Source: a virus
Virus record (IMG/VR): IMGVR_UViG_3300009183_000203
Location: 1 to 35,917 of that record
Reading direction: 5' to 3' (one strand)
DNA length: 35,917 nt
Part shown: positions 1 to 35,917 of the stretch, piece by piece
Numbering within the stretch: position 1 is the stretch's first letter
Layout: the number at the start of each line of letters is the position of its first letter
The notes under the pieces: generated by a model
The model's input: the letters and a program-made list of their open reading frames with translations, nothing else
Databases searched by the model: none
What the model was told of the DNA's origin: nothing
Program-made: the position numbers and the translations under genes

Positions 1-1
1 A

Positions 2-514
2 GATACATACGGTGCTAACGTAACAGTGAGCACACATACCTTGTTTGTGCAGGGAAATATGGTAGTTGGTGGAAACACCAGCGTAGTTACCAAAACCGAC
101 ACAGAAATTACTGACAACACTATTCTTCTAAACAAAGGAGAAACTGGTGCTGGCGTAACATCAGTGTATTCAGGTATTGAAGTTGATCGCGGATCGTTAA
201 ACGATGTTGGTATCAGATACAACGAAAACGTTGATAGCTGGCAGTTAACTAACGATGGAACAGTCTGGGGCAATATCACTAGCGGTTCGATTGGGGCGAT
301 TGGCAATGTGTACCAAGACTCGGCTCCTTCGTTGGGCGGTAATTTAAACATTACTACCAAAAGTTTGTTTGACACATCGGCTAACGTAGAGGTTCGTGCA
401 AACACCGCAGCCATGGGAGGCTCTGGTTTATATACCAACAAGATTGGTGTAACAAACAACAAAAAAGAATTAATCACAAAGAATAGAGCATTGGTCTATT
501 CAATCATATTGTAG
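2..514 (+). CDS. Tail-fibre-like structural protein, C-terminal part (5' end outside window)
   Basis: The reading frame is open from base 2, so this is the 3' end of a longer gene and not a new start at the internal GTG at 26. The visible ~170 residues hold one copy of the fibre module seen throughout the array: a 'TLFVQGNMVVGGNTSVV' strand pair, then 'DTEITDNTILLNKGE', then a 'GIEVDRGSLNDVGIRYNENVD' segment ending in a tryptophan-containing strand. Related segments occur in the proteins starting at 5163 and 10092. The stop codon TAG is part of the TAGGA that serves as Shine-Dalgarno for the next gene (525). The likely role is a component of the tail fibre or appendage on the virion. The family is assigned from module resemblance only; the N-terminus and total length are unknown. 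Confidence 0.75.
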   Translation, partial: DTYGANVTVSTHTLFVQGNMVVGGNTSVVTKTDTEITDNTILLNKGETGAGVTSVYSGIEVDRGSLNDVGIRYNENVDSWQLTNDGTVWGNITSGSIGAIGNVYQDSAPSLGGNLNITTKSLFDTSANVEVRANTAAMGGSGLYTNKIGVTNNKKELITKNRALVYSIIL

Positions 515-524
515 GATAAGAAAA

Positions 525-839
525 ATGGCCATACAAAGCACAGCACTAGGAACAACAGTAGGTAACATTTATGTAGCTTCGGGTACAGACGGAAACGTTG
601 TATCGGTTACATATTTTTGCAACAGATCAGCATCAGCAACAGCTTTTACGTTGCATTTGGTACCGTCTGGGGGAACAGCTGGACCAAACACAACAGTATA
701 CAGCAACAAAACTGTCACTGCCGGCGATACATATATTCTTGAATTAGAAAAAATTATATTAAGCACAGGCGACATGTTACAGGCCAGCGCCAATACAGGT
801 AATGCCATAGTTGCTACTGTCAGCACGTTGGGTATCTAA
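525..839 (+). CDS. Small beta-rich virion-associated protein
   Basis: A 104-residue protein preceded by AGGA at 513-516. It is rich in Thr, Ser, Val and Ala, with alternating hydrophobic residues typical of a beta-sandwich: 'VVSVTYFCNRSASATAFTLHLVPSGG' in the middle (residues about 25-50) and 'LELEKIILSTGDMLQASA' near the C-terminus. There is no signal peptide, membrane segment or catalytic motif. Small proteins with this 'FCN....FTLHLVPSG....TVY' pattern are found among appendage genes of marine T4-like phages, usually without a function. It sits between two fibre-like genes with 1-10 bp gaps, so it is co-transcribed and probably a minor virion or fibre-joint component. The function is not established. 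Confidence 0.7.
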   Translation: MAIQSTALGTTVGNIYVASGTDGNVVSVTYFCNRSASATAFTLHLVPSGGTAGPNTTVYSNKTVTAGDTYILELEKIILSTGDMLQASANTGNAIVATVSTLGI

Positions 840-840
840 C

Positions 841-1290
841 ATGGGACGTTATCTTAAAAATACTCAGCTGGAAGGCGGAAGTTATGCTGTTCAAATACCG
901 CTTGGTAGCTCTAGCATAGGACCAGACAGCCCAGTTAACGGTCAGATGAGATTTAATCAGACCACTAGCAAAATTGAATTTTATTACAACGGCCAATGGA
1001 ATTCTGTAGCCAAAATTGGTCAAGTACCAATTACCACAGACACATTTACCACTATCGATGGTGGCGCTGTAAATCAGTTTACTATGACCAATGCACCACG
1101 CGATTATATCACCAGCGAAGAAGCCAGCATACTAGTATTCATCAGCGGTGTACAACAAAGACCTGTAGAACACTATCATTTTTCATCAGGTGTCGCATCA
1201 GATCAATTGTACATTGAACCAAGTGCAGTTGGAGACGCAGGACAAACAGTATTGGTAATATACAATCTCAACAGCACTGACGCTACCTAG
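841..1290 (+). CDS. Short fibre/appendage structural protein (149 aa)
   Basis: The chosen start is ATG 841, one base after the stop of the preceding gene; an upstream in-frame start at 811 would overlap that gene by 29 bases and put non-fibre-like residues at the N-terminus. From 841 the protein begins 'MGRYLKNTQLEGGSYAVQIP'. Residues about 32-56 form the 'GQMRFNQTTSKIEFYYNGQW' unit, a sequence signature repeated in the 576-, 682- and 709-residue proteins downstream. It is followed by a ~75-residue domain ('NQFTMTNAPRDYITSEEASILVFI...GVQQRP') that is also repeated in the 576- and 682-residue proteins. It is therefore a minimal two-module fibre protein. The function on the virion is inferred from these shared modules. 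Confidence 0.75.
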   Translation: MGRYLKNTQLEGGSYAVQIPLGSSSIGPDSPVNGQMRFNQTTSKIEFYYNGQWNSVAKIGQVPITTDTFTTIDGGAVNQFTMTNAPRDYITSEEASILVFISGVQQRPVEHYHFSSGVASDQLYIEPSAVGDAGQTVLVIYNLNSTDAT

Positions 1291-1300
1291 GAGCCAATAG

Positions 1301-3283
1301 ATGGCAATAGGTAAAATATCAGGAGTAATGCTCAAAGACAACCTGGAACGCCAGGGTGTCAATCTATCCTTTGATGGAAATTTAGCATACCTTGATGTTA
1401 CCAATCGTAGACTTGGCGTTGGCACAGACAGCCCGCAGTACGGCCTAGATGTTCCGGCCAACGTTCGATTAGCTAACCTTACCATACTTGGCAACACAAT
1501 TACCAGCAACACAGGTCGAATTGGTCTTGGATCAATTTCAAGTATTGTGGTCACAGGCGGATCAGCATACAATGTAATTTTGACCGATGGTTCTGGCAAC
1601 TTACGCTTTGGTACCTTGGATGAAATTTCTGGCAACACAACTTTTACTGGTAATACCATTGAGCTGGGCGCCAACAGCACCGGAGCACTAACCAGTAACG
1701 CAGTAACATTGACAACCAGCACATCAGTCACAGATGGAATAGCACAATTAAACTTTGTACTAGGCAAACTGGTTCCACCAGCACCACCCACATTCCCGGG
1801 CTCTAGCTCAATCACAATCAGTACCTTGAGCACGTACCGCATGGCCAACCTTACGCAGATTGACTTAACTGGCAACTCAAGAACAGTGGCAGCCGGATCA
1901 ACAGTGGCCAACGTAAGACGTGCAGCCACATACACAACCAGCAACGTGACCACAGTAGGTCCCGGCGAATCGGGCACAGTCAGCGTTTATAAAAACAGCA
2001 CTTTGATGGGCAGTCGCGCCATGGCCCTTGGGGCACAAAACGGCACATATGGGCATTTGGTTATAGGAAATGACCAAGACTACGCTGCCATAATAGGTGG
2101 TTCTGGTGGCTTTTGGGAAAGTTTTAATGCCTATGCCACCGGATCAAATGTGGCTCCAGGCTGGAACGAAGTTTATTTAACCCACAATCAAGGAGTACCG
2201 ACCAATGTACGCTGGTGGTACTTTGATAATAGCAATCCGGGTACTCCAACATTTAGTGCCACTAGTATTGCGTTAAGTTCTAACACAGTCACTTATTCCA
2301 GTACCATACCGCACTTAAATAGCTCAGCAGGATTTACCTTATCGTATAGTGTAAATAGATTAAGCGGAGATATGTATCCGACGTCAGACAGCATGGCCAC
2401 CGGAACAGCTGGCGGAGCACTGACAGCACCCGCAACAACCACATACGCCAGTGCAGGCGTAACTACCCCACTAGCGGCCAATTTGTATGTGGCTAGTGGT
2501 ACTTTGTCTGTAACAACAACAGCCAATGTTATATCGGGCTTTGGATCCAGTGCTCTTGGTCCTACTATTAGCATAAGCAACAGTTACAATACTGGTACAC
2601 AAAATTTCCCACCCGGTGCCACAGTACTTTACAAAACTGGCACAGCAACTCAAATTGAAGAAACCAGTATGAGCATTGCAGTCAGTGTGGGCTCTGGATC
2701 TGGAAACCCTGTGCGTATTGTAAATCCAGGAACCACAGATACTCCAACACATTCTGCCAGTGCTGCAGCATTCAACAGCACCACCGGTACCCTCACAGCC
2801 AATTGCGCCACAGTGGTGGCCGCTACACTAAAACACGACATTACCAACTATGCTTCGGGATATTTGCCAGTGGGACCAAATCTCAGTGCAGGACGTCACG
2901 GAGCTCAATACTACACATTTAAATTTACACGTACTGCGGTAAGTAAATTTGATATCAAATACACAGGTACCATGGCCGGCTTATGGGTATCTCTTCCTGG
3001 TAGCGTAATAGATACCAGCTCAACCTTAAACGGCTGGCTCAGTATGGGAACGGCCTATGCAGGTGCTGGACAACCTGGTGCTGGCACTGGTGGTAACGGC
3101 AGTAACGGATGTGCGTTGGGTGCCTTGGCCTTGTTTAATAGTGCCCAAACCAACAAAAGTGTAACTGCAACCTTTGGTACAGTAAGTTCGAGTAGCACAG
3201 CAACAAACGAAATTTATGTTAGAGTGAAATTGACCACGGGTCAATCTTTATCAGCATTAACAATAGAGGCGGCAACTAATTAA
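1301..3283 (+). CDS. Tail-fibre-like structural protein (660 aa)
   Basis: Preceded by AGGAG at 1289-1293, overlapping the upstream stop. The N-terminal ~60 residues ('GKISGVMLKDNLERQGVNLS...YLDV..RRLGVGTDSPQYGLDV') form a conserved start used by appendage proteins of T4-like aquatic phages. Residues about 60-155 are beta-rich 'GNTI/GNTT' repeats, then a proline-rich hinge (about 158-168, 'PPAPPTFPG'). The remaining ~490 residues are a Ser/Thr/Gly-rich region with aromatic clusters around residues 265-310 ('GGFWESFNAY', 'WNEVYLTHNQG', 'RWWYFDN') that could be a receptor-binding part. No catalytic motif is evident. The stop overlaps the next start as TAATG (3281-3285), so translation of the two genes is probably coupled. 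Confidence 0.75.
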   Translation: MAIGKISGVMLKDNLERQGVNLSFDGNLAYLDVTNRRLGVGTDSPQYGLDVPANVRLANLTILGNTITSNTGRIGLGSISSIVVTGGSAYNVILTDGSGNLRFGTLDEISGNTTFTGNTIELGANSTGALTSNAVTLTTSTSVTDGIAQLNFVLGKLVPPAPPTFPGSSSITISTLSTYRMANLTQIDLTGNSRTVAAGSTVANVRRAATYTTSNVTTVGPGESGTVSVYKNSTLMGSRAMALGAQNGTYGHLVIGNDQDYAAIIGGSGGFWESFNAYATGSNVAPGWNEVYLTHNQGVPTNVRWWYFDNSNPGTPTFSATSIALSSNTVTYSSTIPHLNSSAGFTLSYSVNRLSGDMYPTSDSMATGTAGGALTAPATTTYASAGVTTPLAANLYVASGTLSVTTTANVISGFGSSALGPTISISNSYNTGTQNFPPGATVLYKTGTATQIEETSMSIAVSVGSGSGNPVRIVNPGTTDTPTHSASAAAFNSTTGTLTANCATVVAATLKHDITNYASGYLPVGPNLSAGRHGAQYYTFKFTRTAVSKFDIKYTGTMAGLWVSLPGSVIDTSSTLNGWLSMGTAYAGAGQPGAGTGGNGSNGCALGALALFNSAQTNKSVTATFGTVSSSSTATNEIYVRVKLTTGQSLSALTIEAATN

Positions 3284-5013
3284 TGGCTATTACAGACGCA
3301 CAAAAAGTCGACTATCTCTATAAGAAAATTGGTGCCGGTGTCGCCAAGACAGATACCAGCGCCTTCAAAAGCCCCTCTAACGAAGCCAACGCTAGCCCAA
3401 TTTTAACACGAGGTGACACAATCTGGCAACAGTCGGTTAGTATTCCTGCTGTCAAACCTGCCAGTAATTCCAGCGTATTGGTATTGTATCAAGACACCTT
3501 GTCAAGCACCATTGAGTGCGTATTAGACACTTCAGCTAGTGGTACCAACAGAACTTGGTTTACAAATCAAGTTGACTGGATTGGATCAGAATTTGGGGCA
3601 ACATATCAAGTTCAAGTTTACGCTGCCGCTGCTGGAAACTCAGCACCACAGACTTATGGCACACAGTTGTTCAGCGATGGATCTGGCAACAGCGACACTT
3701 GGTTCTTTGACTACCAATCTGGTATTTTAAACTTCCCTGACACCAACGTACCAACGGCTGTCACAGGTAAAAAAATATACATCACAGGCGCCCGTTATGT
3801 GGGAGCCAAAGGTATCAGCAGTTTCCCTAGCGGTATTACAATGGGAAATATTACCATAGTTGGTAACAATATTAACAGCAGTAGTGGCAACGTTACTATC
3901 ACATCAAATTTAAACATTATTGGTAATACCACATTTTATGGATACAGTGATTTAACCATCACAGATAGTATTTTAAACTTACACACACAAGCAAACTTGG
4001 CTCCATGGACTGTGAATGATGGAAAAGACATCGGTATCAAGATGCACTACTATGATGGCGTAGATAGTCATTCTGCTCTAGTACGTGCCAATAACACTGG
4101 CTACTTGGAATGGTATGCCCGCGGAACAGAAGTCTCCGGCAACACATTCAGTGGCAGCGCCTACGGAACCATTAAAACTGGTTCTTTAATTTTAGCCAAT
4201 ACCACACCGGCCACTGGCCCTAACACAGGAGCATTGCAAGTATGGGGCGGCGCCAGTATTAGCGGAAACCTGTACATAGGAAACTTGCAAGCCAATTTAA
4301 GTATATTTGCAGCTATCAACAACACACCAATTGGCAATGCTGTGCCCAGTACCGGTGCATTTACTAGATTAGATGCAACCACAGCAAACATTGGTAATCT
4401 TCAATTTGCTAACAGCACCGTAACACACTCTAACGTATTTGTGTTCAATAGTAATACAGCAATACAAGTACCAATTGGCGGAACGGCACAACGGCCCAGT
4501 GGCGCCAACGGTATGATTCGTTATAATACTGATACTCCGGCGCTCGAATACTTTAATGGATCAATTTGGATACCAATTACCAATACTGTTACTGATCAGC
4601 AAATCACCGGCGACGGCGTCAGCACCACATTCACACTAGATCAAGAAACCAGTACAGTTGGTATAATTGTAAGTATTAACGGTACTTTACAGCGACCCGC
4701 ATCTGCATACACAGTAACCGGAGACCAACTTACTTTTACAGAAACACCAGAAGCCACTGACGTGATTGATGTACGTTTTTTAGGTGCAGCTGTTACAGTA
4801 AACGAAACAATATACGACGACCTGACTATTTCTGGCAATTTAACTGTAACCAATGATGTTACACTAAGTGGAGTATTACAAGCACCGCAGGCAACTAAAA
4901 CATCAACTTCTACAGGCACGGCAGGACAAGTATGCTGGGATGCCAATTACGTCTATGTATGTACCGCTACAAACACATGGAAAAGAGTGGCATTAACCGG
5001 CGGTGTTTTTTAA
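3283..5013 (+). CDS. Modular tail-fibre-like structural protein (576 aa)
   Basis: Starts at the ATG overlapping the preceding stop (TAATG). Residues 1-175 are a distinct N-terminal domain beginning 'MAITDAQKVDYLYKKIGAGV', probably the virion attachment end. Residues about 205-300 carry the array's common module ('SDLTITDSILNLHTQANLAP', then 'DGKDIGIKMHYYDGVDSHSA'). A 'TGALQVWGGASISGNLYIGN' linker follows. Residues about 400-432 are the 'RPSGANGMIRYN...LEYFNGSIW' unit, and about 440-505 the 'GDGVSTTFTLDQ...NGTLQRP' domain. The last ~35 residues ('GTAGQVCWDANYVYVCTAT.TWKRVALTGGVF') are a common phage fibre terminus. The domain order suggests a long trimeric fibre or baseplate-attached spike. 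Assignment is by module content; the exact position in the virion is unknown. Confidence 0.78.
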   Translation: MAITDAQKVDYLYKKIGAGVAKTDTSAFKSPSNEANASPILTRGDTIWQQSVSIPAVKPASNSSVLVLYQDTLSSTIECVLDTSASGTNRTWFTNQVDWIGSEFGATYQVQVYAAAAGNSAPQTYGTQLFSDGSGNSDTWFFDYQSGILNFPDTNVPTAVTGKKIYITGARYVGAKGISSFPSGITMGNITIVGNNINSSSGNVTITSNLNIIGNTTFYGYSDLTITDSILNLHTQANLAPWTVNDGKDIGIKMHYYDGVDSHSALVRANNTGYLEWYARGTEVSGNTFSGSAYGTIKTGSLILANTTPATGPNTGALQVWGGASISGNLYIGNLQANLSIFAAINNTPIGNAVPSTGAFTRLDATTANIGNLQFANSTVTHSNVFVFNSNTAIQVPIGGTAQRPSGANGMIRYNTDTPALEYFNGSIWIPITNTVTDQQITGDGVSTTFTLDQETSTVGIIVSINGTLQRPASAYTVTGDQLTFTETPEATDVIDVRFLGAAVTVNETIYDDLTISGNLTVTNDVTLSGVLQAPQATKTSTSTGTAGQVCWDANYVYVCTATNTWKRVALTGGVF

Positions 5014-5017
5014 AACG

Positions 5018-5025
5018 AATAAATA
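5018..5025 (+). promoter_or_regulatory. T4-type late promoter element AATAAATA
   Basis: The octamer AATAAATA is followed by CTAC and lies just after the stop of the 576-aa gene. It fits the NATAAATA late-promoter consensus seen ten other times here. By the usual spacing transcription would begin near 5031, about 130 bases upstream of the 682-aa gene. Confidence 0.6.
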
Positions 5026-5123
5026 CTACATCAACTTCTTAGCAGATGATCGCTAACGACACAATTTAATTTTCCAAGTCCTCCGCAAAAACAACCCAGC
5101 AAGGACCGTTTTCTCACGGCCGC

Positions 5124-5131
5124 GATAAATA
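5124..5131 (+). promoter_or_regulatory. T4-type late promoter element GATAAATA
   Basis: The octamer GATAAATA lies 31 bases before ATG 5163. It is the second late element in this 149-bp intergenic stretch, with an expected start near 5137 and GGAG at 5157-5160 as ribosome-binding site. Tandem late promoters would give this fibre unit extra late transcription. Confidence 0.65.
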
Positions 5132-5162
5132 ACAATAATGCCCATAATTAAGGACCGGAGCC

Positions 5163-7211
5163 ATGACGATTTTAACAAGAATTAAAAATAACCAAGTCAC
5201 AGACAATACCATCGAGTATCAAAAACTCAAAGATGGAACCTTGGTTGGTAGCAAGTTTAACGCTAACTTAACACTAAATTCTAACGTTACCATTCTTGGT
5301 AATCTAACTGTGGCCAACAGCTTTGCACAGTTAAATTCGATCAACACCTACATCAACGATCCAATCGTTGTGTTCAACAACAACTACACCAGCTCACCAA
5401 CATATGACATTGGTATGCTGATCAATCGTAATTTAAGCAGTCTTGCTCCGTATGGTTCTGTCAATGCTGCTTGGGTCTGGCGCGAAAGCGAAACAGCTTT
5501 TGAAGGTGTAATGACCACAGAAACTGGTACAACCACCGGTACAGTTAACAATTCGGGCTTTGCCAATCTAATCATTGGTAATATCACAGCCAATACCGCA
5601 ACTATACGTGACAGCAAAGCATCTACTAGCACAACCAATGGCGCACTAGTAGTCACAGGTGGCACAGGCATTGGCGGAGCTGTCAACATTGGCGGCATCA
5701 CCAAAGTAGGCGGAAATCTAGTAGCACACAGTGGCACAGAAAGTACCAGCACATCAATTGGCGCACTGACAGTGGTGGGCGGAACTGGTATAAGTGGCAA
5801 CTTGAACGTAGGCGGCAGCTTTAACTTAACTGGCAACGCTGTAATTACTGGCAACCTGATAGTATTGGGTGCAAGTACCACAATTGGTACAGCAGACTTG
5901 ACAGTACAAGATGCTGTGATCAATTTGCATACCACTGCTAACTTAGCACCGTGGTCAGTGGATGACGGCAAAGACATTGGTATCAAGTTCCACTACTACG
6001 ATGGTGTAGATGGACATGCATTCTTGGGTCGTTCCAATAGTACTAAATTTTTAGAATTTTACGGTGCTGGTACAGAATCTTCTAATGTATTCACAGGCAC
6101 ATCTTACGGTACCGTCAAGGCAGGCGAGTTCTTCTCAGCCAACACCACAAACAGTACCAGTGCAACTACCGGCGCTGTTAGAACCGCTGGTGGATTAGGT
6201 GTTGCAGGCAACGTATTTTTGGGCAATAGTGTTACAATTAATAGTACAAAAACTGCCGGACAAGACTTCAAAGTCAAAGGCAAAAACGACGAGACCTTGA
6301 TCTGGGCCAGACCCAACGCCACATACGATGCAGTGGTTATTGGTAACAGCGCCGTACAAGCCAACGTGGTTACTGGTGCTAAATTACAAATTTACAGTAC
6401 AGATTCTATCCTGTTACCGGTTGGTACCAGTGCTCAACGTCCAAGTAGTGCCGGCGGCACAGATGTCACTGGTATGTTCCGCTACAACACAACCAATAAC
6501 GGATTAGAATACTACGGTGCTTCAGCCTGGGTAGCATTGACCACACAGTTTACTGTTATCACCAGCGAAACATTCAACGGCGATGGAACCACAGTGGCCT
6601 TTACTATGGCTGGCACCAGTACCACAGCTGCCACAGTGGTTGCAATTAACGGTGTTTTACAAATACCAACCACAGCTTACTCAGTGTCAGGCGCAACGCT
6701 AACATTTACTGAAGCTCCAGCTGTTGGCGACTTGATTGATGTACGCAGATTATCAACAACTTCAACAGTGACACAGATTGCCAGTACTAATGGTTTTATG
6801 CAAGTATCTGTTGACAACGACGGAGTATACATTGGTACAGGCACATCTTCATTGGTCACAACCACTCAGTGGAACACATCTGGCGCTGAAGTCAATGTCA
6901 AAGGCAATACAACAATCGTTATTGATAATGTTGACACACCTATTGATTACTTCTTTGCAAACACATACAGTAGTGCTGAATACACAATAACATCAACCAT
7001 TAGAAACACCAGTATTAGAGAAGTGGCAAAAATATTAGCTGTACACAACGGAACTACGCCCACAATCAGTACCTATGGTGTAATTTGTACCGCTGGTAAT
7101 ACATTAACTAATTTTACAGCAAATATTGTAAGTGGAAATTTAATATTGTACGGAAACACAACAAATTCGAACACCATAGTCAGAGTTGACTCAGTGTATC
7201 AAGCGATTTAA
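5163..7211 (+). CDS. Modular tail-fibre-like structural protein (682 aa)
   Basis: Preceded by GGAG (5157-5160) and two late promoter elements. After a short N-terminus ('MTILTRIKNNQVTDNTIEYQ') comes a 'LGNLTVANSFAQLNSINTYI' segment with 'NDPIVVFNNN' and 'DIGMLINRNLSS' (about residues 45-100), like the start of the 740-aa protein. Two 'NGALVVTGGTGIGGAVNIGG'-type linkers follow. Residues about 240-300 carry the 'DGKDIGIKFHYYDGVDGHAF' module, then another linker. Residues about 425-460 are the 'QRPSSAGG...GMFRYN' unit, and about 470-545 the 'GDGTTVAFTMAG...INGVLQIP' domain. The last ~130 residues are unique beta-rich sequence. Module order matches the 576-aa neighbour, so the two are paralogues. 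The likely role is a fibre or appendage shaft. Confidence 0.78.
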   Translation: MTILTRIKNNQVTDNTIEYQKLKDGTLVGSKFNANLTLNSNVTILGNLTVANSFAQLNSINTYINDPIVVFNNNYTSSPTYDIGMLINRNLSSLAPYGSVNAAWVWRESETAFEGVMTTETGTTTGTVNNSGFANLIIGNITANTATIRDSKASTSTTNGALVVTGGTGIGGAVNIGGITKVGGNLVAHSGTESTSTSIGALTVVGGTGISGNLNVGGSFNLTGNAVITGNLIVLGASTTIGTADLTVQDAVINLHTTANLAPWSVDDGKDIGIKFHYYDGVDGHAFLGRSNSTKFLEFYGAGTESSNVFTGTSYGTVKAGEFFSANTTNSTSATTGAVRTAGGLGVAGNVFLGNSVTINSTKTAGQDFKVKGKNDETLIWARPNATYDAVVIGNSAVQANVVTGAKLQIYSTDSILLPVGTSAQRPSSAGGTDVTGMFRYNTTNNGLEYYGASAWVALTTQFTVITSETFNGDGTTVAFTMAGTSTTAATVVAINGVLQIPTTAYSVSGATLTFTEAPAVGDLIDVRRLSTTSTVTQIASTNGFMQVSVDNDGVYIGTGTSSLVTTTQWNTSGAEVNVKGNTTIVIDNVDTPIDYFFANTYSSAEYTITSTIRNTSIREVAKILAVHNGTTPTISTYGVICTAGNTLTNFTANIVSGNLILYGNTTNSNTIVRVDSVYQAI

Positions 7212-7241
7212 TAGAAATAGCCAACAGGGAGATATGGAACT

Positions 7242-10004
7242 ATGGCAAACGGAAACTTTGTAGTACGCAACGGTCTTACAGTAGGACCGCTAACGATTGA
7301 TGCAACAACAGGATCAATCAACACATCAGGTGACGTAAACATCACTGGTAACGTTGGTGTAAGCCAAATTGCCAAAAATGATTCGTCAATCACAATCACA
7401 GACACTGGATCTGGTAGTAATATCACATTCAAAATTGACAACGGCATAGAACACACAATGACTGGTGCTTTGACCAGCCTGCGTGGTAATTTGAGTTTTA
7501 GTCCAGACAACACAGCAGATGCATTTGTAACCAGTGGTGCCTTAACAGATACCATTGGTATTGGTGCCAAATCAGCCAACGCATTTGTTCAAAGTGCATT
7601 GACCAACCGCAGTTCGGGAACCAGTGCATCAAGCGATTTCATTGCCTATTCTGATAGAGGAACCAATACCGGTGGTTTCATTGACATGGGTATTGCCAGT
7701 AGCCTGTTTAGTGATCCTACTTACGCAGTGACCAAGGCCGGCGACGGATATATCTTTTTAAGTGCGCCAATTTATGCCAACTCCACACCTACAGGTGGTA
7801 ACTTAGTTTTAGCCACAGCCGATGGTGTATTTGGCGATATTGTGTTTGCGGCCAACGGATTCTCCGCTGGTGCAAGTACAGAACAAGGTCGTTTTAAAAA
7901 GGATGACGGTTTATATATCACAGGTAACTTGGTGGCCAATGGCGGAACCATTTACCAAGGACCTTTGGCCAAAGAATTTGAAGCAGTTGCAGCAATCACA
8001 GATCCGGCTGCCTTGTTTACCGGCAATATCAACTCATTTGCTCAAGTGGCCCTGCACAATCGTAATTCTGGTATCAGTGCCAGCACAGACTTTATTGCCT
8101 ATGCCGATCGTTCAGACAATGACAACGGCTTCATTGACATGGGTGTTTGCAGTACCACCTTTACAGATCCTGCATTTGCTGTGACCAAGGCCGGTGACGG
8201 ATATATTTTTCTAAGTGCTCCTGCCTACGCCAACACTACCCCAACTGGTGGTAACTTAGTCCTTGCCACAGCTGATGGCGCTCGTGGCGACATTGTGTTC
8301 TCCGCAGGTGGATTTGCCACTGGTGCAATACAAGGACGATTCATCAACGGCGACGGATTAAATGTCACAGGTAACTTGGTATCACAAAATGGTGCCATTT
8401 ATCAAGGCGCAGGTGCCAAGGCCTTAATCGTTGACGCCAACGTTACAGCCACAATAAGTAGCACAGCCAACACCACAGCAACCACACTTACTGTAAACAG
8501 TACCGCAGGATTCTTGGTACACGGCGCCTTGTATGCTGGCACAGAACTCATGTACTACACCAGCAAAACGTCAACACAGTTCACTGGAATCACACGTGGT
8601 ACATCAGGAACAACTGCTACAAGTCAACCCAGTGGTAGAGTAATATATCAACCCAATTCAGGACTAACCAATGCGTCAACTGTGTTGACCGGCAACGCTG
8701 ATGACTTTGTTCAAGTGGCTATTAAAAACTTCAACTCGGGTGCCGATGCTTCAACTGACATCATTGCCTACGCTTCCAACGGTGACAATGAGTCAGGTTG
8801 GATAGACATGGGTATCACGTCAGAAACATTTAATACCGCTGCGTTTGGTATCACCGGCGCCGATGACGGTTACTTGTTTATGAGTGCTCCGGCAGGAACC
8901 ACAGGTGACGGAGAATTGGTCATCGCCACCAGCGAATATGGCCAAACCAACGACATTGTGTTTGCTACCGACGGTTTTGTGGCCGGCAACGAGCGTATGC
9001 GAATTGTTGGACAAAGTCGTGCAGGTCGTCCAGCCGGTGTGGAAGTCAACATTGCTACCACAGCAACCAGCACCACAACAGGTGCTCTACGGGTCAACGG
9101 TGGTGTTGGACTGCAAGGCAACTTGTATGTGGGTGGTAATTTTAACTTGCAAGGTAATATCACAATTGGCGGCACCGGATCAACAACAAGTACAAGCACC
9201 CTGGTCATTGAAAATCCAATCAGCTTCTTGGCCAATGCCAACCCCGGCGACAGTCAAGACATTGGTATTGTTGGACAATACGTCAGTGGTACAACCAAGT
9301 ATTTTGGTGTTGTTAGAGACAGCATAACAAAGTCAGTGCGTGTCTTTGACGGATTAACCACCAAACCAAATATAACAGCCAACTTTGCCGGATCAACAGC
9401 AGGTAACTTGTATGCTGGTTCATTGATGCTGGCCAACAGTACAGTATCAACCAGTACCACAAGTGGTGCATTGATTGTAGCAGGTGGCGTTGGTATTGGT
9501 GGCAAATTGTATGTTGGCGGCGAAATGACCATCACAGGAAGTATTGTGCCCACAGCCAACTTGACATACAATTTAGGTAGTGTAAGCAGTTGGTGGAGTA
9601 CATTCTATGGTGTGTCAACACAGGCCAAATACGCTGACTTGGCAGAAAACTATCAAGCAGACAAAGCCTATGCTCCCGGTACTGTGGTCATGTTTGGTGG
9701 AGCCGCAGAAGTTACCCAAGCCGATGTAGAAACACGAGCAGTGGCCGGTGTAGTAAGTACAAACCCAGCACACTTGATGAATGGCGGCCTAACCGGTACA
9801 AACGTAGTTCCAGTGGCACTACAAGGACGTGTTCCTTGTAATGTAATTGGTCCAGTTTGCAAGGGAGATTTGATGGTCAGTGCCGGATTTGGTTATGCCA
9901 AAGCCAGTGAAAATCCACTGATAGGACAAGTGATTGGCAAAGCCTTGTGTGATTTCCCAAGTGCTACCAAAGCAGTTATAGAAATAGCAGTTGGTCGCAA
10001 CTAA
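7242..10004 (+). CDS. Large modular fibre protein with three internal repeats and a C-terminal KYADLAE domain (920 aa)
   Basis: The start is ATG 7242 with AGGGAG at 7226-7231; an out-of-frame ATG at 7234 lies between them. Residues about 123-218, 274-367 and 497-588 are three copies of a ~93-residue domain ('S.S.DFIAY.D....GFIDMG....F.DP...VTKAGDGYIFLSAP...GNLVLATADG..GDIVF..GF..G'). Between copies two and three is a 'NSTAGFLVHGALYAGTELMY' unit resembling one in the 954-aa protein. Residues about 770-920 form a C-terminal domain with 'KYADLAENY' at 796-804, 'AGVVSTNPAHLMN' and 'VALQGRVPC', recalling the self-processing intramolecular-chaperone domains of phage appendage proteins (Peptidase_G2-like pattern). 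The domain is shared with the genes at 18770 and 20902. A terminator follows directly. It is likely a trimeric fibre; self-cleavage is only an inference. Confidence 0.78.
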   Translation: MANGNFVVRNGLTVGPLTIDATTGSINTSGDVNITGNVGVSQIAKNDSSITITDTGSGSNITFKIDNGIEHTMTGALTSLRGNLSFSPDNTADAFVTSGALTDTIGIGAKSANAFVQSALTNRSSGTSASSDFIAYSDRGTNTGGFIDMGIASSLFSDPTYAVTKAGDGYIFLSAPIYANSTPTGGNLVLATADGVFGDIVFAANGFSAGASTEQGRFKKDDGLYITGNLVANGGTIYQGPLAKEFEAVAAITDPAALFTGNINSFAQVALHNRNSGISASTDFIAYADRSDNDNGFIDMGVCSTTFTDPAFAVTKAGDGYIFLSAPAYANTTPTGGNLVLATADGARGDIVFSAGGFATGAIQGRFINGDGLNVTGNLVSQNGAIYQGAGAKALIVDANVTATISSTANTTATTLTVNSTAGFLVHGALYAGTELMYYTSKTSTQFTGITRGTSGTTATSQPSGRVIYQPNSGLTNASTVLTGNADDFVQVAIKNFNSGADASTDIIAYASNGDNESGWIDMGITSETFNTAAFGITGADDGYLFMSAPAGTTGDGELVIATSEYGQTNDIVFATDGFVAGNERMRIVGQSRAGRPAGVEVNIATTATSTTTGALRVNGGVGLQGNLYVGGNFNLQGNITIGGTGSTTSTSTLVIENPISFLANANPGDSQDIGIVGQYVSGTTKYFGVVRDSITKSVRVFDGLTTKPNITANFAGSTAGNLYAGSLMLANSTVSTSTTSGALIVAGGVGIGGKLYVGGEMTITGSIVPTANLTYNLGSVSSWWSTFYGVSTQAKYADLAENYQADKAYAPGTVVMFGGAAEVTQADVETRAVAGVVSTNPAHLMNGGLTGTNVVPVALQGRVPCNVIGPVCKGDLMVSAGFGYAKASENPLIGQVIGKALCDFPSATKAVIEIAVGRN
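7608..9005 (+). repeat. Three spaced copies of a ~93-residue coding repeat
   Basis: The copies lie at 7608-7895, 8061-8342 and 8730-9005. Copies 1 and 2 share long runs such as 'AVTKAGDGYIFLSAP' and 'PTGGNLVLATADG'. Copy 3 is more diverged ('GITGADDGYLFMSAPAGTTG'). The pattern points to internal duplication within the fibre gene, with the first pair being the younger. Confidence 0.8.
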
Positions 10005-10028
10005 CAACTAATCAAATAGTTAACAAAC

Positions 10029-10056
10029 AAAGGGCCTTAGGGCCCTTTTGTTTTTT
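10029..10056 (+). terminator. Intrinsic terminator after the 920-aa fibre gene
   Basis: A perfect 8-bp stem AAAGGGCC (10029-10036) / GGCCCTTT (10041-10048) with loop TTAG is followed by TGTTTTTT. It ends the transcription unit 5163-10004 just before a new late promoter. Confidence 0.9.
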
Positions 10057-10058
10057 CC

Positions 10059-10066
10059 GATAAATA
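10059..10066 (+). promoter_or_regulatory. T4-type late promoter element GATAAATA
   Basis: GATAAATA lies three bases after the terminator T-run and 25 bases before ATG 10092, giving an expected leader of about 20 bases. Only a weak ribosome-binding sequence (CGGA near 10079) precedes the start. Confidence 0.75.
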
Positions 10067-10091
10067 TACAATAATATACGGATTTTAACCA

Positions 10092-12314
10092 ATGGCATTA
10101 ACCAGACCAAAAATAGGACAATTCAACACCGCAATTACGTCGTTGACGGATCCAATAACGGTACTCAACGGCGGAGCAACATTGGCCAACGTAGACGTTG
10201 GTTTCTTGATGAATCGTGCCAACGGATTGATCAGCAACGTAGCCCTGTATTGGAACGAGTCGGGCAACACTTTTGTAACAGCATTTACCAGCAACACCGG
10301 AGTAACAGATTCAAATATTGCAGTAACTGCCTATGCGAACATTATCACTGGCGCACTGACAGTGGTAGGTAGAGCCAACATCAACGGCAATTTAAATGTC
10401 AGCGGAACAATCACAGCTGCTTATGTTCAAAATGGTGCTACCAGTTCTTATGCAACTCAAAGAGTGTTACAGTACAATGAAACAACTGGGGCAGTTACAT
10501 ACAGCAACTATCTAGATGCAACAAGAGTATACATCACAGGATACAGCTCAGAAATACATGTCAGCCCGGTTGCGTTGGACGACACCGGCAACGGAACAGT
10601 TGGTGATCCAGTTAAAACCATTGCTCGAGCTCAAGTACTAGCAGCAGCAGCATTTGAAACAACAGGTGTTGGCGAAAGAAAAACAATCGTTTTACATCCG
10701 GGTTCTTATACTGAAGATGTAACTATCAGTACTCAGTATACTGTGCTAACCACACACGAATTGGTGGGCAAAAATACAACCTTAACTGGCAATTTGACCA
10801 TAACCAAAGGTTGTACCATTGAAGGCCTAAAGATGACCAATCTTGTTATCTCGGCAAACTCATCGGTTGGTTCAGTTGATATTATCGGTTGTACAGTATC
10901 CACAGCAACAACAAAAACATCAAGTGCATATACAGTTTTTAGAGGATGTGATTTATCTTCATCTACATTAAGTATCACTGGCACTGGCACAACAGTGATG
11001 GTTGGTGGTAATTATGGTAATGTCACTGTAAACAATGCCGCGGCTGGTGTTTTGGTCAAAGCAGTTACTACCATGGGATCAGTGGTTTTGACAGCAGGAA
11101 CGCTACAGATTTCCGATACGCTGGTTTACGCGGCCACTAATACGGCCAACGCCATAACACAAAGTGCTGGATCAGTGTTGACATTAAACAACAGTCAGAC
11201 ACTGATACCCGATCTATCAAATGTGGCAAGAAACAGTTTTGGTGGTTTTTATTCTATCTTACACTCTGTATACGACAAAGCAAACTCCACATTTGGTGGT
11301 ACATCACTGGCAGCTATTTCATACAGTCAAGTTATTAGCACTGACTCTATTAATGTCACAAGCACAACTGCATCAACATCAAATATAACCGGTGCATTGG
11401 TAGTCAAAGGCGGGGCAGGTGTTGCTGGCAACCTGTACATAGGTGGCAACATAACAGTCACTGGAAACATATTACCCAGCGCCAATGTAACCTACGATAT
11501 TGGTAGTCCTACCCAGCGTTTCCGTAGCTTGTACCTCAGTGGCAATACCATTGACCTAGCTGGTGCAACTATTAAAACTGATGCAGTATCTGGCGCTGTT
11601 GTGATCATACCAATTCCCACAGTCCAAGTTCCGAACCCAACGGCCATTGTTGTTTCTCCAGCAGGCACAATCAGCGCCATTCAAACACAAAGTGGTACTG
11701 TAGCTTCTGCCAACATTGCCGCAGTGGCCAATGCAGCAGCAGCAGCAGCACTCACAACTTTTGCCAACGTACAAACCACAGGCAATCTTGAAGTACAAGG
11801 CAATTTGAGTGTGGCCGGAACTGTGACTTTTACCAACTCTGTGGTACAAACACAAACAGAGTTGGTGTTGGGTACAGAAATAGTAGGCGGAAATTTAATA
11901 GCAAACTCGGCTACTGTATCAACAAATACCAGCACAGGTGCCCTGGTAGTAGTAGGCGGTGCCGGCATCTCGGGCAATCTCAACGTTGGTGGCAATATTT
12001 CAGCCACAAACATATTCCAGGATCGCGGCAACGACATAAACGACTGGAACACGCTGACTGTTATGGGCGTATATTTGATAAATAGAGATAGCTGGACAGG
12101 AACTAGCAATACACCGCTAAACACGTTGAATTTTACTGGACAACTAGAAGTTATAAACACAGGAAATGTGAGTATAACACAGAATTATAGACCGTACGAT
12201 AACGCCACTGGGCCCAATGTTTTTTGGACTCGTAGCAAGTATAGTACAAGTGCATGGACCACGTGGGTAAAGATAATCAACGGGTCAGAAGTGATGGATG
12301 GCGGTAGTTTTTAA
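10092..12314 (+). CDS. Tail fibre/tailspike-like protein with beta-helix-like region and pyocin-knob-like C-terminus (740 aa)
   Basis: The N-terminus 'MALTRPKIGQFNTAITSLTD' and 'VDVGFLMNRANGLIS' (residues 1-60) match a segment of the 682-aa protein. Residues about 150-370 look like a parallel beta-helix: 'VSPVALDDTGNGTVGDPVKT' and 'TIVLHPGSYTEDVTI' resemble the entry strands of pectin-lyase-fold phage spikes. Short rungs follow ('TLTGNLTITKGCTIEGLKMT', 'SVDIIGCTV', 'YTVFRGCDL'). Then come 'TGALVVKGGAGVAGNLYIGG' linkers, a 'SANVTYDIGSPTQRFRSLYL' unit, an Ala-rich stretch (about 548-565) and a second linker. Residues about 644-735 ('NDINDWNTLTVMGVYLINRD' to 'FWTRSKYSTSAWTTWVKI') resemble the pyocin-knob domain of receptor-binding proteins. 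No catalytic residues can be assigned, so polysaccharide cleavage is possible but unproven. The protein ends in DGGSF. Confidence 0.78.
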   Translation: MALTRPKIGQFNTAITSLTDPITVLNGGATLANVDVGFLMNRANGLISNVALYWNESGNTFVTAFTSNTGVTDSNIAVTAYANIITGALTVVGRANINGNLNVSGTITAAYVQNGATSSYATQRVLQYNETTGAVTYSNYLDATRVYITGYSSEIHVSPVALDDTGNGTVGDPVKTIARAQVLAAAAFETTGVGERKTIVLHPGSYTEDVTISTQYTVLTTHELVGKNTTLTGNLTITKGCTIEGLKMTNLVISANSSVGSVDIIGCTVSTATTKTSSAYTVFRGCDLSSSTLSITGTGTTVMVGGNYGNVTVNNAAAGVLVKAVTTMGSVVLTAGTLQISDTLVYAATNTANAITQSAGSVLTLNNSQTLIPDLSNVARNSFGGFYSILHSVYDKANSTFGGTSLAAISYSQVISTDSINVTSTTASTSNITGALVVKGGAGVAGNLYIGGNITVTGNILPSANVTYDIGSPTQRFRSLYLSGNTIDLAGATIKTDAVSGAVVIIPIPTVQVPNPTAIVVSPAGTISAIQTQSGTVASANIAAVANAAAAAALTTFANVQTTGNLEVQGNLSVAGTVTFTNSVVQTQTELVLGTEIVGGNLIANSATVSTNTSTGALVVVGGAGISGNLNVGGNISATNIFQDRGNDINDWNTLTVMGVYLINRDSWTGTSNTPLNTLNFTGQLEVINTGNVSITQNYRPYDNATGPNVFWTRSKYSTSAWTTWVKIINGSEVMDGGSF

Positions 12315-12329
12315 AAACAGGATTAGAAG

Positions 12330-14864
12330 ATGCCAAATACAATATTATTAAAAAGAGCTAGCACCGCAGGAAAGGTTCCCGTCACGGCAAACTTGTCACT
12401 GGGCGAGTTAAGCATAAACAGCACAGACGGGCGTTTATACACCACCACCGGTAGTGCAATCGTAGACCTGACACAAAATGACAAAATCACGCTCAGCGGT
12501 GATGCCACAGGCACAAGTACTAATCCTGCTGCTGGCGGTAACTATAGTAATTTGGCAGTAACTTTAGCCACAGTAAACTCAAACACAGGCACTTGGGGTG
12601 GCGCAAATGGCCAGATTCCTTTTGTCACTGTCAACGGCAAAGGTTTAATAACAGCTGCTGGTAACATTGCTGTCAACACAGTGGCAGTGACCAATGCAGC
12701 AAACACAACAGAAATCACTGCCAACGCCACAGTCGGCACAGTTGGATTCAGTTTAACAAACACCGGCGTATCTGCCGGCAATTATGGTAGCGCCACAAGT
12801 ATTCCCACTATTGTGGTTGATGCCAAAGGACGTGTCACCAGCCTAACAACCAATGCAGTCAGCACCACAATCAGCCTGGCGGGCAACACTGGATCTGGAA
12901 GTGTAGCCGGTGGTGGCACATTAACTGTCAATGGATCGAATGGTATTGCTACCAGCGTGGCTGGCAGTACCATCACTATATCAGGCAACGGAACAGTTCT
13001 AACAGCCAACGTAAGTCTATACGAAAGTGTTACAGCATCAACCACCAATGCCACATTCTATCCCATGCTGTCGGACAAGACCGACGGTAATACTGGAAGT
13101 TTTTCAGCAAGTACACTCACGTATAACCCCAGCACTGGTTTACTGACAGCTACACAATTAAGTAGTACCACAGAGGTAGCCACAAACTTCAGCACAGGTA
13201 ATGCAGTCATAAGTGGCGGTTCTTTAAACAACACAACCGTTGGTGCCACTACTCCAAACACCGGACGTTTTACCACAGTAACAGCTACAACAGTAAACGC
13301 AGGCACTATTGGTAACTCAGGTGCTACCTTAACAGGTACATTAAGCACAGCAGCTCAAACCAACATCACCTCGGTTGGTACACTGACAAGTTTGGCAGTT
13401 GGTGCTGTAACTAGCAGTGGAACAGTCATTGCCAGTGCCGTGCAAGCTGGTACCATTGGTAACACAGGCGCAACTTTAACAGGTACGTTGAGTACAGCAT
13501 CACAAACAAATATTACCGCAGTTGGTACACTAACAAGTTTAGCAGTCGGGGCAGTCACAAGTAGTGGAACCATAATTGCAAGTACAGTACAAGCAGGTAC
13601 AATTGGTAACATTGGTGCCAATCTGATTGGTACCGGTACATATCTCACATCATTAAATGCAAGTAACTTGTCCAGCGGCACAGTTCCAAGTGCTCGAATA
13701 TCTGGATCTTACACTAGTATTACCGCAGTTGGTACATTAACGTCACTGGCTGTTGGTGCTGTAACCAGCAGTGGAACAATTATTGCCAGCACAGTACAGG
13801 CAGGCACAATCGGTAACTCGGGTGCTACGTTAACCGGTACACTAAGCACAGCCGCACAAACAAATATCACCTCGGTTGGTACACTGACCAGTTTGGCAGT
13901 TGGAGCAGTTACTAGTAGTGGCACAATCATCGCAAGTACAGTACAAGCTGGTACCATTGGTAATGCTGGTGCCACCCTAACAGGTACATTAAGTACTGCG
14001 GCGCAAACAAATATCACCTCAGTTGGTACACTGACAAGTTTGGCTGTTGGTGCTGTAACCAGCAGTGGAACAATTATTGCCAGCACAGTACAGGCAGGTA
14101 CAATTGGTAACTCGGGTGCTACATTAACAGGCACATTAAGTACAGCTGCACAACCCAATATCACAAGCGTAGGTACATTGTCTAGTTTGACCACAACAGG
14201 CGATGTCACTGTTGGCGGAAACTTGACCATACAAGGTAACACAGTAACCATTGGTTCCAACAACTTGACAGTCACCGATTCAATCATTGGCCTACATACA
14301 TTTGCCAATGGTGCACCATTGATATCAGATGACGGCAGAGACATTGGTTTACGCTTCCACTACTACAAAGGTGCAGATAAACATGCATTCCTAGGTTGGG
14401 AAAACGGCACTGAAACTTTGGTGTATTTTTCCAATGCAAACGAAGTCAGCAGTAATGTCACAGGAACACTAGGTAACGTACAATTTGGTAGCTTGACTCT
14501 GAGCAATACTGCTGCCACAGTATTGACGGTGGGTGGTAACACAGCTATCAATAGTAGCCTGTATGCTCAGACTTTATATGACAGCAGCAATCGTGTAGTC
14601 AGTACCAGTAGTGGTGCTGGTAATCTGACTATTTCCGCTGGAGCAATCAATTTAACAGCCGCTGGACCAGGTGCAACCACAGTTGGTAGTGCAAACTACA
14701 TACCAGTTATAACAACAGATGCATATGGTCGTGTGGCAACTTTGGCCAACACAGCTATTAGTTTACCGTTTGCTTCTTTGACAGCAATACCAACCACATT
14801 GACTGGTTATGGAATTACTGATGCATTGAGTACCAGTGCTACCATTGATGGTGGTACTTATTAA
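12330..14864 (+). CDS. Repeat-bearing tail-fibre protein (844 aa)
   Basis: AGGA at 12319-12322 precedes the ATG. The N-terminal ~48 residues ('MPNTILLKRASTAGKVPVTA', 'LGELSINSTDGRLY') belong to the 'LKR.S.AGK.P...GE...N..DG.L' type that starts many phage fibres, and are shared with the next gene. Residues about 50-320 are Gly/Ser/Thr/Asn-rich beta repeats, including 'GNYGSATSIPTIVVDAKGRV'. Residues 325 to about 620 are six tandem copies of a ~49-residue unit. Residues about 630-700 carry the 'DGRDIGLRFHYYKGADKHAF' module. The C-terminus ('FASLTAIPTTLTGYGITDAL', ending DGGTY) has the 'LTGYGITDA' motif typical of phage fibre repeats. A terminator follows 27 bases after the stop. The likely role is an extended fibre with repeat-determined length. 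Confidence 0.8.
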   Translation: MPNTILLKRASTAGKVPVTANLSLGELSINSTDGRLYTTTGSAIVDLTQNDKITLSGDATGTSTNPAAGGNYSNLAVTLATVNSNTGTWGGANGQIPFVTVNGKGLITAAGNIAVNTVAVTNAANTTEITANATVGTVGFSLTNTGVSAGNYGSATSIPTIVVDAKGRVTSLTTNAVSTTISLAGNTGSGSVAGGGTLTVNGSNGIATSVAGSTITISGNGTVLTANVSLYESVTASTTNATFYPMLSDKTDGNTGSFSASTLTYNPSTGLLTATQLSSTTEVATNFSTGNAVISGGSLNNTTVGATTPNTGRFTTVTATTVNAGTIGNSGATLTGTLSTAAQTNITSVGTLTSLAVGAVTSSGTVIASAVQAGTIGNTGATLTGTLSTASQTNITAVGTLTSLAVGAVTSSGTIIASTVQAGTIGNIGANLIGTGTYLTSLNASNLSSGTVPSARISGSYTSITAVGTLTSLAVGAVTSSGTIIASTVQAGTIGNSGATLTGTLSTAAQTNITSVGTLTSLAVGAVTSSGTIIASTVQAGTIGNAGATLTGTLSTAAQTNITSVGTLTSLAVGAVTSSGTIIASTVQAGTIGNSGATLTGTLSTAAQPNITSVGTLSSLTTTGDVTVGGNLTIQGNTVTIGSNNLTVTDSIIGLHTFANGAPLISDDGRDIGLRFHYYKGADKHAFLGWENGTETLVYFSNANEVSSNVTGTLGNVQFGSLTLSNTAATVLTVGGNTAINSSLYAQTLYDSSNRVVSTSSGAGNLTISAGAINLTAAGPGATTVGSANYIPVITTDAYGRVATLANTAISLPFASLTAIPTTLTGYGITDALSTSATIDGGTY
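13302..14189 (+). repeat. Six tandem 147-bp coding repeats (49 aa), third unit enlarged to 207 bp
   Basis: Units begin at 13302, 13449, 13596, 13803, 13950 and 14097. Each encodes GTIGN.GATLTGTLSTA.Q followed by .NIT.VGTLTSLAVGAV and TSSGT.IAS.VQA. The third unit has a replaced segment and is 20 residues longer; the sixth is cut short at VGTLSSL. Unit boundaries are exact multiples of three and the protein copies are nearly identical, while the DNA copies differ at many third positions. Confidence 0.92.
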
Positions 14865-14891
14865 AATTTGAGCCAGGGGATTTTTATCCTC

Positions 14892-14931
14892 GGGCCGTTG
14901 GTTTTTTTACCAACATATAACGGGCCTTTTT
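14892..14931 (+). terminator. Hairpin terminator after the 844-aa fibre gene
   Basis: An outer stem GGGCCGTT (14892-14899) / AACGGGCC (14919-14926) has one G-G mismatch and is followed by TTTTT (14927-14931). Inside it, GTTGG (14897-14901) and CCAAC (14910-14914) can form a competing hairpin. A further small hairpin of a GGGGAT/ATCCTC type lies just upstream (about 14876-14891). Only 10 bases separate the T-run from the next start codon. Confidence 0.7.
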
Positions 14932-14941
14932 AGGTTAATAG

Positions 14942-15865
14942 ATGCCAAACACAGTTTTATTAAAACGCAGTTCGGTGGCCGGCAAGGTCCCGACAACATT
15001 AGAGTACGGTGAAGTCACAATCAACTACACCGACGGTGTACTCTGGTATAAAACTTCAGCAAACACAATCACCAGAATCAATTCTGCTGTCAGCGGAAGC
15101 ACCGTCAACGGCCTTGCTTATCTAGGCACAGCCAATGTGTTGGTCAATAGTGCTGGTCTAACTTTTAATCCCACTGGCAATGTATTATCTGTTGGCGGTA
15201 ACATAACTGTAACTGGACATGTATTACCCAGTGCCAACGTAACATATGATTTAGGTAGTCCAACACAGCGGTGGAAAGATTTGTATCTAAGCGGTAATAC
15301 CCTAGTTCTTGGCCAAGCCAATATCCAAGCACACAGCAGTGGTATAACCATATATGCTCCAAATCAAACTGTAAACCTCAATCAAAATCTACATACCACA
15401 GCAACTCCGTCGTTTGCCAACGTAACTGCCACTGGCAATCTGATAGTGAGTGCTAGACTGAGAGATTACACCGGCAACGCAGGCCTAAACGGACAACTGT
15501 TGGTCAGTACTGGATCTGGGGTACAATGGGTCACTAGAGATACCGGAACTTTAGACAGTTTAACTGATGTTAATTTAAGTAGCCCACAGGTACAACAAGT
15601 TTTAACCTACGATGGTACCAACTGGGTCAATGCTGACTCAAATGCTGTAGTAGCATCTGCGGTGTTTGCGTCAAGTCAAAGCGATTTGGGTTATGTCACT
15701 GATTTGGTGTTGACTATCACAGAAGATGAAGGATCGGTTGCGGATGTAACCAACAACATCTACGACCTGGGTGTTTTAAGTTTCACAGGTATTATTTCGT
15801 TAAATAACATAGACCAATCAATCAAGTCGGATTATTTGGGTTACTCAATTATTTTTGGATTTTAA
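14942..15865 (+). CDS. Fibre-like structural protein (307 aa)
   Basis: The first ~25 residues ('MPNTVLLKRSSVAGKVPTTL', 'YGEVTINYTDG') are a paralogue of the N-terminus of the 844-aa protein upstream. Residues about 80-125 ('VGGNITVTGHVLPSANVTYD', 'LGSPTQRWKDLYLSGNT') repeat a unit of the 740-aa protein. The centre has a 'LNQNLHTTATPSFANVTATG' segment frequent in phage fibres, and residues about 205-230 ('DSLTDVNLSSPQVQQVLTYD', 'GTNWVNA') are another recurrent fibre unit. The C-terminal ~75 residues are unique and more acidic and hydrophobic. The gene starts immediately after a terminator hairpin without a recognisable late promoter in between, so its expression may depend on read-through or on an unrecognised promoter. 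Confidence 0.75.
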   Translation: MPNTVLLKRSSVAGKVPTTLEYGEVTINYTDGVLWYKTSANTITRINSAVSGSTVNGLAYLGTANVLVNSAGLTFNPTGNVLSVGGNITVTGHVLPSANVTYDLGSPTQRWKDLYLSGNTLVLGQANIQAHSSGITIYAPNQTVNLNQNLHTTATPSFANVTATGNLIVSARLRDYTGNAGLNGQLLVSTGSGVQWVTRDTGTLDSLTDVNLSSPQVQQVLTYDGTNWVNADSNAVVASAVFASSQSDLGYVTDLVLTITEDEGSVADVTNNIYDLGVLSFTGIISLNNIDQSIKSDYLGYSIIFGF

Positions 15866-15873
15866 GGAAAAAC

Positions 15874-18738
15874 ATGGCACGCCAACTGATAGAAAAGTAT
15901 ATTTTTAGTCCCAACACAGCAGGGGCAGGAACATTAAAGTTTCCGGGCAAAGTTGATCTAACTCAGCTGTTGATCATTGCCAACAAAACACAACAGACCA
16001 ATATCTACGCCATTGGAGATCCTACCAAAAATGGAACCATCAGTTACGACCCCGATGACAATACCACGTTCTATTCAGAACAGAACGGAGTAAGCACAGT
16101 GACATTCAGTGCTGACACATCGGCCATGTTGAGTTCGGATGCCATTGCTATCTACTCTGATGCTCCAAAACAGATTGGTAATGTGGTTAGACCTTATGCT
16201 TTCGGTGTTGATGCCATTGAACGCCAACGTGTGGCCAATCCACAAAGTTTGATTGATGCTGACTTTGAATACGGCCTGCAACCAACCAAGTGGCAAAACT
16301 ACACCGACATCCGTAATATTCCAGGTATATATGAAAGACCTGGTCTAGATTTGTTTGTCACTGCTATCGTCACCGATGGCGGAAACCCCAGTATTATCAC
16401 AGTGACTTGTAGTGCTGATCATGGACTAAGTGTTGCACAGCCAGTGATAACACACGGTCTTGGCAATGTTAGTAATGCCGCACGTGCCGAAGGTGCGTTT
16501 GTGGTAGCCACAGTTCCTGATTCAACATCATTTACATATTTTGCCAAAGGCCTTGTGGGCACCGCAGGAGCTTCTATATTCACAGGCAGTACATATGGGC
16601 GACGCGGAGGTTTTTATGCCGGATCAGCCATGCCAGTTTCAGGATATGTCAGCAACGCATCAAGTCCAAGCACAATCACAGTGACTACCTCAGCAGCACA
16701 CGGGCTGGTTCCGGGTGCACCAATTGTCAACGTTGTCACAAGTTCCGGAACCAATCATGCGTTAATGGGCGGCAATTTCTTTGTTGAAACAGTTCCCACT
16801 GCAACCACATTTACATTTACTGCACGAGTGGGCGGCGCCGTGCAAAATTTATCAATCACCGCGACAACATACACACGAAGTGATGCGTTTATTCAACACA
16901 GACCATTTGATGGCGGTATTAACGTAGGCACATTCTTGCCTAGCCATGGTGCGTCAGTATCACGTCAAACCAAAAAATACATGCGTTACCAGTCTGGTAA
17001 GGGTATTCTTTGGACATCGGGGGTGTTGTTTAATCCAGTTATCAATCTTGATCAAATCAGTGCAACAGGAACCTCAGCTGGAAGCACAATCACAGTGACC
17101 ACAGAAACTGATCACGGCCTACAGGCCGGTGCCACGATAGAAATATCTGGTGTGGTCACTTCGGGTTACAACGGTACCTATGGTGTGGTTGGTGTCACTA
17201 GTGAAAGCGTGTTCACTCTTACAGCTACAACGACTTTGGGTAGTACATCGGCGGTAATTACCAACTTACCACGTGTGACTGTAAAAAATTGGCACGGAGC
17301 TACAACCCGTGTTGGTGCATTCGATGATCAAAACGGATTGTTTTGGGAATATGACGGTATTGAATTGGCAGTGGTCAAACGTAGTGCCACCTATCAGTTG
17401 TCGGGTTTTGTCAGTGTCACCGCCGGCAGTCAGTCAGTGGCTGGAACCAACTGTCGTTTTACGCAACAGTTAAAAACAGGCGATCGCATAGTCATACGTG
17501 GTATGACTTATATGGTTGGCAGCATTACCGACGACAATACCATGACTATCAATCCAGAATATCGCGGAGTCAACAATGCAAGTAGTGTCAAGATAGCTGC
17601 AGTTATTGATCGCCGCACACCACAAAGTCAATTTAATTTTGATACCTTAGATGGCAACGGTATTAGTGGTTATGATATTAACCTAAACAAAATGCAGATG
17701 TTGGGAATCAGTTTCAGTTGGTACGGTGCTGGCTTTATTGATTTTATGCTACGTGGTCCTGACGGCAACATGATTCTTGCCCATCGTATGAAACAAAACA
17801 ACATCAATGATGAAGCATACATGCGTACCGGTAACTCAACAGTACGTTATCAAGCCATCAACGAAAGTGCTAGAGATCGATTGGCCACAGCAATGAATTC
17901 CAGTGTTACATCAATTGATTTATACGATGCCAGCCGCTTTCCAGCCACCGGGGGAACCATAATGGTAGATAACGAAGTTATGACATATACAGGAAAAAAC
18001 GTTAATACGTTAACTGGGTTAACTCGTGGTGCCAGCTTTCAGATGTTTGTGGGCGGATCTAACAAAACTTTCACCGGCGGAACAGCTGCCAGTCATGCCA
18101 TAGGTAACGGTTACACAGCGGTTACATTGATTAGTTGTACCTGTTCCCCAATTGTTAACCACTGGGGCTCCAGTTATATTATGGACGGTAGTTATGACAG
18201 TGATCGCGGATACTACTTTAACTATACCTCATTGAACAACACCATTCTTGCCAGCCAAAGCGAAACAGCATTTTTCTTGCGTTTGGCGCCCAGCGTATCA
18301 AACTCAATTGCAGGTGCATTTGGAGACAGAGATCTTATTAACCGTTCACAGTTGTTGCTACAAAAATTGCAGGTGCAAGCTGATCAATCTGTTCAGGTAT
18401 ACGGTATTTTAAATCCAGGAAACATTGATGCCAGCTCATTGACCTGGACAGCAGTTAATAGTACAGCACTGGGAAGTCAGCCAAGTTTTGCTCAGATCAG
18501 CACCAGTACCAGCACAGCTGCCACGCCCGGAGAACAAAACTTTAGTACTTTGGGACAACCTAATGGTTTTTCTGAGATTGACCTAAGTCAGCTGAAAGAA
18601 TTAACAAACTCTGCCATTGGCGGATACAGTAATTTCCCTGACGGCCCAGACGTATTAGCAGTGGTTGTAAAAAATCTAAGCAGTACAAATACTGCGTCAG
18701 TCAATGTTAACTTGTTCTGGTCGGAAGCACAGGCGTAA
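15874..18738 (+). CDS. Large virion structural protein, baseplate/appendage type (954 aa)
   Basis: AAGGA at 15864-15868 overlaps the previous stop. The N-terminus 'MARQLIEKYIFSPNTAGAGT', the segment around residues 105-140 ('RPYAFGVDAIERQRV', 'LIDADFEYGLQPTKWQ') and the aromatic C-terminal half match a large structural protein that I recall as conserved in aquatic T4-like phages, usually without an assigned position. Three ~90-residue beta domains with a 'STITVTTSAAHGL..G' signature start near residues 172, 264 and 402. A 'SIDLYDASRFPATGGTIMVDNEV' unit near residue 690 resembles one in the 920-aa protein. Residues about 585-660 ('DTLDGNGISGYDINLNKMQM') are probably the conserved core. By position and size it may join fibres to the baseplate; that role is inference. 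Confidence 0.72.
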   Translation: MARQLIEKYIFSPNTAGAGTLKFPGKVDLTQLLIIANKTQQTNIYAIGDPTKNGTISYDPDDNTTFYSEQNGVSTVTFSADTSAMLSSDAIAIYSDAPKQIGNVVRPYAFGVDAIERQRVANPQSLIDADFEYGLQPTKWQNYTDIRNIPGIYERPGLDLFVTAIVTDGGNPSIITVTCSADHGLSVAQPVITHGLGNVSNAARAEGAFVVATVPDSTSFTYFAKGLVGTAGASIFTGSTYGRRGGFYAGSAMPVSGYVSNASSPSTITVTTSAAHGLVPGAPIVNVVTSSGTNHALMGGNFFVETVPTATTFTFTARVGGAVQNLSITATTYTRSDAFIQHRPFDGGINVGTFLPSHGASVSRQTKKYMRYQSGKGILWTSGVLFNPVINLDQISATGTSAGSTITVTTETDHGLQAGATIEISGVVTSGYNGTYGVVGVTSESVFTLTATTTLGSTSAVITNLPRVTVKNWHGATTRVGAFDDQNGLFWEYDGIELAVVKRSATYQLSGFVSVTAGSQSVAGTNCRFTQQLKTGDRIVIRGMTYMVGSITDDNTMTINPEYRGVNNASSVKIAAVIDRRTPQSQFNFDTLDGNGISGYDINLNKMQMLGISFSWYGAGFIDFMLRGPDGNMILAHRMKQNNINDEAYMRTGNSTVRYQAINESARDRLATAMNSSVTSIDLYDASRFPATGGTIMVDNEVMTYTGKNVNTLTGLTRGASFQMFVGGSNKTFTGGTAASHAIGNGYTAVTLISCTCSPIVNHWGSSYIMDGSYDSDRGYYFNYTSLNNTILASQSETAFFLRLAPSVSNSIAGAFGDRDLINRSQLLLQKLQVQADQSVQVYGILNPGNIDASSLTWTAVNSTALGSQPSFAQISTSTSTAATPGEQNFSTLGQPNGFSEIDLSQLKELTNSAIGGYSNFPDGPDVLAVVVKNLSSTNTASVNVNLFWSEAQA

Positions 18739-18743
18739 TCGAG

Positions 18744-18751
18744 CATAAATA
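18744..18751 (+). promoter_or_regulatory. T4-type late promoter element CATAAATA
   Basis: CATAAATA lies 19 bases before ATG 18770, with AGGAAG at 18761-18766 as ribosome-binding site. Expected transcription start is near 18757, giving a leader of about 13 bases. Confidence 0.7.
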
Positions 18752-18769
18752 TAGAAACAGAGGAAGAAC

Positions 18770-20899
18770 ATGGCAACCCAAGTACAGTTTAGACGAGGAA
18801 CTACAACACAAAACAACGCTTTTACTGGTGCCGCCGGTGAAATTACCTACGATACTGACGCCAAAACCCTACGTTTACACGACGGAACTACAGCAGGCGG
18901 CGGCGCCACAGTATTAACCACAGGTGCTACACAAACTGTATTAAACAAAACTTTTAGTAGTGGATCATTCTGGCAAGGTAATGCTGTGGCATTGGCCTAT
19001 GGCGGAACTGGTAGTGTATTAACTGCTGCCGCAGGGGCCGTCCCTTACAGTACTGCAACTGGACTGGGCCTAAGTCTAGCAGGTACAGCTGGACAATTTC
19101 TTATTTCGGGTGGTACTAGTTCACCAACCTGGGTTTCAGGTTCAGCACTGACTGTTGGTACAGCTACCACAGCAACCAGTGCCACAAACATTACAGGCGG
19201 ATCAGCTGGTCAGTTGATGATTCAGCAAGACACCAACGTGACCACTTTCATTACAGCAGGTGCAATTGGTACATTCTTGCGTTCAGAAGGTGCAGGATAT
19301 GCACCAAGTTGGGCCACAGCTGACGTAAGATTTGGTAACACCACAGTGGCCTTGGGCGGCAATACTGCCTCAATCACAGGTTTATCCAGTATTGGTATCA
19401 ATGGAAACACAACCAGTACCAGCCCTGGTACAGGAGCATTGACTGTAGCAGCCGGTGTGGGTGTTGGCGGTAACGTGTACGTACTTGGCAACATAGTAAT
19501 GAGTGCCAACAGTTACAACTACTTGACCTTGCCAGTGGGCAATACCGCACAACGACCAAGTGGTCCTGCGTTAGGTATGGTTCGATACAATACCACTATC
19601 AGCAGTTTTGAAGGCTATGCATCGGGTGCATGGAGTTCGTTGGGTGGAGTCAAATCAGTTGACGGATTCACTTATATTCTGGCAGAAACCAGTGCAGGCG
19701 CCAGCAACGGTGAATTAGAATTTTACGTAGAAAATCTTGCCGGTACAGCAACAACCAAAGCTGGTGGATGGAATGCAAGCGGGCTGACAGTTCAAGGAAA
19801 CTTGACTGTGCTGGGTAACACAGTGACCATTGGTTCCAACAACTTGACGGTCACTGACTCAGTTATTGAATTACACACATTTGCCAATTTGGCAGCATTG
19901 TCGTCAGATGATGGTCGTGACATCGGTGTTCGATTCCACTACTACAAAGGTGCAGACAAACATGCGTTCCTGGGATGGGAAAATTCCACAGGAGCATTGG
20001 AATATCTGGCAGATGCCACTGAAACTTCTGGAGGCGTCAACTCTGGCACACGTGGCAATGTGATTTTTGGTAGCTTGGTGCTATCCAATACCACAGCCAG
20101 TACCAGCAACGTTACCGGTGCATTGCAGGTGTCTGGTGGAGCTGCAATCACAGGAAACCTCAACGTAGGTAGTGGAGCATTCCGTAATACTAGACCATTA
20201 GTCACAAACTTTACAGGAACCACATCACCAGCCAATCCATATTCTGGCGACACCTGGTATGACAGCGCCAGTGATACTGTATTCCAATACCTATATGATG
20301 GCACTGGCTCCCAGTGGGTTGACACCAGCGGTTTTGTGGCATCACAGGCCAACACATTTTCTTCAGGCATAACAGTAACCGGCGCCACATCATTGGGTGC
20401 AGTGACCTGTGCTAACATCACAGTATCTGGTTTTGTTGTACCATCATCTAATTTGGCCGTCAATCTTGGATCCACCACAGCTTGGTGGAACAACGTGTAC
20501 GGTGTCAGCGTCCAAGCCAAGTATGCTGACCTAGCAGAACACTATGTGGCTGATGCGGAATATGCTCCAGGCACAGTAGTTGTGTTTGGTGGATCCGCAG
20601 AAATAACAACCACAGACGTTAGCCACGATCCGCGAACAGCTGGAGTAGTAAGCACCGATCCAGCATACCTGATGAATGCTGCCAAACCTGGCTTGCCAGT
20701 GGCACTCACAGGCCGTGTACCATGTCAGGTGCGTGGACCAGTAGCCAAAGGCGATAGACTGGTTACCAGCAATATTCCAGGTGTAGCAGAACGTTTAGAC
20801 AAAACAAAATATGAACCAGGTTGTATAATTGCAAAAAGTCTTGAAGACTATGACGGCAATGATATAACAACTATCGAAATAGCAGTAGGGAGATATTAA
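18770..20899 (+). CDS. Modular tail fibre with RRGT N-terminus and C-terminal KYADLAE domain (709 aa)
   Basis: The N-terminus 'MATQVQFRRGTTTQNNAFTG' with 'GEITYDTDAKTLRLHDG' (residues 1-45) matches the 'RRGT...GE..YDTD...L.(I/L)GDG' start of many phage fibres, as in the Mtd N-terminal domain of Bordetella phage. Residues about 262-290 are the 'RPSGPALGMVRYN...W' unit. Residues about 340-420 are the 'DDGRDIGVRFHYYKGADKHAF' module, whose DNA is closely related to that in the 844-aa gene. Residues about 490-520 are a 'SGDTWYDSASDTVFQYLYDG' unit. Residues about 557-709 are the C-terminal domain with 'KYADLAEHY' at 584-592 and 'AGVVSTDPAYLMN', shared with the 920- and 229-aa proteins. The likely role is a receptor-binding fibre or appendage; self-processing is an inference. 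Confidence 0.78.
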   Translation: MATQVQFRRGTTTQNNAFTGAAGEITYDTDAKTLRLHDGTTAGGGATVLTTGATQTVLNKTFSSGSFWQGNAVALAYGGTGSVLTAAAGAVPYSTATGLGLSLAGTAGQFLISGGTSSPTWVSGSALTVGTATTATSATNITGGSAGQLMIQQDTNVTTFITAGAIGTFLRSEGAGYAPSWATADVRFGNTTVALGGNTASITGLSSIGINGNTTSTSPGTGALTVAAGVGVGGNVYVLGNIVMSANSYNYLTLPVGNTAQRPSGPALGMVRYNTTISSFEGYASGAWSSLGGVKSVDGFTYILAETSAGASNGELEFYVENLAGTATTKAGGWNASGLTVQGNLTVLGNTVTIGSNNLTVTDSVIELHTFANLAALSSDDGRDIGVRFHYYKGADKHAFLGWENSTGALEYLADATETSGGVNSGTRGNVIFGSLVLSNTTASTSNVTGALQVSGGAAITGNLNVGSGAFRNTRPLVTNFTGTTSPANPYSGDTWYDSASDTVFQYLYDGTGSQWVDTSGFVASQANTFSSGITVTGATSLGAVTCANITVSGFVVPSSNLAVNLGSTTAWWNNVYGVSVQAKYADLAEHYVADAEYAPGTVVVFGGSAEITTTDVSHDPRTAGVVSTDPAYLMNAAKPGLPVALTGRVPCQVRGPVAKGDRLVTSNIPGVAERLDKTKYEPGCIIAKSLEDYDGNDITTIEIAVGRY

Positions 20900-20901
20900 T
20901 C

Positions 20902-21591
20902 ATGGCATTTCCATCAAGTCCAACAAACAATCAAACAACCACAATAAACAATGTTATCTATACCTATAACAGTACCAAAGGTGCATGGGTCAGATCCACT
21001 GGTGTGGCCAGTTTTGATCTAACAGCAAATTCAGTCACATTGAGTGCCAAAGTAAGTGCGCCACAGATTCATGCCACGGCCAACCTTACAGTACCAATAC
21101 TTAATGTGTCAACCAGCGTGTTGCCTACATCCAACAATGCAGTAAACATTGGCAGTTCCAGTGCTTGGTTTGGCACCTTTTATGGCGTAAGTTCTCAGTC
21201 CAAATACGCCGACCTAGCAGAAAATTATGTAGCCGATGCTCCATATGAGCCTGCCACAGTGGTTGTATTTGGTGGCGAACACGAAGTTACCATTTCCAAA
21301 CAAACACACAGTACTGCTGTAGCCGGTGTAGTGAGTACAAATCCTGCATATCTAATGAACGGTACATTGAAAGGCGACACAGTGGTGTCAGTGGCATTGA
21401 CTGGTCGTGTTCCTTGTCGTGTACAAGGACCAGTTGCCAAAGGCGATATATTGGTAACCAGCAATATGCCTGGCGTAGCACAGTTGATTGACAATGATTC
21501 TTTTGCGCCTGGATGTATTTTAGGAAAGGCACTGGACTCTGTTGATGCCAATGATATAAAAACTATTGAAATAGTAGTTGGAAAACATTAA
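20902..21591 (+). CDS. Short protein consisting mainly of the KYADLAE domain (229 aa)
   Basis: The start ATG 20902 lies two bases after the preceding stop in the junction TAATCATG, which is repeated at the next gene. Residues 1-35 are a small 'PSSPTNNQTTTINNVIYTYN', 'STKGAWVR' unit like those that begin phage fibre and collar proteins. After a short beta linker, residues 74-229 are a complete copy of the C-terminal domain of the 920- and 709-aa proteins: 'SNNAVNIGSSSAWFGTFYGV', 'KYADLAENY' at 101-109, 'AGVVSTNPAYLMN', 'VALTGRVPCRVQGPVAKGD', and an 'IVVGKH' end. It has no shaft of its own. It could be a minor fibre tip, a chaperone supplied in trans, or a remnant of a duplicated fibre gene; which applies is unknown. 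Confidence 0.75.
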   Translation: MAFPSSPTNNQTTTINNVIYTYNSTKGAWVRSTGVASFDLTANSVTLSAKVSAPQIHATANLTVPILNVSTSVLPTSNNAVNIGSSSAWFGTFYGVSSQSKYADLAENYVADAPYEPATVVVFGGEHEVTISKQTHSTAVAGVVSTNPAYLMNGTLKGDTVVSVALTGRVPCRVQGPVAKGDILVTSNMPGVAQLIDNDSFAPGCILGKALDSVDANDIKTIEIVVGKH

Positions 21592-21593
21592 TC

Positions 21594-22277
21594 ATGCAAA
21601 TTATAAAAAAACTTTATCGCAGTAACTATGCCGGCGAATCCATTGTTACCGAACTAGTACTTGGCAACAATGAATGGCAACCCAGCACAGAATATATTGC
21701 CAACAGCGTGTTTAATTCGTTTACAACAACACAGGCTATTGCAATAGGTAATGGACCCAGTCGTCAAGATTTTGATTTGGCACATATTGCCAATCACAGA
21801 GGCGGAATATTGGCCAGAGACAAGTTACAAAGTTATGCCTGTAATTTGATATATCAAGAGTTTACTCCAGATTTTTTAGTTGCAGTTGACGCAGAAAAAG
21901 TTAAAACCATTGCAGAGTCTGGCTATTGTGACGATCATATCGTTTACACCAATGCTCAATATATTGTACAATACCCAGGTAAGTTTTATTTAACCCCACA
22001 AAACCCAACATACGATGCTGGAGCCTTGGCTGCATACCTGGCCTGCTTTGACGGACACAAAAAAGTTTATCTGATGGGCTATGACGGTTATACCAATGCA
22101 ACCGAAGATACTTTTTATGTAAAAACACTATCAACTGTGATGGATGTTTATTCTGATGTAGAATTTGTACGTATTATGATGTCGGCTGCAGCAGACTGTT
22201 CGGGTGCTCTTGTTAATAAATTAAATTTTAGACAAATCAGTTTCCGTGATTTTGTGCTTGAAGCAGATATTGGTTAA
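21594..22277 (+). CDS. Putative glycosyltransferase-like protein with GNGPS motif (227 aa)
   Basis: The fold reads as alpha/beta rather than fibre-like. 'AIAIGNGPSRQDFDL' (residues 48-62) is a Rossmann-type first strand and loop, with the G-N-G-P-S signature seen in GT42 sialyltransferases and DUF115/Maf-type proteins. 'DFLVAVDAEKVKTI' (93-106), 'HIVYTNAQYIVQYPGKFYLT' (115-134), 'YDAGALAAYLACFDGHKKVYLMGYDGY' (140-166, split by a short loop) follow the same pattern as the C-terminal nucleotide-sugar half of those families. There is no signal peptide or membrane segment. It is the last + strand gene of the fibre block and ends 1 bp before a convergent gene. It might glycosylate fibres or alter the host surface. 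The family link is a motif-level inference and activity is not shown. Confidence 0.5.
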   Translation: MQIIKKLYRSNYAGESIVTELVLGNNEWQPSTEYIANSVFNSFTTTQAIAIGNGPSRQDFDLAHIANHRGGILARDKLQSYACNLIYQEFTPDFLVAVDAEKVKTIAESGYCDDHIVYTNAQYIVQYPGKFYLTPQNPTYDAGALAAYLACFDGHKKVYLMGYDGYTNATEDTFYVKTLSTVMDVYSDVEFVRIMMSAAADCSGALVNKLNFRQISFRDFVLEADIG

Positions 22278-22278
22278 T

Positions 22279-22707
22279 TTATTTTAAGATTGATTCTAAA
22301 GTTTTAATTTTCTTTTTGACAATGTCAAAATTAAAACTTCGCCAAAGTCCTGGATGCAACGGCATCGGATGATCATTTAATCCTACCCAGCAATATCCAC
22401 GATGCTCATCATTCAAGCGTGGCACAAATTCTTCTTCTACACTGACCACAAATGTATAATAAACAAATTTACGATTGTCTGCGGTAAACGTTTCTAATGG
22501 AATAAATTTACGAGCAGAATAGTCAACACCAATTTCTTCACGTATTTCTCTAACTAGCCCGTGTATGACAGTCTCACCTGTTTCAATTTTTCCACCCACA
22601 ATGCCCCAGGATCCAGCATGTCGGCTTTTGTTTCTCAACAAGAACAAGTAACGATTGGATGATCGAGCGTAAATTAATGCACCAACGCCCTCGGTGTGTG
22701 CGGCCAT
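22279..22707 (-). CDS. Nudix hydrolase (142 aa)
   Basis: The Nudix box is complete and canonical: G39-x5-E45-x7-R53-E54-x-x-E57-E58-x-G60-V61, within 'GGKIETGETVIHG' and 'LVREIREEIGV'. The chosen start is ATG 22707, which overlaps the stop of the upstream gp15-like gene as TAATG; a longer frame from 22764 would add 19 residues antisense to no known domain and lie inside gp15. Nudix enzymes hydrolyse nucleoside diphosphates linked to another moiety (Mg2+-dependent) in the cytoplasm; the substrate cannot be read from the sequence. The C-terminal 'HEHRGY'-like segment ('LNDEHRGYCWVGLND') resembles the substrate loop of GDP-mannose/NTP-type Nudix enzymes. It is the last gene of a late virion operon, which is an unusual place for it. 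An inverted repeat covers its 3' end. Confidence 0.9.
   Translation of the reverse strand: MAAHTEGVGALIYARSSNRYLFLLRNKSRHAGSWGIVGGKIETGETVIHGLVREIREEIGVDYSARKFIPLETFTADNRKFVYYTFVVSVEEEFVPRLNDEHRGYCWVGLNDHPMPLHPGLWRSFNFDIVKKKIKTLESILK
22299..22339. repeat. Perfect 13-bp inverted repeat at a convergent gene junction
   Basis: AAGTTTTAATTTT (22299-22311) is the exact reverse complement of AAAATTAAAACTT (22327-22339), separated by 15 bases. A nested TTTTGAC/GTCAAAA hairpin (22314-22320 / 22324-22330) competes with it. The repeat lies inside the 3' end of the Nudix gene, next to the convergent junction at 22278. No T-run follows on the + strand, and only an AT-rich tail on the - strand. Confidence 0.8.
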
Positions 22708-24083
22708 TACAGTACCAAACTCCACTCGCCTGATCCATACAAGCCTTCGTAACTCTTGACCCATTCTGATCCGGTCCAGCGATATTGTACAGTGGTAGTC
22801 AAGTTAGACACATATTGCACAGCAGGTTCTCTACTGTCAAACGCCACTGTCCAATAACTACCATTCCATTCAATGATATCATTGGCACGAGCAACCAAAT
22901 TGGTCCCTGGTTCACCGGCCCATGCAACAGGACTTTCAGTGGCAATGTCGCCAATTGAATTCAATATCAAATATCTAGTACCTGCGGCAGGACTCAGTAT
23001 GTTGCTGTCTACAGTAACGTTTCTTGGATCAATAATGGCATCAACCGCATCTAAGGTATTGGCCGGCAATGTGGCTTCAAACGGAGTAAACAACAACTGT
23101 GTTTCGTCTGTGGGACTAAATGCAACTGTCCCAGCAATTTCATGCGGGCCGTCTGGATATGCAAACGTTAGTCTAACTTCACTGATACCATTGGTCAGCT
23201 TGCCGTATAAATTAACCAAGTTGGCCCAGCGTACTTTGGTACCATATATGACACCATCTTCAGCCTCGGTGGCATTGTTTTTGTATAATGTTAATGTGTT
23301 GCCCACATAGACCAATTCGTAACTCATTGGAGTAAACCTTTGCTGACTCATTAGACCCTGTGTTGCAAACACAACTTCGGGACTGAGATCGCCTTGTGCG
23401 TCATAGATACTGGCAATAATTTGTGCAACAACGCCCATCTTCTTGACCTTGGCAGGTAGACTGAGCCATATGGGCATTTCAAATGTCAGTGTAGCAACAT
23501 CAATGTTTTCTTCTCCGCCTTGCGGCACAGTTCTACTAGAATACTGCACATCTGTTAGCAGAACAACGCTTAGACTTGACCAGTCTACATAATTATCTGT
23601 GCTTTGTATTTCTAGGCCAGGATTAAACAGGGGCATCATTTGTTCAATCATCTGATGTTTTTGTTCTGTATTGCTGGTCCATATGTCCAACTTCATGGTC
23701 AGTTTATATGGAGCCGGCATTAGTCGTTCCACAGTATAGATGCCATCTTGACTGCGTTCGTATTCTTGATCAACATCGTTATACACACGTTCACGAATAC
23801 GAACAACACCTTCGTAGTAAGGATTTTGTAGTCTTGATTGATCGTATGACAAGCCACTGATATAACAGGCCATGGCTGGCACAGCATTAAGTGTATTTTC
23901 ACTACCATTGTTTAAAATCATTGCAGCCTGGCGACTGATATCTCCATAGTACACAGGAACAGTTTGTAAGGTACGATCACCGTCGGCATTTTTTCCAAAT
24001 TCTACTTGGAAGTTTGATACCATGCGTACAAACTGCAGGACAAAACGGCGTATTTGGCCATCATAGGCAAATTGAACTGGCAT
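22707..24083 (-). CDS. gp15: Tail sheath stabilizer and completion protein, gp15-like (458 aa)
   Basis: T4 gp15 forms the terminal ring that closes the tail and joins it to the head neck. The N-terminal ~240 residues here have the family pattern: 'YDGQIRRFVLQFVRMVSNFQ' near the start, 'LQTVPVYYGDISRQAAMIL' around residue 40, 'PAMACYISGLSYDQSRL' around 68-85, 'PAPYKLTMKLDIWTSNTEQK' around 123-142, and 'TLTFEMPIWLSLPAKVKKMG' around 200-218. T4 gp15 has about 270 residues. The ~200-residue C-terminal extension, ending in tryptophan-containing units ('IIEWNGSYWTV', 'YRWTGSEWVKSYEG'), is the arrangement I recall for aquatic T4-like phages. The start overlaps the upstream stop (TAATG at 24085-24081), and the stop overlaps the Nudix start. 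It is transcribed from the late promoter at 25475-25482. Confidence 0.85.
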   Translation of the reverse strand: MPVQFAYDGQIRRFVLQFVRMVSNFQVEFGKNADGDRTLQTVPVYYGDISRQAAMILNNGSENTLNAVPAMACYISGLSYDQSRLQNPYYEGVVRIRERVYNDVDQEYERSQDGIYTVERLMPAPYKLTMKLDIWTSNTEQKHQMIEQMMPLFNPGLEIQSTDNYVDWSSLSVVLLTDVQYSSRTVPQGGEENIDVATLTFEMPIWLSLPAKVKKMGVVAQIIASIYDAQGDLSPEVVFATQGLMSQQRFTPMSYELVYVGNTLTLYKNNATEAEDGVIYGTKVRWANLVNLYGKLTNGISEVRLTFAYPDGPHEIAGTVAFSPTDETQLLFTPFEATLPANTLDAVDAIIDPRNVTVDSNILSPAAGTRYLILNSIGDIATESPVAWAGEPGTNLVARANDIIEWNGSYWTVAFDSREPAVQYVSNLTTTVQYRWTGSEWVKSYEGLYGSGEWSLVL

Positions 24084-25453
24084 TAATTATCTGCTTTCGG
24101 TGTTAGTACACGACTCAGCGGTTGACGCTCATTATGCGTCACGCCGTCAGCGTCTGTGTAAGTGTTAGTATTATTTACATAACTACCACGTTGTGTTTTA
24201 TTATCTGTGCCTGGAGTTAATGAAGTTCTTACACTATCTTCTACACGAGCCCAATGACGTCCACTATAACGAAATAAACGATTTGGTAAGTAATCCAAAC
24301 GCAAGAAATATTCCCCCTCGGTTGGATTGGCAGGAAATGCAACACCGGCACCAGTGGCTAAACCATTTGGAGCAACACCATCGCCAGTTAAATAACCAGA
24401 CACCTTGCGTAATGGACTTGACACACCTGAATCCGCGGTAGGACTAGTATTGCCGGAGTTGATACTGGCATTGTCAGCAGTGATGGGAGCACCGATTGGA
24501 TCACTGCCACGTGCAGTGGTCGGCAAAGTAAAAATTGGACTGGTATCGTAACCACTTTTGGGTACGTCGATCTCGGCCTGAGTAATAATACTTTGATTGA
24601 TATCCAAGAATGTGTTGTAGGTACTTAAAATTTGTCCCACTGGAGTATCTGTGGTATCGCTGGCTGCAATATTATCCAAGATATCTTTGTACTCTTGACT
24701 GTCTACCAGCGGGTTAAGTTTAACTCTCCACAGGTGTGGCCACCAAGTGGGACTGAATCCTTCGCTTGCAAAACTGGCATCACCAACCACATAGTAACGT
24801 TTTAATGCCGCAGGCAAATCTCCGTCTAAGGCATCGTAATCTTTTAGGTGTTGTAGCTCTAGCACATCGCCGGCTATGAGCTTACGACCAATCTGATCAA
24901 CCATGTCACGCAAATGAAACACCATGAAGATTGTACCAGTTTGCAGGAACAGGCCAAATTGGCTTAGATCAAAGTCTTGATCAGCACGTTGATAGATACC
25001 ACGCATTTTATAAACATCACGATCATACTTGCGATCACGATTTTCTAACCACAGCAAGTCTTGTATGTTTTGTTCACTTTGGTTAGCGTAACTGGGTTTG
25101 GTAGCATCCGGGCCAAAGCCAACAGTTGTTCCGCTGGCCACAGCAGATGTGGTCACTGTGTTTAATGTTACTGTGGTTGCGGTTTTGCTGGCTACCTGTG
25201 CTCCAGCAGGAATGCCAGGCCCAAATGCAAAATCTTTGACATTAATTCCAGTAGTATTGGAAAAACTCAAATCAAAATCTTCAGATGCTTGTGCGGCGCT
25301 GGTGGCTTTGTTGGTGCCCTGGGTATTTACGCCCAGGTATTTGTTGACCAGGATACCCGTACCACCAATGGTAAACATTTCGGATATGCGTCTATCCATG
25401 AACTTGTAATCATTTGAGTGTTTACCATCTTGCCAAAGGCTTAAACGTGGCAT
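24083..25453 (-). CDS. Neck-associated virion structural protein of T4-like aquatic phages (456 aa)
   Basis: It begins 'MPRLSLWQDGKHSNDYKFMD' and 'RRISEMFTIGGTGILVNKYL', and continues with 'QNIQDLLWLENRDRKYDRDV', 'FDLSQFGLFLQTGTIFMVFH', 'GDVLELQHLKDYDAL', 'AALKRYYVVGDASFASEGFS' and 'WWPHLWRVKLNPLVDSQEYK'. I recognise this as a virion structural protein found beside neck genes in cyanophages and relatives. Its position between gp13 and gp15 and its 'FG...GD.....L' layout recall neck protein gp14, but I cannot confirm that it is gp14. Residues about 48-115 are an inserted beta domain ('SFSNTTGINVKDFAFGPGIP' to 'GTTVGFGP'). The C-terminal ~170 residues are low-complexity with Pro/Thr/Asn. The start has AGGA 7 bases upstream and a late promoter 22 bases upstream, both on the - strand. 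Confidence 0.72.
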   Translation of the reverse strand: MPRLSLWQDGKHSNDYKFMDRRISEMFTIGGTGILVNKYLGVNTQGTNKATSAAQASEDFDLSFSNTTGINVKDFAFGPGIPAGAQVASKTATTVTLNTVTTSAVASGTTVGFGPDATKPSYANQSEQNIQDLLWLENRDRKYDRDVYKMRGIYQRADQDFDLSQFGLFLQTGTIFMVFHLRDMVDQIGRKLIAGDVLELQHLKDYDALDGDLPAALKRYYVVGDASFASEGFSPTWWPHLWRVKLNPLVDSQEYKDILDNIAASDTTDTPVGQILSTYNTFLDINQSIITQAEIDVPKSGYDTSPIFTLPTTARGSDPIGAPITADNASINSGNTSPTADSGVSSPLRKVSGYLTGDGVAPNGLATGAGVAFPANPTEGEYFLRLDYLPNRLFRYSGRHWARVEDSVRTSLTPGTDNKTQRGSYVNNTNTYTDADGVTHNERQPLSRVLTPKADN

Positions 25454-25474
25454 ATAGAATCCTGTTAATTGTAG

Positions 25475-25482
25475 TATTTATC
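25475..25482 (-). promoter_or_regulatory. T4-type late promoter element GATAAATA (minus strand)
   Basis: Read on the - strand the sequence is GATAAATACTAC, ending 21 bases before ATG 25453. It is the only late element found for the three-gene minus operon (structural protein, gp15, Nudix). It lies five bases from the -35 box of the divergent sigma70-like promoter. Confidence 0.75.
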
Positions 25483-25487
25483 GTGGC

Positions 25488-25516
25488 TTGACCCATAAAT
25501 CCTTTTAATGTATAAT
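25488..25516 (+). promoter_or_regulatory. Sigma70-type promoter (TTGACC-17-TATAAT)
   Basis: The -35 box TTGACC (25488-25493), a 17-bp spacer and the perfect -10 box TATAAT (25511-25516) make a near-consensus host-type promoter. The expected transcription start, seven bases after the -10 box, is 25523, which is the A of the ATG chosen for the next gene. Confidence 0.85.
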
Positions 25517-25522
25517 GTTGTT

Positions 25523-25774
25523 ATGGACCCGGATATCAAGTATCGTTTGGACCAGGCTTTTTTCACTATAGTTAAATTGCCCGGACATCAAAGCACAGAT
25601 TTGAAAAAGATCTGGAAGAATTGCCATGATATACAGCGTGAAATAAGTAAAGAAGAAATTAACTGTCGCAAAGTAGGAAAAAATACTGTACAATACAAAG
25701 AACTTAATGATAAATTATTAGAAACATTGACAACACTGGAACAGTATATTGTTTTAGCCACACTATTAAACTAA
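25523..25774 (+). CDS. Unknown small charged protein (83 aa), probably leaderless mRNA
   Basis: I do not recognise the family. From ATG 25523 the protein begins 'MDPDIKYRLDQAFFTIVKLP', contains 'DLKKIWKNCHDIQREISKEE', and ends 'LLETLTTLEQYIVLATLLN'. It is largely alpha-helical by composition, Lys/Glu-rich, with two cysteines and no membrane segment. The upstream in-frame ATG at 25508 is rejected because it lies between the -35 and -10 boxes, upstream of the predicted transcript start. No Shine-Dalgarno precedes 25523, so translation would start on a leaderless message. It has a sigma70 promoter instead of a late promoter, suggesting expression early in infection, perhaps as a small regulatory or host-interacting protein. 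The gene ends 9 bases before the next start. Confidence 0.65.
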   Translation: MDPDIKYRLDQAFFTIVKLPGHQSTDLKKIWKNCHDIQREISKEEINCRKVGKNTVQYKELNDKLLETLTTLEQYIVLATLLN

Positions 25775-25783
25775 GGATTCACT

Positions 25784-26965
25784 ATGGCAAATATCAAAAT
25801 CAACGGTAAAACAAGCAAGACTAAAAAAGCAGCACCCAGAAACAGTTTATTACTTGATGAAAAGTACATAGGCGAAGAACCCAAGTGGGACACTGAACGT
25901 GCCAAGGCCATGTCGTTCGAAGAATTTGACCACTTCATGCGTAAGAGCTTGACCTATTACAATTATTTCTATACTCAAAAGGATTTAAAAAAGCACGTGG
26001 TTGCCTGGATGAAAGTGGTCAAGGACTTCGATGCCGATGAAATCCGAGCATTCGAACGTGCCAGCGACCGTACAGTAAGCATGACCACTTGCGGACTCAT
26101 CATGGCACATCGCCAAGGCATGCCTTTACAGGAACGACACATCGAGTTCATTGATGCCAACATACTTGAAAGCATCAACAGTAAAAGTGCAGAAGAAGTT
26201 GTTGAAGTTGTGGTAGAAGAAAAACCCCGAGCCCATGTTCCTACCATCCAGGACAGACTAAACGAAAAAACAGCCGACACCATCGGCGAACTAGAAGGAC
26301 ACTATGATGAATTTATTGCAAATCCCAAGTATCAGTTCAAGCCTTATGATTATCTTGTGGCCAACAATGTCCCTCAAAGTCAGTTAAGCAAGTACGAAGC
26401 AGTATATCAAGCCAGGTTCGATGAACTTAAACTGGCATTTGAACGAGCCGACGAACAGCTACAAGAAGGATACAGCCATTATAAAACCGCAGACTTCAAA
26501 CGTATATTTGCTTTTATTGATCAAATCCTAAACGACATTATTCAATATCGCGGAGTTAAAAAAGCCACCAAGAAGGTACGTGCTCCTAAATCGGTAAGCA
26601 AAGAAAAAGTAGTCAGCAAGCTCAAGTATGCCCGAGAAGACAAGGTCATGCGACTGATCAGCGTCAATCCCGCAGACATCATTGGCGCACAAGAGCTATG
26701 GGTTTATAATACCAAAACACGCAAGCTGGGCAAGTACATAGCTGACAGTTTAAAAGGACCCTTAAACGTCAAAGGAACCGGCATTATTGGCTACGATGAA
26801 CACAGATCTACGTCAAAAACACTACGTAAACCCGAGGAAAAGCTCAAGGAGTTTGCTCGTGCTACCAAAGTGGAGTTGCGTAAGTTCTTGGACAATATCA
26901 AAGCCACAGAAACCAAGCTCAACGGACGCATCAATCTAGAAACCATCTTACTTCGTGTACAGTAA
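25784..26965 (+). CDS. Conserved-type hypothetical protein (393 aa), Lys/Glu-rich
   Basis: AAGGA at 25773-25777 precedes ATG 25784. I do not recognise a named family. Residues 1-20 are a basic tail ('KINGKTSKTKKAAPR'). Residues about 25-135 are alpha-helical with aromatic pairs ('SFEEFDHFMRKSLTYYNYFY', 'DLKKHVVAWMKVV'). About 136-160 is an acidic Val/Glu linker ('EEVVEVVVEEKPR'). Residues about 170-270 are again helical ('YEAVYQARFDELKLAFERAD'). About 270-285 is a Lys-rich linker ('GVKKATKKVRAPKSVSKEKV'). The C-terminal ~105 residues form a compact basic domain ('LISVNPADIIGAQELWVYNT', 'KGTGIIGYDEHRSTSKTLRK') of a kind that might bind nucleic acid. It could be a regulatory, scaffold or packaging accessory protein; none of these is supported by a motif. 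Confidence 0.75.
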   Translation: MANIKINGKTSKTKKAAPRNSLLLDEKYIGEEPKWDTERAKAMSFEEFDHFMRKSLTYYNYFYTQKDLKKHVVAWMKVVKDFDADEIRAFERASDRTVSMTTCGLIMAHRQGMPLQERHIEFIDANILESINSKSAEEVVEVVVEEKPRAHVPTIQDRLNEKTADTIGELEGHYDEFIANPKYQFKPYDYLVANNVPQSQLSKYEAVYQARFDELKLAFERADEQLQEGYSHYKTADFKRIFAFIDQILNDIIQYRGVKKATKKVRAPKSVSKEKVVSKLKYAREDKVMRLISVNPADIIGAQELWVYNTKTRKLGKYIADSLKGPLNVKGTGIIGYDEHRSTSKTLRKPEEKLKEFARATKVELRKFLDNIKATETKLNGRINLETILLRVQ

Positions 26966-26971
26966 TAAATA
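26964..26971 (+). promoter_or_regulatory. T4-type late promoter element AATAAATA
   Basis: AATAAATA followed by CTG overlaps the stop of the 393-aa gene. Expected start is near 26977. GGAG at 26981-26984 then serves ATG 26991, so gp13 has its own late promoter. Confidence 0.75.
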
Positions 26972-26990
26972 CTGTATAACGGAGTAATCA

Positions 26991-27947
26991 ATGGCCACAC
27001 CATTTGCAGGTAACGTAACAGCTGAAGCTGGATACGACGCTAAGAACAACATAGATACAGCCAGCCTGTTCAACGCCAACACAGGTACACAGTCCGGCGC
27101 ACACATAGCTTTTCCAGGAAGTGCCACTGTAAGTCAAAGCGGCGTCACAGATCCTAACTGGGAATACGGCAGCACCACCAACAGTCTACGAGCCGCAATC
27201 ACTGATTATGTTCGTATGCGTCTAGGCGATGGCATTGTTGATGTTGAGCTAGACAAAGAACACTATGAAATGGGCATTACACAGGCCTTGATCAAGTATC
27301 GTCAAAAAGCACAGAATAGCGTAGAAGAAAGTTACTGTCATTTACAGTTGATGCCTGAAACGCAGGAATATATTTTACCTAAAGAAGTACAAACAGTCCG
27401 TGCTGTTTATCGTCGTGGTATCGGCAGCGTGACAGGTACAACTGCTAGCCAATTTGAACCGTTTGCGTCCGGATACTTGAACACATACATGCTGGTAGCA
27501 GGTCGTGTGGGAGGACTAACAAGTTACGAGCTATTTGTAGACTATCAAAAATTGGCCATGAAGATGTTTGGTGGCTTTATGAATTACACATTCAATCCCA
27601 CAACTAAAAAATTAACAGTGGTTCGTAAAATGCCGTTCCAGGGTGTTAATCCCCCAATAGATCAACAAGAAAGTGTACTGCTTTGGATGTACAATACCAA
27701 ACCAGACCAAATGATTCTCAATGACACCTATGCTTTTCCTTGGATTCAAGAGTACGCCTATAGCTTCTGCAAGCGTATTTTGGGAGAAGCACGTAGCAAG
27801 TTCAGCCAAATTGCCGGACCACAAGGTGGAGCAAGTCTAAATGGCGATGCTCTCAAACAAGAAGCCTTGGCCGAAATGGAAAAACTAGAAGAAGAATTAA
27901 AAACCTACGTAGATGGAAGTCAGCCACTAACCTGGGTAACCGGCTAA
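26991..27947 (+). CDS. gp13: Neck protein, gp13-like (318 aa)
   Basis: T4 gp13 (309 aa) builds the neck ring that closes the filled head and accepts the tail. The length here is close. After a Gly/Ala/Asn-rich N-terminal ~60 residues, the conserved core starts at 'LRAAITDYVRMRLGDGIVDV' (about 65-85) and 'HYEMGITQALIKYRQKAQNS'. 'YILPKEVQTVRAVYRRGIGS' lies around 125-145, 'YELFVDYQKLAMKMFGG' around 180-197, 'FPWIQEYAYSFCKRILGEAR' and 'KFSQIAGPQGGASLNGDALK' around 250-290. It ends with an acidic coiled helix and 'SQPLTWVTG'. These follow the neck-protein pattern of aquatic T4-like phages. It is driven by the late promoter at 26964 and is followed immediately by the sigma70-type promoter of the dNMP kinase. 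It is separated from gp15, which lies on the other strand. Confidence 0.85.
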   Translation: MATPFAGNVTAEAGYDAKNNIDTASLFNANTGTQSGAHIAFPGSATVSQSGVTDPNWEYGSTTNSLRAAITDYVRMRLGDGIVDVELDKEHYEMGITQALIKYRQKAQNSVEESYCHLQLMPETQEYILPKEVQTVRAVYRRGIGSVTGTTASQFEPFASGYLNTYMLVAGRVGGLTSYELFVDYQKLAMKMFGGFMNYTFNPTTKKLTVVRKMPFQGVNPPIDQQESVLLWMYNTKPDQMILNDTYAFPWIQEYAYSFCKRILGEARSKFSQIAGPQGGASLNGDALKQEALAEMEKLEEELKTYVDGSQPLTWVTG

Positions 27948-27948
27948 C

Positions 27949-27978
27949 TTGACACACTACGACGAAACATGTTACAAT
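27949..27978 (+). promoter_or_regulatory. Sigma70-type promoter (TTGACA-18-TACAAT)
   Basis: A perfect -35 box TTGACA (27949-27954), an 18-bp spacer and TACAAT (27973-27978) predict transcription from about 27985. This leaves an 18-base leader containing GGAG (27992-27995) before ATG 28003. It starts two bases after the gp13 stop. Confidence 0.85.
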
Positions 27979-28002
27979 GCTCCTATAACACGGAGCATTT
28001 TT

Positions 28003-28644
28003 ATGATCATCGGCGTATGTGGGTTTATTGGTAGCGGTAAAGATACCATTGCTGACTATTTGGTTGGGTTTCACGGCTATCGTAGAGACAGCTTTGCTGG
28101 CACACTCAAAGATGCTGTGGCGGCTGTGTTTGGATGGGACCGAGAGCTATTAGAAGGTCGTACTCCAGAAGCTAGAGCCTGGAGAGAACAGGTGGATGCC
28201 TGGTGGGCAAAGCGTTTAAATATGCCAAATCTTACCCCACGTTGGGTGTTGCAATACTGGGGTACTGAGGTATGTCGTCGAGCATTCCATGATGATATCT
28301 GGATTGCTGCACTAGAAGCACGTCTAAGCCGTCGTAGCGACAATACTGTCATCAGTGATGTGCGATTCCCTAATGAAATACAAAGCATACGCAACGCCGG
28401 CGGTAAAATTGTCTGGGTCAAACGCGGTATATTGCCATACTGGTATGATTCAGCAGTGGCAGCCAATCAACAGGTGCAAAGTGCTGTGGCATACTTACTG
28501 GCACAAGGTGTTCACATCAGTGAAACTGCCTGGGTAGGTACTCGATTTGATTATGAAATTGACAACAACGGCACCATTGATGAGTTGTACACAAACATTA
28601 AAAATCTGGTACTAGCGGAGCCTGCCGCCACGGCATCTGACTAA
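28003..28644 (+). CDS. gp1: Deoxynucleoside monophosphate kinase, T4 gp1-like (213 aa)
   Basis: The enzyme phosphorylates dNMPs to dNDPs with ATP in the cytoplasm, feeding phage DNA synthesis. The P-loop is G7-FIGSG-K13-D14-T15 right after a hydrophobic first strand ('MIIGVCGFIG'). 'FAGTLKDAVAAVFGWDRELL' is the lid-side helix pair, 'PRWVLQYWGTEVCRRAFHDD' and 'VISDVRFPNEIQSIRNAGGK' are the family hallmarks, and 'DYEIDNNGTIDELY' is the usual C-terminal strand. The start is ATG 28003 with GGAG 8 bases upstream; a longer frame from TTG 27949 would begin on the -35 box and add 18 unrelated residues. The 3' end overlaps the convergent HNH gene by 47 bases. Its sigma70-type promoter suggests expression independent of the late genes around it. 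Confidence 0.92.
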   Translation: MIIGVCGFIGSGKDTIADYLVGFHGYRRDSFAGTLKDAVAAVFGWDRELLEGRTPEARAWREQVDAWWAKRLNMPNLTPRWVLQYWGTEVCRRAFHDDIWIAALEARLSRRSDNTVISDVRFPNEIQSIRNAGGKIVWVKRGILPYWYDSAVAANQQVQSAVAYLLAQGVHISETAWVGTRFDYEIDNNGTIDELYTNIKNLVLAEPAATASD

Positions 28645-28945
28645 CGGCTAATTCAATGGTGCAATTGGCACACACAGTTTTCAAATTGAACGTGTTGGTA
28701 TTTTTTAAATTGCCATCCACATGATACACAAACAACTGTTTTATATGTTTGGCTTTGAAGTTGCATAGTTCGCAACGTTCTTTTTTCTTATAACCACTCT
28801 GGGCCCAAGCTGGCGGTTTGGGTTTTAATTTTTTCCCTATACGTAAACAAGCGTCGCATTGCCGACGATAGTAGGTGTGTTCACCACGATAGCAATTGAT
28901 AGCTACGGGTCTGGCATTACAAGTCGGGCATAACGGTCTGGTCAT
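28598..28945 (-). CDS. HNH-type zinc-ribbon protein, putative endonuclease (115 aa)
   Basis: Four CxxC pairs are visible: C6/C9 and C30/C33 form one likely zinc ribbon; C58/C61 and C92/C95 form a second that brackets 'FVYHVDGNLKNTNTFNLKTV' (72-91), an HNH-like beta-beta-alpha core with H75, D77, N79 and N87. The stretch 'YYRRQCDACLRIGKKLKPKP' supplies a basic DNA-contact segment. Small HNH proteins of this form are frequent in aquatic T4-like phages and may be free-standing nucleases or packaging-linked enzymes; the role here is not proven. It is on the strand opposite to its neighbours and its 3' end overlaps the end of the dNMP kinase gene by 47 bases. Upstream on the - strand lies TTAAATAC, only a weak match to the late promoter. 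Confidence 0.8.
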   Translation of the reverse strand: MTRPLCPTCNARPVAINCYRGEHTYYRRQCDACLRIGKKLKPKPPAWAQSGYKKKERCELCNFKAKHIKQLFVYHVDGNLKNTNTFNLKTVCANCTIELAVSQMPWRQAPLVPDF

Positions 28946-28985
28946 ACTGTATTTAACCGCAAACGCATTAACAAACCTTAAATAA

Positions 28986-29001
28986 GGGCACCATTGTGCC
29001 C
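28986..29001. repeat. Short perfect hairpin between HNH gene and gp18
   Basis: GGGCAC (28986-28991), loop CATT, GTGCCC (28996-29001). On the + strand it is followed by AAAAAA, not T's, and on the - strand only by TTATTTAA. It is upstream of both flanking genes, so it is not a convincing terminator for either. It may mark an RNA-processing or old boundary site. Confidence 0.5.
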
Positions 29002-29018
29002 AAAAAATGCCACTTCGT

Positions 29019-29026
29019 AATAAATA
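29019..29026 (+). promoter_or_regulatory. T4-type late promoter element AATAAATA
   Basis: AATAAATA lies 31 bases before ATG 29058; AAAGGA at 29044-29049 is the ribosome-binding site. This drives the sheath gene, the most abundant late tail product. Confidence 0.75.
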
Positions 29027-29057
29027 ACTTTAACATGATATATAAAGGATTATAACC

Positions 29058-32000
29058 ATGGCACTAGTTTCCCCAGGAATTCAAATTTCCATTAACGATC
29101 AGAGTCAATACGTATCTAACGCAGTTGGATCAGTACCACTAGTGGTATTAGCAACAGCACAAGATAAGACTTATAACGGTGCAATAGCATCGGGTACATC
29201 TGCAGCCAATGCAGGCAAATTGCAGAGCTTTACCAGTCAGCGTGACTTGGTGACAGCAATGGGCACACCCACATTCCGACTAAGTTCTGCGGGTACACCA
29301 ATACACGCTGGCGAACTAAACGAATACGGATTAATGACAGCTTATAGTGCCTTGGGCCTAGGCAATCAGTTATATGCTATTCGTGCCGACATTGACCTGG
29401 ATCAATTGGTCGGTACCAGTGTGCGTCCAAGCAACACACCTGCTGATGGAACATACTGGTTAGACTCAGTTAATACAGAATGGGGTATTTACAGTTTGAA
29501 TCGCACTGATGTCGATTTTGACCACGTTACTCCTTTAGTGATCACAGATTCTACTCAAGTTGAAAACGACAATGCTTTTGCTTACAATGTACCAAAACCC
29601 AAACAATCTGTTGGTGCAATTGGTACCTACGCCATTGTAGCAGTAGACACCGATGGTACAAACCCTAATGTATTGCGTCTATGGAAAAAGACTGGAACCG
29701 ATTCAGTTGCTACAGGAACTGGTGGACCCGGATCAAATGTCTGGGTACAAGTAGGATCTACTGCTTGGCAGTTGTCAACACCGGCTGTAACCGGCACTAT
29801 TGCTACCCCGGGCGTTACAATCGGACAAACATTGGTTCTTAACGGAAGCACCGTTACTGCAACAGGTATAACATCTACCACCTTGGCCAGCGATATTAAT
29901 ACAGCGGCTATCACAGGTGTTAAAGCGGCTGCAGTTGGCGGTAAACTTACATTATTCTGTACAAGTGCTGCCACTAGCGGCAGAGTCACAGTGGCCAGCG
30001 GAACAATGAACGTAAGTACAGTACTGGGAATTACTCCTGGTACTTATTTTGCACCATACTTGTTCTACGGTGATTATGCTGAAACTCCCAGTGGTGGTTG
30101 GTTTACCACAGACTCCCAACCACGTCCAACCGGCAGTATCTGGTGGAAATTGGGATCTACCGGCGCTGGTCTAAATCCTATAATGAAAAAATACAGTTCA
30201 GCCACAGGTACTTTCCAAGCATTAAATGTGCCAGCGTTTTTAAACACCGACAATGCTGTTTATGGTCTTGATCCTATAGGCGGTGGCGTAAACATTGCCG
30301 AAGGTCAAACCATTGTAACTTATAGTGTAAATGATACCACCAGCAACGGTCTAAGATTTTACAATCACAGAGCTCGTAATGCCTACGAACCCAACGGAGA
30401 ATCGGTTGCCTTTACAGGAACTCCTACAGCATTTACCGCAGGTAACAGCTTCAGTATTGACTACACCACACCTGGCGTTGAAGAAGTTGGTGCACCTATA
30501 ACAATCACCTTATCAGGCACAACAACTGCTTCATTTGTGACTGACATTTTATCTGCCAACATTCCTTATGTGACAGCCAGCCTTGAAAGCAACGGCACAA
30601 TTAAAATTACTCATCAAACTGGTGGTCAATTGATACTGTTAGATGTTAGTGGAACTCCATTGACTGCTGCTGGATTTGCAGCAGATGCAGATGGAGAAGC
30701 TACAAAAGGGTCTGGATATATACAAAATACCGTGACCGGCGCTTTTGTAATTTCTGCGTTCAATAATTTGACACATGAAAGTCAACTTGAAATAACCGAT
30801 TCAGCTCCATATGCTGCTCCAGCCAATGGCACATACTGGTATTACAGTAGTGCTGCTGATGTTGACATCATGATCAACAACAATGGTTGGAAAGGCTATC
30901 AAAACGTAAGCAGTGACAGTCGTGGTTACAACCTGGGCAACACAGATCCAGCCGGCGTTATTGTTACTGCCACAGAACCACTCACACAAAGCGATGCCAG
31001 TGCATTGGTAGCAGGCGATTTGTGGTTAGATACTAGTGATCTAATTAATTATCCTAAACTATATCGCTACACAGGCACAGCCTGGGCTGCTATTAACACA
31101 TCAGATCAAACAACCAGCAATGGTATTGTGTTTGCTGATGCACGTTGGGACACAGATGGCACCAAAGATCCGATCGTTGATGATTTGCCAGCAATCACCA
31201 GTTTGTTAACCAGTAACTATCTTGATCTAGATGCTCCAGACTATCGCTTATATCCGCGTGGCGCACTATTGTTTAACACACGTCGCTCAGGCTACAATGT
31301 CAAACAGTACAGATCAAACTACTACAATGATGTAAGTTTCCCAGATGTTGGTGCTAACAGTATTGGCTTACCAACCAGTTTGCCAGCAGAAGCTGGTGCA
31401 TGGGTTAGCTCCAGTGGATTGAACACAGATGGATCAATGAAAGCTGGTACAGCTGCACAACGAGCCATTGTTGTTGCTGCTATGTCTAGTGCTATTGACA
31501 GCAATTTAGAAGTTCGCGAAGACCTGTATCAATTTAACTTGTTGGTAGCTCCTGGTTACCCAGAGTTGATTGACAATTTAGTAACATTGAACTCAGATCG
31601 TGGCGACACAGGTTTTGTTATTGGCGACACACCAATGACATTGGCTGCTACAAGCACAGCAATTAATAATTGGAACAGCAACACAGACGGTAATGGTCTA
31701 GCAACAGCAAGTCCATACCTGGCTGTTTACTATCCAAGCGGTGTAACAACCGACTTGACTGGTAACACCGTAGCAGTTCCTGCAAGTTATTCAGTGTTAC
31801 GCACATTCTTGTACAGTGACAACGTCAGCTATCCTTGGTTTGCTCCAGCTGGAACACATCGTGGTCTAGTAAGCAACATTCAAGATGTTGGTTATGTTGA
31901 TGCCAACACAGGCGCATGGACTCACAACTCAATTGGACAAGGTCTACGTGACAGTTTGTATACCATGAACATCAACCCAATCACACAGTTACCAGGAGTT

Positions 32001-32384
32001 GGTATTGTGGTATGGGGTCAAGAGACCAAGTCGGGTACAAGTACAGCACGTAATCGTGTAAACGTGGTTCGTTTAGAAAACTATCTAAGAACCATATTTA
32101 AATCCATATCCAATGGTTACTTGTTTGAGCCAAACGATCAAGTCACACGTAAGTCAATCTCAACTCAAATTGAAAGTGCATTAAACGACATTTTGAGCAA
32201 ACGTGGTATTTACGATTTCTTGGTGGTATGTGATAGCAGTAATAACACTTCTAGCACCATTGCTAACAACCAACTGTATGTTGATGTTGCGATTGAGCCA
32301 GCACGTGATGTTGAGTTTATTTACATTCCTATCGCGTTGTATAACCCAGGTGCATTAGCAAGCCTAGGTACATCGTCAACTTAA
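29058..32384 (+). CDS. gp18: Contractile tail sheath protein, gp18-like, enlarged (1108 aa)
   Basis: The N-terminus 'MALVSPGIQISINDQSQYVS' and the C-terminal ~260 residues are the conserved sheath core: 'FAPAGTHRGLVSNIQDVGYV', 'QGLRDSLYTMNINPITQLPG', 'VGIVVWGQETKSGTSTARNR', 'VNVVRLENYLRTIFKSISNG', 'KSISTQIESALNDILSKRGI', ending 'VEFIYIPIALYNPG'. T4 gp18 has 659 residues; the extra ~450 lie in the middle. There, four units with a 'G(D/T/S).(W/Y)W...' core recur near residues 128 ('ADGTYWLDS'), 350 ('TGSIWWKLG'), 587 ('ANGTYWYYS') and 655 ('AGDLWLDTS...YRYTGTAW'), resembling the tryptophan units of the fibre proteins. They probably decorate the outer surface of the sheath. A late promoter and a strong Shine-Dalgarno precede it. 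Confidence 0.92.
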   Translation: MALVSPGIQISINDQSQYVSNAVGSVPLVVLATAQDKTYNGAIASGTSAANAGKLQSFTSQRDLVTAMGTPTFRLSSAGTPIHAGELNEYGLMTAYSALGLGNQLYAIRADIDLDQLVGTSVRPSNTPADGTYWLDSVNTEWGIYSLNRTDVDFDHVTPLVITDSTQVENDNAFAYNVPKPKQSVGAIGTYAIVAVDTDGTNPNVLRLWKKTGTDSVATGTGGPGSNVWVQVGSTAWQLSTPAVTGTIATPGVTIGQTLVLNGSTVTATGITSTTLASDINTAAITGVKAAAVGGKLTLFCTSAATSGRVTVASGTMNVSTVLGITPGTYFAPYLFYGDYAETPSGGWFTTDSQPRPTGSIWWKLGSTGAGLNPIMKKYSSATGTFQALNVPAFLNTDNAVYGLDPIGGGVNIAEGQTIVTYSVNDTTSNGLRFYNHRARNAYEPNGESVAFTGTPTAFTAGNSFSIDYTTPGVEEVGAPITITLSGTTTASFVTDILSANIPYVTASLESNGTIKITHQTGGQLILLDVSGTPLTAAGFAADADGEATKGSGYIQNTVTGAFVISAFNNLTHESQLEITDSAPYAAPANGTYWYYSSAADVDIMINNNGWKGYQNVSSDSRGYNLGNTDPAGVIVTATEPLTQSDASALVAGDLWLDTSDLINYPKLYRYTGTAWAAINTSDQTTSNGIVFADARWDTDGTKDPIVDDLPAITSLLTSNYLDLDAPDYRLYPRGALLFNTRRSGYNVKQYRSNYYNDVSFPDVGANSIGLPTSLPAEAGAWVSSSGLNTDGSMKAGTAAQRAIVVAAMSSAIDSNLEVREDLYQFNLLVAPGYPELIDNLVTLNSDRGDTGFVIGDTPMTLAATSTAINNWNSNTDGNGLATASPYLAVYYPSGVTTDLTGNTVAVPASYSVLRTFLYSDNVSYPWFAPAGTHRGLVSNIQDVGYVDANTGAWTHNSIGQGLRDSLYTMNINPITQLPGVGIVVWGQETKSGTSTARNRVNVVRLENYLRTIFKSISNGYLFEPNDQVTRKSISTQIESALNDILSKRGIYDFLVVCDSSNNTSSTIANNQLYVDVAIEPARDVEFIYIPIALYNPGALASLGTSST

Positions 32385-32391
32385 GAATATA

Positions 32392-32399
32392 GATAAATA
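32392..32399 (+). promoter_or_regulatory. T4-type late promoter element GATAAATA
   Basis: GATAAATA starts 8 bases after the gp18 stop. The expected start is near 32405, with AGGAG at 32407-32411 before ATG 32418. It gives the tube gene its own late promoter. Confidence 0.75.
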
Positions 32400-32417
32400 A
32401 GAGTATAGGAGAATAAC

Positions 32418-33029
32418 ATGGCCGTAGCAAGTTTAAGCAAATTTACAGTTCCACTATCAAATGACCAAAGTGCAAGTAGCCAAGGTCTTTTGATGCCCAA
32501 GTTAAAGTATCGCTTCCGTGCGAGCTTTTATAATCTTGGTGTAACTAACCCAACCACAGAACTAACCAAGCAAGTAGTGGATATCAAGCGTCCAAACGTA
32601 ACATTTGCACCTGTTACTATTGATGTTTATAACAGCAAAGTATACTTGCAAGGCAAGCCAGAGTGGCAAGAAACCACAATCAACTTCCGTGATGATGCAA
32701 CTGGTCAAGTCAGTAAACTTATTGGTGAACAGATCCAGAAGCAGTTTGACTTTATGGAACAAAGCTCTGCACCAAGTGGTGTTGATTACAAGTTCCGTAT
32801 GGAATTCGACATCCTAGACGGTGGCAATGGTCAAACAACTCCGGTGATTCTTGAGCAGTGGGACCTAGAAGGTTGTTTCCTAAGTTCAGTTGACTATGGC
32901 GACATGGCTTATAACAGTAATGATCCTGTGCAAATTGCAGTCAACATCCGCTTTGACAATGCTGTACAAACAATCGGTGGCGGTGTTGGTACTACTGTTA
33001 CTTTCCCAAGAGGTGACAGCGTTAACTAA
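32418..33029 (+). CDS. gp19: Tail tube protein, gp19-like (203 aa)
   Basis: The tube protein stacks as hexamers inside the sheath and forms the DNA channel. T4 gp19 has 163 residues. The family pattern is visible: 'LMPKLKYRFRASFYNLGV' (about 25-42), 'LTKQVVDIKRPNVTFAPVTI' (48-67), 'GKPEWQETTINFRDDATGQV' (79-98), then 'QWDLEGCFLSSVDYGDMAYN' (143-162) and 'DPVQIAVNIRFDNAVQ' (163-178). It follows gp18 as in T4. A strong terminator (33049-33077) ends the unit. Confidence 0.93.
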   Translation: MAVASLSKFTVPLSNDQSASSQGLLMPKLKYRFRASFYNLGVTNPTTELTKQVVDIKRPNVTFAPVTIDVYNSKVYLQGKPEWQETTINFRDDATGQVSKLIGEQIQKQFDFMEQSSAPSGVDYKFRMEFDILDGGNGQTTPVILEQWDLEGCFLSSVDYGDMAYNSNDPVQIAVNIRFDNAVQTIGGGVGTTVTFPRGDSVN

Positions 33030-33048
33030 TTGATAAATTTTATCAACT

Positions 33049-33077
33049 AACCCGAGCTTAAAAACCTCGGGTTTTTT
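33049..33077 (+). terminator. Intrinsic terminator after the tail tube gene
   Basis: Perfect 8-bp stem AACCCGAG (33049-33056) / CTCGGGTT (33066-33073) with a 9-base loop and a run of six T's (33072-33077). A second AT-only palindrome TTGATAAATTTTATCAA lies just upstream (about 33030-33046). Confidence 0.92.
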
Positions 33078-33081
33078 ATTG

Positions 33082-33089
33082 GATAAATA
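33082..33089 (+). promoter_or_regulatory. T4-type late promoter element GATAAATA, start codon at predicted +1
   Basis: GATAAATA lies directly after the terminator and ends five bases before ATG 33095. With the octamer at -13 to -6, transcription would start exactly on the A of the start codon. No Shine-Dalgarno sequence lies between. Confidence 0.75.
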
Positions 33090-33094
33090 TTAGT

Positions 33095-34570
33095 ATGAGC
33101 ATTAATAAACATTTATCATCGTCTCAAGTTAATTACCCAAATACAGTTACAAATCCTCGCGGGCAAATGTATGACTACCGCCATGCGGCAAGAATATTCA
33201 CCGACGACAATTTCCGACTAAGTCCCAAATATGGATTTTTGTTTTATGTGGAATTTGATTTTAATCCATTGATTACAAATATCTCCGATCAAACCTTGCA
33301 ATACAAAAGCATGGGTAGTGGCAATGCTCCAGCAAGAGAATTAGGCATGTTGGTCAAAAGTGCCACGCTACCAAAGTTTACTATCGACACCAAAACACAC
33401 AATGCTTACAATCGTAAAAACATTGTGCAAAATAGCATCAAGTATGATCCTGTGCAAATATCATTCCACGATGACCAAAGCGACAATGTAAGAAATTTCT
33501 GGTATGACTACTACAGTTTCTTTTTTCGTGACCCTGACTATGCTGACGCCACCTATAATACTCCACACAAGTATGCCAGTCGTCCCAGCTTTGATTGGGG
33601 TTATAGTCCAAGACGTCCCACAGTTGGTACCAACCTAAATGGGCAACAGGCCTATCAATACATACAAGCTATAAGAATTTACAGCTTGTATCAAAAGAAT
33701 TTTAGTGAATACCAATTGGTCAATCCCACTATCACTGCGTTCAAACACGGTGATCATGTGAATGGCGAAACCAGTTTGTTAAGTCACGAAATGACCATAC
33801 AGTATGAAACAGTAAAATATCTAACAGGCTATACCACTGCCAACAACGCCGGCGGATTTATTGATTTGCACTATGACAAGATGCCAAGTCCTATTGCTCC
33901 AAGAGACGGAACAGACCTGGTAGACAATGGCCAAGGTGGATATAACCGTGCGCCAGATCAAATCACTGACCTGGCAGGCATTAGTCCACTATACACCGAT
34001 GCAACCGCACCCATAAATTTTGGTGCCGGTACAACATCAGCACAACCCAGTGTGTTTGGAAGATTGTTTGGTACTGGCACATCAATTTCTGCAGGTGTGG
34101 GCGGAGTCAATGCCGGTGGATTCAGTGTGCCAAGTCTTGGCAGTTTAACACAGGGCATTACCAGTGCCGCACAAATACAGCAACAGATACAAGCACAAGC
34201 GTCTAATATCGTGGGCGGCGTAGTAAGCTCCGCGGCCAATGGACTGATTGGTGGATTGGCTGCTGGACTTGGGCCCAATGGCGGAGCCACTATTAATCTA
34301 ATTGCGTCAGCTATACAAAACCCTCAAGCGGCTCTGGCCACAGTGACCAACATGGCAGCCACCTATGCTATGCAACAGGTTGGATCCTATGTGACTGAGC
34401 TAACACAGCCATTAATTGATCAAGCATCAGGATTTATCAAGGACCAAGTTGGAAGTGTAGTCGGTGATATTTCAATAGCGTTTGGTGATTTCGCGAGAGA
34501 CATTGCTAACGAATTTAGTGCATCATTCTCCACCGACGCTTTGGCTGAACGTGTGACCAATCTCATATGA
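33095..34570 (+). CDS. Tail tube/baseplate-like structural protein (491 aa)
   Basis: Residues about 35-270 have the features of a tube-type protein: 'LSPKYGFLFYVEFDFNPLIT' (41-60), 'ELGMLVKSATLPKFTIDTKT' (82-101), 'NSIKYDPVQISFHDDQSDNV' (112-131), 'RNFWYDYYSFFFRDPDYADA' (132-151), 'HEMTIQYETVKYLTGYT' (about 231-247). The 'sequence of strands followed by an FHDD...FW.YY' motif is found in tail proteins of aquatic T4-like phages. It may be a paralogue of gp19, like T4 gp48 or gp54, which cap and initiate the tube; this is not certain. The C-terminal ~190 residues are Gly/Ala/Gln-rich and partly coiled ('QIQQQIQAQASNIVGGVV', 'VTELTQPLIDQASGFIKDQV'). The gene has a late promoter but no leader, and its stop overlaps the next start (ATGA). 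Confidence 0.65.
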   Translation: MSINKHLSSSQVNYPNTVTNPRGQMYDYRHAARIFTDDNFRLSPKYGFLFYVEFDFNPLITNISDQTLQYKSMGSGNAPARELGMLVKSATLPKFTIDTKTHNAYNRKNIVQNSIKYDPVQISFHDDQSDNVRNFWYDYYSFFFRDPDYADATYNTPHKYASRPSFDWGYSPRRPTVGTNLNGQQAYQYIQAIRIYSLYQKNFSEYQLVNPTITAFKHGDHVNGETSLLSHEMTIQYETVKYLTGYTTANNAGGFIDLHYDKMPSPIAPRDGTDLVDNGQGGYNRAPDQITDLAGISPLYTDATAPINFGAGTTSAQPSVFGRLFGTGTSISAGVGGVNAGGFSVPSLGSLTQGITSAAQIQQQIQAQASNIVGGVVSSAANGLIGGLAAGLGPNGGATINLIASAIQNPQAALATVTNMAATYAMQQVGSYVTELTQPLIDQASGFIKDQVGSVVGDISIAFGDFARDIANEFSASFSTDALAERVTNLI

Positions 34571-34950
34571 ACAATCAAATCTCTACCGCAACTAATTTAG
34601 CACCACCAGACACTTCGGTTGCTGTCAATGACGCTAGAAAATATTTTAATAATTTCTATTCTAAAGAATTTGCATCAGGCCCAGCCGATGATGCTATCGT
34701 GGCATTCTTTGAAAAACGCACACAGAACAAAACTTCAGCTAAAAATTTAGCTGCGGTGGTGTTGTACACAGCACAAGCACAAGACTTGGATCCAATGATG
34801 GTGCTGAGCGAGTTTCAAAAATTACCAGCTGGTGAACTCAACAACTATCTTGCTGCATTCTTAAACGCCAATCGAGCACCTACTAGTACCATTGGCGTCA
34901 AACGAACAAACAATACTAATCCCCTGGTTTCTCGCACAGTATTGATATGA
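34567..34950 (+). CDS. Small conserved structural-region protein (127 aa)
   Basis: It overlaps the preceding stop as ATGA and the next start in the same way, so it is translationally coupled on both sides. The core 'ARKYFNNFYSKEFASGPADD' (23-42), 'AIVAFFEKRTQNKTSAKNLA' (43-62), 'VVLYTAQAQDLDPMMVLSEF' (64-83) and 'KLPAGELNNYLAAFLNANRA' (85-104) is mostly helical. I recall this pattern from small proteins located beside tail genes in aquatic T4-like phages, where no function is assigned. No membrane segment or catalytic residue is evident. Its tight coupling between a tail protein and gp4 suggests a role in tail or head completion, which is inference. Confidence 0.72.
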   Translation: MNNQISTATNLAPPDTSVAVNDARKYFNNFYSKEFASGPADDAIVAFFEKRTQNKTSAKNLAAVVLYTAQAQDLDPMMVLSEFQKLPAGELNNYLAAFLNANRAPTSTIGVKRTNNTNPLVSRTVLI

Positions 34951-35381
34951 GCAAATACTCGCAAGGCAAATTTCAAATACAGAACCCTGCCAAGTATGTG
35001 GGCAACAAAACACCTACCTATAGATCCAGCTGGGAATTTGTTTTTATGCAATTTTGCGACAACAATCCCAGCATAATCAACTGGGCTAGCGAGGCAGTAC
35101 ATATCAACTATCGCAATCCGTTGACAGGTAAAAATACCATTTATGTTCCAGACTTTTTGATTACCTATCAAGATGCTGGCGGTGCCCAACGTGCTGAATT
35201 GGTCGAAGTCAAACCCAAAAAAGAAACCACGCTAGAAGGCGCCAAAAACATACGTGATCAAGCCAGTGCCATATTGAACATGGCCAAATGGGAGGCTGCT
35301 CGTGCTTGGGCTCGAGCACACGGAATGACCTTTAGAGTTGTCACCGAAGATATGATTTTCCACCAAGGCCGTAGCAAATAA
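34947..35381 (+). CDS. gp4: Head completion protein, gp4-like nuclease fold (144 aa)
   Basis: T4 gp4 (150 aa) acts at a late stage of head completion before tail joining. The sequence shows 'MSKYSQGKFQIQNPAKYVGN' and 'YRSSWEFVFMQFCDNNPSII' (25-44), then 'INWASEAVHINYRNPLTGK', 'YVPDFLITY' (66-74) and 'ELVEVKPKKE' (84-93). These give a PD-(D/E)xK-type set: E30, D69, E87 and K89. All are in the expected order, so nuclease activity is plausible. The length is close to T4 gp4. The start overlaps the previous stop as ATGA. The stop codon TAA (35379-35381) lies inside the late promoter of the next gene. Confidence 0.88.
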   Translation: MSKYSQGKFQIQNPAKYVGNKTPTYRSSWEFVFMQFCDNNPSIINWASEAVHINYRNPLTGKNTIYVPDFLITYQDAGGAQRAELVEVKPKKETTLEGAKNIRDQASAILNMAKWEAARAWARAHGMTFRVVTEDMIFHQGRSK

Positions 35382-35384
35382 ATA
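35377..35384 (+). promoter_or_regulatory. T4-type late promoter element AATAAATA, start codon at predicted +1
   Basis: AATAAATA overlaps the gp4 stop and ends five bases before ATG 35390, the same geometry as at 33082. The predicted start is the A of the start codon. No Shine-Dalgarno sequence precedes the gene. Confidence 0.7.
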
Positions 35385-35389
35385 TTGCT

Positions 35390-35872
35390 ATGACTAAAAA
35401 ATTAGAAGAGCTGTTTAACCTACCATCCACGGATGCTACTGCCGAAGAAGCCGAGCAGATAATTGAAGAAAACCGCGACATAATCACCGAAGTTAATCTT
35501 GCTATAGATAAGATTGATGCTGCACTACCCACAGTACACAATTTAGACACCGGTGATACCGAGCTGGATGAATTGGCACAGTTGGCACAGAGCAAAGCTG
35601 AAGATCTGATAGATCTGGGCATGAATGTAGAGCCACGCTTTTCGGGTGTTATCTTACAAACAGCTGGTGTAATGTTGGGACACGCTATCACAGCCAAAAC
35701 TGCCAAGCTAGATAAAAAGTTAAAAATGGTACAGTTACAGTTGGCCAAAGCCAAGCTGGATCACCAGATCAAAAAAGATGCCAAAGATCCAGTGGAAGCA
35801 GCCATAGACGGGCAAGGAGTTGTGCTGGATCGCAACGAATTGCTAAAACAAATATTAAACAAAAAAGTATAA
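35390..35872 (+). CDS. gp16: Probable terminase small subunit, gp16-like (160 aa)
   Basis: T4 gp16 (164 aa) is the small terminase that regulates packaging by the large subunit gp17. The length and layout agree: an N-terminal 'MTKKLEELFNLPSTDATAEE' acidic segment, then a long central helical region (residues about 55-130: 'DELAQLAQSKAEDLIDLGMN', 'PRFSGVILQTAGVMLGHAIT', 'KTAKLDKKLKMVQLQLAKAK') suited to the coiled-coil oligomerisation core. The short C-terminal tail is 'VVLDRNELLKQILNKKV'. Sequence identity to T4 gp16 is low by eye, so the call leans on layout and on its place after gp4. It has a late promoter without a leader, and carries the promoter of the next gene across its stop codon. 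Confidence 0.6.
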   Translation: MTKKLEELFNLPSTDATAEEAEQIIEENRDIITEVNLAIDKIDAALPTVHNLDTGDTELDELAQLAQSKAEDLIDLGMNVEPRFSGVILQTAGVMLGHAITAKTAKLDKKLKMVQLQLAKAKLDHQIKKDAKDPVEAAIDGQGVVLDRNELLKQILNKKV

Positions 35873-35875
35873 ATA
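35868..35875 (+). promoter_or_regulatory. T4-type late promoter element TATAAATA (exact T4 consensus)
   Basis: TATAAATACTG overlaps the stop codon of the gp16-like gene. The expected start is near 35881, followed by AGGA at 35884-35887 and ATG 35893. Confidence 0.8.
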
Positions 35876-35892
35876 CTGAATATAGGATTATA

Positions 35893-35917
35893 ATGATGAA
35901 ACCATTCCAAACTTACA
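35893..35917 (+). CDS. Start of next late gene (only MMKPFQTY visible)
   Basis: ATG ATG at 35893-35898 is preceded by AGGA (35884-35887) and an exact late promoter. Only eight codons lie in the window. By T4-like gene order the terminase large subunit gp17 could follow the gp16-like gene, but the visible residues do not prove this; other late or nucleotide-metabolism enzymes also begin in a similar way. Confidence 0.5.

Follow-up and report, generated by a model that had tools for sequence, protein, structure and literature searches.

Predicted leaderless genes behind host-type and late promoters in a group of T4-like jumbo phages

Promoters and start codons in the window

The stretch of DNA considered here (35,917 nucleotides in full, referred to as the window) represents part of the genome of a T4-like myovirus. 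No match to cultured phages was found at the DNA level, and the 357-kb contig G001 encodes the key genes of the window at 100% protein identity. Three genes, starting at 25523, 33095 and 35390, lie directly behind a promoter (Table 1). Searches of PHROGs and Pfam with the product of the first gave no match, the second encodes a second tail-tube-like protein (phrog_13438/4542), and for the third one cultured homologue carries the annotation small terminase.

Table 1. Features around the three predicted leaderless starts and two contrasting late promoters of the window
Feature	Positions	Strand	Remarks
Sigma70-type promoter, TTGACC-17 nt-TATAAT	25488..25516	+	Predicted +1 at 25523; promoter and short spacing kept in almost every one of 22 non-redundant relatives
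83-aa ORF, function unknown	25523..25774	+	Predicted leaderless, presumably early
Contrast: octamer AATAAATA, 19 nt, SD-led ATG 26991	26964..26991	+	
Contrast: octamer GATAAATA, 18 nt, SD-led ATG 32418	32392..32418	+	
Intrinsic terminator that follows the tail tube gene, directly upstream of the late octamer	33049..33077	+	-10.9 kcal/mol, z -3.4
Late octamer GATAAATA, T4-type	33082..33089	+	Predicted +1 at 33095
Tail-tube-like gene, 491 aa	33095..34570	+	Predicted leaderless
Late octamer AATAAATA, T4-type	35377..35384	+	Predicted +1 at 35390; overlaps the preceding gene's stop codon
160-aa gene, phrog_16202	35390..35872	+	Predicted leaderless

It had been proposed from the window alone that transcription of these three genes begins on the A of the start codon, and the promoter coordinates of this original prediction proved exact to the base. 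The sigma70-type promoter of 25523, which ranks among the best two of the 25 sigma70-like sites that the scanned stretch contains, consists of TTGACC (25488-25493) and TATAAT (25511-25516), the latter ending 6 nt before the ATG. Both octamers end 5 nt before the ATG, and each departs once, at position 1, from the T4 late consensus. The standard spacings of -13 to -6 for the octamer and -12 to -7 for the -10 hexamer were assumed. Since the T4 late octamer is numbered from -13 (review PMC2988020), 33082+13=33095 and 35377+13=35390, and with TATAAT at -12 to -7 the corresponding sum is 25511+12=25523. This arithmetic predicts a +1 on the A of all three start codons, although no mapped 5' ends are available. 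A gene for a gp55-type late sigma factor is encoded in G001 (matching phrog_12791 at E 2.5e-81 and phrog_234 at E 6e-23) as well as in the large relatives G003 and G004, which supports the interpretation of NATAAATA as a late promoter.

An in-frame ATG at 25508 was considered as an alternative start of the first gene and rejected. It runs into the sequence immediately preceding the -10 box, and relatives whose spacer is 5 nt long (e.g. L025) have it out of frame, which makes 25523 the better start. The region 25453-25523 is divergent: the gene that starts at 25453 and runs leftward has a minus-strand late octamer (25475-25481), and 25523 has the sigma70 promoter. In many relatives, too, an octamer-like TATTTATCG/TATTTATGG in reverse orientation is present ahead of the sigma70 promoter. 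Another GATAAATA octamer (12077-12084) lies inside the gene 10092-12314, with the following gene starting some 245 nt further on, and no leaderless start codon adjoins it.

None of the three predicted messages contains a Shine-Dalgarno (SD) sequence, as had been claimed. The anti-SD pairing energy over the 20 nt upstream is +0.9 kcal/mol for 25523, -3.1 kcal/mol for 33095 and +0.6 kcal/mol for 35390. The value for 33095 stems from the GGG of the terminator, which is not part of the message since it lies upstream of the predicted +1. Most of the remaining genes of the window score -3 to -9 kcal/mol; the original prediction had stated that nearly all of them have an SD. The remaining clearly SD-less starts belong to overlapping genes, namely 34567, 34947 (the head-closure gene) and, on the minus strand, 24083; the first two sit in 4-nt ATGA overlaps with the previous gene and are therefore probably coupled to it. 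Several other octamers of the window are found 17-32 nt from the ATG (18770, 26991, 29058, 32418 and 35893), followed in most cases by an SD.

Conservation of the arrangement in related phages

A relative of the 33095 product, 48-100% identical, was found in 80 viral contigs, 51 of which are non-redundant at the start region. TAAATA-N4-6-ATG is present in all but one of these 51, with exactly 5 nt in 45. Compared with the protein of the window, the start codon of the homologues shifts by between -112 and +20 codons while the spacing is kept, and this is the strongest single argument that the predicted promoter and the ATG form one unit. The sole exception, L072, has kept the promoter and has no ATG there; its ATG is found 18 nt past the octamer core and is accompanied by an AAGGA SD.

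At the 35390 homologues, TAAATA-N4/5-ATG was observed in 36 of 40 non-redundant loci. In the four exceptions the gene no longer adjoins the promoter, as an insert lies between them. In two cases this is a homing endonuclease gene (L058:5433-6101, HNH-type, and L030:5003-5599, phrog_314), which takes over the leaderless position (GATAAATA-N5-ATG and AATAAATA-N4-ATG); L026 has a short remnant ORF (12236-12303) in which the leaderless ATG is retained, and L083 an unclassified insert (near 3659). The main frame of all four opens with ATT, without an ATG, behind AAGGAG or TTGGAG. Thus, where the leaderless start of 33095 or 35390 has been lost, an SD-like sequence is present instead. The ATT is the apparent start of the displaced homologue, and in L058 and L030 the stop codon of the endonuclease gene overlaps that gene.

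The sigma70-type arrangement of 25523, i.e. TTGAC, a TATAAT-like box and an ATG 5-8 nt further on, is found in nearly all of the 22 non-redundant loci, down to about 30% identity; one of them, L086, has a longer spacer, and none has an SD. The comparison across relatives shows that the arrangement is under selection.

It might be argued that the three genes are translated from longer upstream messages, mainly by start-stop coupling or SD-independent initiation, and that the promoters close to the ATG are incidental. The situation at 35390 is compatible with this, as the preceding gene has its stop codon 8 nt from the ATG without an intervening terminator, and read-through with start-stop coupling could indeed be a second translation route for this gene. 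As an explanation for all three, however, we consider it very improbable. The terminator that had been proposed directly upstream of 33095 is real (stem 33049-33073 followed by a U run), and a T run not more than 40 nt from the ATG exists in 49 of the 51 non-redundant relatives. In addition, 25523 has a promoter of its own and is located between divergent genes, and the octamer spacing of 35390 is kept in those 36 loci even though the position of the upstream stop codon varies among relatives.

A genome-wide class with two promoter types

Distances from motif to ATG were plotted for four group members, G001, G003, G004 and G005, using simple ORF gene calls. Scrambled motifs served as control, because ATAAATA reads the same backwards and a reversed motif is uninformative. 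The octamer core occurs at 4-6 nt in front of 19, 25, 12 and 13 genes, respectively, where 2.9, 2.5, 1.4 and 1.2 are expected (p~3e-10 for G001). The distances are bimodal, with this sharp peak, a valley at 9-15 nt and a broad second peak at 16-30 nt. TATAAT at exactly 6 nt was counted 7, 14, 3 and 2 times against an expectation of 0.76, 0.69, 0.14 and 0.24, the excess being clear in the two largest genomes. The two promoter types have two different spacings, each with the value that puts +1 on the A. When all 6-mers were scanned, TAAATA at 5 nt (G001, G004, G005) and TATAAT at 6 nt (G003) were among the strongest positioned motifs, beside SD motifs.

The motifs are short, single sites prove nothing, and such sequences could precede ATGs randomly in AT-rich DNA. 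Chance is nevertheless statistically ruled out as a source of the pattern, and we give it practically no credence: neither the octamer nor the TATAAT peak was found in the cultured controls T4, Syn9, PA5oct, PBECO4 or 400 kb of Phosso, among which T4, PA5oct and PBECO4 are richer in AT than the genomes studied here, and the spacing is conserved in the orthologues of dozens of diverged contigs. In PA5oct, Phosso and PBECO4 the homologous genes do not show the arrangement, and in most cases they carry SD leaders.

The genes of the first peak also differ in their starts. In G001 the mean SD energy is about -0.3 kcal/mol for the class at 4-7 nt compared to about -4.3 kcal/mol for that at 16-30 nt, and the other genomes are similar. 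Start codons at the leaderless position are ATG in 102 cases and TTG or GTG in 6; the ATG is followed by A at +4 in 59 of 102 and preceded by T at -1 in 67 of 102. Leaderless and SD-led genes coexist behind the octamer (19 at 4-6 nt vs 43 at 16-30 nt in G001). Members of the class include a virion structural protein, a baseplate wedge subunit, a Clp-type AAA+ protein, a CHASE2-cyclase and a GT17-like protein and, behind sigma70 promoters, a DnaB-like helicase, DnaJ, an exoribonuclease and a UvdE-like nuclease; for the large terminase the distance is 7 nt. Several genes are predicted leaderless in all four genomes, and conservation between genomes is weaker for the sigma70-type cases than for the late ones. 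The cyclase of G001 (L094:4517-6565, minus strand) is a CHASE2-adenylate/guanylate cyclase of 683 aa with the octamer 4 nt before the ATG.

Around a fifth to a third of the sites have a spacing of 4 or 6-7 nt instead of 5 nt, so that some leaders may be 1-2 nt long or the start site may drift. An alternative is that transcription begins 2-5 nt upstream of the ATG (e.g. on the A or G of TTAGT), with a very short leader and SD-independent initiation that needs an AUG near the 5' end. Spacings of 4, 6 and 7 nt do occur, the bS21 gene of G001 having 7 nt. However, the peak of either promoter type is at the one spacing for which +1 coincides with the A, the numbering of the T4 octamer begins at -13 (PMC2988020), and an A at +1 after a T is favoured, so that we regard a regular leader of this kind as improbable.

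Conserved spacing, absence of an SD, near-exclusive use of ATG and genome-wide recurrence thus support the leaderless reading of all three genes, the 5' ends being unmapped. Beyond what the original prediction had seen, the data support a leaderless class that is genome-wide and lineage-specific, and we hold it to be highly probable, as far as sequence comparison can tell, that the three genes belong to such a systematic class in a group of T4-like jumbo phages. The best reading is that the class comprises genes without a leader or with one of 1-2 nt, transcribed from two unrelated kinds of promoter, host-type and phage late, beside SD-led genes. It appears to include roughly 20-40 predicted genes per large genome.

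Translation initiation and relation to known systems

According to the leaderless reading, RNA polymerase would start on the A of the ATG, as inferred from the promoter spacing, and the mRNA would open with 5'-AUG and without an SD. The ribosome, probably in the form of a 70S-fMet-tRNA complex, would recognise this terminal AUG. The position of the 5' end, initiation on 70S ribosomes and whatever part bS21 or an initiator tRNA may play are inferred. The late genes 33095 and 35390 would be driven by the phage gp55-type sigma factor acting on NATAAATA octamers, whereas 25523 would be under the control of host-type sigma70 and is for this reason presumably early. Other genes of the phage would have an SD in a leader at least about 11 nt long.

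Some of the phages encode translation parts of their own. A C1:A72 mismatch is typical of initiator tRNAs, and CAT-anticodon tRNAs with this mismatch are present in three of the four large relatives, namely G001, G003 and G004 (L098:15541-15615, minus strand; L121:19021-19097, minus strand; L191:12864-12937, plus strand). Genes for bS21 were identified in G001 (L095:834-1082, minus strand) and G003 (L118:5191-5421, minus strand), with a late octamer 7 nt and 5 nt before the ATG, respectively, and without an SD. A C-terminal domain of IF3 was not found in the five phage contigs searched. A larger amount of initiator tRNA strongly enhances leaderless and only slightly canonical translation (review PMC9031893), and bS21 together with the initiator-type tRNA of some phages may favour leaderless messages. 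One could go further and imagine a two-track programme, in which the phage's own initiator-type tRNA (C1:A72) and bS21 bias host ribosomes to 5'-AUG messages, which are rare in the host, so that the leaderless set is preferred during infection; this remains speculative and is rather unlikely at present. As a sufficient cause bS21 was rejected, as PA5oct encodes bS21 and has no leaderless class. In G003, ARAGORN additionally reports a tRNA with a CTA anticodon, labelled tRNA-Pyl (L115:16114-16189, minus strand), which is possibly amber-suppressor-like.

Hints to the host are conflicting. Similarity of bS21 points mostly to gammaproteobacterial MAGs (45-58%) in a second genome scan, a first scan having given no match, whereas the tmRNA points to Betaproteobacteria. 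This tmRNA, an unusual gene for a phage, is encoded in G001 (L092:12012-12400, minus strand; RF01850, 144.5 bits) as a permuted two-piece molecule of the betaproteobacterial type with the tag ANDEQFALAA.

To our knowledge well-studied phages seldom make leaderless messages, and most work on leaderless translation in proteobacteria concerns a few model genes, e.g. lambda cI. The closest functional precedent is the Thermus phage phiYS40, likewise a large phage making many leaderless messages, where many middle and late messages are leaderless and the phage is reported to raise IF2 and to lower IF3 (PMC3594737). The phages described here differ from it by the use of T4-type late octamers and sigma70 and by SD-led late genes in the same genome; with both octamer classes coexisting, it cannot be said of them that most middle and late messages are leaderless. 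An anatomical precedent is provided by the bacterial TA-led (TANNNT) leaderless genes (PMC3160421), in which, as here, a -10 box lies about 12 nt upstream of the start without an SD. Here the arrangement is found in a phage, along with a second, phage-specific promoter with a spacing of its own (5 nt after the octamer). Lambda cI, to which PMC3160421 and PMC9031893 refer, also has an mRNA that begins at the AUG and is translated in an SD-using host, yet this is a single gene as opposed to the predicted class in each large genome here. T4 late promoters (PMC2988020) share the 8-bp TATAAATA-like element and the gp55-family sigma gene, but in our group the octamer often begins with G, A or C, and many octamers lie 4-6 nt from the ATG, while T4 has essentially none (1 vs 1.3 expected).

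Finally, bS21-encoding freshwater phages are likewise large, and their bS21 is believed to function at late stages of infection, when translation is initiated (PMC9723584). They are predicted to infect Bacteroidetes, while the present group uses an SD for many genes and has a betaproteobacterial-type tmRNA in one genome; a text search of that paper gave no mention of leaders or promoters. A search of the open-access literature, which leaves out subscription papers, brought up no description of leaderless late genes of the T4 type. T4-type late promoters in this role, sigma70 used in parallel and the intermixture of SD-led genes appear to be new, as does the depth of the comparative evidence.

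The finding has a bearing on annotation, since gene finders based on the SD may mis-call such starts. The predicted leaderless arrangement is conserved over dozens of relatives in a widespread phage group, and these natural variants, which keep or lose leaderless starts, make the rules of 5'-AUG recognition directly testable. The co-occurrence of bS21 with an initiator-type tRNA provides a concrete hypothesis for the purpose of phage-encoded translation parts.
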